DNA of 64,000 nucleotides from Crassaminicella indica (lineage in GTDB: Bacteria; Bacillota; Clostridia; Peptostreptococcales; Thermotaleaceae), in the NCBI RefSeq assembly GCF_019203185.1, contig NZ_CP078093.1, positions 2,391,058 to 2,455,057 on the forward strand. The letters run 5' to 3'. The notes below the pieces were generated by a model, which saw nothing but the letters and a program-made list of their open reading frames with translations, made no database searches and was not told where the DNA came from. The position numbers and the translations under genes are program-made. Within the stretch, counting starts at the first letter, position 1; the number at the start of each line of letters is the position of its first letter. This document shows positions 1 to 64,000 of the stretch, piece after piece.

Positions 1-1
1 A

Positions 2-1468
2 TTAAAAATATTCTCTGAAGCTCAAACACCACCAATATATATTGAAGATGATGACGAGGTTTCAGAAAATTTAAGATTAAAATATAGATATCTTGATTTA
101 AGAAAGCCAAGAATGCAAAAAAACCTTATGTTTAGACATAAATTAGCAAAAATCACAAGAGATTTTCTAGATGAAAATGGTTTTGTTGAAGTAGAGACTC
201 CTATGCTTACAAAGCCTACTCCTGAAGGAGCAAGAGATTATTTAGTGCCAAGTCGTGTAAATATAGGAAAGTTTTATGCACTTCCTCAATCACCACAATT
301 ATTTAAACAGTTATTAATGGTTTCTGGTATGGATAGATATTTTCAAATTGTAAAATGTTTTAGAGATGAAGATTTGAGAGCTGATAGACAGCCTGAATTT
401 ACACAGATTGATATTGAGATGTCATTTGTAGATGTTGATGATGTATTGTCTATCAATGAAAGATTAATCCAAAAAATGTTTAAAGAAATGTTAAATATAG
501 AAATTTCTCTTCCTATTCAAAGAATACCGTATCGCGAAGCTATGGGCAGATATGGATCAGATAAACCAGATGTAAGATTTGGATTTGAGTTAAAATGCTT
601 AAATGATGTTGTAGAAAATTGTGGCTTTAAAGTGTTTAGCGATACAGTAAAAAGTGGAGGAGATGTACGAGGAATCAATATAAATGGTTATGCAGATTCA
701 TTTAGCAGAAAAGGGATTGGAAAATTAGAGGATTTTGCAAAAACTTATGGAGCAAAGGGTTTAGCGTGGATAAAAATTACAGATGCAGGAGTAAACTCTC
801 CAATTGCAAAATTCTTTACCGATGAAGAAATGAATAAAATCATTGAAAGGTTTGAAGGAAAGATAGGAGATTTAATTTTAATAGTAGCAGATAAATCAAG
901 TGTAGTATATGATGCATTAGGACACTTAAGAGTGGAGATTGCAAAAAAGCTAGATATTTTAGATAAAAATGATTATAAGCTTTTATGGGTAACAGATTTT
1001 CCACTATTTGAATATGACGAGGAGGAAGGTCGATACGTTGCAAAACATCATCCATTTACATCACCAAGAGAAGAAGATGTTGAATTATTAGAAACAGAGC
1101 CTCATAAAGTACGTGCTAAGGCTTATGATATTGTTCTGAATGGTGTTGAAATAGGTGGTGGAAGCATTAGAATTCATAATAGTGATCTTCAGCAAAAAAT
1201 GTTTAAAGCTTTAGGTTTTACAGAAGAAGAAGCTATTGAAAAATTTGGATTTTTATTGGAAGCATTTAAATATGGTACACCTCCACATGGGGGAATTGCT
1301 TATGGATTAGATAGATTAGTTATGTTACTTACAGGAAATGATAGTATTAGAGAAGTGATTGCTTTCCCTAAAACACAAAATGCTTCATCTCCTATGACAG
1401 AGGCTCCATCAATAGTTGATGAAAAACAATTACAAGAGCTTCATATTCAGGTGTCATTAGAAAAATAG
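2..1468 (+). CDS. aspS: Aspartyl-tRNA synthetase, 3' part (5' end outside window)
   Basis: The enzyme charges tRNA-Asp with aspartate in the cytoplasm. The reading frame is open from base 2, so the N-terminal anticodon-binding domain lies before the window. The visible part starts in the linker (LRLKYRYLDLRKP) and covers the class II catalytic core. Motif 2 is seen as FRDEDLRADRQPEFTQID and motif 3 as GGIAYGLDRLVMLL. The region between them fits the GAD insertion domain of bacterial-type AspRS. The first in-frame ATG inside the window, at 113, is internal to the family alignment and is not the start. A good terminator follows directly. This is a housekeeping gene and the call is secure; discriminating versus non-discriminating type cannot be told from this part. 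Confidence 0.97.
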   Translation, partial: LKIFSEAQTPPIYIEDDDEVSENLRLKYRYLDLRKPRMQKNLMFRHKLAKITRDFLDENGFVEVETPMLTKPTPEGARDYLVPSRVNIGKFYALPQSPQLFKQLLMVSGMDRYFQIVKCFRDEDLRADRQPEFTQIDIEMSFVDVDDVLSINERLIQKMFKEMLNIEISLPIQRIPYREAMGRYGSDKPDVRFGFELKCLNDVVENCGFKVFSDTVKSGGDVRGININGYADSFSRKGIGKLEDFAKTYGAKGLAWIKITDAGVNSPIAKFFTDEEMNKIIERFEGKIGDLILIVADKSSVVYDALGHLRVEIAKKLDILDKNDYKLLWVTDFPLFEYDEEEGRYVAKHHPFTSPREEDVELLETEPHKVRAKAYDIVLNGVEIGGGSIRIHNSDLQQKMFKALGFTEEEAIEKFGFLLEAFKYGTPPHGGIAYGLDRLVMLLTGNDSIREVIAFPKTQNASSPMTEAPSIVDEKQLQELHIQVSLEK

Positions 1469-1490
1469 AGTGCAGATTTGCACTCTATTT
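1467..1490 (+). terminator. Rho-independent terminator of aspS
   Basis: A 7-bp stem (GAGTGCA/TGCACTC) with a 4-nt loop overlaps the last base of the stop codon and runs into TATTTATTT. Confidence 0.85.
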
Positions 1491-1556
1491 ATTTAATATT
1501 AAAAATTATTTATTCTGTACTAAAAATGGAGTATAATAAATTAAGGGGTGATAGAA

Positions 1557-1988
1557 ATGATTCAAGTAGGAAAAGTAATTGAAATTTTAGATAATAATAG
1601 AGCAAGAGTATTGATGCGAAAACATGCTGCGTGTGGAGAATGTGGGGCTTGTCAGCATGGTCAAGAAAACATGAATTTAAAAATTATAGCTTTTAATGCA
1701 TCAAATGCTAAGGTTGGAGAGTTAGTTGAAGTAAATTTGGAGACACAAAATGTTTTAGGGGCTGCCTTTATTGCTTATGTTATCCCATTATTTGCTCTTC
1801 TTATAGGAATTGGTGGTGGAAGCTATTTCTTGAAAAAATTAGGATTTAAAGATCATATAGAATTATATGCTATGTGTATAGGGTTTCTTTTAACAGCTAT
1901 AACATATACTGGGATTAGGTTACGAGAAGGCAGCTTTAAAAAGAATAAAAAGTATATGCCTGTTATTTCAAAAATAGTAGGGCAATAA
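1557..1988 (+). CDS. rseC: RseC/MucC-family membrane protein
   Basis: RseC-family proteins are small membrane proteins linked to SoxR reduction and Rnf-type electron transport. The N-terminal cytosolic part carries the family cysteine cluster (ACGECGACQHG, about residues 20-30). Two hydrophobic segments follow, at about 65-90 and 98-120, and the tail is basic. The ATG at 1557 is preferred over the in-frame GTG at 1548: AAGGGG at 1543-1548 sits 8 nt before the ATG but overlaps the GTG. The gene stands alone, with no rnf or sox genes next to it, so its electron-transfer partner is unknown. Its own terminator has been invaded by the insertion sequence that follows. Confidence 0.85.
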   Translation: MIQVGKVIEILDNNRARVLMRKHAACGECGACQHGQENMNLKIIAFNASNAKVGELVEVNLETQNVLGAAFIAYVIPLFALLIGIGGGSYFLKKLGFKDHIELYAMCIGFLLTAITYTGIRLREGSFKKNKKYMPVISKIVGQ

Positions 1989-1996
1989 AAATATAG

Positions 1997-2011
1997 AGAC
2001 TTAATAAGTCT
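1997..2011. repeat. Left target-site copy of the IS (15-bp terminator palindrome)
   Basis: AGACTTAATAAGTCT is identical to 3584-3598. It is itself a palindrome (AGACTTA-A-TAAGTCT) and was the stem of a bidirectional terminator between rseC and the convergent thrE genes. The outer sequences, AAATATA on the left and TATATTT on the right, would complete that terminator if the IS were removed. Confidence 0.85.
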
Positions 2012-3583
2012 CAGACTGTTGACAAAGTATAAAAAAGCGAGAATTCTTTTTTTTTCAAAAAGGATTTTCGCTTTTTATGTAGAATAAATATATATAGAAT
2101 AATTTCCCGAAGGGACTGATTGTATTGTTAACTAAGAATAATGGATACCAAAATAGAATTGAAACTGTTATGATTGAGAACCTAGTTTCTGAAGATCATT
2201 TGCTTAGAAAAATCAATAAATATATTAACTTTTCATTTATATATGATTTAGTAGAAGATAAGTATTGTTTAGATAATGGAAGACCATCTATTGATCCAGT
2301 TGTTTTATTTAAGATGATGTTTATTGGATATCTTTATGGTATTCGCTCCGAAAGGAGATTAATGGAAGAAATCAAATATAATATTGCTTATAGATGGTTT
2401 TTAGGTTATGGAATTACTGATGAGATTCCTCATCATTCTACTATTAGTCAAAATAGAAGACGTAGATTTACAGGTACTGATATATTTGAAAAAATTTTTT
2501 CAAATATAGTGAAACAAGCAATAGATAATAATTTGGTATTGGGTAAAATACTATACACTGATTCTACTCATCTTAAAGCTAATGCTAATAAAAATAAGTA
2601 TGAAGAAAAATATATTAAAGTTGAAGTAAAAGAATATGTTGATGATTTAGAAAATGCAATTAATGAAGATAGAATAAATCATGGTAAAAAACCTCTAAAA
2701 AAAAAGAACATGAGCCAGAAATAAAGAGAATTAAATCTAGCATTACAGATCCTGACAGTGGTTTTATGCATAGAGATAGAAAACCCAAAGGTTTCTTCTA
2801 TCTAGAACACAGAACGGTGGATGCAGAGAATAACATTATTACAGGTGTTAATGTTACTCCTGGTAATATTAATGATGCAACACCTTATCTTCAAATATTA
2901 GATGAACAAATTGAAAAATATGGTTTTGAGGTGAAATTTGTAGGACTTGATGCTGGATATTTTACTGCTCCAATTTGTAAAGGTTTAAATGATAGAAATA
3001 TACAGGGTGCTATAGGTTACAGACTTGGACCACATAAAAAAGGAAAGTTTACAAAAAATAGATTTCAATATGTTGATGAATGGGATGTTATAATGTGCCC
3101 AAATCTTTATCCAATGCATTATAAAACTACTACCCGTCAGGGTTATAGGGAATATATCAGTGATAAAAATAATTGCTCTGAGTGTCCATATAAAGAAAAA
3201 TGCTTATATGATGGTAATGAAACTAGAACAATTAGACTCCATGTATGGGAAAAATATAAAGATAAAGTTAAAAGGTTTACTATGTACGATCAGTTAGGGA
3301 AGCGGATTTACAAGAGAAGAAAAGAAACCGTTGAGCGAAGCTTTGCAGATGCTAAACAACTGCATGGGCTTCGCTATGCCCGCTTTCGCGGAATTGAGAA
3401 AGTCAAAGAACAATGTCTTATGACAGCAGCAGTACAAAATATGAAAAAGATAGCGATGATACTATCATCTCTATCTTTTAATTCTTTTTTGAATGATTAT
3501 TCTCATAAAATATTAAGCTACGCTTATTTTATATTTAAAAAAGACAAACCACTGAAATTTTTCAATGGTTTGTCAGCAACCTG
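2012..3583 (+). mobile_element. IS1182-family insertion sequence, 1,572 bp
   Basis: The ends are imperfect 15-bp inverted repeats: CAGACTGTTGACAAA at 2012-2026 against the complement of 3569-3583, CAGGTTGCTGACAAA, matching at 12 of 15 positions. Exact 15-bp direct repeats flank it. It holds one transposase split over two frames and an outward-facing hairpin at its left end. The insertion sits exactly in an intergenic terminator, so it breaks no gene. The family call rests on the transposase motifs described below. Confidence 0.9.
2032..2076 (+). terminator. Hairpin at the left end of the IS
   Basis: A 16-bp stem with two G-U pairs (outer part AAAAAGCGA/TCGCTTTTT) lies between the left inverted repeat and the transposase start. 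It probably blocks read-in transcription from rseC or hides the transposase start when transcription enters from outside. Confidence 0.6.
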
Positions 3584-3584
3584 A
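2125..3584 (+). CDS. IS1182-family transposase, two frames joined by a -1 shift
   Basis: The first frame (2125-2724, TTG start after GAAGGGA) has the DUF772-type N-terminus ([20 protein letters not shown]) and a catalytic Asp region ([13 protein letters not shown]). The second frame continues from about 2706 ([19 protein letters not shown]) to 3584 and holds the DDE part (VGLDAGYF), a cysteine cluster ([10 protein letters not shown]) and the ending [19 protein letters not shown]. The frames meet at a run of nine A at 2697-2705. The heptamer A-AAA-AAG at 2700-2706 is in the right phase for -1 slippage, so the protein may be made by programmed frameshifting; a plain inactivating indel is the alternative. 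The stop codon TGA is completed by the first base of the target duplication. Confidence 0.85.
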
Positions 3585-3598
3585 GACTTAATAAGTCT
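3584..3598. repeat. Right target-site copy of the IS
   Basis: Exact copy of 1997-2011. It now serves as the terminator of the minus-strand exporter genes, whose last codon ends at 3599. Confidence 0.85.
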
Positions 3599-4042
3599 TT
3601 ATATTTTTTGTTTTTTATTTTCTTTTGATTGAAAAATCATTCGGGTGATAGAGGATACAATAAGGATTGCTGTAGCAATACCACCAGCCACAAACATGGT
3701 TTCACTACCAATGGTAGCAAATTTATCAAAATCTTTTTTTATAACTGCAAGCATGGTATAATACATACCAGCACCAGGAACTAGTGGGATGATACCAGGT
3801 ATAATAAATACAGTAACAGTTTCTTTAAATTTTCTAGCAAATATTTCACTGATTATTGCAACAATACACGCTCCTATAAAAGAAGCAACAATGAGAGAGT
3901 GAAATTTTTCATTTGAATAAACATAAGCAATCCAACCAGTACCTCCAACAATAGAGGCTTTAATAATAGCTTTTTTAGGAATATTAAATAATATTGCAAA
4001 GCCTAGTGTAGATAAAAAAGAAAAAATAAATTGTAAAAACAT
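3599..4042 (-). CDS. Threonine/serine exporter, C-terminal half (ThrE/DUF3815 type)
   Basis: A 147-residue integral membrane protein with four to five hydrophobic segments. It matches the C-terminal half of ThrE-type amino acid exporters, which many Firmicutes encode as a separate small protein paired with a larger DUF1212 subunit. The glycine/proline stretch FIIPGIIPLVPGAGMYY is typical of that half. The ATG at 4042 is chosen because GGAGGT lies 8 nt upstream; an ATG at 4072 in the same frame lies inside the upstream gene and has no ribosome site. The gene follows its partner after 2 bp, so the two are surely co-transcribed and form one transporter. Confidence 0.85.
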   Translation of the reverse strand: MFLQFIFSFLSTLGFAILFNIPKKAIIKASIVGGTGWIAYVYSNEKFHSLIVASFIGACIVAIISEIFARKFKETVTVFIIPGIIPLVPGAGMYYTMLAVIKKDFDKFATIGSETMFVAGGIATAILIVSSITRMIFQSKENKKQKI

Positions 4043-4044
4043 TT

Positions 4045-4824
4045 TTAAATACCTCCAAATATGTATATCCAAGTGTTCATAACAGCACCTACTCCTACTG
4101 CAATGGATACAGCAACAATAATAGCTTCTGCAGATCTAGCAACACCTGATAATAATTCACCTGAAATATAATCTCTGATAGCATTGGTTATAGCTACGCC
4201 AGGAACCAAAATCATAATAGAACTAATAATTATTTTATCAATATTTATTCCTAGGTTTATATTTACTGACAAAATGGCAAGAAGAGCTGCAATAGCACCA
4301 CCAATAAAATTTTGAATAAATAGATTTGAATGCAGTCTATCTACAAATGAAACAGCAATATAAATGATCAGTGCAATAAAGAAGGAACTAAAAAAGTCAT
4401 TGTATGTAGCTCCTAATAAAAGACCGAAAAATGATGAAGCAAAACCAGCTCCAATAATTTTTAACATTCTGGGATATTTTGGAAGTGTATCAATGCTTTT
4501 AAGAATATTCATACCTTCTTCAACGGATAGATAGGATGTAGCTAGCTTACGTGAAAAATTATTTACCTGTGAAATTTTATTTAAATCAATGCTCCTAAAT
4601 TGTATTCTTTTAATAAATGTAAAAGCTTCAGTATCGTTATTTTTATTATCTACAGATACAAATATACCCGTAGGTGTTACGAAGGATTCTACATATGGAA
4701 TATTGTAAGCATGACATATTCTAATAATTGTGTCTTCAACGCGATAAGTTTCTGCACCGTTTTTAAGCATAATTTCTCCAGCATAGATTGCAAGGGCAAG
4801 AATATTTTTCATAGAAGAATGCAT
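4045..4824 (-). CDS. Threonine/serine exporter, N-terminal half (DUF1212)
   Basis: This 259-residue protein is the larger subunit of a split ThrE-type exporter. Residues 1-110 form the soluble part with the family motif LKNGAETYRVEDTI near residue 20. About five membrane segments follow, including ILVPGVAITNAIRDYISGEL, the conserved loop of the family. The start ATG at 4824 has AAGGAGTG 7 nt upstream. It leads a two-gene operon with the small subunit. The substrate (threonine, serine or another small amino acid) is family knowledge and not shown by the sequence. Confidence 0.87.
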   Translation of the reverse strand: MHSSMKNILALAIYAGEIMLKNGAETYRVEDTIIRICHAYNIPYVESFVTPTGIFVSVDNKNNDTEAFTFIKRIQFRSIDLNKISQVNNFSRKLATSYLSVEEGMNILKSIDTLPKYPRMLKIIGAGFASSFFGLLLGATYNDFFSSFFIALIIYIAVSFVDRLHSNLFIQNFIGGAIAALLAILSVNINLGINIDKIIISSIMILVPGVAITNAIRDYISGELLSGVARSAEAIIVAVSIAVGVGAVMNTWIYIFGGI

Positions 4825-4956
4825 TTTAAATCACTCCTTTTATTGAAAACAATTTCAATTATATCAGAATAAAAAAGGGCTTACAATATAGTATAAGTAT
4901 GTCCTACAAATGCTGAATGTAACAATAACTATTGAAATTTGAATATAATACAAAGC

Positions 4957-4985
4957 TTGTAAAGTTAGTCTATAAAAATTATAAT
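4957..4985 (+). promoter_or_regulatory. Sigma-A promoter of glyA
   Basis: TTGTAA at 4957-4962 and TATAAT at 4980-4985 are 17 bp apart, about 50 bp before the glyA start. Confidence 0.6.
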
Positions 4986-5037
4986 AAAAGTAGAAGGATT
5001 TTGAAAATGACGAATACATAGGGAGGGGTATTTGAAG

Positions 5038-6270
5038 ATGAATTTTGAAAATTTAAAAGATGTAGATGTTGACGTATTTGAAGCCATTCAAAAGGAAATC
5101 AAAAGACAGCAAAACAAAATTGAGCTTATTGCATCTGAAAATTTTGTTAGTCCTGCTGTAATGGAAGCTATGGGAAGTCAGTTAACCAATAAATATGCAG
5201 AAGGATATCCTGCTAAAAGGTATTATGGAGGTTGTGAATATGTTGATGTTGTAGAAGATTTAGCAATAAATCGTTTAAAGCAACTATTTAATGCAGAACA
5301 TGCAAATGTACAGCCTCATTCAGGAGCAAACGCTAATTTAGCTGTTTATTTTGCTGTATTAAATCCAGGAGATACAGTTCTAGGGATGAACCTTTCTCAC
5401 GGAGGACATCTTAGTCATGGAAGTCCTGTAAATATTTCAGGAAAGTACTACAATTTTGTAGATTATGGTGTGAATAAAGAAACAGAAACGATTGATTATG
5501 ATGAAGTACGAAAAGTAGCTTTGGAAACAAAACCTAAATTGATTGTTGCAGGTGCTAGTGCTTATCCAAGAACTATTGATTTTAAAAAGTTTAGAGCAAT
5601 AGCAGATGAAGTAGGTGCATACTTGATGGTTGATATGGCACATATTGCAGGTCTTATAGCTGCTGGAATCCATCCAAATCCTTGTGAATATGCACATTTT
5701 GTTACGACAACAACGCATAAGACATTGAGAGGACCAAGAGGAGGAGCTATTCTTTGTAAAGAAGAATTTGCAAAAAAAATAGATAAAGCAATTTTCCCAG
5801 GAGTACAAGGTGGACCTTTAATGCACGTGATTGCTGCAAAAGCTGTTAGCTTTAAAGAAGCATTAACAGATGAATTTAATCTTTATCAGCAGCAAATTGT
5901 AAAAAATGCAAAAAAATTATCTGAAGAATTGATAAAGAGAGATTTTAGATTAGTTTCAGGAGGAACAGATAATCATTTAATATTAATAGATCTAAGAAAT
6001 AAAAATATAACTGGCAAAGAGGCTGAAAGAAGATTAGATGAAGCAGGTGTAACGGTTAATAAAAATACTATTCCATATGATCAAGAGAGTCCTTTCGTAA
6101 CAAGTGGTATTCGAATAGGTACACCAGCTGTAACAACAAGAGGGATGAAGGAAGAAGAAATGGTTAATATTGCAAAAATTATTGAAATGATTATAGATCA
6201 ACCTGAAAAAATAGATGAGGCAAAAAACATGGTAGAAAGCTTGTGTAAAAGATTTCCATTGTATAAATAA
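5038..6270 (+). CDS. glyA: Serine hydroxymethyltransferase
   Basis: A cytosolic PLP enzyme that interconverts serine and glycine with tetrahydrofolate and feeds one-carbon metabolism. At 410 residues it has the normal bacterial length. The N-terminal signature [14 protein letters not shown] is present, and the PLP lysine lies in [15 protein letters not shown] at about residue 226. The ATG at 5038 follows GGGAGGGG (5021-5028) at a usable distance; a TTG at 5032 is a weaker alternative. The gene is monocistronic: it has its own promoter and a perfect hairpin behind it. Confidence 0.97.
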
Positions 6271-6320
6271 AAGTAGACATGGATTTAGTAATACTAAACG
6301 TTATAAATATTTATCCAACT

Positions 6321-6353
6321 TAAATAAAACATGACGCTGTCATGTTTTATTTA
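6321..6353 (+). terminator. Perfect 15-bp hairpin between glyA and the activator gene
   Basis: TAAATAAAACATGAC pairs fully with GTCATGTTTTATTTA around a 3-nt loop. The U-rich 3' arm makes it a terminator for glyA. It ends 17 bp before the activator start, so it could also shield that gene from glyA read-through. Confidence 0.75.
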
Positions 6354-6370
6354 ATGAAAGGAAGCGTTTT

Positions 6371-7765
6371 ATGAAAGCTTATATAAATGATATATTGGAA
6401 ACCATTTTAGAATACATTGATGAGGGTGTACACGTAATAGATAATGAAAGAAAAACTATTATATATAATCGAGCGATGACTGAACTTGAGGGTATGAAAA
6501 AAGATGATGTATTGAATAAGGATTTTTTAGAAGTGTTTCCAACTCTAGATCAAAATAGCAGTACGATGTTAAAAGCATTGAATAAAGAAGAAAAAATTAT
6601 CGATCATCCTCAAATATATATGAATAATCATAATCAAGAAGTAACAACTATTAATACAACAGTACCTATTTTTAGTAATAATAAGAAAATTGGTGTTCTT
6701 GAGATTGCAAAGAATATTACAAAAGTTAAGCAGTTATCAGATAAAATTATGTCTCTTCAGATGGAATTATCTAAGACAGGAAAGAAAGATATATTTAAAA
6801 ATAAATTTACTTTTTCAAGCATTATAGGGAATAATAAAAAATTCATTCAAGCTATTGACTATGCAAAAAAAGCAGCTAAGTTTTCATCCAGCGTTTTAAT
6901 ATATGGGGAAACTGGTACAGGAAAAGAGCTAGTGGCTCAGAGTATTCATTATGGGAGTAGCAGAGCAAAAAAGCCATTTTTAGCTCAGAATTGTGCTGCC
7001 ATTCCAGAGTCTTTGTTAGAAGGAATTCTTTTTGGAACGGTTAAGGGTGGTTTTACAGGAGCTATTAATCGGCCAGGGTTATTTGAACAGGCAAATGGAG
7101 GAACAATTTTTTTAGATGAAATAAATTCTATGGGGTTACAGCTTCAGTCAAAGTTATTAAGAGTTTTGCAAGAGGGAACAATAAGAAGAGTTGGAGGGTT
7201 AAAAGATATCCCTATTAATGTGAGAATTATAGCAAGTACCAATGAAGAGCCTTATGAATCAATTGAAAAAGGGAAAATTCGGAAGGATCTTTTTTATAGG
7301 ATTAATGTGATTCCTATTTATTTGCCACCTCTTAGACAAAGGGTAGATGATATAGAAGTTTTAGCAAAATATTTTGTAGATAAATATAATAAAAAATTAA
7401 ATAAAAAAGTAAAGACAATAGATGGATTTGTGCTAAATGCTTTTAAAAACTACAAATGGCCCGGAAATGTGAGAGAATTAGAGAATATTATTGAAGGTGC
7501 TATGAATATTGTTGAAAATGAAAGCATATTAAAAAAAGAACATTTTTCTCCTCAGGCAAATGCAAAAATATTTGCACTTGCTTATGAAAGTCATATTGAG
7601 TTAAAAAAGAGTTTGCCTGATACACTAGAAGAAATTGAAAAAAATATTATTATAAAAGTACTAAAATCATGTAATAATAACATTTCAAAGGCTGCTTTAG
7701 AACTTGGTATTAAAAGGCAAACATTACAGCATAAATTGAGAAAATATAAAATCACTGTAAAATAA
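6371..7765 (+). CDS. Sigma-54-dependent activator, RocR type (PAS, AAA+, Fis HTH)
   Basis: A 464-residue enhancer-binding protein. Residues about 10-120 are a PAS domain (DEGVHVIDNERKTIIYNRAM). The AAA+ domain spans about 145-380, with Walker A GETGTGKE near residue 178 and Walker B GGTIFLDEIN. The sigma-54 contact loop reads GGFTGA instead of the usual GAFTGA, followed by NRPGLFEQA as in RocR regulators of arginine/ornithine catabolism. The C-terminus is a Fis-type helix-turn-helix (ISKAALELGIKRQTLQHKL). The next genes are an ornithine fermentation operon with a -24/-12 promoter, which this protein very likely activates in response to a ligand sensed by PAS, possibly ornithine. The start ATG has GGAAGCG upstream. 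Confidence 0.93.
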   Translation: MKAYINDILETILEYIDEGVHVIDNERKTIIYNRAMTELEGMKKDDVLNKDFLEVFPTLDQNSSTMLKALNKEEKIIDHPQIYMNNHNQEVTTINTTVPIFSNNKKIGVLEIAKNITKVKQLSDKIMSLQMELSKTGKKDIFKNKFTFSSIIGNNKKFIQAIDYAKKAAKFSSSVLIYGETGTGKELVAQSIHYGSSRAKKPFLAQNCAAIPESLLEGILFGTVKGGFTGAINRPGLFEQANGGTIFLDEINSMGLQLQSKLLRVLQEGTIRRVGGLKDIPINVRIIASTNEEPYESIEKGKIRKDLFYRINVIPIYLPPLRQRVDDIEVLAKYFVDKYNKKLNKKVKTIDGFVLNAFKNYKWPGNVRELENIIEGAMNIVENESILKKEHFSPQANAKIFALAYESHIELKKSLPDTLEEIEKNIIIKVLKSCNNNISKAALELGIKRQTLQHKLRKYKITVK

Positions 7766-7813
7766 ACTGCAAAAATATTTGCATGTACATGCAAATATTT
7801 TTGCAGTTTATTT
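7760..7813. promoter_or_regulatory. 54-bp perfect palindrome: terminator and candidate enhancer site
   Basis: The two arms are exact complements around a central TA at 7786-7787; the inner core is TTTGCATGTACATGCAAA. It overlaps the stop codon of the activator, so as RNA it makes a very strong hairpin followed by TTATTT. As DNA it lies about 160-185 bp upstream of the sigma-54 promoter, a normal distance for the binding site of a dimeric enhancer-binding protein. Both roles are inferred; only the perfect symmetry is observed. Confidence 0.8.
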
Positions 7814-7944
7814 ATATATGAAAAAAATAATATCTATAAACGAGAAAATAGTGAAAAAATAATGAATAAATATTCTGAAAATAATAAAAAACGACACTTT
7901 ATTCTATAAATCTACACAAAATATTTTATTAAAAGTGCTAAATT

Positions 7945-7961
7945 TTGGCATGAAAATTGCA
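7945..7961 (+). promoter_or_regulatory. Sigma-54 (-24/-12) promoter of the ornithine operon
   Basis: TTGGCATG-AAAA-TTGCA matches the sigma-54 consensus, with GG at 7947-7948 and GC at 7959-7960 exactly 12 bp apart. Transcription should begin near 7971, about 38 bp before ord. The sigma-54 activator gene just upstream supports it. Confidence 0.92.
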
Positions 7962-8008
7962 ATGTATAAGTATGTAAAATAAGTAAAAAATTTTCGGAGG
8001 TGTTTTAA

Positions 8009-9052
8009 ATGGAAAATGTAAAAGTAATTATTTGGGGCTTAGGTGCAATGGGAAGTGGTATGGCAGAGATGCTCCTTAAAAAGAAAGGTGTTGAAATTGT
8101 AGGGGTAGTTGGTAGAGGTAAAAAATTAGGAACAAGTATGTATGATTATTTGTCTGTTGAAAGAGGGGACAGACCTGATGTATTAATAGGAGCATATGAT
8201 GAAGTGATTACTGAAAAGGCTGCAGATGTAGTATTGCTTTGTACAGATTCTTTTACAAAAAATGCATTTGAAAAAATAAAATTCTGTTTGGAAAAGAAAA
8301 TCAATGTAATATCAAGTGCTGAAGAAATGGCTTATCCAAAGGCACAAGAACCAGAATTAACAAAAGAAATGGATAGAATTGCAAAAGAAAATGGTGTTAC
8401 TGTTCTAGGAACAGGAATTAATCCAGGGTTAATGATGGATTTATTGGTGATTGCATTGACTGGAGCATGCGAAGAAGTAGAACACTTAACAGCTAGACGT
8501 GTAAATAGTTTATCACCATTTGGACCTGCGGTTATGGAAGAACAAGGAATTGGTCTTACGGTGGAAGCTTTCAACAAAGGTGTTGAAGAAGGCACATTAG
8601 CAGGACATGTTGGTTTTGCTGAATCTGTTAATATGATCGCTGATGCAATTGGTTGGAAATTAAGTGATAAAGTAAAACAAACTATGGAGCCAATCGTTAC
8701 AAGTGTACATAGAAAATCTCCATATGCAGAAGTTCAACCAGGAGATGTAGCAGGTTGTGCTATGAAGGGATATGGATATGTTGATGGAGAATTAAAAATA
8801 GAAATGGATCATCCACAGCAAATTGAACCAGAACTCGAAGGGGTACATACAGGAGATTATATCATTATTAAAGGAACACCAAATATTAATATGGCAATCA
8901 ATCCAGAGGTGCCTGGTGGAATAGGAACAATTGCTATGTGTGTAAATATGATTCCTCATGTAATTAATGCAAGACCTGGACTTAAGACAATGATTGATTT
9001 ACCAGTACCAAGAGCTATCATGGGAGATATGAGAGATTTAATAGAAAGGTAG
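8009..9052 (+). CDS. ord: 2,4-diaminopentanoate dehydrogenase
   Basis: Third enzyme of oxidative ornithine fermentation: it oxidatively deaminates 2,4-diaminopentanoate to 2-amino-4-oxopentanoate with NAD(P). The 347-residue protein starts with a Rossmann fold (VIIWGLGAMGSGMAE) and has the dihydrodipicolinate-reductase-like architecture of Ord (GTGINPGLMMD near residue 135). The ribosome site CGGAGGTG is strong. It is the first gene after the sigma-54 promoter, and its neighbours ortA and ortB encode the next step, which fixes the assignment. Confidence 0.95.
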   Translation: MENVKVIIWGLGAMGSGMAEMLLKKKGVEIVGVVGRGKKLGTSMYDYLSVERGDRPDVLIGAYDEVITEKAADVVLLCTDSFTKNAFEKIKFCLEKKINVISSAEEMAYPKAQEPELTKEMDRIAKENGVTVLGTGINPGLMMDLLVIALTGACEEVEHLTARRVNSLSPFGPAVMEEQGIGLTVEAFNKGVEEGTLAGHVGFAESVNMIADAIGWKLSDKVKQTMEPIVTSVHRKSPYAEVQPGDVAGCAMKGYGYVDGELKIEMDHPQQIEPELEGVHTGDYIIIKGTPNINMAINPEVPGGIGTIAMCVNMIPHVINARPGLKTMIDLPVPRAIMGDMRDLIER

Positions 9053-9061
9053 GCAGAAAAA

Positions 9062-9370
9062 ATGCAAGTTAAAAAGGGCGAATGGGTAAGAATTCATAAT
9101 ATTGTTTTAGATGCAAAAGAAAGAGCACCACAAGTGCCAGAAGATACTAAAAAAGTTCCATTAGAAGCATGGGTGAAAGGGTTTTTACAACATGATGCAC
9201 AAATTGGAGATGAAGTCGAAGTAAAAACTATGACAGGAAGGATTGAAAAAGGAAAGCTTATAGAAGTGAATTCAACTTATCATCATAACTATGGTAATTT
9301 TGTTCCTGAGCTTCTTCAAATAGGCATAAGCTTGCGAGATATCCTTTGGGGAGGTGAAGCTCATGAGTAG
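9062..9370 (+). CDS. ortA: 2-amino-4-oxopentanoate thiolase, alpha (small) subunit
   Basis: A 102-residue protein. With OrtB it splits 2-amino-4-oxopentanoate with CoA into alanine and acetyl-CoA. The sequence begins KKGEWVRIHNIVLDAKERAPQ and contains GRIEKGKLIEVNSTYHHNYG, as in known OrtA proteins. It overlaps ortB by 8 bp, so the two subunits are translationally coupled. The start ATG at 9062 has GGTAGG upstream. Confidence 0.93.
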   Translation: MQVKKGEWVRIHNIVLDAKERAPQVPEDTKKVPLEAWVKGFLQHDAQIGDEVEVKTMTGRIEKGKLIEVNSTYHHNYGNFVPELLQIGISLRDILWGGEAHE

Positions 9371-10787
9371 GGACATGAGTTATGAAGGTGTAATGGCTAG
9401 AAAAAATGAAATAATGAAAAAAGCCATAGGGATAGATTATAGTATTTTTGAGTCAGGGCATATTCGTTTTGACTATGAAGAAATGATGCGTGAAACAGGA
9501 TATACTCTTGATGAAATGCAAAAAATTCAAGGGGATACAGGAGTTGGGAATACTCCTTTATTAGAATTAAAAAATTTAACTAAGCTTGCAAGAATGGTAT
9601 CGCCAGCTGGAAAAGGTGCTAGAATTTTTGTGAAAGATGAAGCGGCTAATCCATCAGGAAGTTTTAAAGCTAGAAGAGCTGCAAATGCAGTATATCATGC
9701 GAAAAAATTAGGATATAAAGGTGTTATTGCAGCAACAAGTGGAAATTATGGAGCAGCTGTAGCAAGTCAAGCTGCAATTCATGGACTTAAATGTATTATT
9801 GTACAGGAATGCTATGATAGTAAGGGGTTAGGACAACCAGAAATCATAGAAAAGGCTAGAAAATGTGAAGCTTATGGAGCAGAGGTTGTTCAACTAACAG
9901 TAGGTCCTGAGTTATTTTATACTTTTTTAAAGTTATTAGAAGAAACTGGATATTTCAATGCTTCTCTTTATTCACCATTTGGTATAGCAGGTGTTGAAAC
10001 ACTAGGATATGAAATTGCTATGCAGTTTAGAGAAAGAGTTGGAAGAGATCCAGATGTGGTTGTATGTACAAATGCAGGTGGAGGAAATTTAACAGGTACG
10101 GCTCGTGGTTTATTAAAAGCAGGTGCTGATCATGTAAAAGTTGTAGGAGCTAGTGTAGACCTAACAGGATTACATATGGCTAGTGATGAGCAATTTAATA
10201 AAAAATCATTTACCACAGGACATACTGGATTTGGTATACCTTTTGCAACATGGCCAGATAGATCGGATGTACCAAGATCAGCAGCTAGACCTCTTCGATA
10301 TATGGATAGATATGTTATTGTTACACAAGGTCAAGTGTTTTATATGACAGAAACACTTGCACAAATCGAAGGCTTAGAAAGAGGTCCAGCGGGAAATACT
10401 TCATTAGCTGCTGCTTTTAGTATTGCTCAAGAATTGGACGAAGATAAAATAATTGTTGTACAAGAAACAGAATATACAGGAGCTGGAAAACATGTTCAAC
10501 CACAATTGTCATTTGCAAGAGATAATGGAATAGAACTAAAATTTGGCAATCCAGAAGAAGAAGTTCCTGGTAAAAATATTATTTTACCAGAGCATCCAAG
10601 ATTGATAAAAGCAAAGGATATAGATTTGAATAAATTAAAGAGATCTTATATTCATCATTGTATTGAGACATATAGTAAAAATGAAATCAGTTCAGCAGAT
10701 TTAGAATTTTTAGTACAAGATACAAAATCTAGTGTTGAATTTGTAAGGGAAGTTTTAAGTGAAAAGGGAGTTAAAGTGGTGGAATAA
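9363..10787 (+). CDS. ortB: 2-amino-4-oxopentanoate thiolase, beta (PLP) subunit
   Basis: The 474-residue catalytic subunit of the thiolase is a fold type II PLP protein related to threonine synthase. The PLP lysine is in NPSGSFKARRA near residue 101. The phosphate-binding loop follows as TSGNYGAA, and a glycine-rich segment is at CTNAGGGNLTGTARG. The start is set at ATG 9363 because GGAGGTG ends 7 nt before it; the in-frame GTG at 9354 overlaps that ribosome site. A long hairpin separates it from oraS. Confidence 0.95.
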   Translation: MSRDMSYEGVMARKNEIMKKAIGIDYSIFESGHIRFDYEEMMRETGYTLDEMQKIQGDTGVGNTPLLELKNLTKLARMVSPAGKGARIFVKDEAANPSGSFKARRAANAVYHAKKLGYKGVIAATSGNYGAAVASQAAIHGLKCIIVQECYDSKGLGQPEIIEKARKCEAYGAEVVQLTVGPELFYTFLKLLEETGYFNASLYSPFGIAGVETLGYEIAMQFRERVGRDPDVVVCTNAGGGNLTGTARGLLKAGADHVKVVGASVDLTGLHMASDEQFNKKSFTTGHTGFGIPFATWPDRSDVPRSAARPLRYMDRYVIVTQGQVFYMTETLAQIEGLERGPAGNTSLAAAFSIAQELDEDKIIVVQETEYTGAGKHVQPQLSFARDNGIELKFGNPEEEVPGKNIILPEHPRLIKAKDIDLNKLKRSYIHHCIETYSKNEISSADLEFLVQDTKSSVEFVREVLSEKGVKVVE

Positions 10788-10792
10788 ACAAA

Positions 10793-10849
10793 AGAGTAAG
10801 AGTAAGTGTAAAATGAGCGATTAATTTTACATTTTCTCTTACTTACTCT
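10793..10849 (+). terminator. Intra-operon hairpin between ortB and oraS
   Basis: AGAGTAAGAGTAAG and CTTACTTACTCT pair on the outside, TGTAAAAT/ATTTTACA on the inside, followed by ATTATTTTA. It could cut transcription partway, or set unequal mRNA levels of the thiolase and mutase parts. Confidence 0.65.
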
Positions 10850-10878
10850 ATTATTTTATATGAAATGGGGGAAAAGTT

Positions 10879-11256
10879 TTGAAAGCATATTTAAAAAGAG
10901 AAGATGATTTTCAACAAAGAAGAAAGCATTTAGCAAATCTCACTGATGAAGAATTAAAGGAAAGATTTTGGGAATTAGCAGAAAAAGCTGTAGAACCATT
11001 ATTAGAACTTGCAAGAAAGAATACAACACCATCAATAGAGCGTTCGGTACTTTTAAGAATGGGATTTTCAAGCTTAGAAGCAAAACCATTAGTAGAAGGT
11101 GCAATTGAGAGAGGATTAATGGGAAAAGGTGTAGGACATATTGTTTATAGAATTGCTAAAGAGAAAAATATTCCTCTTAGACAAGCAGGGCTTGAAATGA
11201 TTGAAGGAAAGCATTGGGACGATGCTATAGAAATCTTTAGAGGGGGGGTAGCATAA
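10879..11256 (+). CDS. oraS: D-ornithine 4,5-aminomutase, small subunit
   Basis: A 125-residue partner of the B12- and PLP-dependent mutase that turns D-ornithine into 2,4-diaminopentanoate. It begins MKAYLKREDDFQQRRKHLAN and has the short helical build of OraS. The start is the TTG at 10879 behind GGGGGAAAAG; no ATG fits better. Its stop overlaps the ATG of oraE (ATAATGA), so the subunits are coupled for equal synthesis. Confidence 0.94.
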   Translation: MKAYLKREDDFQQRRKHLANLTDEELKERFWELAEKAVEPLLELARKNTTPSIERSVLLRMGFSSLEAKPLVEGAIERGLMGKGVGHIVYRIAKEKNIPLRQAGLEMIEGKHWDDAIEIFRGGVA

Positions 11257-13484
11257 TGAAAAAATTAGATATTAATGAAAAATTAGATATCAGAGAAATT
11301 TTAAAGGATCTTGAAAGCTATAGACCAAAGAGAAGAGGATGGACTTGGAGAAAAAAATTAGATAAACTTCAAATTGGACCCCATACATATCATGATTGCT
11401 CACCATCTTTAAAGAATTCTATAGGTATCCCTGCCGCAGTACAATACTTTGATAATTTAGATCCTCAACCACAAGAGACAATTACTACTGAAATCGCTTC
11501 AGGTAGATTTGAAGATGATATTAGAAGAATGAGAATGGCTGCGTGGCATGGTGCTGACCATATGATGGTAATTAGAACTGCTGGACAATCTCACTTTGAT
11601 GGATTGATAGAAGGAACACCACAGGGAATAGGGGGTATTCCTGTTACTAGAAAACAAGTTAGAGCACAAAGAAAGGCTTTGGATCTAATAGAAGAAGAAG
11701 TAGGAAGACCAATAAACTATCATTCTTATGTTAGTGGTGTTGCAGGACCTGAAGTAGCGGTTATGTTTGCAGAAGAGGGGATAAATGGTGCTCATCAGGA
11801 CCCTCAGTATAATGTTCTTTATAGAAATATTAATATGGTTAGATCTTTTGTAGATGCGGCAGAGTCTAAAAAAATAATGACATGGGCAGATATGGCACAA
11901 ATTGATGGTGCGCATAATGCGAATGCAACAGCTAGAGATGCTTGGAAAGTTATGCCTGAATTGATGGTTCAACATGCTATAAATGCAATTTTTTCGCATA
12001 AAGTAGGGATGAAGAAAGAAAATATTTGTCTTTCAACTGTACCACCGTCAGCATCTCCTGTACCTTGTATGAAATATGATCTTCCATATGCTGTGGCATT
12101 AAGAGATTTCTTTTCTGATTATAAAATGAGAGCTCAACAAAATACTAAATATATCACATCTTCATCAAGGGAAGCTACCGTAACACATGTTTTAAATATG
12201 ATGATTTCTAAACTTACAAGTGCAGATATTCAATCAACAATTACTCCTGATGAGGGAAGAAATGTTCCGTGGCATTTTAATAATATAGAAGCTTGTGACA
12301 ATGCAAAACAAACTCTTGTAGGATTAGATGGCTTATTGGAAATGGTAGAGCTTAAAAAAGAGGGCTATTTACCTGAAAAGGTTAGAGAGTTGAAAGAAAG
12401 AGCGGTACTTTTCTTAGAAGAATTAATCGAAGTAGGTGGATATTTTGAAGCAGTAGAAAAAGGATTCTTTGTAGATTCTGGTATGTATCCAGAAAGAAAT
12501 GGTGATGGAATTGGAAGAAAAATGAATGGTGGTGTAGGTGTAGGAACTGTTTTTGAAAGAGATGAAGACTACTTAGCACCTGTAACTGCTCATTATGGTT
12601 ATAATAATATTGCCCAATATGATGAGACGGCAGTAGATGATCCATCAAAATTAATTGGTGGTTGTACCTTTGAAAAACCTGAAAAAATTATCTTTATTGA
12701 TGAATTAGATGAAAATGACAATGTATATATGCGTTTAGATGAAAGCGAAAAATATAGGAATTCTAATTTTATTAAGCCTGAGGTAGAATGGTTAGCAGAC
12801 GGAACTGTTCAAGTTGAATTATTCCTTCCAACAAGTAAGAGAGTTGCTGAATTTGCAGCGTTAGAATTTGCTAAAAAAATGAATCTTTCTGATCCAGAAG
12901 TAATTCATTTAGAAATAATGCATCCATCAGAAGGAACAAGAATACAATTAAAGGGAAAAATTGATTTTGATGTTGATATAAGTAAATTAGAAATACCAGA
13001 AGAACCAAAAGTTCTTAGTGATGAAGAATTATGGGCTGAAATAGAAAAAAATCCTCTAAAGGTTGTTGCTGCTACTGTAGGAGAAGATGAACATTCTGTT
13101 GGACTTCGTGAAATTATTGATATTAAACATGGTGGCATAGAAAAATGGGGTATAGAAGTTGAATATCTTGGAACTTCTTGTCCTGTAGAAAAACTTGTAG
13201 ATGCTGCAATAGAAACTAATGCAGATGCAATTTTAGCTTCTACAATTATTAGTCATGATGATATTCACTATAAAAACATGAAGAGAATTCATGAATTATG
13301 TGTAGAAAAAGGTATAAGAGATAAAGTTATGATTGCTTGTGGAGGAACACAAGTTACACCTGAAATCGCAGTGAAACAAGGTGTAGATGCTGGATTTGGT
13401 AGAGGTTCTAAAGGCATTCATGTGGCTACATTCTTTGTAAATAAAAGAAGAGAAATGAGAAGGGAAATGAATAATGAAAATTGA
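11256..13484 (+). CDS. oraE: D-ornithine 4,5-aminomutase, large subunit (B12/PLP)
   Basis: The 742-residue catalytic subunit is a TIM barrel followed by a C-terminal Rossmann cobalamin domain. The B12-binding motif DxHxxG is seen as DEHSVG near residue 610. The downstream GTSCPVEKLVDAA and ACGGTQVTPEIA are also typical of the cobalamin domain. The enzyme needs adenosylcobalamin and PLP, and mutases of this kind inactivate during turnover, which fits the reactivase-like gene that overlaps its 3' end by 11 bp. Confidence 0.96.
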   Translation: MKKLDINEKLDIREILKDLESYRPKRRGWTWRKKLDKLQIGPHTYHDCSPSLKNSIGIPAAVQYFDNLDPQPQETITTEIASGRFEDDIRRMRMAAWHGADHMMVIRTAGQSHFDGLIEGTPQGIGGIPVTRKQVRAQRKALDLIEEEVGRPINYHSYVSGVAGPEVAVMFAEEGINGAHQDPQYNVLYRNINMVRSFVDAAESKKIMTWADMAQIDGAHNANATARDAWKVMPELMVQHAINAIFSHKVGMKKENICLSTVPPSASPVPCMKYDLPYAVALRDFFSDYKMRAQQNTKYITSSSREATVTHVLNMMISKLTSADIQSTITPDEGRNVPWHFNNIEACDNAKQTLVGLDGLLEMVELKKEGYLPEKVRELKERAVLFLEELIEVGGYFEAVEKGFFVDSGMYPERNGDGIGRKMNGGVGVGTVFERDEDYLAPVTAHYGYNNIAQYDETAVDDPSKLIGGCTFEKPEKIIFIDELDENDNVYMRLDESEKYRNSNFIKPEVEWLADGTVQVELFLPTSKRVAEFAALEFAKKMNLSDPEVIHLEIMHPSEGTRIQLKGKIDFDVDISKLEIPEEPKVLSDEELWAEIEKNPLKVVAATVGEDEHSVGLREIIDIKHGGIEKWGIEVEYLGTSCPVEKLVDAAIETNADAILASTIISHDDIHYKNMKRIHELCVEKGIRDKVMIACGGTQVTPEIAVKQGVDAGFGRGSKGIHVATFFVNKRREMRREMNNEN

Positions 13485-14841
13485 TATTTTAGTTGCAGAG
13501 ATTGGAAGTACTACTACAGTAATCAATGCTTTTTCAAATATACACACTGACTGCCCTAAATTTTTAGGGCAAGGTCAGGCTCCAACAACTGTATTAGATG
13601 GAGATGTAACTATTGGGCTGCATGGAGCTATAGAAGATCTTAAAAAAAATTTAAGCATTAATGATTTGATTTATGATGAAATGATCGCAACCAGTAGTGC
13701 AGCAGGTGGCCTTAAGATGACAGTTCATGGATTGGTCTATGATATGACTGTTCGTGCTGCTAAAGAAGCCGCGCTAGGTGCTGGCGGTATTATTCATAGT
13801 GTTACGGGTGGAAAATTAAGAAAGAGTGATTTGAAAAAAATTAAGGAAATAAAGCCTAATCTGATATTGATTGCAGGTGGTGTAGATTATGGGGAAAGAG
13901 ACACTGCCCTTTATAATGCAGAACTAATTAGAGAAATGGACATCAATACACCTATTGTATATGCTGGAAATATTGAAAATAGAGATGAGATTATTGAAAT
14001 ATTTAAGGATACACCAAGCAAATTGTATGTTACAGAAAATGTTTATCCAAAAATCGATCAATTAAATGTAGAACCTACGAGAAAGGTTATTCAAGAGGTA
14101 TTTGAAGAACATATTATACATGCTCCTGGAATGAGCCGAGTAAGAGAAATGGTCAATGGGCCTATTATACCAACACCAGGTGCTGTTATGTTAGCTGCTA
14201 AATTGTTAAAGGAAGAAATTGGAGATTTGGTGGTTATTGATGTGGGTGGAGCTACAACGGATGTACATTCAGTTACTGAAGGAAGTGAAGCTGTTAATAG
14301 AATATTGATTAGTCCAGAGCCTGTAGCTAAAAGAACTGTAGAAGGTGATTTAGGTGTGTATGTTAATATGAAAAATATTGTTCAGCGGTTAGGGCTTGAA
14401 GGATTAAGTAAAAGAATGAAAATATCAGAAGAAGAAGTTCAACGATTAATAGATCATCATAAACCTATTCCTACAGAAGAAATAGAGAAGCGATTTGTTG
14501 AAGAATTAACAAAGGAAGCTGTTTTAACAGCTATTAGAAGACATGCAGGACATTTTAGACATTTATATGGACCAGGTGGAAAGAAAACTATTGCAGAGGG
14601 CAAAGATTTAACCATGACGCAATACATAATAGGAACTGGAGGAGCTTTAACAAGGCTTCCTAATCGTATAGAGATTATGAAGGAGATAGCCCTTAACAAT
14701 AAAGGAGATGAATTATTTCCTAAAAAAGGAGCTGAAATATTAGTAGATAATGATTATATTATGGCGTCTCTTGGGGTTTTATCGAAGAGGTATCCAGAAG
14801 CTGCCTTATTATTAATGAAAAAAAGTTTACAAATAGACTAG
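13474..14841 (+). CDS. GlmL/MutL-like protein, probable aminomutase reactivase
   Basis: A 455-residue member of the ASKHA ATPase family found beside B12-dependent mutases (MutL/GlmL). The N-terminal phosphate loop is AEIGSTTTVINAF and a second nucleotide-binding stretch is VVIDVGGATTDVHS near residue 250. GTGGALTRLP lies near the C-terminus. It overlaps oraE by 11 bp, so its target is very likely the ornithine aminomutase, which it would free of damaged cobalamin using ATP. The exact biochemical role of MutL-type proteins is family inference. Confidence 0.88.
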   Translation: MKIDILVAEIGSTTTVINAFSNIHTDCPKFLGQGQAPTTVLDGDVTIGLHGAIEDLKKNLSINDLIYDEMIATSSAAGGLKMTVHGLVYDMTVRAAKEAALGAGGIIHSVTGGKLRKSDLKKIKEIKPNLILIAGGVDYGERDTALYNAELIREMDINTPIVYAGNIENRDEIIEIFKDTPSKLYVTENVYPKIDQLNVEPTRKVIQEVFEEHIIHAPGMSRVREMVNGPIIPTPGAVMLAAKLLKEEIGDLVVIDVGGATTDVHSVTEGSEAVNRILISPEPVAKRTVEGDLGVYVNMKNIVQRLGLEGLSKRMKISEEEVQRLIDHHKPIPTEEIEKRFVEELTKEAVLTAIRRHAGHFRHLYGPGGKKTIAEGKDLTMTQYIIGTGGALTRLPNRIEIMKEIALNNKGDELFPKKGAEILVDNDYIMASLGVLSKRYPEAALLLMKKSLQID

Positions 14842-14843
14842 TG

Positions 14844-14863
14844 AGCCGGGATAAATCCCGGCT
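14844..14863 (+). other. GC-rich hairpin without U-tract between glmL-like gene and orr
   Basis: AGCCGGGA pairs with TCCCGGCT around a 4-nt loop, followed by GTCAGTTTA, so it is not a standard terminator. In such AT-rich DNA it stands out; an RNA-processing or mRNA-stabilising role is possible. Confidence 0.5.
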
Positions 14864-14887
14864 GTCAGTTTAAGGGGAGGGAAAAGT

Positions 14888-15952
14888 ATGAATATCTGTC
14901 CAAGAATAGAAGTGAACTTAAATAAGATAAGACACAATACTAAAGTATTAAAAGAACTGTGTGAAAAATCAAATATCATGTTAGCAGGTGTAACAAAGGT
15001 TTTCTGTGCTATTCCAGAAGTTGCAAAGGAAATCGTAAAGGGCGGAGTAGATATGCTTGCTGATTCAAGAATAGAAAATTTAAAAAAGCTAAAAGATATA
15101 AATATTCCAAAGCTTCTCTTAAGGTTGCCTATGAATAGCAGAGTAGAAGATGTAGTAAGATATGCAGATATTAGTCTAAATTCGGAATTAAAAACTATTG
15201 AATCACTTTCAAATGAAGCTATTAAACAGAATAAGGTACATAACATTGTATTGATGGTAGATTTAGGTGATTTAAGAGAGGGTGTATGGAGAAGTGATGT
15301 AGTTGATACAGTAAAAGAAATATTGAAATTTAAAGGAGTAAAATTAATAGGAATAGGAACAAACTTAACTTGTTATGGAGGAGTAATTCCTTCTAAAGAA
15401 AATTTAGGATGGCTTTCAGAATTAGCAAATACTATAGAGAAGGAATTTGGTATTACTTTAGAAATTATATCAGGGGGAAATTCAAGCAGTTTGCATTTAC
15501 TTGAAAAAGGAGAAATGCCAGAAAAAATTAATCATTTAAGGCCCGGAGAAGCGATTTTATTAGGAAGAGAAACAGCTTATGGTAAAGTGATCAAAGATAC
15601 TTATCAAGATGCATTTACTTTTGTTGCAGAGATTATTGAGTTGAAGGAAAAGCCATCTATACCTATTGGTGAAATTGGAATGGATGCATTTGGAAACAAG
15701 CCAACTTTTGCAGATAAAGGAATTCGAAAAAGAGCTATTCTTGCTGTAGGAAGGCAGGATGTATCTGTTGAAAATTTAATACCTATAGATAAAAACATAG
15801 AAATACTTGGAGCAAGTAGTGACCATTTAATTCTTGATGTAACAGATGTTCAAAAAGATTTAAAGGTTGGAGATGAAATACGATTTAATGTTGAATATGG
15901 TGCGCTTCTTCAGTTGAGTACATCAGAATATATCCATAAAAGCATTCAATAA
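14888..15952 (+). CDS. orr: Ornithine racemase
   Basis: A PLP-dependent alanine-racemase-fold enzyme of 354 residues that converts L-ornithine to the D-ornithine used by OraSE. The N-terminus PRIEVNLNKIRHN leads to the PLP lysine in LAGVTKVF near residue 38. GGNSSSLHLL and the end of the barrel follow. It lacks the extra C-terminal domain of larger alanine racemases, as expected for Orr. AAGGGGAGGG is a strong ribosome site. It is the last gene of the operon and supplies the first reaction of the pathway. Confidence 0.92.
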   Translation: MNICPRIEVNLNKIRHNTKVLKELCEKSNIMLAGVTKVFCAIPEVAKEIVKGGVDMLADSRIENLKKLKDINIPKLLLRLPMNSRVEDVVRYADISLNSELKTIESLSNEAIKQNKVHNIVLMVDLGDLREGVWRSDVVDTVKEILKFKGVKLIGIGTNLTCYGGVIPSKENLGWLSELANTIEKEFGITLEIISGGNSSSLHLLEKGEMPEKINHLRPGEAILLGRETAYGKVIKDTYQDAFTFVAEIIELKEKPSIPIGEIGMDAFGNKPTFADKGIRKRAILAVGRQDVSVENLIPIDKNIEILGASSDHLILDVTDVQKDLKVGDEIRFNVEYGALLQLSTSEYIHKSIQ

Positions 15953-15977
15953 CCCACACAATGTGGGTTTATTTTTT
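15951..15977 (+). terminator. Terminator of the ornithine operon
   Basis: ACCCACA/TGTGGGT hairpin starting in the orr stop codon, followed by TTATTTTTTTG. Confidence 0.88.
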
Positions 15978-16047
15978 TGTGAATTTATAGTCAATACAGT
16001 AAACTTCAGAATATAATGTATCAAAAACTACTTTGGAGTTGAAAAAA

Positions 16048-16329
16048 ATGGTTTATAGTTATGAAAAATATTTGATTGTTTTTTCATCTAACTATCATGG
16101 ATATTATATCGAACAAATGTTTAATAGAAATGGAATAAAAAATACTTTAAGGAAAGCTCCTAGAGCTATTGCAAAATCATGTTATTCTGCTATTTATATA
16201 CAGGAGCAGGATTTGGATAAAGCTTTAAAATTACTTGAAAAATCTAAAATATCTCCACATGGTATATATGAAATTATTAGAATAGGGAGTTTTTTAGATT
16301 ATAAAAAATTACAAGGAGGAAAAGAATGA
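16048..16329 (+). CDS. DUF3343 protein (putative Se/S carrier-like)
   Basis: A 93-residue soluble protein with the DUF3343 pattern: YLIVFSSNYHGYYIEQMF at the start and a cysteine in AKSCYSAIYI near residue 48. Family members occur in anaerobes and are annotated as possible selenium or sulfur carriers, which is unproven. The ATG at 16048 is used because TGGAG lies 9 nt upstream; TTG codons at 16033 and 16039 are in frame but fit the ribosome site less well. Its stop overlaps the start of the glycosyltransferase gene by 4 bp, an unusual partner for the family. Confidence 0.72.
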   Translation: MVYSYEKYLIVFSSNYHGYYIEQMFNRNGIKNTLRKAPRAIAKSCYSAIYIQEQDLDKALKLLEKSKISPHGIYEIIRIGSFLDYKKLQGGKE

Positions 16330-17528
16330 GTCAATCTTTCAACACTTTATTTGAAAATAAACAATATAAAGATGCATTAGATTTGTATAACAGTTCTTTT
16401 AGCTTGAAAGCTAATTTATATAAAGTTATTACAGTGAAGGATTTTTGCATTGATAACAACTATAATTATTTAGTTGTAGAAAAAGAGAAGCCTAGAGAGA
16501 TATTGATTCCCTATTATTATGGAAGTAAAGAACCAGAAAAGATAAAAAAGGTTATATCGCCAGAAATATATGTTGCTGAATTAGAGAATGCAAACATTAT
16601 TGGTGGAAATAGTGCTATTATAGTGAACGATTATTGTTTATACGATATGGCTAAAAGAGATAATCAAGCTAGATATGATCTAAGATGTGAGTCAATTAAA
16701 AATATCGATAAGAATTATGCAGTAATAGGATCTATGAATTCAAATGAAGTATTTAAAGAAGCTATTTCTCTAGTTGGAGTTGCACCGTATAATTATTATC
16801 ACTTTACTGTAGAATTACTTTCTAGGCTTCAATACGTTGATCAATTTGAAGAATATCGTTATATGCCTTTGCTTATAGATGAAATGGGATTTAATATTCC
16901 ACAGCATCGTGAATTGCTTCATATAATAAATAAATTCAATCATCCTATAATACCTATTAAAAAAAATTATAGGTATAAAATTAAAAAGTTAATTTATCCT
17001 TCTTATAATACATGGATGCCTATTAATAAAAAAGCATGGATAAAGTCAAAGCCTGAAGACTATTTAATAGCAGATTCAGCTGTTGAATATATAAGAAATA
17101 ATGTTTTAAATAATATTAAGTCAAAAGGGCATAAAAAGATCTTTATTTCAAGAAAAAATTGTAAAAATGTAAGATTAATTAATCATGAAGAAGTAGTTGA
17201 ACTTTTTAAAAAGTATGGCTTTGAAATAATATATCCAGAAAATGCTAAATTTCAACAACAGGTTAAGTTGTTCTCAGAAGCTGAATATATAGCAGGTGTA
17301 ACAGGATCAGGTTTTACAAATATATTGTATTGTTCTAGTAATGCTAAAGTGCTGTGTATCATTCCTAAAGAGCATGGTTCTTGTTTATATTCAACAATTA
17401 GCAAAATATTAGGTTTGAAATGTATTTTTTTAGATGCGAAAGTGATTACTAAGAGGAAAAGAGCTTTTGCTGATCGGAGTAAACTAGATATTAATTATTG
17501 CCGTGATTGTTTAAACAATCTGCTATAA
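16326..17528 (+). CDS. GT61-family (DUF563) glycosyltransferase
   Basis: A 400-residue protein. Its C-terminal 250 residues fit the GT61/DUF563 family: NYYHFTVELLSRLQY near residue 157, KKIFISRKNCKNVRLINHEE near 270, and GVTGSGFTNILYC near 325, the conserved ending with the Gly-Ser-Gly loop. No membrane segment is seen. It should transfer a sugar in the cytoplasm, to an acceptor that cannot be told from the sequence. It is co-transcribed with the DUF3343 gene and probably with the MaoC and CitE genes. Confidence 0.78.
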   Translation: MSQSFNTLFENKQYKDALDLYNSSFSLKANLYKVITVKDFCIDNNYNYLVVEKEKPREILIPYYYGSKEPEKIKKVISPEIYVAELENANIIGGNSAIIVNDYCLYDMAKRDNQARYDLRCESIKNIDKNYAVIGSMNSNEVFKEAISLVGVAPYNYYHFTVELLSRLQYVDQFEEYRYMPLLIDEMGFNIPQHRELLHIINKFNHPIIPIKKNYRYKIKKLIYPSYNTWMPINKKAWIKSKPEDYLIADSAVEYIRNNVLNNIKSKGHKKIFISRKNCKNVRLINHEEVVELFKKYGFEIIYPENAKFQQQVKLFSEAEYIAGVTGSGFTNILYCSSNAKVLCIIPKEHGSCLYSTISKILGLKCIFLDAKVITKRKRAFADRSKLDINYCRDCLNNLL

Positions 17529-17555
17529 TAATGCAAAATATTAGAGGTGAGAAAG

Positions 17556-18017
17556 GTGTCTCAATTTGGTAGATATTATGAAGAATTTACTGTAGGAGAA
17601 GTAATCAAGCATGATAAAACAAAGACGATTTTAGAAAGTGATAATAATCTTTTTTCATTACTAACGATGAATCATCATCCAGTACATTTAGATAAAGAGT
17701 ATTGTAAAGGACAGAGGTATAAACAAATTTTAGTTGTAGGTACACTAGTTTTTAGCTTAGTAGTGGGGTTGACAGTTTCAGATATTAGTGGAAAAGCTAT
17801 AGCGAATTTAGATTATGAAAAAGTAACGCATAATAAACCTGTGTTTATAGGAGATACATTGCATGCTGAAACAAAAATATTAGATAAAAGAGAGTCAAAT
17901 AGTAAGAATGATTGTGGCATTATCTATGTAGAAACAAAAGCCTACAATCAAAAAGGAGAAGAGGTATTAACCTTTAGGAGACATGTGTTAATACCTAAAA
18001 GGGGATTATTAAAATGA
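17556..18017 (+). CDS. MaoC-like hydratase/dehydratase (hot-dog fold)
   Basis: A 153-residue single hot-dog domain. MaoC-type enzymes add or remove water from enoyl-CoA or hydroxyacyl-CoA. Family features are FGRYYEEFTVGEVIKHD at the N-terminus, NHHPVHLDKEYCKGQ near residue 45 (with the catalytic His region) and LVVGLTVSDISG. The GTG at 17556 is preferred (AGAGGTGA just upstream); the in-frame GTG at 17547 lies inside that site. Its stop overlaps the CitE-like gene by 4 bp. Such MaoC/CitE pairs act on branched C5 acyl-CoAs in other bacteria (mesaconyl/itaconyl hydratase with citramalyl-CoA lyase). Confidence 0.82.
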   Translation: MSQFGRYYEEFTVGEVIKHDKTKTILESDNNLFSLLTMNHHPVHLDKEYCKGQRYKQILVVGTLVFSLVVGLTVSDISGKAIANLDYEKVTHNKPVFIGDTLHAETKILDKRESNSKNDCGIIYVETKAYNQKGEEVLTFRRHVLIPKRGLLK

Positions 18018-18928
18018 AAAGGAAAGAGTATTTATTAAGAAGCATATTGTTCGTACCAACCTATAAAGAAAAGTTTATTCAAAAAGCAATACACACAGGA
18101 GCAGATGCGTTGATTTTAGATTTGGAAGATTCAGTTCCAGAGGTTTATAAACAGAAGGGAAGAGAAATCATAAAAAAATATATCGATAAAGGTGTATTTA
18201 AAAATTTGCAAGTATTTGTTAGATTAAATCCTATAGAGAGTAAAATTTTATTGAAAGATTTAAAATATGTGTTGCATGAAGATATTGATGGGTTTATGTT
18301 AACAAAAATAAGAACAGCAGAGGATATGATTTATTATGATAAGCTTATTACTCAATTAGAAATAGATAAAAATATTGAAGCTGGACATTTTACATTTATG
18401 CCTTTAATTGAAACAACATTAGCAATAATGAATGCATATCATATTGCTAGTGCTTCAGATAGAACTATTGCATTAACTTTTGGAGGAGAAGATTTCTTAA
18501 ATGATCTAGAAGGATTACATGGAAATCCGCCAAGATGTTTTGATTATCCAAGAGCATATATTGCATTAGCGGCTAGAGCAGCTGGAATTAAGGCAATAGA
18601 TACCCCTTATTTAGCTGTAAATGATACGAAAGGATTTATAAAAGAAGAATCAGTATCCTTTGAAATGGGATTTTCAGGTTGTCTATTATTACATCCAAAA
18701 CAGATAGCATTAGCAAACCAATGCTTTGTACCTAGTCCTGAAGAAGTACAAAAATCAAGGGAGATTATAAAAAGCATAGAAGAAGCTAACAAACGGGGTT
18801 CTGGAGTAGCTATGCTTGAAAATAAAATGATTGGTCCTCCAATGAAAAAGCGAGCAGAGAAAGTGCTTAGAATAATAGAATTAATTGAACAAAAAGTAAA
18901 ATTGGAAGTAATGCATGAAGAGAGGTGA
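18014..18928 (+). CDS. CitE-like beta-hydroxyacyl-CoA lyase (HpcH/HpaI family)
   Basis: A 304-residue TIM-barrel protein of the citrate lyase beta/malyl-CoA lyase family. Seen are RSILFVPTYKEKFIQKA, DALILDLEDSVP near residue 37 (metal site Asp/Glu), FMPLIETTLAIMNAY and LTFGGEDFLNDLEG, and KAIDTPYLAVND. No citrate lyase alpha or gamma genes are nearby, so it is a stand-alone CoA lyase acting on a beta-hydroxyacyl-CoA such as malyl-, citramalyl- or a related thioester. Overlap with the MaoC gene points to consecutive reactions. Confidence 0.85.
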   Translation: MKRKEYLLRSILFVPTYKEKFIQKAIHTGADALILDLEDSVPEVYKQKGREIIKKYIDKGVFKNLQVFVRLNPIESKILLKDLKYVLHEDIDGFMLTKIRTAEDMIYYDKLITQLEIDKNIEAGHFTFMPLIETTLAIMNAYHIASASDRTIALTFGGEDFLNDLEGLHGNPPRCFDYPRAYIALAARAAGIKAIDTPYLAVNDTKGFIKEESVSFEMGFSGCLLLHPKQIALANQCFVPSPEEVQKSREIIKSIEEANKRGSGVAMLENKMIGPPMKKRAEKVLRIIELIEQKVKLEVMHEER

Positions 18929-18933
18929 ATCAA

Positions 18934-19596
18934 TTGGAAAAGAAGATCATTATTTTAGGTGGGGAAGGGAATGGTGGTGTAGTAGCTGCTTGTATTCTTG
19001 ATATGAATAATCGTTTTAAAAATAAGGAATTAAGACTTTGTGGTTTTCTAAATGATACCTTAAAAATTGGGGAAAAGATTAATGGATATCCTGTAATGGG
19101 AAAAACAGATGATATTCAAAAATTTATTAAAGAGGGGTATTATTTTGTTTTTGCTATTCATCCAATTGGACATGGGAAAACAAGAATTGATTTATTTGAT
19201 CATTTAAATATTCCTGAAGATAGATTATTAACTATTGTACATCCATCATCTTTTATAGCATATAATGCAAAACTATCACCAGGAGTAGTTGTGATGCCGA
19301 ATTGTTATATTGCTACAAAGACAAAAATTGGAGTATGTACTTTAGTAATGGCAAATAGTGTAATAGGCCATAATAATTGTATAGGGAGATTATGCCATTT
19401 TTCTGCTGGATCTGTAACAGGATCTTATATTAATATGGGAGATGCTTCAGATATTGGATTAAATGCAACTGTTTTAGAAAAAATTCAAATAGGTACTTGT
19501 TCAGTAGTAGGAGCAGGATCACTAGCAAGAAAAAATATTGGTGATTATGAAATTCATGTAGGCTGTCCAGCAAAGCTTTTAAGAATTTGTAAATAG
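18934..19596 (+). CDS. NeuD/PglD-type sugar N- or O-acyltransferase
   Basis: A 220-residue protein with a Rossmann-like N-terminal domain (IIILGGEGNGGVVAAC) for the nucleotide sugar and a C-terminal left-handed beta helix of hexapeptide repeats, with the catalytic His in SVIGHNNCIG near residue 148 and the end VGCPAKLLRI. Family members transfer an acyl group from acyl-CoA to an amino sugar or sialic acid. The TTG at 18934 is used (AGAGGTG upstream); the GTG at 18925 overlaps the ribosome site. It directly follows two CoA-ester enzymes, so the acyl donor may be the product of MaoC/CitE instead of acetyl-CoA. Confidence 0.82.
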   Translation: MEKKIIILGGEGNGGVVAACILDMNNRFKNKELRLCGFLNDTLKIGEKINGYPVMGKTDDIQKFIKEGYYFVFAIHPIGHGKTRIDLFDHLNIPEDRLLTIVHPSSFIAYNAKLSPGVVVMPNCYIATKTKIGVCTLVMANSVIGHNNCIGRLCHFSAGSVTGSYINMGDASDIGLNATVLEKIQIGTCSVVGAGSLARKNIGDYEIHVGCPAKLLRICK

Positions 19597-19632
19597 TAAA
19601 TCCTCATTGGCAATCAGCTAATGAGGATTTAT
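19597..19632. terminator. Bidirectional terminator between convergent sugar genes
   Basis: AAATCCTCATT pairs with AATGAGGATTT. A-rich and T-rich flanks on both sides suit both the acyltransferase gene and the minus-strand aminotransferase. Confidence 0.85.
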
Positions 19633-19638
19633 TTTGCA

Positions 19639-20736
19639 TTAAGACCAAGTATTAAGTGCGTCTATGATATAGTTTAGTTCATTTTCTTGTAGACCATACC
19701 ATATGGGTAAGCTCAAAACTTCGTTTGAAATTTTTTCTGCTATAGGAAAAGTGCTTTTTTGAAATCCTAAATTTTTATAAGCATTCTGTAAATGTATGGG
19801 TATAGGGTAATGAATTAAAGTTTGTATGCCCTTGTTCATCAAGTATTTTTGTAGGTGATCACGTTTATTTGTTCTAATGACAAATAAATGCCATACTGGT
19901 TCAGTGTTTTTTTGGATAAATGGTTTGATAATTTTTTTGTTTTTTATATTTTCTAAATAAATATTAGCTATTTTTCTTCGTTCTTTATTCCATGAATCTA
20001 AGTATTTTAATTTAACATTTAAAAAGGCAGCTTGGAGTTCATCAAGTCTAGAATTTATACCCATGTATTCATGATAATATTTTTGAGTAGAGCCATAATT
20101 TCTAAGAGCAATGATTTTTTGAGCTAATATTTTATCATTTGTTACTACAGCACCTGCATCACCTAATGCACCTAAATTTTTTCCTGGATAAAAGCTAAAA
20201 CCAGCTGCATCACCAAAACATCCTATTTTTTTATTGAAATATTTAGCTCCATGTGCTTGTGCACAATCTTCAATTAACTTTAAATTATATTTTTTTGATA
20301 TTTTAATGATTTTATTTATTTCAGCTGGATGACCATATAAATGAACAGCAATAATAGCTTTAGTTTTTTTTGAAATAGATTTTTCTATTAGCTTTGGATT
20401 TATATTATAGGTTTTTAAGGTTGGTTCAACAAATATAGGTACAGCTCCAGTATAAGAAACGGCTAATGCAGTTGCTATATAGGTATTTGAAGGGATAATT
20501 ACTTCATCACCTTTTCCAATATTATATCCTCGTAAAATAAGATATAAAGCATCTAAGCCATTTCCGCAGCCAATACAGTATGGTTGATCACAAAATTTAG
20601 CAAAATTTTTTTCAAATTCATTTACATTATTACTTAATATATATTCATTAGATGAAAAGGTCTGATTAAATTTATTCATAATTTCTTCTTTTGTTTGATC
20701 ATGTATTGGTTTGAGATTAACAAAAGGAATTTTCAA
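19639..20736 (-). CDS. dTDP-3-keto-6-deoxyhexose aminotransferase, FdtB/QdtB type
   Basis: A 365-residue PLP enzyme of the DegT/DnrJ/EryC1 family. It opens with [17 protein letters not shown], has the [13 protein letters not shown] loop, the Asp-Cys-Ala motif [13 protein letters not shown], and the PLP lysine in [17 protein letters not shown] near residue 187. It starts with TTG at 20736, one base after the stop of the FdtA-like isomerase. That pairing marks it as the transaminase that makes a 3-amino-3,6-dideoxyhexose (Fuc3N or Qui3N type) on dTDP. The dTDP-glucose genes rmlA/rmlB are not in the window. Confidence 0.87.
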
Positions 20737-20737
20737 A

Positions 20738-21160
20738 CTAATTCACTTCTTTCTTAAAATAATGTTTTGCTTCATCTAAATAGGAGTTATAATCTCTTAT
20801 ATAATCATTAGCATTATAGTAATCAGAAGCTAATACTAATAATACTGCATCTTCCGAAAAATTAAACATTTCTCGCCAAATCATAGGACCTATATAAAGT
20901 CCTTCAGATTGAGTATTTAAAGAAATGATTTGTTCTTCTAGAGGGGTTTTAATACGAACCTGAATGCTTCCCTTTATGCATATTAAAATTTGGTGAAGTT
21001 TTCGATGGGCATGATGTCCTCTTACTATATCTTTTTTTACCCCCCAAATATAATAAAGTCTTTTAATAGGAAAGGGAATATCTATGTTTTCTTCAATAGG
21101 TACTAAATTACCATATTTATCATGAATGTTTTTAAATTTAATAAGGGTAGAGTTGTACAT
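20738..21160 (-). CDS. dTDP-4-keto-6-deoxyglucose 3,4-ketoisomerase, FdtA/QdtA type
   Basis: A 140-residue cupin. The FdtA/WxcM signature is visible: [20 protein letters not shown] (the catalytic His cluster), RIKTPLEE and [23 protein letters not shown]. The enzyme moves the keto group from C4 to C3 of a dTDP-6-deoxyhexose ahead of transamination. The ATG at 21160 is chosen because AAGGTGA precedes it; the ATG at 21178 lies before that ribosome site. It is the first gene of a two-gene minus-strand operon. Confidence 0.87.
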
Positions 21161-21250
21161 AAAATTTATCACCTTCATATTATTTTTATATTTACCAAAT
21201 TCAATATTTTTTCTAATATAGTATATTGAAGTATGTTATTTTGGACACGA

Positions 21251-22738
21251 TTAATGAAATAGTCGTTTGAATAAATTTGTGTTTTTAAGTTTTTCGATTT
21301 CATTTTTTAATGACAGGTTTTCTGTATTTAATTTTTCTAAACGATCGTTCATTTTTTTAAGTTGATTTTCATAAATATTTATTTTATTGAGAAGTTCTTT
21401 GTTTTTTTGTTTACACAAATTTAATTCAGATAAATTTTTTTCATAATTCCTTTTAATGGGTTCTATGCTATCTTTATATTTCTTAAGTTTAGCATCATTA
21501 CTATAAAGGGTAGTTATGTAATTTTTATTCTGAGCAGTTAATCGGCTTATTTCTCCTTTTAAGAAAGAAATATTTCCTTGTAATGCTTTCAGAAGATTAT
21601 CTTTTATTTCTAGTTCTTGTTTTTTTTGATACAATTCTATTTTAAGCTTTTTATATATGTCTGAGGATAAATCCTGCGTAGACATAGGAGTATTTTTTGA
21701 GTGATTATCTTGAAAAAAAGTTGAACTGTCATTATTGCTTTTATCAATACCTATTGGAGCTATATCAGATAAACTTTCAGATAAAATATAATTGGCGTTA
21801 TATGGTATAAAAGGGTTATTACTACTATTGATAATTTTTATAAGATAAATCGAAGCAGAGGATAAATTGATTGTATTAGGAGTATTCCATGTTGAATGTG
21901 TATGTTTTTTTGTGAAATAAATATGTTTTTTTGTTATTCCATAGCAAAAAATATTTTTATCATTACAGAGAAGCTGTTGACGTAATAAAGGGATATCTAT
22001 TTTTAATAATTGTTCTAAATTGGATGTTTTATGATTGTTCATATCAATAGAAATATATTTTATGCAATATTCCTTTTTATGCTTATCTATCCAACTTATA
22101 TGGATGATACCTTCAGAATCAATAAGGACATCTAGATAAAAATTTTTTAAGAATATACAATTGCATATAAAGTAAGGATCTGTCCATACATAAGATGTAG
22201 AGGGTAAATTTTTCATGATTAAATCATAAATGATGTTGTTATTGTTTAAGGAGACAAAATAAAGATCGTATGTTTTACTTCGAATGAGTGCATAAGGTTT
22301 AATATCTTCTTTAGCATAAATTCTATTGAGTACTTCTTTTTTCCAATAATCATTTTCCTTATAGTAAGAAATAATAGAACATAAATTATAGGAGGATAAA
22401 TCTCTCCAACAAAATAGTATATAGGGTGAATGGTTTGAAAATTTTATGCTAATATGTTTAAATTCTTCTACATTGAAGTCTACCTCATATAATAAATGAC
22501 TAGACCATGTGTTACCATCATGATAATAGTAAAAAAACTTTCCTTCACAATCTAAGATTACCACACCTATATTTCCGTTATGGTCTATATCTACATCAAA
22601 TTCTAATATAGATTTTTCATATAATTGTATTTCTTCTGTATGCTGAGATATATAATTGATACCGGAATCTGATGAAAAAAAGTGTATTATCTCTTTTAAT
22701 GTATACAAAAAAACATTTATATTTTTAGAAATAGCCAT
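21251..22738 (-). CDS. Unrecognised protein: beta-rich N-terminus plus coiled coil
   Basis: A 495-residue protein that I do not recognise. Residues 1-330 are rich in short beta stretches with recurring aromatic-glycine turns (FYYYHDGNTWSSHLLYEV, ILFCWRDLSS, IHISWIDKHKKEYCIKY), suggesting a beta-propeller-like sensor or lectin-like domain. Residues about 365-485 are a strong coiled coil rich in Lys, Glu, Leu and Asn. No signal peptide or membrane segment is seen. The ATG at 22738 suits the ribosome site AAGGTAGGTG; ATG 22744 is possible. It lies among amino-sugar and surface-protein genes and is divergent from the first of them, so a structural role in a surface layer is plausible but unproven. 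Confidence 0.6.
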   Translation of the reverse strand: MAISKNINVFLYTLKEIIHFFSSDSGINYISQHTEEIQLYEKSILEFDVDIDHNGNIGVVILDCEGKFFYYYHDGNTWSSHLLYEVDFNVEEFKHISIKFSNHSPYILFCWRDLSSYNLCSIISYYKENDYWKKEVLNRIYAKEDIKPYALIRSKTYDLYFVSLNNNNIIYDLIMKNLPSTSYVWTDPYFICNCIFLKNFYLDVLIDSEGIIHISWIDKHKKEYCIKYISIDMNNHKTSNLEQLLKIDIPLLRQQLLCNDKNIFCYGITKKHIYFTKKHTHSTWNTPNTINLSSASIYLIKIINSSNNPFIPYNANYILSESLSDIAPIGIDKSNNDSSTFFQDNHSKNTPMSTQDLSSDIYKKLKIELYQKKQELEIKDNLLKALQGNISFLKGEISRLTAQNKNYITTLYSNDAKLKKYKDSIEPIKRNYEKNLSELNLCKQKNKELLNKINIYENQLKKMNDRLEKLNTENLSLKNEIEKLKNTNLFKRLFH

Positions 22739-22825
22739 GCACATCACCTACCTTAATTAAATATATTAGTTATTAAAACACAATATGTTAATCATTTTTA
22801 TAAGAAAATTCTTTAATATTTAATC

Positions 22826-22853
22826 ACCAAAATAAAGAAAGCTACATAATATA
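22826..22853 (+). promoter_or_regulatory. Sigma-K-like promoter candidate
   Basis: AC at 22826-22827, a 17-bp gap, then CATAATATA at 22845-22853, which fits the sigma-K pattern AC-N16/17-CATAnnnTA. It would give a leader of about 70 nt for the gene at 22931. The consensus is short and chance matches are common in AT-rich DNA. Confidence 0.35.
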
Positions 22854-22930
22854 CAAGTAGAACAGAAATATTTTATAGCTATCTACAATTGTGATAGTAC
22901 ACATTCCATGAATGAAAAGGGGGAAAATAT

Positions 22931-23752
22931 ATGTATAAGCCAACAACTTGTGGAACTAGCATGTATACTCCAGGTGTAATTCCAGAAGAGTTGAGAGATC
23001 AATTTGGAAATGCATGTGAATTAGTTTGTGTTCAGGTCCCAAAAGTTTATGATTCATGTTTGCTGAAAGCATGCTTAGTAGGAGAACCTGAGAAAGCGAA
23101 GCCAGAAGAAAAAATTTTCTTTGATTCAGATCTTCGTGTCAGAATTGATTGTAGTGCAGACGGCATTGTAAATCCAAGAGTTGTAGGTATTGTTCCTGGA
23201 TCTTTTAGAATTATTAATAAAAAGCCTATTCTTAGTGATCCAGATAGAAAATTCATTTCCTACACATATCAATTAAAAATATTATATGATGTAGTATATG
23301 ATGATGGAACAATATCTAAAGACAATGAATTACTATTAAGAAGAAGTGAAACAGTTGGACCTTTGTATTGTCCAGAAGCAAGATCCTTTATTCGAGAACA
23401 AAAGATAGATCAATCAGGAACAATAAGGCCTGCAACAGATGAAGATGATGAGATCATTAAATTAGAAGTAGTTGCTAGAGTACTTGATGCTCAAATCATA
23501 AGAGAAGATTGTGATACGCCATGTGATCCATATGATGATATATGCTATGCAGTATTCACTGTAGGAATTTTCAATATCATAAAATGTGAATTAATAGTAC
23601 AGTTAGTTATACCAGCTTTTGGATTCTGTCCGCCACCTGCACCTTGTGAAAATTTGGGAGAACCTTGTGAAATATTTAATCAAGAATTTCCACCTGATTT
23701 CTTCCCACCACAATTAGATGATTTTATTACTGGACCTGGAATAGATTGTTAA
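22931..23752 (+). CDS. Cysteine-rich putative spore/surface protein, copy 1
   Basis: A 273-residue protein with 15 cysteines, no signal peptide and no membrane segment. It has KVYDSCLLKAC near residues 38-48, a beta-rich middle (YTYQLKILYDVVYDDG), PEARSFI, a second beta block (CYAVFTVGIFNIIKCELIV), and the end FPPDFFPPQLDDF. The same motif order occurs in the protein at 24196, so the two are diverged paralogues. The alternation of strands resembles SPOCS-type (SipL/DUF3794) spore coat domains, but I cannot confirm that. Ribosome site AAAAGGGGG. A role in the spore coat or exosporium is inferred from cysteine content, the sigma-K-like promoter and flanking glycosyltransferases. Confidence 0.6.
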   Translation: MYKPTTCGTSMYTPGVIPEELRDQFGNACELVCVQVPKVYDSCLLKACLVGEPEKAKPEEKIFFDSDLRVRIDCSADGIVNPRVVGIVPGSFRIINKKPILSDPDRKFISYTYQLKILYDVVYDDGTISKDNELLLRRSETVGPLYCPEARSFIREQKIDQSGTIRPATDEDDEIIKLEVVARVLDAQIIREDCDTPCDPYDDICYAVFTVGIFNIIKCELIVQLVIPAFGFCPPPAPCENLGEPCEIFNQEFPPDFFPPQLDDFITGPGIDC

Positions 23753-23756
23753 TTTA

Positions 23757-23808
23757 CAGAGAAATAGGATGATATATTCTTTATTAGAAATATCATTCTA
23801 TTTTTCTG
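23757..23808 (+). terminator. Hairpin terminator after copy 1
   Basis: CAGAGAAATAG and CTATTTTTCTG pair on the outside, ATGATA/TATCAT on the inside, with one mismatch between, followed by CATTTTTTCTG. Confidence 0.7.
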
Positions 23809-23879
23809 CATTTTTTCTGCTGAACCAAGTTATCTTTTCATTTTCAAGTTATTTATCTACAGGTAAACAACTTCAAAAC

Positions 23880-24065
23880 GAAATATAAAAGATAGCTCAT
23901 TCCAGATAACTTTTGAAAAAACAAAACTTCATTCCATGAAAAAATACTAAACCTTCAAAACTCACTTCGTTCAAACAATGAAGGTTCTTAACGTATTTTT
24001 TATGAAATTTCAGTAAGTTTTTTTACAAAAGTTATCGAAGTCATTCACTTATCTTTATATATTTC
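23880..24065. repeat. Long foldback repeat (about 186 bp imperfect palindrome)
   Basis: In this gene-free stretch (23753-24195) the left arm (GATAACTTTTG...AACCTTC, 23905-23956) is an imperfect complement of the right arm (GAAGGTT...CAAAAGTTATC, 23980-24036). Pairing continues outward to AAATATAAAAGATAG and ATCTTTATATATTTC. The loop at 23957-23979 holds the small palindrome-like ACTCACTTCGTTCAAACAAT. About 66 nt of loop plus right arm recur, inverted, at 31894-31960. This fits a MITE-like or REP-like dispersed element, or a structured RNA. No open reading frame of note is inside. Confidence 0.7.
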
Positions 24066-24195
24066 TTTTTTAATGTTGATGTTGTGTACCTATATATAGT
24101 AAATATTTATTAATGAAAAGCAAAGCTATATCATATGATAGTATAAAAAAGACTATACAATAAACGAAATTTTTTTCAAAGGAAGGAGATGAATT

Positions 24196-24945
24196 ATGAC
24201 GAAAAGCATCTCAAATTATAATCAATCAATACAACGAAAGCTTTCTGAACCTGTTCCTTATGCAACCTATAATAGACATATGAATAAATCTATCAATGGG
24301 AAATATTCTAAAGCTTTAACACAAGCTACAGAACAAGCATATATTTTAGCAGATAAAGTATATGCTTATTGTCAACAAAAAGATTGCTTTCCAAAGTTTA
24401 AAAAGACACTTCCTAATAATAAAGATATATTTCAATTTATTGGTATAATTTTTAAGGAAGGATACATAGCTGAAGGAACGCTGAAAGTTACAGCTATAGG
24501 AGCAAAAAGACCTAATTATTCTAGAGTAAAATTTGTTTTAAAAGTCCCTTTTACAATAAAATTGAGAAATACAGTTTCTGGTGAGTTTGTAAGTATATCT
24601 GGTTTGCTTCCAGATATATATAAAGATGTTGTTTTATATATGCCAGAAGCAAGAAATGAATTTAGCTTTAAAATTGTTGTAGAAACTCGTTCGGAAGTAT
24701 TAGCACCTCCGGAAATAATTGAAAATAAAATTGAAATTCCAATAGGAGTATTATCAGTAATTAGAGTAGTTGGTAAAATTCAGTTGTCAATACCTGTTTA
24801 TAACTCTCCACTAGAACCTCCTGAAGCTGAAAATTATGAGGAAACAGAAAAGTTTATACGTCAAGAATTTGATCATCGGCCATTTCCAGATGATTTTTTT
24901 CCTCTTCAATTGGAGGACTCAGATTTTCAAATACCTAAAAAATAA
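24196..24945 (+). CDS. Putative spore/surface protein, copy 2
   Basis: A 249-residue protein, basic at the N-terminus and acidic at the C-terminus, with no signal peptide or membrane segment. It shares the layout of the protein at 22931: KVYAYCQQKDC near residues 54-64, a beta-rich middle (VKFVLKVPFTIKLRN), PEARNEF, a second beta block (VLSVIRVVGKIQLSIPVYN), and the end FPDDFFPLQLED. It has only two cysteines, against 15 in copy 1. AAGGAAGGAG lies 8 nt before the ATG. The function is unknown; the shared C-terminal motif may be a docking or assembly signal. It is followed by its own terminator and a glycosyltransferase gene. Confidence 0.6.
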   Translation: MTKSISNYNQSIQRKLSEPVPYATYNRHMNKSINGKYSKALTQATEQAYILADKVYAYCQQKDCFPKFKKTLPNNKDIFQFIGIIFKEGYIAEGTLKVTAIGAKRPNYSRVKFVLKVPFTIKLRNTVSGEFVSISGLLPDIYKDVVLYMPEARNEFSFKIVVETRSEVLAPPEIIENKIEIPIGVLSVIRVVGKIQLSIPVYNSPLEPPEAENYEETEKFIRQEFDHRPFPDDFFPLQLEDSDFQIPKK

Positions 24946-24978
24946 TCATCACCGTGGTATTGGTAGTGATTGTTTTTT
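24946..24978 (+). terminator. Hairpin terminator after copy 2
   Basis: AATCATCACC and GGTAGTGATT pair imperfectly (one internal mismatch), followed by GTTTTTTAG. Confidence 0.6.
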
Positions 24979-24997
24979 AGAAATATAAGGTGATTGA

Positions 24998-25993
24998 ATG
25001 AATGTATTGTTCCAAACAAGAAAAGATTATCTAAGTAATGTGGCAGGAGATAGTGTTATAATACAGAATCTTAGAAAAAATTTAATAAATTTAGGTGTAA
25101 AAGTAGATATATATCATGATAATAGAATTAATTTAAGCAAGTATGATATTGTTCATATTTTTAATACAATAAGGGTACATGAAAGCTATCAGTTTATGAA
25201 GCATGTAAAAAAGCATAATAAAAGAATCGTATTAACACCTATATACTGGGATTTAAGAAAATACTTTAAAGGTACATTACAATTAGAAAAAATAGCTTCT
25301 TGGAATCGTAATGAAAAAAAAAGAAAATTTTTATTTGATCATTGTGATATCTATTTACCTCATTGTATGGGAGAAGCGAAATTAATAATGAAAAATTATA
25401 ATACTCCTTCAAAATATACAATAATTCCTTATGGGGTAGATGAAAGCTTTTTAATGGGGAAAAAATATTATCTAAAGAAGAAATATGGAATAGATGATTA
25501 TATATTATGTGTTGGAAGGATTAATCATCAGAAAAACCAATTTAATTTAATAAAAGCTCTTTTAAAAGAAAAAATACCTTTAGTATTAGTAGGAACAGTG
25601 AATGATAAGAATTATCTTAAAGAATGTTTGAAAATGAGAAAAGAAAAACTTTTTTTGTTAGACCATGTTAAAATATCTGAATTAAATTCAATATATAAAG
25701 GTGCGAAGGTGCATGTGTTACCTAGCTGGATAGAATATCCTGGACTTGCTAATCTTGAGGCAGGTATGGCAGGCTGTAATGTAGTTACTACAAAAATAGG
25801 TTCTACAAAGGAAGTTTTTGGAGAATATATTAGGTATTGTAATCCATATGATTTTGAATCAATATATAAAGAAACTATGGAAGCTTTTGAAACAGATAAA
25901 AATAATTTATTTAAGGATTTTATTATGGAAAATTATATTTGGATGAAAATAGCTAAAAAAGTAAAAGAAGTTTATTTTTCTATCATAGAATAA
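24998..25993 (+). CDS. GT4-type glycosyltransferase
   Basis: A 331-residue protein with the GT-B fold of family 4. The N-terminal half carries NVLFQTRKDYLSNVAGDSV with the GGxG-like nucleotide loop replaced by VAGD. The C-terminal half has YILCVGRINHQKNQFNLIKA and the donor-binding LPSWIEYPGLANLEAGMAG, equivalent to the E-x7-E motif. It is soluble and likely acts on a nucleotide sugar in the cytoplasm. With the GT61 gene and the amino-sugar genes it completes a glycosylation locus around the two paralogous proteins. Confidence 0.82.
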   Translation: MNVLFQTRKDYLSNVAGDSVIIQNLRKNLINLGVKVDIYHDNRINLSKYDIVHIFNTIRVHESYQFMKHVKKHNKRIVLTPIYWDLRKYFKGTLQLEKIASWNRNEKKRKFLFDHCDIYLPHCMGEAKLIMKNYNTPSKYTIIPYGVDESFLMGKKYYLKKKYGIDDYILCVGRINHQKNQFNLIKALLKEKIPLVLVGTVNDKNYLKECLKMRKEKLFLLDHVKISELNSIYKGAKVHVLPSWIEYPGLANLEAGMAGCNVVTTKIGSTKEVFGEYIRYCNPYDFESIYKETMEAFETDKNNLFKDFIMENYIWMKIAKKVKEVYFSIIE

Positions 25994-26012
25994 TAATCGT
26001 TTATAAATTTAT

Positions 26013-26066
26013 GCAAAAGGTTATAAGGCTTGTAAGTATAGTATCCTTATAACCTTTTGCAATTTT
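26013..26066 (+). terminator. Strong terminator after the GT4 gene
   Basis: A 16-bp perfect stem (GCAAAAGGTTATAAGG/CCTTATAACCTTTTGC) with a 16-nt loop, followed by AATTTTATT. Confidence 0.9.
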
Positions 26067-26131
26067 ATTGTAGCGAAATAAACTGTATAGACATATTGTA
26101 AAATGAAAAGAGAAGATTCAGGAGGAGCAAT

Positions 26132-26290
26132 ATGAAAGTTGTTATTTTATGAGGAGGTAAAGGATCTAGAAAGAAAAAAATGTCTTTATAACGGGAGCTA
26201 CAGGATTTTTAGGAAGTTATATGGCAAAGGAATTAATTGGTTTAGGGGCAAATGTTACAGCTTTAGTGAGGGCTGTAGAAGAAGTCCTTT
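26132..26290 (+). pseudogene. Fused remnants of CDP-sugar genes (rfbF- and rfbG-like)
   Basis: A good ribosome site (AGGAGGAG) precedes ATG at 26132 and the residues MKVVIL, then a stop, then GGKGSR: this is the start of a glucose-1-phosphate cytidylyltransferase. After about 20 bp another frame reads [19 protein letters not shown] and [10 protein letters not shown], the NAD-binding N-terminus of a CDP-glucose 4,6-dehydratase-like SDR enzyme. It then decays into unrelated frames. A large internal deletion has fused the two 5' ends. It shows that a second nucleotide-sugar pathway was once encoded here. A 79-codon open frame at 26139-26378 is a by-product and not a gene. Confidence 0.8.
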
Positions 26291-26435
26291 GATATTTTAT
26301 CATTTCTCAGGATTATGTATATTAAATCCAAATGAGTTTAAAGATTCCTCCTTTTTTCGGCTAGTTTATTATATGTAACAGGATAGTTAAAAGTTACTAA
26401 TGAGTTGCAATATATATAAAAATTATCTTATTGAA

Positions 26436-26461
26436 TGTTGACAAAATTACTTGGGTATAAT
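26436..26461 (+). promoter_or_regulatory. Candidate Rrf2/IscR operator over the iron-sulfur operon promoter
   Basis: TTGACAAAATTACTTGGGTAT followed by AAT resembles the type of site bound by IscR-like regulators (TTGAC...AGTCAGGTAT). It overlaps the probable -10 box TATAAT at 26456-26461; no good -35 at 17 bp is seen (TTGACA at 26438 is only 12 bp away). Autorepression by the Rrf2 protein encoded downstream is likely. Confidence 0.5.
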
Positions 26462-26516
26462 ATACTGTAAATTGAATTCTGAGTGTTTTACTTGGAATTA
26501 TGAAGGGAGTGATAGA

Positions 26517-26966
26517 ATGAAGCTATCGACCAAGGGAAGATATGGTGTGAAAGCTATGTTTGAGCTAGCACTTAATTTTGGTGAAGGCCCTATTGCTTTA
26601 AATAGTATTGCTGAAAAACAGAATCTTTCTGTGCACTATTTAGAACAATTGTTTGCAAGCCTTAGAAAAGCAGGTTTGGTAAAAAGTATTAGAGGTGCAC
26701 AAGGTGGGTATATACTTTCAAGAAAACCTGAAGATATTACGGTTGGTGATATTATTAGGACGCTTGAAGGACCTTTAGCACCAGCAGAATGTGTGATAGA
26801 TGATGATTCAAAAGAATGCTATAAAGCGGATTATTGCGTTACAAGAACCATATGGGAAAAAATACGTGATAGTATAAACAATGTAGTAGATAATATAACA
26901 TTACAAGATATGCTTGATGATTATAAAAAGATGAACAATACTGAGACTTATATGTATTATATATAA
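26517..26966 (+). CDS. Rrf2-family regulator (IscR type)
   Basis: A 149-residue winged-helix regulator. The Rrf2 start MKLSTKGRYGVKAMFELAL and the recognition region SVHYLEQLFASLRKAGLV are clear. Three cysteines (AECV, KECY, DYCV, about residues 92-110) are spaced as for binding an iron-sulfur cluster in IscR. The ATG at 26517 follows GAAGGGAGTG; the longer open frame back to 26451 would add residues outside the family. It heads an operon with nifS and nifU, so it most likely senses iron-sulfur status. A CymR-like role in cysteine metabolism is the alternative. Confidence 0.88.
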   Translation: MKLSTKGRYGVKAMFELALNFGEGPIALNSIAEKQNLSVHYLEQLFASLRKAGLVKSIRGAQGGYILSRKPEDITVGDIIRTLEGPLAPAECVIDDDSKECYKADYCVTRTIWEKIRDSINNVVDNITLQDMLDDYKKMNNTETYMYYI

Positions 26967-26986
26967 ATTTTTGGGGAGATGATGAA

Positions 26987-28186
26987 ATGAATAGACGAGT
27001 TTATCTTGATTATTCTGCAACAACACCAATGAAAAAAGAAGTATTAGAAGAAATGCAACCTTATTTTATTGATAAATTCGGAAATCCTTCTAGCATATAT
27101 TCTTTTGGTAGAGAAGCGAAAAAAGCAGTAGATATAGCAAGAGATCAAGTTGCAAAATTAATTGGAGCAAAAACTGATGAAGTTTATTTTACTGCTGGAG
27201 GATCTGAAGCGGATAACTGGGCAATAAAGGGGATCGCTTATGCGAATAAAGATAAAGGAAATCATATTATTACAACAAAAATAGAACATCATGCAGTGCT
27301 TCACGTCTGTGAGCATCTAGAAAAAAATGGATTTAATGTAACTTATTTAGATGTAGATGAACATGGATTGATCAATTTAGAAGATTTAAAAAATGCAATT
27401 ACAGATCAAACTATATTAATTTCCATTATGTTTGCAAATAATGAAATTGGTACGATTCAACCAATAAAAGAAATTGGTCAAATAGCAAAAGAAAAAGGAG
27501 TAACTTTCCATACAGATGCAGTCCAAGCATTGGGAAATGTAGCAATTGATGTAAATGCATTAAATATTGATTTAATGTCTCTATCGAGTCATAAAATTTA
27601 TGGACCAAAGGGAATTGGAGCACTTTATATAAGAAAGGGCATAAAAATCCATTCATTTGTTCATGGTGGAGCTCAAGAAAGAAGAAGAAGAGCTGGAACT
27701 GAGAATGTACCAGGTATTGTAGGATTTGGAAAAGCTTGTGAATTGGCTATGGAAAACATGGATACGCATATCAAGCATTTAAAAATGTTGAGAGAAAAGC
27801 TAATAAAAGGTATAATGGAAAATATCGGCTATGTAAGACTCAATGGACATCCAGAAAAGAGACTCCCAGGAAATGTAAATATGGTATTTGAATTTATTGA
27901 GGGAGAATCTTTGTTACTTAGTTTAGATATGGTTGGAATAGCTGGTTCAAGTGGATCGGCATGTACTTCAGGTTCCCTTGATCCATCACATGTTTTAATG
28001 GCGATTGGTCTACCGCACGAGATTGCTCATGGATCACTTAGACTAACGGTAGGGGATTTTACAACTGAAGAGGATATAGATTATGTATTAGAACAATTAC
28101 CTAAGATTGTAGATCGATTAAGACAAATGTCACCACTCTATGAAAAAGTTAAAGGAGGACAAAAATCATGTACTCAGAAAAAGTAA
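26987..28186 (+). CDS. nifS: Cysteine desulfurase (NifS/IscS type)
   Basis: A 399-residue PLP enzyme that takes sulfur from cysteine to build iron-sulfur clusters and thiolated tRNA. It begins VYLDYSATTPMKKEV. The PLP lysine is in SLSSHKIYGPKG near residue 204, and the active-site cysteine is in GSSGSACTSGS near residue 327, the group I (IscS/NifS) layout. It overlaps nifU by 19 bp and is close to mnmA, which needs the same sulfur donor. Ribosome site GGGGAGATG. Confidence 0.96.
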   Translation: MNRRVYLDYSATTPMKKEVLEEMQPYFIDKFGNPSSIYSFGREAKKAVDIARDQVAKLIGAKTDEVYFTAGGSEADNWAIKGIAYANKDKGNHIITTKIEHHAVLHVCEHLEKNGFNVTYLDVDEHGLINLEDLKNAITDQTILISIMFANNEIGTIQPIKEIGQIAKEKGVTFHTDAVQALGNVAIDVNALNIDLMSLSSHKIYGPKGIGALYIRKGIKIHSFVHGGAQERRRRAGTENVPGIVGFGKACELAMENMDTHIKHLKMLREKLIKGIMENIGYVRLNGHPEKRLPGNVNMVFEFIEGESLLLSLDMVGIAGSSGSACTSGSLDPSHVLMAIGLPHEIAHGSLRLTVGDFTTEEDIDYVLEQLPKIVDRLRQMSPLYEKVKGGQKSCTQKK

Positions 28187-28608
28187 TGGATCATTTTACC
28201 AATCCTAGAAATGTTGGTGAAATTGAAGATGCTAATGGCATAGGACAAGTTGGAAATGCAAAATGTGGAGATATCATGAAAATATATTTAAAAATTGAAA
28301 ATGATATCATAGAAGATGTAAAATTTAAAACTTTTGGATGTGGTTCTGCTATTGCTTCATCAAGCATTGCAACAGAAATGATAAAAGGAAAATCTATTCA
28401 AGAAGCAGTAGAAATTACTAATAAAGCAGTAGTTGAAGCTTTAGGTGGACTTCCAGCACCGAAGGTTCACTGTTCTGTTTTAGCAGAACAAGCTGTAAAA
28501 GCAGCACTTCTTGATTATGCGAAGAAAAATAATATTGAAATAAAAGGATTAGAAGATTTTGATCCAGATGAGGACCCTCATGATCATCATGAGGAAGAAG
28601 AAATATAA
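28168..28608 (+). CDS. nifU: Iron-sulfur cluster scaffold NifU/IscU
   Basis: A 146-residue scaffold protein. The three cluster-ligand cysteines are seen in NAKCGD, FGCGSA and VHCSVLA. The C-terminal tail is acidic and histidine-rich (DEDPHDHHEEEE), longer than in E. coli IscU and possibly metal-binding. GGAGGACAAAAATC before the ATG lies within the 3' end of nifS, so translation is coupled. Confidence 0.95.
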   Translation: MYSEKVMDHFTNPRNVGEIEDANGIGQVGNAKCGDIMKIYLKIENDIIEDVKFKTFGCGSAIASSSIATEMIKGKSIQEAVEITNKAVVEALGGLPAPKVHCSVLAEQAVKAALLDYAKKNNIEIKGLEDFDPDEDPHDHHEEEEI

Positions 28609-28609
28609 G

Positions 28610-28632
28610 CCCAGGATTTCCTGGGTTTTATA
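28610..28632 (+). terminator. Terminator of the nifSU operon
   Basis: CCCAGGA/TCCTGGG hairpin, then TTTTATAG. Confidence 0.85.
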
Positions 28633-28683
28633 GTTGAATAAAAAATTGATGAAAGTAAAAAATATTAAAAAGTAGGTGATAAA

Positions 28684-29784
28684 ATGATTCATTTAGATAA
28701 GAAAAAAGTAGTAGTTGGAATGAGTGGCGGTGTAGATAGTTCAGTAGCTGCATATGTTTTAAAAAAACAAGGATATGATGTTATTGGTGTAACCATGAAG
28801 GTTTGGCCAGATATAGAAGAAACTGATGAAAGAGAAGATAGCTGTTGTGGTTTATCAGCAGTAGATGATGCAAGACGTGTTGCTAATTTATTAGGAATAC
28901 CTTTTTATGTAATGAATTTTAAAGAAATTTTTGAAAAAAAGGTAATTAATTATTTTGTAGAAGAATATATTAGTGGAAGAACACCAAATCCTTGTATTGC
29001 CTGTAATAAATTTATAAAGTTTGATGAATTATTAAGACGAGCACATAATTTAGGTGCTTATTATGTTGCAACAGGACATTATGCGAAAATTGATTATGAT
29101 GAAAAGAATAATAAATATATGATTAAAAAATCTAATGCTATTGCAAAGGATCAAACTTATGCATTATATCATTTTACACAGAATCAGCTTAAGCATACGT
29201 TGATGCCTTTAGGAGAATTTGATTCAAAGGAGGAAGTTAGAAAGATTGCAGCAGAACTTGGATTTGTGAATGCATCTAGACCAGATAGTCAAGAAATATG
29301 TTTTATTAAAGATAATAATTATGGAAAATTTATTGCAAATAAAAGACCTGAAAAAATTTTACCAGGAAATTTTGTTGACAAAAATGGAAAAATATTAGGA
29401 AGACATAAAGGAATTCCTTATTATACTATTGGACAAAGAAAAGGACTAGGAATTGCTCTTGGAAAACCAATGTTTGTGGTAGATATTATTCCAGAAAAAA
29501 ATCAAGTTGTATTAGGTGAAAATGAAGATGTTTTTGGCACTACATTATTGGCAGAAGATGTAAATCTTATTTATTTAGATGAACTAGAAGAAGGACTAAA
29601 AGTACAAGCACAAATTAGGTATAATGCAAAACCAGCAGATGCAAAGTTATATAGTGAAGGAGAGAATAAAGTACGAGTTGTTTTTGAAAATCCACAAAGG
29701 GCGATTACACCAGGACAAGCTGTTGTATTTTACGATGGAGAATATTTGATAGGTGGTGGAACAATTACAAAAAAAGTAAGATAA
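28684..29784 (+). CDS. mnmA: tRNA-specific 2-thiouridylase MnmA
   Basis: A 366-residue enzyme that thiolates U34 of tRNA-Lys, -Glu and -Gln. The PP-loop is [17 protein letters not shown] at residues 10-26. The two catalytic cysteines are in [12 protein letters not shown] (about residue 102) and SQEICFI (about residue 204). The C-terminal barrel end is [15 protein letters not shown]. It probably receives sulfur from the NifS product encoded just upstream. Ribosome site AGTAGGTG. Confidence 0.96.
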
Positions 29785-29788
29785 TTGA

Positions 29789-29817
29789 AGTGCACTGTAA
29801 GGTGCATTTTTTTTATC
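29789..29817 (+). terminator. Terminator of mnmA
   Basis: TGCAC/GTGCA hairpin directly followed by eight T. Confidence 0.85.
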
Positions 29818-29872
29818 CTTCGGTGGAAACATAAAAATATACTAGTGAATGTTTTAGGTGTGGTGGTATTTT

Positions 29873-30403
29873 ATGATGAAAAGAGGCTGCGACATTATAG
29901 GTTTACCGGTAATTTCGCTTGATGATGGATGTAAAATTTTTGAAGTTAAAGATATTATTTATTGCAATAAAACTTTTAAAGTAACTGCTTTTCTTATTGA
30001 TGAGGGGGGATATTTTCATGAACCTAGGGTAGTTTCTTTTGAAAATATAAAAAATATTGGAAAAAATGCAGTAACAATTCAAAATGATAAAAGCATTAAG
30101 TATGTTAAAAATCCTATCAATAAACTAAATTCAAGAGAAAAGCTTTTAGGATTAGAAGTTATTACAAATGATGGAAAGAATATTGGTACTGTACAAGATA
30201 TTATGATGGAAACTGAAAATGGGAGACTTTTAGGATTGATTTTGACAGAAGGATTATTTGATGATTTGGTTGAAGGCAGATCAATTTTACCTTTTCTAAA
30301 ATCATTAAATATTTATAATGATACAATTATTATTACTTCTAGTATAAGTGATTCAATTTTACAAGGAACTGGAGGATTAAAGAAGTTGCTTTCATTAGAG
30401 TAA
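29873..30403 (+). CDS. PRC-barrel domain protein
   Basis: A 176-residue soluble protein with two PRC-barrel units. The first (GLPVISLDDGCKIFEVKDIIY) spans about residues 8-80. The second (LLGLEVITNDGKNIGTVQDI) spans about residues 90-160 and ends near EGRSILPF. Clostridial and Bacillus relatives (YlmC/YrrD type) are poorly understood; PRC barrels often bind RNA or serve as docking domains. The ATG at 29873 follows AGGTGTGG; a GTG at 29858 is in frame but overlaps that site. It pairs with the small basic protein downstream. Confidence 0.8.
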   Translation: MMKRGCDIIGLPVISLDDGCKIFEVKDIIYCNKTFKVTAFLIDEGGYFHEPRVVSFENIKNIGKNAVTIQNDKSIKYVKNPINKLNSREKLLGLEVITNDGKNIGTVQDIMMETENGRLLGLILTEGLFDDLVEGRSILPFLKSLNIYNDTIIITSSISDSILQGTGGLKKLLSLE

Positions 30404-30420
30404 AGAGAGGAGTGAAAAAT

Positions 30421-30603
30421 ATGAGAAACAGATTTGTATCAGGTATGATAGCAGGTGGGATAATCGGGGCTACAACAGGAATGTATGCTTATAAAAGAAT
30501 GAGCCCTAGACAGAGAAGGATGGTTATGAGAAGAGGTAGAAAAATGTTAAAAGGTGCAGCAAATATGGTAGATGTGATTCAATCAATAAATTTTTTAAGA
30601 TAG
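30421..30603 (+). CDS. Small basic membrane-anchored protein
   Basis: A 60-residue protein: one glycine-rich hydrophobic helix (VSGMIAGGIIGATTGMYAY), then a strongly basic stretch (RQRRMVMRRGRK) and a short amphipathic end. The layout resembles YtxH-like small proteins, but it is too short to be sure. The ATG at 30421 follows AGAGGAG at 9 nt. It lies 17 bp after the PRC-barrel gene and probably shares its transcript. Confidence 0.65.
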   Translation: MRNRFVSGMIAGGIIGATTGMYAYKRMSPRQRRMVMRRGRKMLKGAANMVDVIQSINFLR

Positions 30604-30605
30604 GT

Positions 30606-30634
30606 AAAAGCAGCTAATCCTTTAGCTGCTTTTA
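30606..30634 (+). terminator. Terminator of the PRC-barrel operon
   Basis: AAAAGCAGCTA/TAGCTGCTTTT hairpin with a 7-nt loop; U-rich 3' arm. Confidence 0.87.
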
Positions 30635-30658
30635 TGAAATTCAAAAGGATGTGAATCA

Positions 30659-31879
30659 ATGGATATAGGATTAAATATTTTTAATATTATTAAGACAAAA
30701 CCTATATGTTATATATTTGTAATAATTATTATTGCAATTAATATACTTTTTTTGATATTTTTGGGATGTTTAACATATTATTTGATTCATATAGGGAATC
30801 ATTATGTGAGCAGCAGCAAAAAATTAACAATGAAAAGAAAACATTTCTTTTACTTTTTTGTTTTAGTAATAATATTGTTATTAACAATTATGATATATAA
30901 TTTTAGAGCTAGCTTATGGAAATTATTTTCCCCTGTCATTTGGGCAATTATATTTGCATATTTAATTAATCCTATTGTTAATTTAATATATAAAAGAGGG
31001 GTTTCTAGGATTTGGAGTGTTATAATTGTTTATTTTTCTATGTTTATTATAATAATAGTGTTTGCTACAATAGTAACACCTAATATTATAAAAGAAGCAA
31101 GAAGTTTAATAGAAATATTACCAAAATACAACAAAGAAGCCAATGAATATATAAACCATATATACAAAAAAATTGAGGAATTAGATAATTTTTCACCTCA
31201 GCTTTCTTTCATTAAAGATACAATACAAGATCACTTAATAGAAAGTGAAATTTATATCATGGATATAATGAAAAAAATTACTAATAGCATATTCAATATA
31301 TTTTCCCATATAGTTACTTTAGTCTTGATTCCTATTTTTACTTTCTATTTTTTAAAGGATTCTGAGTATTTTAAAAAGAAAATAGTATTTATGATTCCAA
31401 GAATTTTGAGAAAAGAATTGATAAATATTTGCAAAGATATACATATATTGTTAAATAATTTTATAAGGGGACAATTTATTGTAGCTACTTGTGTTGGTAT
31501 ATTAAGTATTATTGCATTGTTAATTATCAAAGTAAACTTTGCATTTCTTATTGGAATTATTGCTGGAATAACAAATATTATTCCTTATTTTGGACCAATT
31601 ATTGGAGCTGTTCCAGGAGTAATTATTGCACTTATGGATACTCCTGTGAAAGCTTTTTGGGTTATCATTGCTTTTACAATTATACAACAAATTGAAAGTG
31701 CTATTATTACACCTAAGATTGTTGGAGAAAGTGTAGGACTGCATCCTGTTATGGTTATCATAGCTTTATTGATAGGAAATGAATGCTTTGGATTAATAGG
31801 TTTGATTTTTGCTGTACCTATTGCAGCTAGTATAAAGATAATTATAGAGCATATTATAGATTTAATTGTAAATATTTAA
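30659..31879 (+). CDS. AI-2E family transporter (YtvI/TqsA-like permease)
   Basis: A 406-residue polytopic membrane protein. Two to three N-terminal helices come first (residues about 10-80). A central soluble segment of about 100 residues (KYNKEANEYINHIYKKIEE) follows, then the family core FLIGIIAGITNIIPYFGPIIGAVPG near residue 300 and the end IGLIFAVPIAASIKIII. Substrates in the family vary, from autoinducer-2 to Na+/H+; none can be assigned. It is monocistronic and precedes the alaS T-box. Ribosome site AAAAGGATG. Confidence 0.88.
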   Translation: MDIGLNIFNIIKTKPICYIFVIIIIAINILFLIFLGCLTYYLIHIGNHYVSSSKKLTMKRKHFFYFFVLVIILLLTIMIYNFRASLWKLFSPVIWAIIFAYLINPIVNLIYKRGVSRIWSVIIVYFSMFIIIIVFATIVTPNIIKEARSLIEILPKYNKEANEYINHIYKKIEELDNFSPQLSFIKDTIQDHLIESEIYIMDIMKKITNSIFNIFSHIVTLVLIPIFTFYFLKDSEYFKKKIVFMIPRILRKELINICKDIHILLNNFIRGQFIVATCVGILSIIALLIIKVNFAFLIGIIAGITNIIPYFGPIIGAVPGVIIALMDTPVKAFWVIIAFTIIQQIESAIITPKIVGESVGLHPVMVIIALLIGNECFGLIGLIFAVPIAASIKIIIEHIIDLIVNI

Positions 31880-31893
31880 ATATTCATTCGATT

Positions 31894-31960
31894 AAAAAAC
31901 TTACTGAAATTGTATAAAAAATACGTTAAGAATCTTCATTGTTTGAACGAAGTGAGTTTT
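31894..31960. repeat. Second, inverted copy of the foldback repeat core
   Basis: The reverse complement matches 23957-24022 with only a few differences over about 66 nt (for example GAAGATT for GAAGGTT). The left arm of the long palindrome is absent. The flank AAACAACTT before the shared part also occurs in copy 1 at 23866-23874, next to a direct repeat CTTCAAAAC, so copy 2 could be a deletion form of copy 1. It lies just after the AI-2E-type gene. Confidence 0.7.
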
Positions 31961-32014
31961 TAAGTTGTTTATTTATAATATAATATTAAAATTTGGGAAC
32001 AATAGATTTAACAA

Positions 32015-32043
32015 TTGACAAATAGTACTAATTTATATATAAT
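32015..32043 (+). promoter_or_regulatory. Sigma-A promoter of alaS
   Basis: Full consensus: TTGACA, 17 bp, TATAAT. Transcription should begin near 32050, at the start of the T-box leader. Confidence 0.88.
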
Positions 32044-32049
32044 CAATTA

Positions 32050-32325
32050 AAGTTAATGAGAAAAAGAAAAATGATAAAATACAATGATGAAGAGGAGTAC
32101 AAAAACATAAAATCTGTAGAGAGGAAGTCCATTGGCTGAAAGACTTCTGATTTGAGTTTTTGGAAGCAGCTTCGGAGTATTGACCTTGAAATATTAGTAA
32201 AGGGCAGTGGCTTGCAACCATTATAGTGCTAGGTATTGATAAGAGAGACCAAAGTATTTTGGTAAGTAGGGTGGTACCGCGAGAATACTCTCGTCCCTAT
32301 ATGGGATGAGAGTTTATTTTTGTAT
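32050..32325 (+). promoter_or_regulatory. T-box riboswitch (alanine) ahead of alaS
   Basis: The conserved T-box AGGGTGGTACCGCG is at 32268-32281. Upstream are the stem I elements AGTA (32096-32099), AGAGAGGAAGTC and the distal loop GGCTGAAAG, then a region with GCA/GCU triplets (GGAAGCAGCTTCGG, 32162-32175) suitable as an alanine specifier. The terminator is ACTCTCGTCCC/GGGATGAGAGT at 32287-32313 followed by TTATTTTT. Uncharged tRNA-Ala should pair with the T-box and stop termination, raising alaS expression. It explains the stretch 31961-32347, which has no gene. Confidence 0.95.
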
Positions 32326-32347
32326 AAAAATAATGGAGGTTGATACT

Positions 32348-34984
32348 ATGGAAAAAATGAGCTTGAATGTAATAAGAAAGCAGTTTTTAGATTTTTTTGA
32401 AAGCAAAGGTCATTATGTAAGAGCTAGTTATTCGCTAGTTCCTGAAAATGACAAGAGTTTATTATTAATAAATGCGGGAATGGCTCCTTTGAAAAATTAT
32501 TTTATGGGGATAGATACACCACCTAAGAAAAGAATGGCTACATGTCAGAAATGTATTCGAACAGGAGATATTGAAAATGTAGGAAAAACAGCAAGACATG
32601 CTACTTTTTTTGAGATGCTTGGAAATTTTTCCTTTGGAGATTATTTTAAAAATGAATCTATCCATTGGGGATGGGAGTTTGTAACAAAATATTTAAAACT
32701 TCCTGTTGAAAAATTATGGGTGAGCGTATATGAAGAAGATGATGAAGCCTATGAAATTTGGCATAAAAAAATAGGTATACCTCAAGAAAGAATTGTAAGA
32801 TTAGGTAAAGAGGATAACTTTTGGGAAATAGGAGTAGGACCATGTGGACCATGCTCTGAAATTTATTATGATAGAGGAGAAAAGTATGGTTGTGGCAGTG
32901 CTGATTGCAAACCAGGATGTGATTGTGATAGATATATAGAGTTTTGGAATCATGTATTTACACAATTTGATAAGGATGAGGAAGGAAATTATAATCCATT
33001 ACCAAATCCTAATATTGATACGGGAATGGGATTAGAAAGACTAGCATGTATTATACAGGATGTGGATTCTATATTTGAAATAGATACTATAAAGCATATA
33101 TTAAATAAAGTATTAGAGCTTTCTGGACAAAAATATGGAGAAAATAAAAAAACAGATGTTTCAGTGAGAATTATAACAGATCATATTCGTTCTGTTACTT
33201 TTATGGTATGTGATGGAATCATGCCAAGCAATGAAGGTAGAGGATATGTTCTTAGAAGGTTATTAAGAAGAGCTGCAAGACATGGAAAATTACTCGGTAT
33301 TAAAGGAGAATTTTTAAGTAGATTAGTAGATAGTGTGCTTGAAGTATCGAGTGAAGCTTATCCAGAGCTTTTGGAAAGAAAAGAATATATTAAGAAAGTT
33401 GTTGCTATTGAAGAAGAAAGATTTCAAGAGACAATAGATCAAGGTAGTGAAATTCTAAAAGGTTATATTGAAGAATTAAAAAGAGAAGATAAAAATATTT
33501 TATCTGGAGAAAAAGCTTTTAGATTGTATGATACCTATGGATTTCCACTAGAGTTGACTAAAGAAATATTGGAAGAAGAAAATATGACTGTTGATGAAGA
33601 CGGTTTTAAAGCTGAAATGGAAAAGCAAAGACAAAGAGCAAGAAATGCAAGACAAAACAATGAAGAGATAGGTTGGAAGGAAGACGTATATGCAAAGCTA
33701 GATGAAAATATAAAGTCACAATTTAAAGGATATAAAGAATATGAGATGAACGCAAAGGTTATAGCATTAGTAAAAGGTGATGAAATCGTAGAGTATGCTC
33801 AAAAGGGTGATGCTGTTACTATTATATTAGATGAGACGCCATTTTATCCAGAAGGTGGAGGACAAGTAGGAGATCATGGGTTCTTATTTAATGAAACTTG
33901 CAAAATTAAAATAACAGACTGTAAAAAAAGTAACAATAGGATATTGCATATAGGTGAGATATTAGAAGGAACTATATCTGTAAATAGTATAGTCAAGGCA
34001 TCTATTAATGTGGAAGAAAGAATAAGCTCTGCAAGAAATCACACAGCAACTCATTTACTACAGGCTGCATTAAGGAATGTGTTAGGCAATCATGTTGAAC
34101 AATCAGGCTCTTTAGTAACGCCAGATAGACTAAGATTTGACTTTTCACATTTTCAAGCACTTACTGAAGAGGAATTAGAAAAGGTTGAAGAATTAGTAAA
34201 TCAAAAAATTCTTGAGAGTATGACAATCTTAGCAGAAGAAATGGGTATCAATGAAGCAAAAGAAAAAGGAGCAACAGCTCTTTTTGGGGAAAAATATGGA
34301 GAAGTTGTACGTGTAGTTTCTATGGGAGATTATAGTATAGAACTATGTGGTGGAACACATTTAAATAATACAAGTCAAGTAGGATTATTTAAGATTATAA
34401 GTGAAGGTGGCGTTGCTGCTGGAATTAGGAGAATAGAGGCTATTACTGGACATAAAGCATATGAATATATGAAAGAACAAGAATTAAAAATAAAAGAAAT
34501 TGCAAGAACTTTAAAGAGCAATCCAAAGGAAATTGTATTGAAGGTAGAAAATTTAGTGAATAATTTAAAAGATGCACATAAAGAAGTAGAAATTCTTAAA
34601 AATAAGATGGCAAAGAGTGCTGTGAATGAAATATTAGAAAAAGCAGTTGAAGTTGAAAATATTCAAGTAATAGCATATAAGTTGATAGGCTTAGATATGG
34701 ATAGCTTAAGAAAGCTAGGAGATCAATTAAAAGATAAATTAGGTTCAGGTCTTGTCGTTTTAGGAACAGAAAAAGATAATAAAGGAAATTTTGTTGCTAT
34801 GGCAACAAAAGATGTTGTTGAAAAAGGAATTCATGCAGGGAATATTATTAGACAGGTTGCCAAAATAGCAGGTGGTGGTGGTGGTGGAAAACCAACCATG
34901 GCACAAGCAGGAGCAAAGGATATATCCAAAATAGATGAGGCATTAGCCCATGTAATAAATATTGTAAAAGAGCAAGTAAAGTAG
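32348..34984 (+). CDS. alaS: Alanyl-tRNA synthetase
   Basis: At 878 residues this is the full bacterial length. The class II core begins with MSLNVIRKQFLDFFESKGH and FFEMLGNFSFGDYFK. The editing domain has the zinc-ligand motifs HTATH (about residue 560) and CGGTH (about residue 660). The C-Ala domain ends with GGGGGGKPTMAQAGAK. The ATG at 32348 has TGGAGGT 8 nt upstream; the open frame extends to 32306, inside the T-box terminator, and those codons are not translated. Controlled by the T-box leader. Confidence 0.97.
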   Translation: MEKMSLNVIRKQFLDFFESKGHYVRASYSLVPENDKSLLLINAGMAPLKNYFMGIDTPPKKRMATCQKCIRTGDIENVGKTARHATFFEMLGNFSFGDYFKNESIHWGWEFVTKYLKLPVEKLWVSVYEEDDEAYEIWHKKIGIPQERIVRLGKEDNFWEIGVGPCGPCSEIYYDRGEKYGCGSADCKPGCDCDRYIEFWNHVFTQFDKDEEGNYNPLPNPNIDTGMGLERLACIIQDVDSIFEIDTIKHILNKVLELSGQKYGENKKTDVSVRIITDHIRSVTFMVCDGIMPSNEGRGYVLRRLLRRAARHGKLLGIKGEFLSRLVDSVLEVSSEAYPELLERKEYIKKVVAIEEERFQETIDQGSEILKGYIEELKREDKNILSGEKAFRLYDTYGFPLELTKEILEEENMTVDEDGFKAEMEKQRQRARNARQNNEEIGWKEDVYAKLDENIKSQFKGYKEYEMNAKVIALVKGDEIVEYAQKGDAVTIILDETPFYPEGGGQVGDHGFLFNETCKIKITDCKKSNNRILHIGEILEGTISVNSIVKASINVEERISSARNHTATHLLQAALRNVLGNHVEQSGSLVTPDRLRFDFSHFQALTEEELEKVEELVNQKILESMTILAEEMGINEAKEKGATALFGEKYGEVVRVVSMGDYSIELCGGTHLNNTSQVGLFKIISEGGVAAGIRRIEAITGHKAYEYMKEQELKIKEIARTLKSNPKEIVLKVENLVNNLKDAHKEVEILKNKMAKSAVNEILEKAVEVENIQVIAYKLIGLDMDSLRKLGDQLKDKLGSGLVVLGTEKDNKGNFVAMATKDVVEKGIHAGNIIRQVAKIAGGGGGGKPTMAQAGAKDISKIDEALAHVINIVKEQVK

Positions 34985-34990
34985 TTATAA

Positions 34991-35037
34991 TAAGTAGTGG
35001 GCGAAGGTTTAAAAGCAAACTTTCGTCCATTTACTTA
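34991..35037 (+). terminator. Hairpin after alaS
   Basis: TAAGTAGTGGGCGAAGGTTT and AAACTTTCGTCCATTTACTTA pair over almost their full length with G-U pairs. No clean U-tract follows, so termination may be partial. Confidence 0.6.
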
Positions 35038-35103
35038 AAAGGATTGTGTTATAATAAAATAGAATATATATAAAATATAGATAAAAGGAAGGAGTGTAAA
35101 TGT

Positions 35104-35361
35104 ATGAATAATCAATCAAATTTTACAATGAAATTTAAAGTAGATAAAGAAAAAGCCAACGAAATAGAGGAGATTTTAACAAGTGTGCATAAATCTTTAA
35201 AGGAGAAAGGATATAATCCAATTAATCAGTTGGTAGGATATATTTTATCGGGAGATCCTACTTATATTACAAGCTATAATAATGCACGAAGTGTGATAAG
35301 ACAAGTAGAAAGAGATGAATTGTTAGAGGAAATATTGAAAAGTTATTTAGAAAATAAGTAG
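35104..35361 (+). CDS. ireB: IreB family regulatory protein (UPF0297)
   Basis: An 85-residue protein. In enterococci IreB is phosphorylated by the PASTA kinase IreK and tunes cephalosporin resistance. The family pattern [20 protein letters not shown] and [20 protein letters not shown] is intact. The first gene of the usual clostridial run ireB-ruvX-DUF1292, here interrupted by two further genes. Ribosome site AAGGAAGGAGTG; the start ATG at 35104 is 7 nt after it. Confidence 0.92.
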
Positions 35362-35373
35362 GAGAGAGAGAAA

Positions 35374-37524
35374 TTGAAAAAAAAAGTACATAAAATATTT
35401 ATAGTTGTTATTATTCTATGCATGATGCTAACTTTTTTTACATGTGCGCAAGAAAATAAAAAGGTTGTCTTAATTGTCATGAATGAGACAAGCTATGAAG
35501 ATTTATATAATATGAGTTCCGTTAATAAACTGATAGATGATGGAGCTATTGCTTTAATGAACAATAGGACATCGACAAGAGCAAATACTTATAAAGCATA
35601 TGCAACAATAGGAGCAGGAGTTAGGGCAGAAGCATCATCTACTACAATGAATTTTTATAAATTGAATGAAAAGGTTAAAGCTATATATAAAAGAAGAACA
35701 GGTATAGATATTCCAAGTACTGGGATTATTAATTTAGATATAGTAAAATTGAATGTACTAAATGAAAAGGGACAATATGGAGCAATCTTAGGTTCATTAG
35801 GCCAATCTCTTCATGATTATGGAATGAAGACTGCAGCAATAGGAAATGCAGATTATGAAGAAAATTTTGTTCGTCTTGCACCTGTTATTGCAATGGACTA
35901 TAGAGGATATGTAGATTATGGTAATATTGGAAAAGATATTTTGGCTGAAGATGAAACATATCCTTTTGGAGTAAAAAGTAATTATAAAAAGATGTTAGAT
36001 GTTTTTAAAGATTCATATAAAAAATCCCAATTGATTGTAGTAGATATTGGTGATATTGGTAGACTGGAAAGATATGCACCTAATCTATCTGATGAGATGT
36101 ATCTAAAACATAAATCAAAGGTATTAGGAGATGCAGATCGTTTTATTAGTGATTTACTAAAAAATATTGATATCCAAAATACAATGGTTATTTTAGTTTC
36201 ACCTTATCCATCATCTAAGGATATAAAAAATGGAAACACCCTAACACCAGTTATTTTTTATGGTGATGGAATTAATAAAGGAGTTTTAACTTCAAGTACT
36301 ACAAGAAGAATTGGAGTTATTGGAAATGTTGATATTGCACCTTCTATTACTGTGTATCTTGGGACAGATTCTCATAATATGAGTGGAAGGGCTGCTCAAG
36401 TAATTACAAAGGAAAAAAATTACGAGTTTTTAATGCACTTAAATGAGCAGATTGTCAGTACATCAGAAAATAGGTATCCTGTTTTATCTAGCTTTGCTGT
36501 ATTTGAAATACTGGTTTCTATGATAGGATTGTTTATGATTCTATTAGGAGATAAGATTAATAGCAAAATGGTTGGCTATTTTAAAAATATTTTGCTAAGT
36601 ACTATGACTGTACCTTTTGTACTGTTGATATTACCTTTATTAGGTGTGAAAAATCTCATTTTGACTTACGTTTTTTCTATTGGATTAACTATTTTGATTA
36701 CTTATATTATCAAAAAGACCAGTAAGCATCCACTAGATAGTTTATTTATATTATCTTTTATTACTACAATAGGATTGCTTACAGATATTTGTACAGGTGC
36801 AAATTTAATGAAGCGTTCATTATTAGGATATGATCCTATTATTGGTGCAAGATATTATGGGATAGGAAATGAATATATGGGTGTTTTAATTGGAGCTACT
36901 CTTGTATTTGCTACGATAATAATTGATAGGTTTAGATTAAATAAGTTATGGTCTATTTTAATTTTTTCTATAACTATATTGATTATTGGGTTTCCAAAGC
37001 TAGGAGCAAATGTAGGAGGAACTATGACTGCTGTAGCTGCATTTATTTTTGTAGCTTTAAGATTGTTTAATATTAAAATAAAGCTAAAACAATTTATACT
37101 TATTGGTACATGTATTGTATTGATTGTAGCACTCATGGCTTTTATAGATATGAAAATACTAAAAAGTCAATCTCATTTAGCAGGAGCAGTTGAACAAATC
37201 ATGGAAGGTGGACCTAGCGTTATTTTCTTAATCATAAAAAGAAAAATTTCAATGAATATAAGATTAATTGGTATAACTATATGGAGTAAAGTATTAATGT
37301 CAGCTATTGCTATACTTGCTACATTGTTTTACAGACCAGTAGGTATTTTTTATAGACTGACTAATTTATATCCTAATTTATCAATAGGTTGGTCTGGTAT
37401 TGTTATGGCTTGTATTGTAGCATTTTTTGTGAATGATTCAGGAGTTGTTGCTGCTGCAACAGGAATAATATTTTTAGCAATGAGTATATTATATCTTACA
37501 TTTTTCACTATGGAAGAAAGTTAG
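35374..37524 (+). CDS. Alkaline-phosphatase-fold protein with C-terminal membrane domain
   Basis: A 716-residue protein I cannot name. A signal peptide-like helix (IFIVVIILCMMLTFFTCA) leads to an extracellular domain of about 330 residues. Features suggest the alkaline phosphatase/sulfatase fold: VVLIVMNETSYEDL near residue 30, STRANTYKAYATIGAG near 66 as a possible nucleophile region, and LVSPYPSSKDIKNGNTLTPV near 270. The C-terminal half holds about ten membrane helices (YYGIGNEYMGVLIGATLVFA). The start TTG at 35374 follows AGGAGAGAG. It sits between ireB and an aldo/keto reductase in one operon. A role in lipid- or polymer-linked phosphate transfer at the membrane is a guess. Confidence 0.6.
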   Translation: MKKKVHKIFIVVIILCMMLTFFTCAQENKKVVLIVMNETSYEDLYNMSSVNKLIDDGAIALMNNRTSTRANTYKAYATIGAGVRAEASSTTMNFYKLNEKVKAIYKRRTGIDIPSTGIINLDIVKLNVLNEKGQYGAILGSLGQSLHDYGMKTAAIGNADYEENFVRLAPVIAMDYRGYVDYGNIGKDILAEDETYPFGVKSNYKKMLDVFKDSYKKSQLIVVDIGDIGRLERYAPNLSDEMYLKHKSKVLGDADRFISDLLKNIDIQNTMVILVSPYPSSKDIKNGNTLTPVIFYGDGINKGVLTSSTTRRIGVIGNVDIAPSITVYLGTDSHNMSGRAAQVITKEKNYEFLMHLNEQIVSTSENRYPVLSSFAVFEILVSMIGLFMILLGDKINSKMVGYFKNILLSTMTVPFVLLILPLLGVKNLILTYVFSIGLTILITYIIKKTSKHPLDSLFILSFITTIGLLTDICTGANLMKRSLLGYDPIIGARYYGIGNEYMGVLIGATLVFATIIIDRFRLNKLWSILIFSITILIIGFPKLGANVGGTMTAVAAFIFVALRLFNIKIKLKQFILIGTCIVLIVALMAFIDMKILKSQSHLAGAVEQIMEGGPSVIFLIIKRKISMNIRLIGITIWSKVLMSAIAILATLFYRPVGIFYRLTNLYPNLSIGWSGIVMACIVAFFVNDSGVVAAATGIIFLAMSILYLTFFTMEES

Positions 37525-37533
37525 GAGTATAAT

Positions 37534-38484
37534 ATGGAATATAGAATGTTGGGGAATACAGGAATAAAAGTATCAAGAATTTGCTTTGGAGGATTGACAG
37601 TAGGACCGCTACAAGCGAATCTACCCATTGAAGTAGGTGCTGAGGTAATTGCTGAGGCTTTTAATAGAGGTGTGAATTTTATAGATACTGCTCAGTTATA
37701 TAAGACGTATCCCTATATAAAAAGAGCATTAGAGATCAGTAAAAGAAAAGATATTGTTATTGCTTCAAAGTCATATGCTTATGATGAAGAAACGGCTAAG
37801 AAAAGTTTAGATGAAGCATTGACAGAATTAAAGATTGATAAAATGGATATTTTTTTATTACATGAACAGGAAAGTGAATATACTTTAAGAGGGCATTATG
37901 AAGCATTAAGATATTATTTAAAAATGAAAGAGATGGGTATAATAAATGCTGTAGGGATATCTACACATACAGTTAGAGCTGTAGTAGCTGCAGCAGAAAT
38001 GGAAGAAATTGATGTGATTCATCCTATTATTAATATAAAAGGGATTGGAATTCAAGATGGTAGCAAAGATGAAATGCTTAAAGCTATAAAAAAAGCTTAT
38101 AAAAACGGTAAAGGCATATATGGAATGAAACCAATAGGAGGAGGAAATTTAATTCATTCTGTAGAAGAAAGCCTTGATTATGTTATAAGCATCAAAGAAC
38201 TTCATTCTATAGCTGTTGGTATGCAAACAAAGGAGGAAGTTATAGCTAATATTTTAAAGTTTAATGGAGAAAAAGTTCCAGATGAAGTACAACAGAAAAT
38301 TTCTAAAAAAACACGGAAATTACATATAGATGATTGGTGTGAAAAATGTGGTAATTGTGTTAAGCATTGTAAACATCATGCATTAAATATAGTAAATAAT
38401 AAAGTTGTTGTGGATAAGGATAAATGTGTTCTTTGTGGGTATTGCAGCAGCTATTGTCCACAATTTTGCATAAAAATAGTATAG
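37534..38484 (+). CDS. Aldo/keto reductase with C-terminal 2x[4Fe-4S] ferredoxin domain
   Basis: A 316-residue protein. Residues 1-250 are an aldo/keto reductase barrel (MEYRMLGNTGIKVSRICFGG, FIDTAQLYKTYPYIKRAL with the catalytic Asp/Tyr, KMDIFLLHEQ). Residues 260-316 carry two ferredoxin cysteine sets (CEKCGNCVKHC and CVLCGYCSSYC). Electrons may pass between the clusters and the reductase. Such fusions are common in anaerobes; the substrate is unknown. It is co-transcribed with its neighbours. Confidence 0.9.
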   Translation: MEYRMLGNTGIKVSRICFGGLTVGPLQANLPIEVGAEVIAEAFNRGVNFIDTAQLYKTYPYIKRALEISKRKDIVIASKSYAYDEETAKKSLDEALTELKIDKMDIFLLHEQESEYTLRGHYEALRYYLKMKEMGIINAVGISTHTVRAVVAAAEMEEIDVIHPIINIKGIGIQDGSKDEMLKAIKKAYKNGKGIYGMKPIGGGNLIHSVEESLDYVISIKELHSIAVGMQTKEEVIANILKFNGEKVPDEVQQKISKKTRKLHIDDWCEKCGNCVKHCKHHALNIVNNKVVVDKDKCVLCGYCSSYCPQFCIKIV

Positions 38485-38496
38485 AGATGAGGGTGA

Positions 38497-38910
38497 ATGA
38501 TGAGAATAATGGGATTGGATGTAGGAGATAAAACTATAGGAGTTGCTGCAAGTGATCCATTAGGATGGACAGCTCAAGGAATTGAAACCATAAGGAGGAC
38601 AAATAAGAAAGCTGATTATCGAAGAATTGGAGAAATTATTGAGGAAAAAGAAATAACAAAAATAATTGTAGGTATACCTAAAAATATGAATGGTAGTTTA
38701 GGACCTCAGGGTGAAAAGGTTTTGGAATTTGTTGAAGGTTTAAAAAATCGATTTAAAATAGAAATTATTCTATGGGATGAAAGATTAACAACAGTAGCTG
38801 CTGAAAGAATGTTAATAAGTGGAGATGTGAGTAGAAAAAAAAGAAAAAAAGTAATTGATATGGTTGCAGCTACATATATTTTACAAGGTTATTTAGATGC
38901 TCAAAAATAA
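38497..38910 (+). CDS. ruvX: Holliday junction resolvase-like protein RuvX (YqgF)
   Basis: A 137-residue RNase H-fold nuclease. [20 protein letters not shown] at the start holds the first catalytic Asp, and [15 protein letters not shown] near residue 90 the later acidic residues. In bacteria the family processes the 5' end of pre-16S rRNA. ATG at 38497 (a second at 38500) follows GATGAGGG. Part of the ireB operon. Confidence 0.93.
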
Positions 38911-38926
38911 TGAAGAGGTGGTAAGA

Positions 38927-39175
38927 ATGGAAAATGAAAATATTATAACACTTTTAGATGATAGTGGAAAGGAAATAGATTTTGAAATTGTTGCAACTTT
39001 AAAAATTGAAGATATTGAATATGCAATTCTTTCGCCTGTAGATGAAAATGATGAAGGAGTAGTCATTTTCAAAATTATTGATTCTGAAGGGAAAGAAGTT
39101 CTTGAAAATGTTCAAGATGAAAAAGAACTAAATCAAGTTATTTCTGCTTATGAAGAATTATTTAAAGAAGAGTAG
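38927..39175 (+). CDS. DUF1292 protein (YrzB-like)
   Basis: An 82-residue acidic protein with the DUF1292 pattern: NIITLLDDSGKEIDFEIVAT, then YAILSPVDENDEGVVIFKI. It conservatively follows ruvX in Firmicutes; its function is unknown. The ATG at 38927 follows GAGGTGG; codons back to 38897 overlap the ruvX stop region and are not needed. Confidence 0.9.
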   Translation: MENENIITLLDDSGKEIDFEIVATLKIEDIEYAILSPVDENDEGVVIFKIIDSEGKEVLENVQDEKELNQVISAYEELFKEE

Positions 39176-39203
39176 ACTATGACTATTTAGGTCATAGTTT
39201 TTA
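39176..39203 (+). terminator. Terminator of the ireB-ruvX operon
   Basis: ACTATGAC/GTCATAGT hairpin with a 7-nt loop, followed by TTTTTAT. Confidence 0.85.
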
Positions 39204-39295
39204 TGTATTGTCATTTATGATAAAAAAATCATATCATTATTTAATTGATAATATTATCAATTAAAAACAAATAATTATTTCTAGGGGATGAGAAT

Positions 39296-39442
39296 ATGCA
39301 TATAGTTTGTAAAACCTGTGGGAATATTATAAAAGATCCAAGTAGTACTAGATGTCCAAGATGTTATACACTATTAAAAAAACAACATAAATGCGAAGAT
39401 TGTAAAGGATGTACTTTGAATTTTAAGAAATGCGATAAATGA
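39296..39442 (+). CDS. 48-residue zinc-ribbon-like protein
   Basis: A short gene. The protein reads MHIVCKTCGN at the start, then RCPRCYTLL, then CEDCKGCTLNFKKCDK. The CxxC pairs at residues 5/8 and 20/23 form a zinc ribbon; five later residues hold another four cysteines (33, 36, 39, 46). AGGGGATGAGA lies just before the ATG. It lies between the DUF1292 gene and fur and has no recognisable partner. Real expression is likely from the ribosome site and dense cysteine pattern; its function is unknown. Confidence 0.7.
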   Translation: MHIVCKTCGNIIKDPSSTRCPRCYTLLKKQHKCEDCKGCTLNFKKCDK

Positions 39443-39492
39443 TTTTATATTTAGAAGAATTAGTATTCATATCCAAAGAATAGAAAAACTCC

Positions 39493-39521
39493 TTGACTTT
39501 TGTAAGATTTAGAATTAAACT
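39493..39521 (+). promoter_or_regulatory. Sigma-A promoter of fur
   Basis: TTGACT, 17 bp, TAAACT, about 45 bp before the start codon. Confidence 0.5.
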
Positions 39522-39565
39522 ATTGCATATAAGAGAGATTATTAATTGAAAAAGAAGGTGCTAAA

Positions 39566-40000
39566 GTGAACGAAATGATAGAAAATTTAAAGGATAGATT
39601 AAAGGAAAAAGGTTATAAGTTAACCCCTCAAAGGAGAGCTACTTTAGATATAATTATTCAAAATCAAGGAAAGCATTTAAGTACCGAAGAAATTTATGAT
39701 ATGGTTAAGGAAAATTGCCCTGAGATAGGTTTGGCTACAGTATATAGAACTTTGCAGCTTCTTGATGAACTGGATATAATTTCAAAAATAAATTTTGATG
39801 ATGGATGTAGCAGATACGAATTGAATACCCATGAAGATGATCATCAACATCACCATTTAATTTGTTTAAAATGTGGAGATGTTATTGAAGTTGAAGTAGA
39901 TTTAATGGAAACATTAGAAGAAGAAATTGAAAACAACTATAATTTTAAAATTAGTGATCATAAGGTAAAATTCTTTGGATATTGTTCTAAGTGTCAGTAA
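39566..40000 (+). CDS. fur: Fur-family metal-responsive regulator
   Basis: A 144-residue repressor. The winged helix has GYKLTPQRRATLDIIIQ and CPEIGLATVYRTLQLLDEL. The metal site HEDDHQHHHLICLKCGDVIE is followed by a second CxxC at the very end (YCSKC), the structural zinc site. Start GTG at 39566 behind AGAAGGTG. Whether it senses iron, peroxide (PerR) or zinc cannot be decided; the histidine-rich DHQHHH stretch suits any of these. Monocistronic. Confidence 0.87.
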   Translation: MNEMIENLKDRLKEKGYKLTPQRRATLDIIIQNQGKHLSTEEIYDMVKENCPEIGLATVYRTLQLLDELDIISKINFDDGCSRYELNTHEDDHQHHHLICLKCGDVIEVEVDLMETLEEEIENNYNFKISDHKVKFFGYCSKCQ

Positions 40001-40002
40001 AT

Positions 40003-40030
40003 CCTGTATCTCAAAGTTACAGGGTTTTTT
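40003..40030 (+). terminator. Terminator of fur
   Basis: CCTGTA/TACAGG hairpin followed by GTTTTTTCTC. Confidence 0.82.
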
Positions 40031-40130
40031 CTCTATAAACCTAATAAAATTTTCAACTCTCGTTTACTTATTGAAAAAAGAAGCAATAATAATATAAAGG
40101 GTAATGAATATTTGCTAATGTGTTTTTATA

Positions 40131-40159
40131 TTGATAAGGCATGGTAAATACAGTATAAT
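40131..40159 (+). promoter_or_regulatory. Sigma-A promoter of rnj
   Basis: TTGATA, 17 bp, TATAAT. The start codon lies 84 bp further, leaving a leader of about 75 nt. Confidence 0.65.
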
Positions 40160-40242
40160 AAGTTAGATGTAATTGTCCGGGTTTGTTGTTTTCATTGACT
40201 ATCAGAGCGGAAATACATAGTAGAAATAAGGAGTGTGATATT

Positions 40243-41910
40243 GTGGCAAGAAAACCAGCAAAAATCAAAGTGATTCCTCTTGGTGGGCTAAACGAGATAG
40301 GAAAAAATATGATGGCATTTGAATTTAAGGATGATATTATGATTGTTGACTGTGGGTTAAGCTTTCCTGAGGATGAAATGCTAGGAATCGATATGGTAAT
40401 TCCAGATATTACATATTTGATTAAAAATAGAGATAAAGTACGAGGAATTGTTCTTACCCATGGACATGAAGATCATATTGGAGCATTGCCTTATGTTTTA
40501 AAGAAACTAAATGTTCCTATATATGGTACTAAATTAACCTTAGGATTAGTAGAGAACAAATTGAAGGAACATAAGCTATCTTCTAGTGTCCATACTGAAG
40601 TTGTAAAACCTGGAGATGTTATAAAGCTAGGAGATTTTAAAGTAGAGTTTATTAGAACAAGCCATTCCATTGCAGATGCAGTTTGTTTAGCTATTCATAC
40701 ACCTATAGGAACTATTGTACATACAGGAGATTTTAAGGTAGACTTTACGCCAATTGATGGAGAACCTATGGATTTTCATAGATTAGCTGAGCTTGGAAAA
40801 AGAGGGGTATTATTGCTTTTGGCAGATAGTACAAATGTTGAAAGACAAGGTTATACAATGTCTGAGAGAACAGTTGGTGTAACTTTTGAAAACATATTTA
40901 GAAATGCTACTCAAAGGATTATTGTTGCGACTTTTGCTTCTAATGTTCATAGGGTGCAGCAAATCATTGATGCTGCGTATAAGTTTAACCGAAAAATCTC
41001 AGTATCTGGAAGAAGCATGGTTAATGTAGTTAATGTTGCTATGGATTTAGGGTATTTAAAGGTTCCTGAGGATATGCTAATTGATATCAATGATATTAAC
41101 AATTATCCTAATAATGAGGTTGTTGTTATTACTACAGGTAGTCAAGGAGAACCTATGTCAGCTTTATCAAGAATGGCCTCTGCAGAACATAGAAAATTAG
41201 AAATTCAACCAGGAGATATGGTCATTCTTTCTGCAACACCAATACCTGGAAATGAGAAAACGGTGGCAAGAGTTGTAAATCAGCTATTCGAAAAAGGTGC
41301 CAATGTTATTTATGAAGCATTAGCAGATGTTCATGTTTCAGGACATGCATGTCAAGAAGAATTAAAATTGATGCATTCATTAATAAAACCCAAATATTTT
41401 ATACCAGTTCATGGTGAATATAGACATCTAAGACAACATGGTAAACTTGCTGAAAGTTTAGGAATGCCAACGGAAAATATTTTTACTATTGAAAATGGAC
41501 AGGTTGTAGAAATTACAAGGGAGAGTGCGAGAGTTTGTGGTAATGTTCCAGCTGGTAATATACTAGTAGATGGTTTAGGTGTTGGAGATGTTGGTAACAT
41601 TGTTCTGAGAGATAGAAAGCATCTGTCAGAGGATGGACTGATGGTTGTAGTTGTAACCATTACAAAAGAAGATGGACAAGTAGTATCTGGTCCTGATATT
41701 ATATCTCGCGGATTTGTTTATGTGAGAGAATCTGAAGTTTTGATGGATGAAGCAAGGACTGTGGTAAAAAATGCATTACAAGTGTGTCAAAATAATGGAA
41801 TAAAAGAATGGGCTGCATTAAAAGCTTCTATCAAAGATAGTTTAAAAGGTTTTTTATATGAAAAAACGAAAAGAAGTCCTATGATTTTACCAATTATAAT
41901 GGAAGTATAG
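40243..41910 (+). CDS. rnj: Ribonuclease J
   Basis: A 555-residue metallo-beta-lactamase/beta-CASP ribonuclease with 5'-exonuclease and endonuclease activity, central to mRNA decay and rRNA maturation. The zinc site is LTHGHEDHIGALPYVL near residue 75 and HTGDFKVDFTPIDG near 165. Conserved beta-CASP parts are TTGSQGEPMSALSRM and PVHGEYRHLRQHG. The GTG at 40243 follows AAGGAG at 9 nt; the open frame extends upstream to 40183, before the ribosome site. It is a single copy in this window; a J2 paralogue could lie elsewhere. Confidence 0.95.
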   Translation: MARKPAKIKVIPLGGLNEIGKNMMAFEFKDDIMIVDCGLSFPEDEMLGIDMVIPDITYLIKNRDKVRGIVLTHGHEDHIGALPYVLKKLNVPIYGTKLTLGLVENKLKEHKLSSSVHTEVVKPGDVIKLGDFKVEFIRTSHSIADAVCLAIHTPIGTIVHTGDFKVDFTPIDGEPMDFHRLAELGKRGVLLLLADSTNVERQGYTMSERTVGVTFENIFRNATQRIIVATFASNVHRVQQIIDAAYKFNRKISVSGRSMVNVVNVAMDLGYLKVPEDMLIDINDINNYPNNEVVVITTGSQGEPMSALSRMASAEHRKLEIQPGDMVILSATPIPGNEKTVARVVNQLFEKGANVIYEALADVHVSGHACQEELKLMHSLIKPKYFIPVHGEYRHLRQHGKLAESLGMPTENIFTIENGQVVEITRESARVCGNVPAGNILVDGLGVGDVGNIVLRDRKHLSEDGLMVVVVTITKEDGQVVSGPDIISRGFVYVRESEVLMDEARTVVKNALQVCQNNGIKEWAALKASIKDSLKGFLYEKTKRSPMILPIIMEV

Positions 41911-41913
41911 ATA

Positions 41914-41946
41914 AATATGCTGTTTTTGCAGCATATTTTTATTTTT
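41914..41946 (+). terminator. Terminator of rnj
   Basis: AATATGCTG/CAGCATATT hairpin followed by TTTATTTTTT. Confidence 0.87.
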
Positions 41947-41956
41947 TATGAAGTTG

Positions 41957-41985
41957 TTGTAAATATTTGTTGAGGATTGTATAAT
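41957..41985 (+). promoter_or_regulatory. Sigma-A promoter of the mltG operon
   Basis: TTGTAA, 17 bp, TATAAT, 36 bp before the mltG start. Confidence 0.65.
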
Positions 41986-42021
41986 TAAATGATGGAAATA
42001 TTCTAGCTTGGAGGTAGTTTA

Positions 42022-43035
42022 ATGAAATCGCATAAATTTAAGGGCATAATATTTTTACTTATTGTTGTCATTGCTTTAGGTGTAGGTAAAATTTATTTTG
42101 AGAAGAAAATTGAACCTGTAAATGAAAGTAGTGATACTTTGGTTATGGTTCAGATTCCAATAGGGGCTTCTACAAAACAAATTGCAAATATTTTATATGA
42201 AAAGCATGTGATTAAAAGTGAACTGGCTTTTCGTATTTTAAGTAAAATGTCAAAATCAGATGGTAAAATGCAAGCAGGTAACTATAGTTTTAAGCAGAGT
42301 ATGTCTGTAGATGAAATTATAAAGAGTCTTATAAGTGGAGATACTGTAAAAGATACTGTAAAGGTTACTATACCTGAAGGATTTGAGTTTAAACAGATTG
42401 TTAAAAGATTAGAAGAGAAAGGATTAATCAATAAAGATAAGTTTATAAAAATAGCAAATAATGAAGATTTTGACTATAAGTTTTTAAAAGATATACCAAA
42501 AGGAAAAAATAGATTAGAAGGTTTTTTATTTCCTGATACTTATGAAATAGCTAAAAATGATACAGAGAGAGAAATTATTATAAAGATGCTAAATCGTTTT
42601 GATGATATTTTTGAAGATGCGTATTATAAAAGAGCAAAAGAATTAAATATGAGTGTAAATGATATTATAACGCTTGCCTCTATTATAGAAAGAGAAGCAA
42701 AGGTAGATAAGGAAAGACCTATTGTATCGAGTGTTTTTCATAATAGAATAAGAAAAAAGATGCCTCTTCAATCTTGTGCTACAGTTCAATATGTTTTAGG
42801 AGAGAGAAAAGCAAAATTAAGCTTTAAAGATGTTGAAACTGATTCTCCCTATAATACTTACAAGCATGCTGGTTTACCTCCTAGACCTATTGCGTCTCCT
42901 GGAAAAGCTTCTATAGAAGCAGCACTATATCCAAGTGAAACTGATTATTTATATTTTGTTGTCAGCAAAAATGGAGAGCATCATTTTAGTAAAACATTTA
43001 AAGAGCATTTAAATGCAAAGAATGGGATTTACTAA
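42022..43035 (+). CDS. mltG: Endolytic transglycosylase MltG (YceG-like)
   Basis: A 337-residue inner-membrane enzyme that cuts nascent glycan strands of peptidoglycan. One N-terminal membrane helix (GIIFLLIVVIALGVGKIYF) is followed by a LysM-like region and the catalytic domain, with the active Glu in LASIIEREAKV near residue 220. The conserved LQSCATVQYVLGER, SPYNTYKHAGLPPRPIASPG and YLYFVV follow. First gene of the conserved order mltG-trmR-trhP-udk also seen in Bacillus (yrrL-yrrM-yrrN/O-udk). Ribosome site TTGGAGGTAG. Confidence 0.93.
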   Translation: MKSHKFKGIIFLLIVVIALGVGKIYFEKKIEPVNESSDTLVMVQIPIGASTKQIANILYEKHVIKSELAFRILSKMSKSDGKMQAGNYSFKQSMSVDEIIKSLISGDTVKDTVKVTIPEGFEFKQIVKRLEEKGLINKDKFIKIANNEDFDYKFLKDIPKGKNRLEGFLFPDTYEIAKNDTEREIIIKMLNRFDDIFEDAYYKRAKELNMSVNDIITLASIIEREAKVDKERPIVSSVFHNRIRKKMPLQSCATVQYVLGERKAKLSFKDVETDSPYNTYKHAGLPPRPIASPGKASIEAALYPSETDYLYFVVSKNGEHHFSKTFKEHLNAKNGIY

Positions 43036-43082
43036 AAAGAAAAAATGAATATGTAAAAGTTAAATAAAAGGAGTTGTATAGA

Positions 43083-43724
43083 TTGGGTAATATTGTTAAT
43101 GAATTAATTGAAGAATATATTAGGAATATTTTGCCTCAAAAGGATGGAATATTAAAAGATATGGAGGATTATGCTTTAAAAAATCATGTACCTATTGTAC
43201 AGCCTGAAGTAGCAAAGCTTTTGGAAGTAATTACGCAAATAAATCAAACAAAATCTGTTTTGGAAGTTGGAACAGCAATAGGTTACTCTGCTATTATCTT
43301 TACAAAAGCTATGGAAAATGGAAAGGTCATTAGTATAGAGAAAAGATCAGATATGGTTGAAATTGCTAGAAAGAATATAGAAATAATGGGGTTAAAGGAT
43401 CAAATACAAGTTATAGAAGGATGTGCAGAAGAAATTTTACCAACATTACAAGGTAAATTTGATTTGATATTTTTAGATGCTGCAAAAGGACAGTATATGA
43501 AATTTCTTTCTTCAAGTATAAACCTTTTAAAAAAAGGAGGCATACTTGTTTCAGATAATGTATTATATAAAGGAATGGTGGCTTCAAATGAATATGTAGT
43601 ACGCAGAAAAATTACTATTGTAAAGAGAATGAGGAAATATTTAGATTATATTATGCACCATCCAGAACTTACAACTTCATTAATACCTATTGGTGATGGT
43701 GTTGCCATAAGCTATAAGAATTAG
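43083..43724 (+). CDS. trmR: tRNA 5-hydroxyuridine O-methyltransferase TrmR
   Basis: A 213-residue SAM methyltransferase of the O-methyltransferase 3 family. SAM motif I is VLEVGTAIGYSAI near residue 60; FDLIFLDAAKGQY near 130 holds the metal/acceptor Asp and KKGGILVSDNVLYKG follows. B. subtilis YrrM (TrmR), with the same neighbours, methylates 5-hydroxyuridine 34 of tRNA to methoxyuridine. The TTG at 43083 is chosen because AAAAGGAG ends 9 nt before it; a TTG at 43074 touches the ribosome site. The specific function rests on synteny with trhP, its substrate maker. Confidence 0.85.
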   Translation: MGNIVNELIEEYIRNILPQKDGILKDMEDYALKNHVPIVQPEVAKLLEVITQINQTKSVLEVGTAIGYSAIIFTKAMENGKVISIEKRSDMVEIARKNIEIMGLKDQIQVIEGCAEEILPTLQGKFDLIFLDAAKGQYMKFLSSSINLLKKGGILVSDNVLYKGMVASNEYVVRRKITIVKRMRKYLDYIMHHPELTTSLIPIGDGVAISYKN

Positions 43725-43735
43725 GAGGAAAAAGA

Positions 43736-44968
43736 ATGAAAAAAATAGAATTATTAGCACCTGCTGGTGATTTAGAAAAATTAAAAATAGCTATTATATA
43801 TGGTGCTGATGCTGTATATATAGGAGGACAGATTTTTGGATTAAGAGCGAGTGCTAGAAATTTTTCATTAGAAGATATGAAGAAGGGAATAGCATTTGCT
43901 CATGAAAGAGGGAAAAAAGTATATGTTACATTAAATATTATTCCTCATAATGAAGATTTTAAAGAGCTTCCTGAATATTTAAAGCAATTGCAAGAATTAG
44001 ATATTGATGCTGTTATTCTATCAGATCCAGGTACATTTATGTATGTAAAAGAGTTTGCACCAGAGCTAGAAGTGCATTTAAGTACACAAGCAAATAATAC
44101 GAATTATATGAGTGCAAGATTTTGGTACAATCAAGGAGTAAAAAGAGTTATATTAGCTAGAGAATTATCTTTTAAAGAGATTAAAGAAATTAGAGAAAAT
44201 ATACCAGAAAGTCTTGAATTAGAAGCATTTGTTCATGGAGCTATGTGCATATCTTATTCAGGAAGATGTCTTTTGAGCAATTATATGGCAAATAGAGATG
44301 CCAATAGAGGAGAATGTGCACATCCATGTAGATGGCAATATTATTTAATGGAAGAGAAAAGACCAGGAGAATATATTCCTGTTTTTGAAGATGAGAAAGG
44401 TACATATTTCTTTAATTCAAAGGATTTATGTATGATTGAATATATACCAGAATTGATTGAATCAGGACTTTCAAGTCTTAAAATAGAGGGAAGGATGAAA
44501 AGTGCATACTATGTTGCAAATATTGTTAATGTTTATAGAAAAGCTATAGACACATATTATGAAAATAAAGAAAATTATCATTATGATCCAAATTGGATGA
44601 ATGAAATAAAAAAAGCAAGTCATAGAAAGTTTACGACTGGATTTTATATAGATAAGCCTAATGAGAAAGAACAGTTATATGCAAATAGTTCGTATATACG
44701 TGAATATGATTTTGTAGGTTTAGTATTAGACTATGATAAAAAAAATGGTATAGCTACAATAGAACAAAGAAATAGAATATTTAAAGGAGAAACTGTTGAA
44801 GTAATGGGACCAGGTATGAAAATTTTTACACAAAGTATTGAGCAGATGTGGAATAACAAGGGAGAAGAGATTGATGTTGCACCACACCCTCAACAAGTGA
44901 TAAAAATTAAAATGCAAAAACCAGTAGAAAAATACTATATTATAAGAAGATGTAGGAAGGATGATTAG
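43736..44968 (+). CDS. trhP: U32-family tRNA hydroxylation protein TrhP
   Basis: A 410-residue protein of the peptidase U32 family, now known to make 5-hydroxyuridine in tRNA with prephenate-dependent chemistry. It opens with [17 protein letters not shown] and carries the U32 signature around [14 protein letters not shown] near residue 170. Conserved cysteines follow ([11 protein letters not shown]). B. subtilis has two such genes here (yrrN, yrrO); this organism has one of full length. It lies 11 bp after trmR, which acts on its product. Confidence 0.88.
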
Positions 44969-44969
44969 A

Positions 44970-45620
44970 TTGAGTAAACCGATTTTAATTGGTATTACTG
45001 GAGGTACAGGCTCTGGAAAAAGTACAATTGCAAAAGCTATTTTTGAAAGCTTACCAGAAAAAAATATTGCAATCATTGAACAAGATTCTTATTATAAAGA
45101 CCAAAGTCATTTGCCAATGGAAGAGAGAATACATACGAATTATGATCATCCATTAGCTTTTGATACAGAACTCCTTCTTAAACAGCTCCACGAGCTTTTA
45201 AACTATAAACCTGTTGAAAAGCCTATTTATAATTTTTCAAAACATACAAGAGAAAAAGAGACGATTCGTGTTGAACCAAAGGATATTATTATATTAGAAG
45301 GAATTATGATTTTAGAAGATGAAAAACTGAGAGAATTAATGGATATTAAAATATTTGTAGATACAGATGCAGACGTAAGAATTATTAGAAGAATTACCAG
45401 AGATATTAATGAAAGAGGGAGAACTCTTGAATCAGTTATTGAACAATACTTAAATACGGTTAGACCTGCTCACCTTCAATTTATTGAACCTAGTAAAAGA
45501 TATGCGGATATTATTATTCCAGAGGGTGGTTATAATAAAGTAGCAATAGATATTATGGTTTCAAAGGTAAGATCAATTATTTATGAAAAGCAAAATGGCA
45601 GAGAATTAAAAATATTATAG
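44970..45620 (+). CDS. udk: Uridine kinase
   Basis: A 216-residue pyrimidine salvage kinase. The P-loop is [16 protein letters not shown] near residue 8, and EQDSYYKD and [13 protein letters not shown] are the uridine-binding stretches. [17 protein letters not shown] is the lid. The TTG at 44970 lies 9 nt after GGAAGG; the in-frame ATG at 44961 directly abuts this site and overlaps trhP, so it is less likely. Last gene of the mltG operon; the terminator behind it also carries the ribosome site of the next gene. Confidence 0.92.
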
Positions 45621-45625
45621 AGTAT

Positions 45626-45686
45626 ACACCTTCCTTAAATTGGAGATGCTGATAATAGTTAATCTTTATAAGGAAGGTGTTTTTTT
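45626..45686 (+). promoter_or_regulatory. Terminator hairpin that sequesters the PBP ribosome site
   Basis: ACACCTTCCTTA at 45626-45637 pairs perfectly with TAAGGAAGGTGT at 45669-45680, followed by six T. The 31-nt loop has no obvious structure. The 3' arm contains AAGGAAGG, the ribosome site of the PBP gene, whose TTG start is at 45685. The same structure would both end udk transcripts and, in any read-through RNA, block PBP translation. Confidence 0.75.
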
Positions 45687-47367
45687 GGGTGCTAGAGTAG
45701 ATAGAAAGAAAAAAAAAGAAATCAATATTGTTAATGAGGATAATCAGTATAGAATGTATATTACAGGAATTGTATTTACAGTTCTTCTTTTTGCTTTAAT
45801 GATTCGGCTTTTTTATATACAGATTATTAAGGGCAGTGAGTATTATACTTGTGCAAAAAATCAGTGGTTAAAAGAAATTCCTGTTGGTATTGAAAGAGGA
45901 AAAATATATGATCGAAATAGAATACCTCTTACCAACAGAGAAGAAAAAAAATATTTAGTCATTTTTCCACAATACTTTAAGAAATCAGATGCAAATATAA
46001 AATTGATTAGCGATCTTACGAAAATTGATTCATATAAACTAAAGAATGGTAAATTGAATAGTACTAGACCTATTAAACTTGAAATTAAAAATGATCATGA
46101 GAAAATCATGAAAAAAGTTATGTTAATAAAAGGTGTTTATCCAGTTGATTATAATGATAGATATGATGAAGAGGCTATTGCTACGCATGTAATAGGTTAC
46201 ATAAATAAAATTGATAACAGAGGAGAAAAAGGCATCGAAAAAATGTTTGATAGAGAATTAAAAGAAAATCAAGTTTGCAAAGTAAATGCTGTTGTAGATG
46301 CACAGAAAAAAATGATACCTGGTTTAGGATATAAAAAGCTTGAAATTGCTCCTGTAAAAAATAGGAAAAATATTGTAACTACATTAGATTATAATATACA
46401 AAAAATTGCAGAAGAAGAATTTGACAAGTTTCATAAAAATGGAAGTGTTGTTATATTAGATGCAAAAAGTGGAGAAATATTGGCTATGGTTAGTAGACCT
46501 AACTATGATCAAAATAATATTGCGGCATATCTTAAAAGTAATAATAAGGAACTATATAATAGAGCGATTCAAATGGGGTATCCACCTGGGTCTATTTTTA
46601 AGATTATTGTTGCAGCAGCGGCACTTGAAAATAAAATAATTAATGATGAAAGTTTCTTTTGTAAAGGGTATGAAGAAATTGCTGGTACTAAAATTAAATG
46701 TTGGAGCTTTGATAAAGGTGGACATGGAAAATTAACTTTTGAAGAAGCTTTTGCTGTATCGTGTAATTCAGCATTTATACAATTAGGAGAAAAAATAGGA
46801 GGAGAAAGAATTTTAAATATGGCAAAAAAATTTGGATTAGGTGCTAAAACAAATATTGGTTTACAGGAGGAAATTGCTGGGAAACTTTCATCTGATGATT
46901 ATATAAAAGGAGCAGGAATAGGAAATTTTTCTATTGGACAGGGGACCTTAGAGGTAACACCTTTGCAAATTGCTAAAATTACAGCAATTATTGCTAATGA
47001 TGGGATAGATACAGGAGTTTATCTAATAAAAGAAGTGGTTGATGATTATGGAAATATTGTAAAAAAGATAGAAAAAAATAAACCACAAAAAGTAATAAGC
47101 TATAAAACTGCTAAAAAAATTCAAAGAATGATGGAAAAGGTAGTAAAAGGCGGTACTGCAAGGAATATGGGACTAGGTAGAGTTGCTGGAAAAACTGGTT
47201 CAGCACAAGCTAATTTAAAAGGAAAAGAGATTATTCATGCATGGTTTACTGGTTATTTTCCTAGTGATGAACCAAAATTTGTTATAACTATCGTTGTGGA
47301 AGATGGTGTTTCAGGAGGACAATCAGCAGTACCTATTTTTAAAAATATCAAAGAACGAATTGATTAG
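45685..47367 (+). CDS. Class B penicillin-binding protein (PBP2/FtsI-like)
   Basis: A 560-residue transpeptidase. A cytosolic basic start (ARVDRKKKKE), one membrane helix (MYITGIVFTVLLFALMIRLF), a dimerisation domain, and the transpeptidase domain (SVVILDAKSGEILAMVSRP). Active-site motifs are SIFK (in GYPPGSIFKII, about residue 305), SCN (VSCNSAF) and KTG (GRVAGKTGSAQ). It is shorter than SpoVD-type enzymes, lacking PASTA domains. The TTG at 45685 is used because AAGGAAGGTG precedes it. The position directly before sigK hints at a sporulation or elongation role; that is inference. Confidence 0.88.
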   Translation: MGARVDRKKKKEINIVNEDNQYRMYITGIVFTVLLFALMIRLFYIQIIKGSEYYTCAKNQWLKEIPVGIERGKIYDRNRIPLTNREEKKYLVIFPQYFKKSDANIKLISDLTKIDSYKLKNGKLNSTRPIKLEIKNDHEKIMKKVMLIKGVYPVDYNDRYDEEAIATHVIGYINKIDNRGEKGIEKMFDRELKENQVCKVNAVVDAQKKMIPGLGYKKLEIAPVKNRKNIVTTLDYNIQKIAEEEFDKFHKNGSVVILDAKSGEILAMVSRPNYDQNNIAAYLKSNNKELYNRAIQMGYPPGSIFKIIVAAAALENKIINDESFFCKGYEEIAGTKIKCWSFDKGGHGKLTFEEAFAVSCNSAFIQLGEKIGGERILNMAKKFGLGAKTNIGLQEEIAGKLSSDDYIKGAGIGNFSIGQGTLEVTPLQIAKITAIIANDGIDTGVYLIKEVVDDYGNIVKKIEKNKPQKVISYKTAKKIQRMMEKVVKGGTARNMGLGRVAGKTGSAQANLKGKEIIHAWFTGYFPSDEPKFVITIVVEDGVSGGQSAVPIFKNIKERID

Positions 47368-47449
47368 ATTTTTCTTAAAAGACATGCACAGATATATTGA
47401 AGGATACATATAATTTAAAATGACGCATAATTAGGAGGTGTGCATTCAA

Positions 47450-47800
47450 ATGTGGACCACGCTAGTAACAGTATCTGTTATTTTGGCAAAACCTATTTTC
47501 ATGTTAGTATCTTATATTTCTAGTAATACTTCTTTTCCAAAACCACTAACACCAGAAGAAGAAAACTATTATTTAGCATTATATGAGCAAGGAGATGAAG
47601 AGGCAAAAAATATACTGGTGGAAAGGAATCTAAGATTGGTTGCTCATATTGTAAAAAAATATCATAATACAGGAAGAGAAGTAGATGATTTAATTTCTAT
47701 AGGTACTATTGGATTAATAAAAGCAATAACATCTTTTGATAGAAGTAAGGGAACAAGATTAGCTACTTATGCAGCACGTTGTATTGAAAATGCTATCCTA
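47450..47800 (+). CDS. sigK: Sporulation sigma factor K, 5' part (interrupted)
   Basis: 117 codons of pro-sigma-K, the late mother-cell sigma factor. The start has a hydrophobic pro-sequence ([20 protein letters not shown]) like that removed by SpoIVFB in Bacillus, which C. difficile SigK lacks. Region 2 follows: [20 protein letters not shown] and [30 protein letters not shown]. The frame runs to CTA at 47798-47800 and joins exactly to the ATG at 50047 once the inserted element is excised, giving 243 residues. Before excision the frame reads on into the element to a stop at 47893, giving a useless tail. ATG at 47450 lies after AGGAGG at a wide spacing of about 12 nt. A sigma-E-like -10 box (CATATAAT, 47407) is upstream; no good -35 was found. 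Confidence 0.93.
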
Positions 47801-47834
47801 TCTAAACGGAAACATTTTTACATTTTGTTTTCGT

Positions 47835-49463
47835 TTATTTTTTTATATCTACTCCTAATAGGAATATATCTACATTTTCTCCATCCCAAGTAATTTTTTC
47901 TACTAAACTTCGAATTAAATTACGTTTACATGAAACATCTAAAGTATCAATTATTTTTGGAAATGTTGTAAGCTGATTTTTTATTATGTCTATTTGAGAT
48001 GGTATTAATTGAATTTTATTGTTGTTTTTTAGAAGAGTTAGTCTGTTTTTTAGCTCTTTTGTTTTCTGGTCTAATGTTTCAATATGCTTGATAATGTATT
48101 TTGAAGCAGGAGAGCTTTGTTCTTGTGATAAGGTATGTATTAAGCGCTCAATACTACGTTCATTCACTTTTATATGATTTTCTAACATACTTATCTCAGA
48201 GCAAATATTATCATCTTTTGATTTGAATTCTATGATATCTTTAGAGAGTTTTTCGTATAATACAATGTTATTTGTTGCTATTTTTTTTATTTCTTCTATT
48301 ACAAGCTTATCTAATTTATTACCATTTATATTTTTTATGCTGCATTTCATTTTTTTGCTTTTTTCCTTATATTCACACATATAATAAAAAGTTTGTATGC
48401 CATATTTATTCTTTCTACCTGTACGAGGTCGCATAAAACTACCACAGTTTCCACAACGTAATATGCCAGATAAAAGTGATTGTGTATTTTTGATTTGTCT
48501 AAAAGATTTTGATTTGTTCTTTAGTAATATTTTTTGAACTTGAATCCATTGAGTACTAGGAATGATTCCTTCATGCTTACCTACAGAAATAATCCATTCA
48601 GAGTGATCTCTGATTTTATTTGATGTATTTTTCTTTTGAATAGTTTTATTATATGCCATAATTCCATTTCTATTGTTGAAATCTTTTTTATCTGAATATA
48701 TGTCAAAATTATTTACTAAAAAATAGTTGTATAGTTTTTCATCAGCAATTGCATAAACAGGATTAGATAGAATGCCTCGCAAAGCAAATCGTGAAAAATC
48801 GATATTATTACGGGTTTTCATATTATTTTGAATGCAATATGTTTCAAGTTTACTTAATGATTTGAATTCTAAAAACTTATGAAATATTATTTTGACTATT
48901 TCTAATTCAGTAGGAACAGGAAAAAGTTGAAAAATTTTTCTTCGTTTATTATTTAAATCAGTAATTTCAACTGATTTCGATATAAAACCTATAGGAGTTG
49001 TACCACCAAGCCATCTACCTGTACGTGCAAGCTGAAGCATATTATCTCTTATGCGTTCTGCAATTGTTTCTCTTTCAAGTTGTGCAAAAACAGAAGCTAT
49101 ATACATCATTGCACGACCCATTGGTGTTGAAGTATCAAACTGCTCGCGAATAGATATAAAAGCTATATTCTTATGATTTAATATTTTCATGGTATCTGAA
49201 AAGTCAGAAATATTCCTAGATATTCTATCTAGTCTATAGCACATCAAAATATCAAATTTGCCTTTTTGAGCATCTTTTAGCATTCTTTGATATTCTGGTC
49301 TATCTATATTTCCCCCAGAGAAACCTTCATCTTCATAGATAATAAATTTTTCAATAGGATGAAAGTGCTTAAGTGCGTATTCTTTGCAAAGTTCAATTTG
49401 ATTTTGTGTAGATTCACCTTTTCCTGTAAATTTAGATTTTCTAGAATAAATTGCTATATGCAT
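47835..49463 (-). CDS. Large serine recombinase (sigK rearrangement, SpoIVCA-like)
   Basis: A 542-residue site-specific recombinase. The resolvase domain begins [18 protein letters not shown] with the catalytic Ser in [19 protein letters not shown] and [17 protein letters not shown] are further active-site parts. The recombinase domain follows, then a zinc ribbon ([17 protein letters not shown] and a later [14 protein letters not shown]) and a coiled coil (about residues 400-500). ATG at 49463 follows AAAGGTGA. It is encoded on the strand opposite to sigK and ends 34 bp from the left junction. By analogy with SpoIVCA and CD1231 it excises the element in the mother cell. Confidence 0.92.
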
Positions 49464-49548
49464 AATATCACCTTTCTATTAAGTTCTTTACTATAATATT
49501 ATTTTAGGTTATAAAAAAAAGAAGCAAATAATTATTAAATTTCAAGAG

Positions 49549-49567
49549 ATTATTTCCGAGGTAATAG
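49549..49567. other. Gene-free control stretch in the mini-skin with a repeated motif
   Basis: The 300 bp between recombinase and small ORF (49464-49763) hold no gene. ATTATTTCCGAGGTAATA at 49549-49566 is near-palindromic, and its half ATTACTTCCGAG recurs at 49968-49979, 67 bp before the right junction. The pair could be binding sites for the recombinase or its directionality factor, or for a regulator. Confidence 0.35.
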
Positions 49568-49763
49568 TGAAAATACGATAGATATTAGCAATAATCAGCA
49601 TAATAGTAAAAAAATTTACCGATATATAAGGAAATACAGCTAAAAATAATAAAATTCAAAAGACTATGTAAGATGTATTGATTAAGTATTTTATAATATT
49701 AAAAATAAAACCTGTAGTATAGTACAAACTAAGGTTGGCATAGATTTTATATGAGGTGATAGT

Positions 49764-49949
49764 ATGAAAGTTAGAATATTTTTTCCAGATACATTAGAAA
49801 AACAAAAGGGATTTTATGAAAAAGTAGCACAGGAGCAGGTCAAAATCATAAAAAATTATATTGAAGAGCTTCCAATAAATAAAGAAGAAAAATATAGTCT
49901 TTGGGAAGAGATAAAATTAGATATAAAAAAAGATTTATTTAAAATATGA
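49764..49949 (+). CDS. 61-residue protein, candidate recombination directionality factor
   Basis: The only other gene in the mini-skin, with a good ribosome site (GAGGTGATAGT before ATG 49764). The protein MKVRIFFPDTLEKQKGFYE... is highly charged, helical and without membrane segments or cysteines. I recognise no family. In C. difficile skin excision needs the recombinase plus a small directionality protein (CD1234) encoded in the element; a minimal two-gene element would need the same. This is inference from position and size only; sequence similarity to CD1234 was not tested. Confidence 0.55.
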   Translation: MKVRIFFPDTLEKQKGFYEKVAQEQVKIIKNYIEELPINKEEKYSLWEEIKLDIKKDLFKI

Positions 49950-50046
49950 AAGTATAATTTAAAATAATTACTTCCGAGTAGAAAAATATAATAGAACAAA
50001 ACACGTTATAAATCATACTTTAGTATAAATTGAAAACGAAATATTA

Positions 50047-50427
50047 ATGACTATACGTTCCAATAAAAAAACAAAAAATGAGGTATCATTACAAGACCCT
50101 ATTGGTGTAGATAAAGAAGGAAATGAAATATCTTTATTAGATATTTTAGGAACTGAAACAGATAAAGTTTTAGATGAAGTAGAATTAAAGATACAAATAA
50201 AAAAATTATATCAAAAAATGGCAAGTGTGTTAAAAAACAGAGAAAGAATTGTTCTTCAATTAAGATATGGGTTAGTCAATGATGGAAGTAAAACCCAACG
50301 AGAAATAGCAAAGCTATTAGGAATTTCTCGATCCTATGTTTCTCGAATAGAAAAAAGAGCTATAAAAAAACTTAGTAAAGCTTTTAATCATAATACAAAA
50401 AAAATTAAAGATAAAAGTGATAAATAG
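50047..50427 (+). CDS. sigK: Sporulation sigma factor K, 3' part
   Basis: 126 codons and the stop of SigK: MTIRSNKKTKNEVSLQDPIG continues region 2.4/3, and TQREIAKLLGISRSYVSRIE is the region 4 helix-turn-helix that binds the -35 box. The ATG at 50047 is an internal codon of the rejoined gene, and no ribosome site precedes it, so this part is not translated alone. It keeps a terminator behind it. Confidence 0.93.
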   Translation: MTIRSNKKTKNEVSLQDPIGVDKEGNEISLLDILGTETDKVLDEVELKIQIKKLYQKMASVLKNRERIVLQLRYGLVNDGSKTQREIAKLLGISRSYVSRIEKRAIKKLSKAFNHNTKKIKDKSDK

Positions 50428-50457
50428 ATGTTAGCATTTTGCTAACATTTCATTTTT
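50428..50457 (+). terminator. Terminator of sigK
   Basis: ATGTTAGCA/TGCTAACAT hairpin with a 3-nt loop, followed by TTCATTTTT. Confidence 0.85.
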
Positions 50458-50541
50458 AATATACTATATTTCAAAAAAATATTGTAAATTTTTATATTTT
50501 TATCACTATTTCCTTGGAAATTCCATAACATAAATTTCTTG

Positions 50542-50570
50542 TTGGAAAATTAGGGAATTAATGATATAAT
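50542..50570 (+). promoter_or_regulatory. Sigma-A promoter of the pilus operon
   Basis: TTGGAA, 17 bp, TATAAT. It gives a leader of about 280 nt to pilB, containing the riboswitch; no gene is seen in 50458-50859. Confidence 0.72.
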
Positions 50571-50690
50571 GTCTTAGGTATATGTTTATTATGATAATTG
50601 GTGAAATGTATTTTGTATAGAGGATTTTAAAAATTTAAGAACTATTAACTATGTTGAACTATTTATATTAATTTAAATAGTGATATGTAA

Positions 50691-50763
50691 TGTTAGTACA
50701 AATGATACATGGTTATATTTGGACGCCTATACCATGTTGATGTAGTGGCGTAACCGACTAACA
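50691..50763 (+). promoter_or_regulatory. c-di-GMP-II riboswitch aptamer
   Basis: The sequence matches the class II fold: TGTTAG at 50691 pairs with CTAACA at 50758 (P1), then ACAAATGATACATGG, a TTTGG segment, and the closing GTAGTGGCGTAACCGAC. These parallel AAUGAU, AAAUUGG and GUAGUGCAACCGAC of the known C. acetobutylicum aptamer. The 3' half of P1 overlaps the 5' arm of the terminator behind it, so c-di-GMP binding should keep transcription on, as upstream of pilA1 in C. difficile. Confidence 0.9.
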
Positions 50764-50797
50764 CTATATTATTTATATATAGGGGGTTAGTCTTTTT
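50756..50797 (+). terminator. Riboswitch expression-platform terminator
   Basis: GACTAAC (50756-50762) pairs with GTTAGTC (50786-50792); an inner stem CTATAT/ATATAG extends it; TTTTTG follows. Formation excludes aptamer helix P1. Confidence 0.88.
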
Positions 50798-50859
50798 GTT
50801 TTTTTGAATTATGATTTTTATTATATTATAAAAATATATATTATGAATGGATGATGATA

Positions 50860-52536
50860 ATGCAACCCAAAAAACGATTAGGAGATTTGCTCATTGATGC
50901 AGGATTTATCACAAAGGAACAAATTAATGAAGCATTAAAAATTCAAAGAGCTTCTGGAAAAAAATTAGGAGAAATTCTAATCGATGAAGGTTTCATTCAA
51001 GAAAAAAAAATGATAGAAATATTAGAATTTCAATTAGGAATTCCTCATATGGATTTAGAAAAGTATTATATTGATGCTGAAATTCCTAAATTGATTAACG
51101 AAAGTCTTGCAAAAAGACATTTATTGATTCCTGTAAAAAAAGAAAATAATAAATTATTTGTAGCAATGGCTGATCCTTTAAATATTTTTGCGATGGATGA
51201 TGTAAGAATTGCTACAGGATTAGAAGTTGAACCTATAATCGCTACAAGACAAGATATATTAAATGCAATTGACTATTATTATGGTAAAGAAAGTGCTGAA
51301 AAAGCAGTTGAAGATTTTAAAAATCAGTATAGCTTTGAAGATTTATCAGATCTAGATGAAACCATATTAAATGAAATTAATAATGCGCCTGTTGTTAGAC
51401 TGGTCAACTCTATTATTAGGCAAGCAGTAAAAGCAAAAGCTAGCGATATTCATATCGAGCCTTTTGAAAGTAATGTTAGAGTACGATTTAGAATTGATGG
51501 AGAGCTGCAAGAAATTATATCTCCTGAAAAATCTACTCATTCTGCAATTGTTACAAGAATTAAAATAATGGGAAAAATGAATATTGCTGAAAAAAGAATT
51601 CCTCAAGATGGTAGATTTGAAACAACTGTTGATGGAAAAGAAATTGATATGCGTATTTCTACATTGCCTACAGTTTATGGAGAAAAGATAGTTATTCGTT
51701 TATTAGATAGAAGCAGTTTCTTAATGTCAAAAAATCAATTGGGGTTTTCTGAAAAAAACTTAGAAATTTTTGATAAAATCATTAAAAGTCCTAATGGGAT
51801 TATTTTGGTAACAGGACCAACAGGTAGTGGTAAGACTACAACATTATATACAATTCTTAGAGAATTGAATCAAATAAATAAAAATATTATTACTGTAGAA
51901 GATCCAGTAGAATATAGTTTGAATGGCATTAATCAAGTACAGGTAAACACTAAAGCAAATTTAACTTTTGCTAATGCACTAAGGTCTATATTAAGACAAG
52001 ATCCTGATATTATTATGATCGGAGAAATCAGAGATAGTGAAACTGCCCAAATAGCAGTTAGAGCTGCCATAACTGGACATCTTGTTTTAAGTACTATGCA
52101 TACTAATGATTCTCCTTCAACAGTAGCACGCCTTATGGATATGGGAATTGCACCATATTTGGTATCTTCATCTGTTATTGGAGTAATCTCACAAAGATTA
52201 GTAAGAAAAATTTGTCCTGAATGCAAACAATCTTATGTACCAAATGAAATAGAAAAAAAAATACTCAATATTTCTGATGAAACCTTATTGTATAAGGGAA
52301 AAGGATGTAATTATTGTAATGGTTCAGGTTATAAGGGAAGAACAGCTATTCATGAAATTATGCTGGTAAATAAAGATTTAAGACTACATATTGATAAGGG
52401 TGAAAGTATTGATATTTTAAGACAAAGTGCTATTAATCAAGGTATGATTCCTCTTAAAGAAAATAGTTTTAAATTAGTATTAGAAGGTATTACAACAGTA
52501 GATGAATTAAACAGGGTATCCTATAACCTAGATTAG
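50860..52536 (+). CDS. pilB: Type IV pilus extension ATPase PilB with MshEN-type N-terminus
   Basis: A 558-residue hexameric ATPase that drives pilin assembly. Residues about 4-140 fit the MshEN c-di-GMP domain: two copies of the pattern, RLGDLLIDAGFITKEQINEA and KLGEILIDEGFIQEKK each ending in L-x-x-Q/L-x-F-Q. The ATPase core has Walker A GPTGSGKTTT near residue 318, Walker B DPDIIMIGEIRDSETA, and a zinc site CPEC ... CNYC near residues 452-487. Three in-frame ATGs occur at 50851, 50854 and 50860; none has a strong ribosome site (GGATGATG lies ahead of the last), so the start is uncertain by three residues. Confidence 0.94.
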   Translation: MQPKKRLGDLLIDAGFITKEQINEALKIQRASGKKLGEILIDEGFIQEKKMIEILEFQLGIPHMDLEKYYIDAEIPKLINESLAKRHLLIPVKKENNKLFVAMADPLNIFAMDDVRIATGLEVEPIIATRQDILNAIDYYYGKESAEKAVEDFKNQYSFEDLSDLDETILNEINNAPVVRLVNSIIRQAVKAKASDIHIEPFESNVRVRFRIDGELQEIISPEKSTHSAIVTRIKIMGKMNIAEKRIPQDGRFETTVDGKEIDMRISTLPTVYGEKIVIRLLDRSSFLMSKNQLGFSEKNLEIFDKIIKSPNGIILVTGPTGSGKTTTLYTILRELNQINKNIITVEDPVEYSLNGINQVQVNTKANLTFANALRSILRQDPDIIMIGEIRDSETAQIAVRAAITGHLVLSTMHTNDSPSTVARLMDMGIAPYLVSSSVIGVISQRLVRKICPECKQSYVPNEIEKKILNISDETLLYKGKGCNYCNGSGYKGRTAIHEIMLVNKDLRLHIDKGESIDILRQSAINQGMIPLKENSFKLVLEGITTVDELNRVSYNLD

Positions 52537-52546
52537 GTGGTGGAAT

Positions 52547-53602
52547 ATGAATATACTAGATTTATTAAAAAAAGCAATTGAAAAAAAAGCATCTGATTTA
52601 CATGTAACAGTAGGTGTCCCTCCTGTATTAAGAATCAATGGAAAATTAGAAAAAATAAATGAAAAAGCATTGGCACCATATGATACTATTGCTTTAGTAC
52701 AAGAGCTTTTAACTGATCAACAAATTATAGAGTTAAAAGAAAAGGGTGAAATTGACTTATCCTTTTCTTATCATGGATTAGGAAGATTCAGAGTAAATAT
52801 ATATAAACAAAGAGGAAGTTATGGAATGGCTTTAAGGACAGTTGCTTTAAATATTCCTACTATTGATGAACTGGGCTTTCCACAAATACTAAAAGAATTA
52901 GCATTAAAGCAAAGAGGATTAATATTGGTAACAGGACCAACAGGTAGTGGTAAATCTACAACATTAGCATCTATGATTGATTATATTAATCAAGAAAAAA
53001 GCTGTCATATTTTGACCCTTGAAGATCCAATTGAATACCTTCATAAGCACAATAAAAGTATTGTAAATCAAAGAGAAATTGGAAATGATTCGCATAGCTT
53101 TTCTAGAGCATTAAGAGCTGCTTTAAGACAAGATCCAGATGTAATACTAGTAGGAGAGATGCGTGATCTAGAAACTATTAGTATAGCTATTACAGCTGCA
53201 GAAACAGGACATTTAGTACTTTCTACACTACATACTATAGGAGCTGCAAAAACTATTGATCGTATTATAGATATCTTTCCTGCACACCAGCAGCAACAAA
53301 TCAGAGTACAATTATCTACAGTAGTAGAAGGTATCATCTCGCAACAGCTTTTAGAGAGAACTGATGGACAAGGAAGAGTAGCTGCATTAGAAATAATGGT
53401 TGCAACATCTGCTATAAGAAACTTGATTCGGGAAGGGAAAACTCATCAACTTCAAACTAATATACAAACAGGTAGCAAATTCGGCATGCAGACAATGGAT
53501 CATGCTATCCTTGATTTATATAATAAAGGGTTAATTAATAAAAAAACAGCTTTGACCTATGCAGTAGATTGCGATAATTTAGAGCGATTTATGCATATGT
53601 AA
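52547..53602 (+). CDS. pilT: Type IV pilus retraction ATPase PilT
   Basis: A 351-residue ATPase that disassembles pili. It begins LLKKAIEKKASDLHVTVGVPP, has Walker A GPTGSGKSTT near residue 128, the Asp and His boxes, Walker B DPDVILVGEMRDLETI, and the retraction-specific motif AIRNLIREGK near residue 290. Its presence implies retractile pili able to support twitching. It follows pilB by 10 bp. Confidence 0.95.
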   Translation: MNILDLLKKAIEKKASDLHVTVGVPPVLRINGKLEKINEKALAPYDTIALVQELLTDQQIIELKEKGEIDLSFSYHGLGRFRVNIYKQRGSYGMALRTVALNIPTIDELGFPQILKELALKQRGLILVTGPTGSGKSTTLASMIDYINQEKSCHILTLEDPIEYLHKHNKSIVNQREIGNDSHSFSRALRAALRQDPDVILVGEMRDLETISIAITAAETGHLVLSTLHTIGAAKTIDRIIDIFPAHQQQQIRVQLSTVVEGIISQQLLERTDGQGRVAALEIMVATSAIRNLIREGKTHQLQTNIQTGSKFGMQTMDHAILDLYNKGLINKKTALTYAVDCDNLERFMHM

Positions 53603-53639
53603 AAAATAAAGCTAATATTAAAAAACAAGGGGGATATAT

Positions 53640-54848
53640 ATGCCCACTTATAAATATAAAGCTATAAGTAAAGCAGGAGAAAGACTTGAAGGAACATATA
53701 CTGCAAGAAGCAAAAATGAAGTTATCCATATGCTTAGGCAAAATCAAAATCATCCTATAAATATCGAAGAAATAATAGAAAAGCAATCAATAAGCATCAG
53801 CTTTTTTAAAAAAGTAAAAATAAAAGATATGGCTATATTTTGTAGACAGTTTTATACTATGCTCAATGCAGGAGTAACTGTTCTTAATGCTTTAGATACT
53901 TTAAGGTTTCAAACAGAAAATAAAAAATTAGCTAAAGTTATTGAAGAAGTTTACGAAGATGTTCAAAAAGGATTAACTTTTTCAGAATCTTTAAGAAAGC
54001 ATAGAGAAATTTTTCCAGATCTATTGATCAACATGATAGAAGCAGGAGAAGTAAGTGGTACTTTAGATATTATTATGAATCGCATGGCTATTCATTATGA
54101 AAAGGAAAACAAAATTACCAATAAAATAAAAAGTGCAATGATGTATCCAATTATATTGAGTATAATATCAATTTTAGTAGTTGTATTTTTAATTATATTC
54201 ATTATGCCTACCTTTATAGGACTGTTTGAAGGTAGTGGAGTAAAACTACCTCTTCCAACAAGAATATTATTAATAGTTAGTGAAATTATAAAAAATTATT
54301 GGTATATCATTATTCTTGTTTTAATCATCATGCTTTATAGTATAAAAAAATATATAACAAGTAATAAAGGACAATTTTTAATAGATCATATAAAATTTAG
54401 AATTCCTATTATAAAGGGAATTACACAAAAAGTGATTACCTCTAGGTTTACAAGAACCTTATCAACCTTATTAGCAAGTGGTATCCCCTTGATACAAGCA
54501 TTAGATATTGTATCAAGGATTGTAGGTAATGTGATTGTAGAAAAGGGGATTTTAAAAGCTAAGGAAGATGTAAGAAAAGGCATAGACCTTACAACCCCTA
54601 TTAAACAAATAGGAGTTTTTCCACCAATGGTAAATGCTATGATTCGTATTGGAGAAGAATCAGGTTCTCTTGATGAAATACTAGATAAAACAGCAAATTT
54701 TTATGATGAAGAAGTAGAAGCTACATTGCAAAAGATGTCCACATTGCTAGAGCCGTTGATGATAGTATTAATGGCAATAATCATTGGAGCTATTGTAATT
54801 GCTATGATACTACCAATGTTTGATATGATGAATACTATTCAAATATAA
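53640..54848 (+). CDS. pilC: Type IV pilus inner-membrane platform protein PilC
   Basis: A 402-residue GspF/PilC protein with two cytosolic T2SSF domains (FCRQFYTMLNAGVTVLNAL near residue 75 and FTRTLSTLLASGIPLIQAL near 275) and three membrane helices (about 170-190, 218-236 and 375-398). ATG at 53640 follows GGGGGATAT. It transmits the motor movement of PilB and PilT to the pilus base. Confidence 0.94.
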   Translation: MPTYKYKAISKAGERLEGTYTARSKNEVIHMLRQNQNHPINIEEIIEKQSISISFFKKVKIKDMAIFCRQFYTMLNAGVTVLNALDTLRFQTENKKLAKVIEEVYEDVQKGLTFSESLRKHREIFPDLLINMIEAGEVSGTLDIIMNRMAIHYEKENKITNKIKSAMMYPIILSIISILVVVFLIIFIMPTFIGLFEGSGVKLPLPTRILLIVSEIIKNYWYIIILVLIIMLYSIKKYITSNKGQFLIDHIKFRIPIIKGITQKVITSRFTRTLSTLLASGIPLIQALDIVSRIVGNVIVEKGILKAKEDVRKGIDLTTPIKQIGVFPPMVNAMIRIGEESGSLDEILDKTANFYDEEVEATLQKMSTLLEPLMIVLMAIIIGAIVIAMILPMFDMMNTIQI

Positions 54849-54954
54849 TTTTTAAAGCTTTTATCATTTGAAAGGGGGATTGATATAAAAGATTTTATTA
54901 TATGTTTTATTTTCATATTTCATCATTGATTTTAAATAATAAGGAGGAGAAAAA

Positions 54955-55413
54955 ATGTTTCAAAAAATTAATAAGAGGTTGAAAAACAGGAAAGGTTTTA
55001 CGTTAGTTGAATTGATTGTTGTTATTGCTGTATTGGGAATTTTGGCTAGTATAGCTGTACCTAAATTTGGTGGCTTTACAGATAAAGCTAAAAATGCAGC
55101 TGATGAACAATTAAAAGCAATTATTGAAAAAAGTGTAACTCTATCGTTCGTTTCAAACGATTTTACTGTAGCTGAAAATGGTGGTACTATTACAATTAAA
55201 AATGGTACTGGTGATAATAAAACTTTACAATATCAAGTAACAGGTATAACAACAAATAATGTTACAGGTAATGGTGATGAATCAACAAAATTTACAGAAT
55301 TAATGAATGATTTAATTGATAATAAAACATTACTACAAAATCATGATAATATTTATATTCAAATAGATAAAAATGGAAATATAACAAATTCTGAATTTAA
55401 CGGAAATAATTAA
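54955..55413 (+). CDS. Type IV major pilin
   Basis: A 152-residue prepilin. The basic leader (MFQKINKRLKNRKG) ends at the PilD cleavage site G/F, and the mature protein starts FTLVELIVVIAVLGILASIA with Glu5. The rest is a small globular head rich in Thr, Asn and Gly, lacking cysteines and hence the disulfide loop of Gram-negative pilins. Ribosome site AAGGAGGAG. A 106-bp gap before it makes independent mRNA processing possible. Its last eight codons and stop fall in the first copy of a tandem repeat. Confidence 0.92.
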   Translation: MFQKINKRLKNRKGFTLVELIVVIAVLGILASIAVPKFGGFTDKAKNAADEQLKAIIEKSVTLSFVSNDFTVAENGGTITIKNGTGDNKTLQYQVTGITTNNVTGNGDESTKFTELMNDLIDNKTLLQNHDNIYIQIDKNGNITNSEFNGNN

Positions 55414-55522
55414 AAATAATAATTCTGAATTTAACGGAAATAATTAAAAATAATAATTCTGAATTTAACGGAAATAATTAAAAATAATAATTCTGAATTT
55501 AACGGAAATAATTAAAAATAAT
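55389..55522 (+). repeat. 34-bp tandem repeat, four copies, across the pilin 3' end
   Basis: The unit runs TTCTGAATTTAACGGAAATA plus ATTAAAAATAATAA. Units start at 55389, 55423, 55457 and 55491 and are identical, with only the last lacking its final two bases. The first copy encodes SEFNGNN and the stop of the pilin; the others lie in the 3' untranslated region. The identity of the copies indicates recent slippage or duplication. There are no spacers, so this is not a CRISPR array. Confidence 0.95.
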
Positions 55523-55560
55523 TTATCTAACTTTAATTCATGAAAACGAGGGGGATCAAA

Positions 55561-56319
55561 ATGGTATATATAATAACAATATTTATCATAGGACTACTAA
55601 TAGGCTCATTCCTAAATGTATGCATCTATCGCATACCAATAGAAAAATCTATTGTCAATCCCCCTTCTCATTGTCCTAAATGCAATACTACCTTAAAACC
55701 TTTAGATTTAATACCAGTATTTAGTTTTCTATTTAATAAAGGAAAATGTAGATACTGTGGAGAAAATATTTCTCTACAGTATCCTATCATAGAATTATTC
55801 AATGGGCTTATTTATTTATTATTATATCTAAAATATGATTTAACCATTCTTTTTGTAAAATATACAATATTAGCAAGTTTGCTGATTGTTATTTCAGTCA
55901 TTGACTACAAATTACAAATTATACCTGATGAATGTAACCTATTTGGGTTCATTATATCAGGTGCTTTTATTATATTTAATGATTTTTCAACTATAGCATT
56001 GATAAATGCTATATTAGGATTGTTAGTTGGAGGGGGTATCTTCCTTATCATTGCTATTGCAACAAATGGAGCTATGGGGGGAGGAGATATTAAATTGATG
56101 GGTGTTTTAGGATTTGCTCTTGGATGGAAATATATTCTTTTAATTACTTTCCTATCCTTTATAATAGGAGCTATCTTATCAATCTTCCTATTATTGCTCA
56201 AATTAAAACATCGAAAAGATACTATCCCTTTCGGTCCATTTATAGCTATAGCAGCTTTTATAACTATTCTTTATGGTAATGATATAATAAACTGGTATAT
56301 ATTTAAAATAATCGGATAA
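55561..56319 (+). CDS. pilD: Prepilin peptidase/N-methyltransferase PilD
   Basis: A 252-residue polytopic aspartic protease. The cytosolic loop has two CxxC pairs (CPKCNTTL and CRYCGEN, about residues 37-65) and the catalytic aspartates are in VISVIDYKLQIIPDE and GAMGGGDIKLMGVLG. It cleaves the leaders of the pilins encoded in this operon. The ATG at 55561 follows GAGGGGG; an ATG at 55540 lies before that site. Confidence 0.95.
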   Translation: MVYIITIFIIGLLIGSFLNVCIYRIPIEKSIVNPPSHCPKCNTTLKPLDLIPVFSFLFNKGKCRYCGENISLQYPIIELFNGLIYLLLYLKYDLTILFVKYTILASLLIVISVIDYKLQIIPDECNLFGFIISGAFIIFNDFSTIALINAILGLLVGGGIFLIIAIATNGAMGGGDIKLMGVLGFALGWKYILLITFLSFIIGAILSIFLLLLKLKHRKDTIPFGPFIAIAAFITILYGNDIINWYIFKIIG

Positions 56320-56338
56320 ATAGCAAAGAGGTGAAAGC

Positions 56339-57397
56339 TTGTTTAGAAAAAACATAATATCTATAGATATAGGAACATATGCGATAAAGATAATTGTCGG
56401 AAAAACACAAAAAAATAATGTGATTATTCATCATGCATTTACAATCCCAACTCCGTCTGAATCCTATAAAAATGGATATATAAAAAACAAAAAGGCATTA
56501 AAAGAAGTTATTTATGCTGTTCTATTGAAAAATAAAGTCAAAGCAAAACGAGCTGTATGCACTTTAGATAGTACTACAGCTATTACAAGGGAACTCGTTT
56601 TTCCATATGTTAAGCCCGAAGAATTAGGATCAATAGTTCAGCTTGAAATAGAACAATACTTACCTATAAGATTTGATGAATATGTCATTGAATACAAAAT
56701 ATTGGAAGAATTTTCAGAAAATGATATTAAGAAATTAAGAGTATTAATAGCAGCATTACCTAAAGAAATTGTAGAGAGTTACTTATCACTTGTGAATGAT
56801 CTAGGACTAAAACCTATTGCTTTAGATATTCATGCAAATGCTATTGCTAAAGCTTTTGAAAATAAGTTTGTTATTAATAATGAGAATTACAATTTAGATC
56901 AAACTGTTGCGTTGATAGATATAGGATATGAATATATGCATATTGCTGTTATTGATAAAGGAATACTTCGATTTAATCGGCTCATTCAACAAGGTGGAAG
57001 AAATGTAGATACAGATATAGCTAATGCTTTTAATCTTTCACTAATAGATGCAGCAAAACGAAAAATTGAGTACGCTAGTTTAAAAAAATCCACACAAGAT
57101 TATTCATCTGCTAATATGTTAAATGAATTAATACAATCTAATATAAATATATGGGTCCAAGAAATCGAGAAAATATTTCAATATTATACAAGTAGAGCTA
57201 GAGGTAATAGAATTGACAAAATATATTTATATGGAGGAAGCTCTAATATTCCAGATCTTTCAACATATATCAGTTCAATAATAAATATCCCTACCTTTAA
57301 GATTGATACCATGAGTAATATAAAATTTAAAGAAAGCAATGAACAAATCAATTTGGGAGAATATATAAACACGATCTCCGCATTAATTGGAAGGTAG
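56339..57397 (+). CDS. pilM: Pilus assembly protein PilM
   Basis: A 352-residue actin-like cytosolic protein: ISIDIGTYAIKIIVGK at the start (phosphate-1), TVALIDIGYEYMHIAVID (phosphate-2) near residue 195, and IYLYGGSSNIPDLSTYI (adenosine) near 298. It binds the N-terminal tail of PilN and links the motor to the periplasmic-side proteins. Start TTG at 56339 behind AGAGGTG. Confidence 0.9.
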   Translation: MFRKNIISIDIGTYAIKIIVGKTQKNNVIIHHAFTIPTPSESYKNGYIKNKKALKEVIYAVLLKNKVKAKRAVCTLDSTTAITRELVFPYVKPEELGSIVQLEIEQYLPIRFDEYVIEYKILEEFSENDIKKLRVLIAALPKEIVESYLSLVNDLGLKPIALDIHANAIAKAFENKFVINNENYNLDQTVALIDIGYEYMHIAVIDKGILRFNRLIQQGGRNVDTDIANAFNLSLIDAAKRKIEYASLKKSTQDYSSANMLNELIQSNINIWVQEIEKIFQYYTSRARGNRIDKIYLYGGSSNIPDLSTYISSIINIPTFKIDTMSNIKFKESNEQINLGEYINTISALIGR

Positions 57398-57406
57398 GTA
57401 TCACAT

Positions 57407-57982
57407 ATGAGAGATATTAACTTTTTTTCATCTTATATAAACGAGAAAAAAATATCTAGAAAAAAATTTTTGTCTACAGCAATCATATTTATAGTTATTA
57501 GTCTAATAATATGTGGACTAACTTTTATAAATATATTCAAAGAAAAACAGCTTCAAAATGAAATTATAGCAGTACAAGCTGAATTATCAAATGAAGAAAT
57601 AGACAAAAAACTAGATATGATTGAAGATAAAAAAAGAAAAATTGAAATATTAACAAAGCATTATGAAATAGTAAAAAAAATCAATACAGAAATAAATAGT
57701 ATAGATTTGATCAATAGTAATTTATTAGAAACTATTTCTGCTTGTTTACCAAAGGAAATATTCATAAAGGGGATGTCAATGAATACAGATAGTATACAAC
57801 TCCAGGGAATAGCAAAAAACCGTATTGCTGTAGCAGAGCTTGAGTACAATCTTAAGCAAACTCATATGTTTTATGCAGTACATGTAAATATACTCAGCAA
57901 TGAATTTAGCAATAGTGATAATTATCAATTTAATATTGAATGTACTTTTTTTAAGGACGTGAAAAATTATGAAACTAACTAA
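57407..57982 (+). CDS. pilN: Pilus assembly protein PilN
   Basis: A 191-residue bitopic protein: short cytosolic start with the PilM-binding motif RDINFFSSYINEKK, one membrane helix (STAIIFIVISLIICGLTFI), a coiled coil (about 45-90) and a small ferredoxin-like domain. It overlaps pilO by 14 bp. Confidence 0.88.
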   Translation: MRDINFFSSYINEKKISRKKFLSTAIIFIVISLIICGLTFINIFKEKQLQNEIIAVQAELSNEEIDKKLDMIEDKKRKIEILTKHYEIVKKINTEINSIDLINSNLLETISACLPKEIFIKGMSMNTDSIQLQGIAKNRIAVAELEYNLKQTHMFYAVHVNILSNEFSNSDNYQFNIECTFFKDVKNYETN

Positions 57983-59228
57983 TAGAGAAAAGAAAATGCT
58001 GATTTTTTTAGTTATAGTAGCATTTGTAGCTGCTTATTATCAGTTTATATATAAACCACAAGCTGAAAATATTATTCAAAAAAATGAAGCATTAGCTACT
58101 TTAAATGAAAAAGTAAATATTGTAAAAGAAAAAGTTGTTTCTTATGAAGAATTAGAAAAAAAATACAAGTTTATAAATAGCAAAGATATTCAAGTTAGTG
58201 AAAGATTTTTCCCATTTATTATGCAAGAAAAGATTATTACTATTCTAGATAAAATGATAGATAAAACTAGACTAAATGTATCTAGTATATCCTTTTCTAA
58301 AATAAAAATTGGTGAAATAAAAAAAGAAAAAGAAATAAAAGAGGAAACCTCCACATTATTAAAAGAAATGGTAAGTGCTTATTTAGGAAAAAAACAAGAT
58401 AGTACTCAAGCAATACAAACAAAACAAGATAGAAACGAATATGAAATTGCTACAGATAAAATAGAACAAATGAGTGCAACTATTAATTTCAAAGGAACTT
58501 ATGAGCAATTAACTAATTTTATAAAAGCTATAGAAACTTTTGATAAAAAAATACTTATAGAAAATATTACATTAGCTGCAGAAAATAGAAATGGCAACCT
58601 AATAACCGGAAATATGCAACTAAATTTTTATGCCATTCCTAAAATACAGATTGATGAAGAGTATTTTAAATGGAATTACAATAGAGAATATGGAAAAAAG
58701 AATCCTTTTACTCCATTCCCTGGATATAAAGATATTATTGAGCATTTCAGTACAACAAATCATATAGATAAAAATATAATGAAAAAAACCGAAAAAGTAT
58801 ATGATTTCATAATGAATATTACATCTCCCTCATCAGATTTGACAACTGTAATCATTGGAAAGACAATGGACGCAGATATGAAAAGTTATGTATATGCAGA
58901 TAATCCAAATTTTGAAGATGTAGAATTTCAAATAATCCAAGAAGCTGATAAATATTTTTATAAGTATAAAACACAAGCTGAAAGCTATCCAAAGGATTAT
59001 CAAAATGATAAAATTAAATTTATTCCAAAGGATAAACAAATTAGCCTTAATATTATTACTCATAAAAGAAAAGGTAGTGATGATACTAGTGGAGTAAATC
59101 TAACACTCATAAACAAATCCGATTTAAAATTCATTATTGACATTGATGGAGATGATCTTAATAAATCGAGAATAAATATTGTACATCAAGAAGGAAATAT
59201 TTTTATAAAAAATAGCCTGGAGGACTAA
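57969..59228 (+). CDS. pilO: PilO-like pilus assembly protein, enlarged
   Basis: A 419-residue bitopic protein: membrane helix near residues 9-28 (MLIFLVIVAFVAAYYQFIY), coiled coil to about 75, and a PilO-like ferredoxin fold with NFKGTYEQLTNFIKAIETF near residue 170. The C-terminal half (about 220-419) has no counterpart in ordinary PilO (about 200 residues), and may replace PilP, which is absent. It is coupled to pilN by overlap. Confidence 0.8.
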   Translation: MKLTNREKKMLIFLVIVAFVAAYYQFIYKPQAENIIQKNEALATLNEKVNIVKEKVVSYEELEKKYKFINSKDIQVSERFFPFIMQEKIITILDKMIDKTRLNVSSISFSKIKIGEIKKEKEIKEETSTLLKEMVSAYLGKKQDSTQAIQTKQDRNEYEIATDKIEQMSATINFKGTYEQLTNFIKAIETFDKKILIENITLAAENRNGNLITGNMQLNFYAIPKIQIDEEYFKWNYNREYGKKNPFTPFPGYKDIIEHFSTTNHIDKNIMKKTEKVYDFIMNITSPSSDLTTVIIGKTMDADMKSYVYADNPNFEDVEFQIIQEADKYFYKYKTQAESYPKDYQNDKIKFIPKDKQISLNIITHKRKGSDDTSGVNLTLINKSDLKFIIDIDGDDLNKSRINIVHQEGNIFIKNSLED

Positions 59229-59230
59229 TT

Positions 59231-59938
59231 ATGGCTAAATTTTTAAAAGATGAAAATGGCTTAACATTGATTGAAATAATTATAAGTATAGCAATATTAG
59301 GAATTATTATTGTTTCATTTTCATCATTATTCGTTTCAACTATTAAGAATAATGTTTCTGCAGAAGAAAAATTGATTGCAAATCAACTAGCTCAAAAATA
59401 TATTGAAGAAGTAATAGGAAATATAGATGATTACATTAAAGACGGTGATACAACAATACATGAAAATGGAATGATTATTACTATTAAAGAACCTGAAGCT
59501 GTTAAAGCTGAAGACTACGAATATGAATCAGGAAGCTTTAACGAAAAAGATTATCTTTATATTTTTAATGTATCTGATTTAGAAGAAAAAGATAAAATTA
59601 TTATTGAAAATAATGGAATTTATTTGAACTCAGATTCAAATTTTATCAAAGCGATTACATCATATCCCATAAAAATCGGAATAAGATGTAATTCAGAGAA
59701 AACCATTAATATAGAAAATAATTCAGAAAAATATGTTAATATCTATAAAATATATTCTGGAATCAAAGATAATAAAATAACAATAAATGTATCAAATGGC
59801 GAAGTATATATTTACGATAATATTTATGATAATACTATAGCTAATATTCATAAAAACAGGGTATATAAAATCAAAGTAACTGTAGAGAAAGAAAAAAAAA
59901 CATTAGTAGAACTAGTTAGATATAAAACTATTGATTAA
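59231..59938 (+). CDS. Minor pilin (prepilin-like, PilV type)
   Basis: A 235-residue protein with a type IV leader: MAKFLKDENG then LTLIEIIISIAILGIIIVSF, cleaved after Gly10. Mature residue 1 is Leu and Glu5 is present. The rest is a beta-rich head. ATG at 59231 lies 2 bp after the pilO stop with GGAGG at the end of pilO. Likely part of the pilus tip complex. Confidence 0.85.
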   Translation: MAKFLKDENGLTLIEIIISIAILGIIIVSFSSLFVSTIKNNVSAEEKLIANQLAQKYIEEVIGNIDDYIKDGDTTIHENGMIITIKEPEAVKAEDYEYESGSFNEKDYLYIFNVSDLEEKDKIIIENNGIYLNSDSNFIKAITSYPIKIGIRCNSEKTINIENNSEKYVNIYKIYSGIKDNKITINVSNGEVYIYDNIYDNTIANIHKNRVYKIKVTVEKEKKTLVELVRYKTID

Positions 59939-59950
59939 GGAGTGCCTCAT

Positions 59951-62254
59951 ATGATAAAAAAAATATTTACAACAAAAAGAGGATCTGCTCTTATTCTTGT
60001 ATTAATAGTTCTTACAATATTGAGTATATTAGGAATATCGATATTAACTCTTAGTATGTCAAATTACAAAATAAAAATAACAGATCAGAATGTGAAAACA
60101 GCTTTTTATTTAGCAGAATCTGGATTAGAGGAAGCTTATGCAAAAGTAGGCAAAGTAATAGAAGCTGGAATAAACGAAGGGAATAAGAAGGTGAAAGTTG
60201 AGTTAGAAAAATTCATAGAAAATGAAAAACAAAAGGAAAAAGACGAAAGCAATTCTTATGATAGTCCGTATATTAAAGATGATGGAAGCATTGACGAAAA
60301 ATATTTAGAAAAAAATTTAGAAAATGAGATAAATCAATGGTTTAAGGATCAGTATATAGATTATATCAACAAAAACTTAAAAGATTGCCTAAAAGATTAT
60401 ACAGTAGTAGATACGGCTATTGATAAATCTAAGCCTAAAATTAAAATAATCGGCAAACCTATACTTTTTAAAAAAACTATTAAAATCGTAGGGGATCAAC
60501 CTACTACTGTATACAATAAATATCAGATCACCCTTCATTCAACATTTACACATAAAAAGATCTCTCAAAAAATAAAATGTACTTTTACAATTGATGTCCC
60601 CTCATATCATGCACCTTACTATATAAAAAAAATTATGGCTCAAGCAAATGATAATATTTTATGGAAAAAGGCTATTACAACAGAAAAAAACTTATATTTA
60701 GAAGGAAACAGTATCAAAATCAAAGGAGATATTTATGCCTTTGGAGGAGAAGAAAAAGAGCATGAAAAAGATAAAAAAGGAATCATTGTAAAAAATAATA
60801 ACACTATAATAGAAGGAAATGTAGCAACAAATCAATACATCTATCCAAGTGCTGATAATGCTTCTTTAACAATAAAAAATGGGGATATTTATTGTAATAC
60901 TTTATTTATTCCTTCTAATGCAAAAAACTGTACAGTAATTGTAAATAATGGCTCTGTCAATACAAAGGATGATATAGAGCTAAACGGTAAAGCAGGAAAG
61001 ATAGAAATATATGGAAGTTACTATGGGTTTTCTGATGGCAGAAATGATCCAGGACATCATAAAAGTAGTAGTATTGTTATTAACAATACAGATATTGGAA
61101 ATAACTCTTGGCTGAAAATTACAGGAACTCAAGTAGATGACCACGATAAAGATGCTCGTGGACTTATTGGAAATAATTATAGTGAAAACAAACCTGGCGT
61201 CGTTATTGCAGGAACTGTCTATATTAGCGATGTAAAAGATTCATCTGGAAAAGATTATCAAACAGGTGAAAGTGTTTCTGTAAAGGGAAATTATATAGCA
61301 TATAGTAAACATTTAAAATATAATTCTAAACGTGATGAAAGATTTAATCCAGATAATATCATAATTAAATATTTTTCGCCTCTTTTTTTAGCAGATGAAT
61401 ATAAAATTATATCAGAAAATGGAGTTGAAAATGGCGACAAATATGATGTATTTGATAAAAGTAAGTATTTTGAATACTATAATAAGGATTTTGGAGGACT
61501 TAATCTTGGAGAAGATAATGGGATCAGCATTAAAAATGTAATACATTCTACAGGGGCATATATTGATAATGGTCATGTGCATTCTAGTATTATTCAAATA
61601 GAAAATATTCATTCACTATTAAAATCAAAAGCTGAAGATTATAAATATTACATCAACAAAATGGCTGATCCTAAAATGGTTAGAAGAGCTGGAGATAAAA
61701 GAGAGTTTACTGCTCTTAACACAAGAACAAGAATCAATGATATATTTGAGTTTAAAGCTGAAGGGTTGAATATAAATGGAAAACAGTTTGATAATATAAG
61801 CAAAATAGACCTTGATACTAATGAACTAGTTTTTATAAACAATAATAAAAATAAATCTATTTCTATTATAGGAAAAAACGCAAAAATATCTAAGGGAGAT
61901 TATAAAGTAACATTAAAGGATACTAATCTAAATGGCATAATCATTACAAAAGGAGATGTCTATATTACTGGAGAGATAAATTATAGAGGAACAATCATTG
62001 CACAAGGGAATATTTATATCCAAGATTATCAACCAAAAACAATTACTTCTGACAGATCATATATTTTAAAAAAAATATACGAAATAAGTCAAATGGATAA
62101 TGATATAGCAGATCAATTAAAAAACGAGTTTAATAATGAGTGCTCTTTTCTTTATGAATTAGAAATCGGTATTCCAAATGAAGATGATGAAGACAAAGTA
62201 AATTCTTTTCTAAAATATGAAAATATTATTGATCTTCATTGGGAAAAGGAATGA
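59951..62254 (+). CDS. Large PilX-like tip pilin with beta-helix-like body
   Basis: A 767-residue protein. The N-terminus (KRGSALILVLIVLTILSILG) is a hydrophobic helix in PilX/GspK style without a canonical Gly-Phe-Thr site. Residues about 70-130 are highly charged; residues 210-480 carry recurring short segments with Asn and Gly (IKGDIYAFGG, VKNNNTIIEGNVATNQYIY, LTIKNGDIYCN), suggesting a beta helix or bactofilin-like ladder. The ATG at 59951 follows AAGGAGT at 8 nt; a GTG at 59942 overlaps that site. It probably caps or primes the pilus. Exceptional length for a pilin. Confidence 0.72.
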   Translation: MIKKIFTTKRGSALILVLIVLTILSILGISILTLSMSNYKIKITDQNVKTAFYLAESGLEEAYAKVGKVIEAGINEGNKKVKVELEKFIENEKQKEKDESNSYDSPYIKDDGSIDEKYLEKNLENEINQWFKDQYIDYINKNLKDCLKDYTVVDTAIDKSKPKIKIIGKPILFKKTIKIVGDQPTTVYNKYQITLHSTFTHKKISQKIKCTFTIDVPSYHAPYYIKKIMAQANDNILWKKAITTEKNLYLEGNSIKIKGDIYAFGGEEKEHEKDKKGIIVKNNNTIIEGNVATNQYIYPSADNASLTIKNGDIYCNTLFIPSNAKNCTVIVNNGSVNTKDDIELNGKAGKIEIYGSYYGFSDGRNDPGHHKSSSIVINNTDIGNNSWLKITGTQVDDHDKDARGLIGNNYSENKPGVVIAGTVYISDVKDSSGKDYQTGESVSVKGNYIAYSKHLKYNSKRDERFNPDNIIIKYFSPLFLADEYKIISENGVENGDKYDVFDKSKYFEYYNKDFGGLNLGEDNGISIKNVIHSTGAYIDNGHVHSSIIQIENIHSLLKSKAEDYKYYINKMADPKMVRRAGDKREFTALNTRTRINDIFEFKAEGLNINGKQFDNISKIDLDTNELVFINNNKNKSISIIGKNAKISKGDYKVTLKDTNLNGIIITKGDVYITGEINYRGTIIAQGNIYIQDYQPKTITSDRSYILKKIYEISQMDNDIADQLKNEFNNECSFLYELEIGIPNEDDEDKVNSFLKYENIIDLHWEKE

Positions 62255-62274
62255 TAGGGAGCGTATAAAACAAA

Positions 62275-62850
62275 ATGAAATATATATATAAAAACATTAA
62301 AGGGTTCACACTGATTGAATTGCTTGTTTCATTGGCTATTTTGGGAATTATCTTATTAACAATATCTTCATTTTTTATATTTAATTATAAAATATTCAAC
62401 AAAGCAGATAATCAAATTACAGCACAATACGAAGCTCAAATAGGAATAAATAAATTGACAGAAGGTTCTATAAATGCAATAGAAATCTATGAAGATGCAC
62501 GTAAAGTTATAGAAAATAAAGAAGTAAGAATCATTACATTTAAAACAAAAGAAATGCAAAAAGAAAATGGAAAATACAAAGAAGCGTATCGTTATATACA
62601 ATTTATTTATGAAATTAAAAATGGAATAATAAAATATGGAGAAGGAAATTCACCAGAGCATATTGATGCTAAACCATATGTTGAACATATTCAATCTTTT
62701 CAAATTACATTTATTCATGATAATAATGAATTATACAAAGGGGTTAACATTCAAATTACTAGTGAAGTAAATAATATAAAAGTAGAATTAGAAAACAACA
62801 TTTATTTTAGAAATGGACCAATAAAAAAAAGGGGGACTGAAAATGATTAA
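62275..62850 (+). CDS. Minor pilin (PilW/PulJ type)
   Basis: A 191-residue prepilin: MKYIYKNIKG then FTLIELLVSLAILGIILLTI with Glu5, a clean type III/IV leader. The head is beta-rich and lacks cysteines. It overlaps the vWA gene by 8 bp, so the two are coupled, as minor pilins and tip adhesins often are. Confidence 0.87.
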   Translation: MKYIYKNIKGFTLIELLVSLAILGIILLTISSFFIFNYKIFNKADNQITAQYEAQIGINKLTEGSINAIEIYEDARKVIENKEVRIITFKTKEMQKENGKYKEAYRYIQFIYEIKNGIIKYGEGNSPEHIDAKPYVEHIQSFQITFIHDNNELYKGVNIQITSEVNNIKVELENNIYFRNGPIKKRGTEND

Positions 62851-64000
62851 ATCAAAAAGCTATCAAAATAAAATTGCATTTATTTTGATTTGTTTTATGC
62901 TTTTTTATAATCAGATTAATTTTTTAAGTTATGCAGAAGGCTCTAATATAAATGTAAAAGCTCCTATAAATCTTGTACGTCAATCAGACCATGATAAAAT
63001 AAAAAGAGGTGAAACCTTTACAATTAACTATAAGCTTCAACCTCAACCGATACCTGCTGAAGATATTTTACCTGAATCTTATTTAAAAAATAAAGAAATT
63101 GTTTTAGTTATGGATACTTCAGGGAGTATGAAAGAATATATTGATTTTAACTATAACGATACTCAAATATCACTTCAAGGAATACATGCTGTAAAAAATA
63201 TAAATATATGGAAAAGATGGTATACATCAGGTTGCTATTTAAATCATTATAGAATGTCTTTTAAAAAACCTCCTGCTGGAGAAAATCAGCATACTAAATA
63301 TTTTATATTTTATAGTACAGATGAAATAAATACAATTGAGAATTGGATTAAAAATTTAAATACAAATCAATTATATAAGTATATTCAAAAAAATAGAGCG
63401 TTTATGATAAACAAAGACCATAGTAAAAATTATATTAAATTTCCAATAAATCTTAAAGATATTACTGGTAATTATTACAATTGTTATTATAATTATCATG
63501 TTTATATTGCAACTATTGATACTTCAAAATCTAATCCTGTAATAGGATTAGCCAATGAACAATCGACAGCTCAACCAATTCATAAGGAGATGAAGATCTC
63601 TGTAATGAAAAAAGTGACTAAAAATTTTTTAGAAAAATTCAAAAATGATTCTAGGGTAAAAGTTGCTTTGATTCCTTATGCAAGCTATGCAAAAGATATT
63701 GTATTTAATAATGATAATTTTGTAAATTTGTCTAGTCCAACACAATATAATAATTTAATAAACAATATTAATAAACTTCAAGCATATGGTGGTACAAATA
63801 TTGGAGATGGATTACGAAAAGCTTATTATAAATTTTCTGATTCTGATAATATACGTAAATACGTTATATTAATGACAGATGGAGAACCTACATTTCATAG
63901 TAGTACTACAAAATTAATATGGAATGGTTGGTTTTATGAACCAGTAGAAGATCAACAATATTTAGGAGATGGAAGCTACCCTAATGATTATGAATATTTT
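62843..64000 (+). CDS. vWA-domain protein, probable pilus tip adhesin (3' end outside window)
   Basis: 386 codons are visible; the frame is open to the window end. Residues about 8-32 are a signal peptide (FILICFMLFYNQINFLSYAEG). A von Willebrand A domain follows, with the MIDAS metal site DTSGSM near residue 93, the Thr in AYGGTNIGDGL near 316 and TDGEP near 344. Between the first and later MIDAS parts there is an insert of about 150 residues with aromatic segments (YYNCYYNYHVY). vWA tip proteins are known on pili (PilY1/PilC, RrgA); its place as last visible gene of a pilus operon, overlapping a minor pilin, suggests this role. The ATG at 62843 follows GGGGGACTG. Confidence 0.82.
   Translation, partial: MIKSKSYQNKIAFILICFMLFYNQINFLSYAEGSNINVKAPINLVRQSDHDKIKRGETFTINYKLQPQPIPAEDILPESYLKNKEIVLVMDTSGSMKEYIDFNYNDTQISLQGIHAVKNINIWKRWYTSGCYLNHYRMSFKKPPAGENQHTKYFIFYSTDEINTIENWIKNLNTNQLYKYIQKNRAFMINKDHSKNYIKFPINLKDITGNYYNCYYNYHVYIATIDTSKSNPVIGLANEQSTAQPIHKEMKISVMKKVTKNFLEKFKNDSRVKVALIPYASYAKDIVFNNDNFVNLSSPTQYNNLINNINKLQAYGGTNIGDGLRKAYYKFSDSDNIRKYVILMTDGEPTFHSSTTKLIWNGWFYEPVEDQQYLGDGSYPNDYEYF

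Follow-up and report, generated by a model that had tools for sequence, protein, structure and literature searches.

The dTDP-Qui3N pathway of Thermoanaerobacterium proceeds through the enzymes RmlA, RmlB, QdtA, QdtB and QdtC, the last of which acetylates. Anthrose of Bacillus anthracis is a second system with a dedicated acyl group, in which a hydroxyacyl moiety made by its own acyl-making genes is carried on an amino dideoxyhexose; it is, however, a 4-amino sugar with a monocarboxylic C5 group (3-hydroxy-3-methylbutyryl) and is made without a CitE-type enzyme. The two enzyme families MaoC and CitE occur together in the mesaconyl-CoA hydratase/malyl-CoA lyase pair of the ethylmalonyl-CoA pathway and in the RipB/RipC pair of itaconate degradation. 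In Flavobacterium psychrophilum, the O-antigen R-group genes combine a PglD homologue with strain-variable dedicated acyl-making genes, predicted to be N-acyl determinants, and use an acyl carrier protein together with fatty-acid-synthesis-like genes (as described in parts of PMC6519341). The type B flagellin glycan of Clostridioides difficile contains a 3-amino-3,6-dideoxyhexose whose N-acyl substituent is unusual and has a putative acyltransferase gene, but the sugar is Fuc3N and the substituent is a taurine-containing peptide made by other enzymes (passages of PMC5207245).

Here, we analyze a 64,000-nucleotide stretch of the Crassaminicella indica genome (the window), in which maoC, citE and neuD-type genes face two amino-sugar genes. 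As in the dTDP-Qui3N pathway there are QdtA- and QdtB-type genes and a dTDP route, but the acyltransferase is of the NeuD/PglD type and is accompanied by MaoC and CitE. The ketoisomerase points to a 3-amino sugar, unlike anthrose; the candidate acyl-making enzymes are MaoC and CitE-type, with no carrier protein seen, unlike those of F. psychrophilum; and as in C. difficile an unusual N-acyl group on a 3-amino-deoxyhexose is predicted, with a putative acyltransferase gene, in a member of the Clostridia. The ethylmalonyl-CoA and RipB/RipC pairs share both enzyme families with the window, but differ in lacking the glycan context and in having Asp where the window clade has Gly at a catalytic lid. 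We are not aware of any gene route by which sugars receive dicarboxylic N-acyl groups; the portions of the literature that were searched yielded neither such a route nor a recognizable maoC-citE-neuD-type cassette, and neither MaoC nor a lyase occurs in the flagellin-glycosylation papers searched for them.

Gene organization and the amino-sugar pathway

The maoC, citE, neuD-type, aminotransferase and ketoisomerase genes (Table 1) all lie approximately where an earlier note on this DNA had placed them, and its description of an overlapping hydratase/lyase pair directly before a NeuD-type gene and facing amino-sugar genes holds. The overlap is of four bases at both the maoC/citE and citE/neuD junctions, and the Se/S-carrier-like gene likewise overlaps the glycosyltransferase family 61 (GT61) gene by four bases; a terminator-like hairpin and T-run, identified by eye, lies upstream at approximately 15951-15978. 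The maoC-citE-neuD and aminotransferase/ketoisomerase groups are convergent and do not form a single operon, which counts against the pathway proposed below. The GT61 product is a candidate user of the acylated sugar.

Table 1. Coordinates of features at the acyl cassette and neighboring amino-sugar genes
Feature	Position	Strand	Evidence
Se/S-carrier-like small protein, first gene of presumed transcription unit	16033..16329	+	PF11823 E 4.4e-17
Glycosyltransferase family 61	16326..17528	+	PF04577 E 7.4e-24; end 18 bases upstream of maoC
MaoC-type enoyl-CoA hydratase, probably mesaconyl-/beta-methylmalyl-CoA type	17547..18017	+	PF01575 (MaoC, E 1.2e-21), PF19315
CitE-like, malyl-CoA lyase type (CitE1 clade)	18014..18928	+	PF03328 (HpcH_HpaI) E 1.5e-40
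NeuD/PglD/VioB-type sugar N-acyltransferase	18925..19596	+	PglD_N + hexapeptide repeats
Hairpin, probable terminator common to both convergent gene groups	19597..19631	.	dG -20.9 kcal/mol, z -6.4
QdtB/FdtB-type aminotransferase (DegT family)	19639..20736	-	PF01041 E 1.5e-113
QdtA-type dTDP-4-keto-6-deoxyglucose 3,4-ketoisomerase	20738..21178	-	FdtA family E 3.6e-49

The ketoisomerase, previously labeled FdtA, is better described as QdtA-type: it matches QdtA 4o9e (E 5.6e-58) more closely than FdtA 2pa7 (E 4.8e-38), and its DKYGNL and IWREMF motifs supply Tyr and Arg, as in 4o9e, at positions that we take to be Tyr17 and Arg97 in QdtA numbering. FdtA 2pa7 has Arg and His there, as does the QdtA entry 4zu7, and it is this choice of pair that sets ketoisomerase stereochemistry. 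Because the ketoisomerase is QdtA-type, the sugar is probably dTDP-Qui3N rather than Fuc3N, which we set aside on the same grounds, and the adjacent aminotransferase is called QdtB on account of its neighbor. The enzymes for the preceding steps are encoded elsewhere in the genome, where an RmlB (485 bits, cut-off 365) adjoins an RmlA homologue approximately 0.46 Mb from the window genes along the shorter arc of a chromosome taken to be circular, or 2.3 Mb along the contig; this separation also counts against the pathway. RmlA and RmlB would provide dTDP-4-keto-6-deoxyglucose, from which QdtA is predicted to shift the keto group and QdtB to aminate, giving dTDP-Qui3N.

The acyltransferase has the domains of the NeuD/PglD/VioB family (PF17836 and PF00132) and its match among solved structures is VioB (7txp, E 1.1e-18). 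It scores 147.5 bits against TIGR03570 (E 3.6e-43), which is under the curated cut-off of 160.8, as does its 57% identical relative at locus L029 (147.5 bits), while that of L002 is over it (164.7 bits). The His of the Gly-His motif is the catalytic base in these enzymes, and this column of the hexapeptide-repeat region is kept in all seven acyltransferases compared.

Recurrence with different amino-sugar pathways

Related loci were gathered by CitE similarity alone, giving ten in addition to the window, from Bacillota, Synergistota and one Caldisericota bin. A single-protein scan of genome contigs found five loci, and a profile (A1) built from the window and L002-L006 was used to survey 391, 397, 20, 398, 185 and 393 genomes at cut-offs of 1e-60 to 1e-75, counts that cannot be summed because the surveys overlap. 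L029 and L079 score 7e-78 and 4e-77 against 1e-64 for the best ordinary CitE, so the edge of this CitE1 clade is not wide. L006 and L031 are one place.

To look for neighbors up to 6 kb from citE, we used a fixed set of reference genes (E 1e-15), which genes unlike the references would escape. An intact maoC is present in nine of the 11 loci, neuD in eight and an aminotransferase gene in six, whereas none of the three is found at any of 13 control citE loci of the same class. Both maoC and neuD lie within 6 kb, or the distance to the contig end, in 8/11 clade loci and 0/13 controls (Fisher p 2e-4). The controls are all 13 non-window places from one profile search, in 11 genomes; contig ends shorten three of them (L061, L068, L070) and four clade loci (L006, L027, L028, L078).

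Amino-sugar genes accompany the cassette in varied arrangements. L029 contains rmlB, an FdtA-family gene, an aminotransferase gene, rmlA, a flippase gene, maoC, neuD and citE; at L003, FdtA-family and FdtB-like genes flank maoC-neuD-citE-citE2, together with a methylmalonyl-CoA decarboxylase-like subunit gene that is consistent with propionyl- or methylmalonyl-CoA. The ketoisomerases of both loci differ from the window protein at the Tyr/Arg positions, and their type is assigned without confidence. At L079, rmlA-rmlB precede maoC-citE-neuD, and L004 has rmlA, rmlB and a DesI-like aminotransferase gene, with neuD 3.2 kb from citE2. L002 is a pseudaminic-type flagellar locus in which maoC, citE and neuD occupy the expected position of PseH; no PseH scores over cut-off in that genome, although a divergent PseH may escape this search. 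There are also incomplete members: L005 has citE1-citE2 with maoC and neuD absent, L078, which starts near a contig end, has maoC-citE with neuD absent across 14 kb, and the L028 cassette is decayed. The amino-sugar reference genes have no match in the searched spans of L005, L006, L027, L028 and L078.

Gene order differs between loci, and the partner sugar pathways are variously 3-amino, 4-amino and pseudaminic-type. Because the partner pathway differs, maoC-citE-neuD is probably a transferable cassette that both makes and attaches an acyl group, distributed across scattered bacteria. Carriage by viruses or plasmids was considered and rejected: no relative is present among viral contigs, and 78 plasmid matches are all below 60% identity, the best-ranked (36%) being a lyase gene adjoining citD. 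The genes, their overlaps and enzyme families, the QdtA type and this recurrence, as read from the sequences, are best explained by a cassette dedicated to acylating an amino sugar, an explanation that we regard as somewhat probable as a whole. The earlier note had proposed an unusual hydroxyacyl group on a 3-amino-deoxyhexose; the association of the pair with amino-sugar N-acylation is borne out by its presence in amino-sugar loci including L029 and by the PseH position, but the identity of the acyl group is not.

CitE1, MaoC and the nature of the acyl group

The window CitE matches malyl-CoA lyase 5ugr (E 3e-31) and CLYBL 5vxc (E 3.7e-31), and retains the metal and substrate site of the CitE-like superfamily (E133, D160, E38, D39 and R70). 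The catalytic lid Asp, however, is replaced by Gly274, a departure from the superfamily; Gly is present in all 11 clade members and Asp in all 13 control CitE proteins, while intact CitE1 proteins show no variation at the other catalytic residues that were checked. For the superfamily lid Asp (Asp299/Asp318) the proposed role is in handling the proton of the enolate, and Glu at this position is described only in malyl-CoA thioesterase relatives (parts of PMC3832036). With all 11 proteins lacking the lid Asp, Claisen chemistry by CitE1 is not assured.

CitE1 forms a clade with support of 95/93 in a tree from which L078 and L079 are absent, L028 is omitted and the Streptomyces CitE reading is trimmed; in the same analysis a separate clade for the cassette MaoC proteins was rejected (support 63/43 against six plasmid homologues, Streptomyces nearest). 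A paralogue with Glu at the lid position, CitE2, adjoins CitE1 in 4/11 loci, but the two are not an obligate pair: in a genome-wide search that excluded the L004 genome, the window genome has no CitE2 and, besides CitE1, just a weak partial match (E 3.8e-5). The top three Foldseek matches of an AlphaFold model of CitE are malyl-CoA lyases (TM 0.57-0.60, rmsd near 18-20 A); the model, from six input sequences, is modest (mean pLDDT 73.1, below 50 at 198-234) and therefore backs the fold only. A genuine citrate lyase is rejected (215.8 of 443.4 bits against the citE model; no citD/citF-like neighbor seen by eye in the window), as is RipABC itaconate degradation, for which the RipC model against CitE (E 4.9e-43, 147.6 of 375 bits) and the RipB/Ich itaconyl-CoA hydratase model against MaoC (E 1.3e-43, 148.9 of 340 bits) are both far under their NCBIfam cut-offs and no CoA-transferase gene is seen by eye in the window.

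MaoC has the hot-dog domain of its family, and its best structural-database sequence match is beta-methylmalyl-CoA dehydratase 8hgn (E 2.9e-30). In place of the Asp-x4-His motif MaoC has Asn-x4-His, a variant that 8hgn and 4e3e carry in their second domains and that may mark the mesaconyl-/beta-methylmalyl-CoA substrate class. The best plasmid match of MaoC (52% identity) lies in a Streptomyces cluster with genes for a crotonyl-CoA carboxylase/reductase, a mutase, a malyl-type lyase and an acyl-CoA dehydrogenase, which we take to be the ethylmalonyl-CoA-pathway layout. Given the resemblance of MaoC to beta-methylmalyl-CoA dehydratase and of CitE to malyl-CoA lyase, the transferred group is probably dicarboxylic (malyl-, methylmalyl- or mesaconyl-like), rather than the monocarboxylic group of anthrose or the usual acetyl. 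In the pathway that we infer, whose reactions, direction, acyl group and final glycan are predictions from these families, CitE would condense a short acyl-CoA, either acetyl- or propionyl-CoA, with glyoxylate or pyruvate as the 2-keto acid. The product would be malyl-, methylmalyl- or citramalyl-CoA, in which one carboxylate stays free; MaoC would interconvert this product with a mesaconyl-type enoyl form, and the NeuD-type enzyme would move the resulting acyl group onto the 3-amino group. A surface glycan may then receive the sugar through a neighboring GT61 or GT4 enzyme. Amino sugars bearing malyl, a dicarboxylic group, are known (sections of PMC3210612).

Alternative readings and implications

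The anthrose-like logic favored by the earlier note fits poorly with these homologues, the nearest of which handle dicarboxylic malyl-, methylmalyl- or mesaconyl-CoA, which leads us to expect a free carboxylate. As a class, MaoC-type hydratases do act on branched monocarboxylic and 3-hydroxybutyryl-type substrates, and MaoC could hydrate a branched monocarboxylic enoyl-CoA (e.g. 3-methylcrotonyl-CoA), or make 3-hydroxybutyryl-CoA, for transfer by NeuD, with CitE only supplying or removing a precursor. A Rhizobium homologue pair (MaoC 46%) adjoins methylcrotonyl-CoA carboxylase genes, and hydroxybutanoyl groups on amino sugars are known (sections of PMC3210612), but we consider this route unlikely: dicarboxylic-CoA compounds feature in the role or context of both the nearest MaoC relative of solved structure and the best plasmid match, CitE retains the Mg/Glu/Asp/Arg site that in Rv2498c binds the substrate carboxylate (parts of PMC6689899), and neither a ketoacyl-CoA reductase nor a thiolase is encoded by the three overlapping genes. 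More improbable still, and to us very hard to credit, is that MaoC and CitE degrade a C5 dicarboxylate (itaconate or mesaconate) and are chance neighbors of an ordinary acetyltransferase. Homologous MaoC-CitE pairs do lie in plasmid clusters of catabolic appearance, which in Azospirillum also hold genes for a CoA transferase, a PrpD-family protein and an acyl-CoA dehydrogenase, and in Tistrella a gene for an acyl-CoA dehydrogenase; the purely catabolic pair, which the earlier note had set against its own proposal, is disfavored by the association of maoC with neuD in the clade but not at ordinary citE loci, by the PseH position of the L002 cassette, and by the reading frames beside the window cassette, among which no CoA-transferase, transporter or acyl-CoA dehydrogenase was seen by eye, unlike several catabolic-looking homologues.

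The lid change itself raises the question of whether CitE1 has kept metal and CoA-ester binding but lost C-C bond chemistry, acting as an acyl-CoA hydrolase, isomerase or chaperone, with the acyl group coming from MaoC acting on a cellular enoyl-CoA. The uniform Gly/Asp distinction from the controls is in favor, as is the neighboring CitE2, whose Glu is that of malyl-CoA thioesterases (parts of PMC3832036), but invariance of the other checked catalytic residues would be unusual for a lost activity, and we hold this reading to be doubtful. As a tentative possibility, a little less doubtful, the CitE1 clade may be a new synthetic C-C bond-forming enzyme without the lid acid, perhaps working from a pre-formed enolate (by malonyl- or methylmalonyl-CoA decarboxylation), which with MaoC and NeuD would form a cassette that spreads horizontally and attaches malyl-, methylmalyl- or mesaconyl-type acids to amino sugars as chemically different as Qui3N, 4-amino sugars and pseudaminic acid precursors.

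The genes that decide which N-acyl group a surface amino sugar carries have an influence on antigenicity (parts of PMC6519341). The change from Asp to Gly at the lid poses a question of mechanism in a family of enzymes that is well studied. The lid-acid-free cassette, if that reading is true, would to our knowledge be the first set of genes found to give sugars dicarboxylic N-acyl groups. If the acyl-cassette reading holds, the signature of MaoC, lid-Gly CitE and NeuD would allow dicarboxylic modifications to be predicted from gene content in Clostridia, Bacilli and Synergistota.

Gene layout and probable sugar pathway of the window

All five genes that the earlier note had assigned to a maoC/citE/neuD group and a facing amino-sugar locus were found, with clear families (see table). 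They lie on a low-GC chromosome of 2.76 Mb, assembled as a single contig. Four bases are shared at the maoC/citE junction and again at citE/neuD, a GT61 glycosyltransferase gene ends 18 bases upstream of maoC, and a strong hairpin (dG -20.9 kcal/mol, z -6.4) is located where the plus- and minus-strand groups converge.

Features of the window and of related loci
Sequence	Feature	Position	Strand	Assignment
Window	maoC	17547-18017	+	MaoC family match
Window	citE	18014-18928	+	HpcH_HpaI family match
Window	neuD	18925-19596	+	PglD_N and hexapeptide repeats
Window	aminotransferase	19639-20736	-	DegT family match
Window	ketoisomerase	20738-21178	-	FdtA family match
Window	transposase-like gene	2125-3584		two adjacent reading frames (by eye)
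Window	paired proteins	22931-23752; 24196-24945		no Pfam match
Window	T-box leader	32075-32301		142.8 bits
Window	alanyl-tRNA synthetase-like gene	from 32306		by eye
Window	sigK-like gene, N-terminal half	47438-47893		by eye
Window	serine recombinase-like gene	47835-49463	opposite to sigK-like halves	by eye
Window	sigK-like gene, C-terminal half	50047-50427		by eye
Window	Cyclic di-GMP-II riboswitch	50686-50768		61.5 bits, gathering 53.5
Window	type IV pilus-like gene cluster	from 50851		by eye
L002	CitE2	10893-11726		follows CitE1, lid Glu
L003	CitE2	10872-11675		follows CitE1, lid Glu
L004	CitE2	10896-11678		follows CitE1, lid Glu
L005	CitE2	7352-8170		follows CitE1, lid Glu
L005	citE1-citE2 pair	6457-8170		no maoC or neuD
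L028	decayed cassette	9959-11301		broken neuD, maoC remnants
L037	DUF6385 proteins	1105-6445		window genome contig, about 105-110 kb

By sequence, the closest solved structures are beta-methylmalyl-CoA dehydratase for MaoC (8hgn, 2.9e-30), malyl-CoA/beta-methylmalyl-CoA lyase (5ugr, 3e-31) and human CLYBL (5vxc, 3.7e-31) for CitE, and VioB for the acyltransferase (7txp, 1.1e-18). Curated models for citE, RipC and RipB also matched window proteins but far under cut-off, and these names were rejected. In MaoC an Asn replaces the usual hydratase Asp, as it does in the second domain of two-domain dehydratases and in 6/6 plasmid homologues. The top plasmid match (52%) is on a Streptomyces plasmid, adjoining a crotonyl-CoA carboxylase/reductase (636.6 bits, cut-off 378.55) and beside a methylmalonyl-CoA mutase-like protein, a malyl-type lyase and an acyl-CoA dehydrogenase; if this cluster encodes the ethylmalonyl-CoA pathway, as we infer, its MaoC would be a mesaconyl-CoA hydratase.

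The facing genes had been named FdtA/FdtB, and while ketoisomerase and aminotransferase genes are indeed present, the ketoisomerase is of the QdtA rather than the FdtA type. It matches QdtA 4o9e at 5.6e-58 and FdtA 2pa7 at 4.8e-38, and keeps the Tyr and Arg of QdtA at positions where FdtA and QdtA entry 4zu7 have Arg and His, a residue pair that we take to be a marker of product type. Because of the match and the Tyr/Arg pair, dTDP-Qui3N is the probable product of this route. Precursor genes for a dTDP sugar are present in the same genome: near 0.11 Mb of the contig, RmlB (485 bits, cut-off 365) forms a row with genes resembling RmlA, RmlD and RmlC. RmlA reaches 243.8 bits where its model requires 360.65, and RmlD and RmlC were read by eye. 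One of the two DUF6385 proteins that adjoin these rml genes and glycosyltransferase-like genes has a CBM96 domain, and this region is perhaps another surface-glycan locus.

Elsewhere in the window, the two proteins without Pfam match have a common C-terminal FPxDFFPxQL (BLASTP E 1e-6) and adjoin a GT4 glycosyltransferase. A sigK-like gene appears split around a serine recombinase-like gene, and the region (47438-50427) looks like a very small skin-type element; just beyond it the riboswitch is followed immediately by the pilus-like cluster. The T-box leader directly precedes the synthetase-like gene, and a transposase-like gene is spread over two frames.

Distribution and context of related loci

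Related loci were gathered by CitE search alone, giving eleven including the window. The initial search of genome contigs returned five, in Alkaliphilus peptidifermentans (L002), a Lachnospiraceae bin (L003), Allobacillus salarius (L004), a Caldisericia bin (L005) and a Synergistaceae bin (L006). A survey of the phylum of L006 (4/185 genomes matched, its own among them) added L027, L028 and L029, and one of the window's order (4/393, the other two being the window and Alkaliphilus again) added L078 and L079. Only the window itself was recovered in its class (1/391 genomes at 1e-70) and phylum (1/398 at 1e-75), the L003 family yielded 2/397 at 1e-60 (its own and one ordinary CitE), and none of 15 listed genomes of the window's family (three of the same genus, two less than 80% complete) had a match to the clade. 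The clade of the cassette CitE (CitE1) is thus rare, and its scattered distribution suggests horizontal transfer. Complete cassettes occur in two of the phyla sampled, Bacillota and Synergistota, and the Caldisericota bin has the CitE pair only.

When the surroundings of citE were searched to a distance of 6 kb, or as far as the contig end, maoC was present in 9/11 members and in none of 13 ordinary CitE loci from the same class (Fisher p 4e-5), neuD in 8/11 versus 0/13 (p 2e-4), and a DegT aminotransferase in 6/11 versus 0/13 (p 3e-3). L005 has neither maoC nor neuD in this span; its citE1-citE2 pair, amid genes for apparently secreted proteins, is possibly another use of the pair. L078 has maoC and no neuD in the 14 kb of sequence covered, and L028 has decayed neuD and maoC beside a frameshifted citE.

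Gene order varies (maoC-citE-neuD, maoC-neuD-citE and neuD-maoC-citE), and the partner sugar genes differ by locus: qdtA/qdtB in the window, FdtA-family and FdtB-like genes in L003, rmlA, rmlB and a DesI-like aminotransferase in L004, and rmlA, rmlB and aminotransferases in L079. L029 encodes rmlB, an FdtA-family gene, an aminotransferase, rmlA, a flippase, maoC, neuD and citE, its NeuD being 57% identical to that of the window. No gene of a fixed amino-sugar reference set matched in the span searched around citE in L005, L006, L027, L028 or L078. In L002, where reading by eye places flagellar genes upstream of the locus, PseB, PseC and PseG are above cut-offs, a NeuB/PseI-type synthase is under them, a PseF-like gene is discernible by eye, and maoC-citE-citE2-neuD sits between PseB and PseF. 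This locus has no PseH gene, and the best match across the genome (58 of 93.1 bits) is under cut-off.

Lid residue and candidate acyl group

In the CitE-like superfamily and in malate synthases the lid Asp is described as conserved, except that malyl-CoA thioesterases have Glu, and the enolate proton step is assigned to it (PMC3832036). All 13 control CitE proteins have this Asp; the cassette CitE has Gly in 8/8 complete proteins, and also in L028 (in a second frame), L078 and L079. A paralogue with a lid Glu, CitE2, lies beside citE in 4/11 loci, and Glu also occurs in L041 and L044, out of four plasmid homologues; a genome search found no CitE2 in the window genome. In the tree CitE1 (support 95/93) is separate from CitE2 (99/97) and ordinary CitE. 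Either the lid-Gly enzyme would proceed without a lid acid, for example with a decarboxylated donor, or it would have a different activity.

In Rv2498c the metal, together with the backbone of a loop with the sequence Ala-Glu-Asp, binds the substrate carboxylate (PMC6689899). The metal ligands and a corresponding Gly-Glu-Asp are kept in the cassette CitE, so a product with a free carboxylate should be expected: malyl, methylmalyl, citramalyl, HMG, or an enoyl form from MaoC. A methylmalonyl-CoA decarboxylase alpha-like subunit in L003 (699.3 bits, under the cut-off of 998.8) hints at involvement of propionyl- or methylmalonyl-CoA. Amino sugars with malyl and 2-hydroxyglutaryl groups are known structures, as is a 3-hydroxy-2,3-dimethyl-5-oxoproline group on Qui3N (PMC3210612). 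The proposed likeness to anthrose holds for its logic and not beyond, given the free carboxylate expected here.

Parallels and proposed role

A dedicated acyl maker with an amino-sugar acyltransferase is a kind of system already known, from strain-specific R-group genes of Flavobacterium psychrophilum, among them fatty-acid-like genes alongside a PglD homologue (PMC6519341), and from Clostridioides difficile type B flagellin, in which Fuc3N bears a taurine peptide (PMC5207245). No MaoC/CitE-based acyl-making system was found in literature searches, weak evidence of absence with most subscription journals outside their scope, and the passages searched in PMC13317340 and PMC5109656 mention neither MaoC nor a lyase. 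Reading the three genes as an acyl cassette has good support. The cassette would perform N-acylation in amino-sugar pathways of different kinds, for which its place in a pse-type locus without PseH, in L002, is the best argument.
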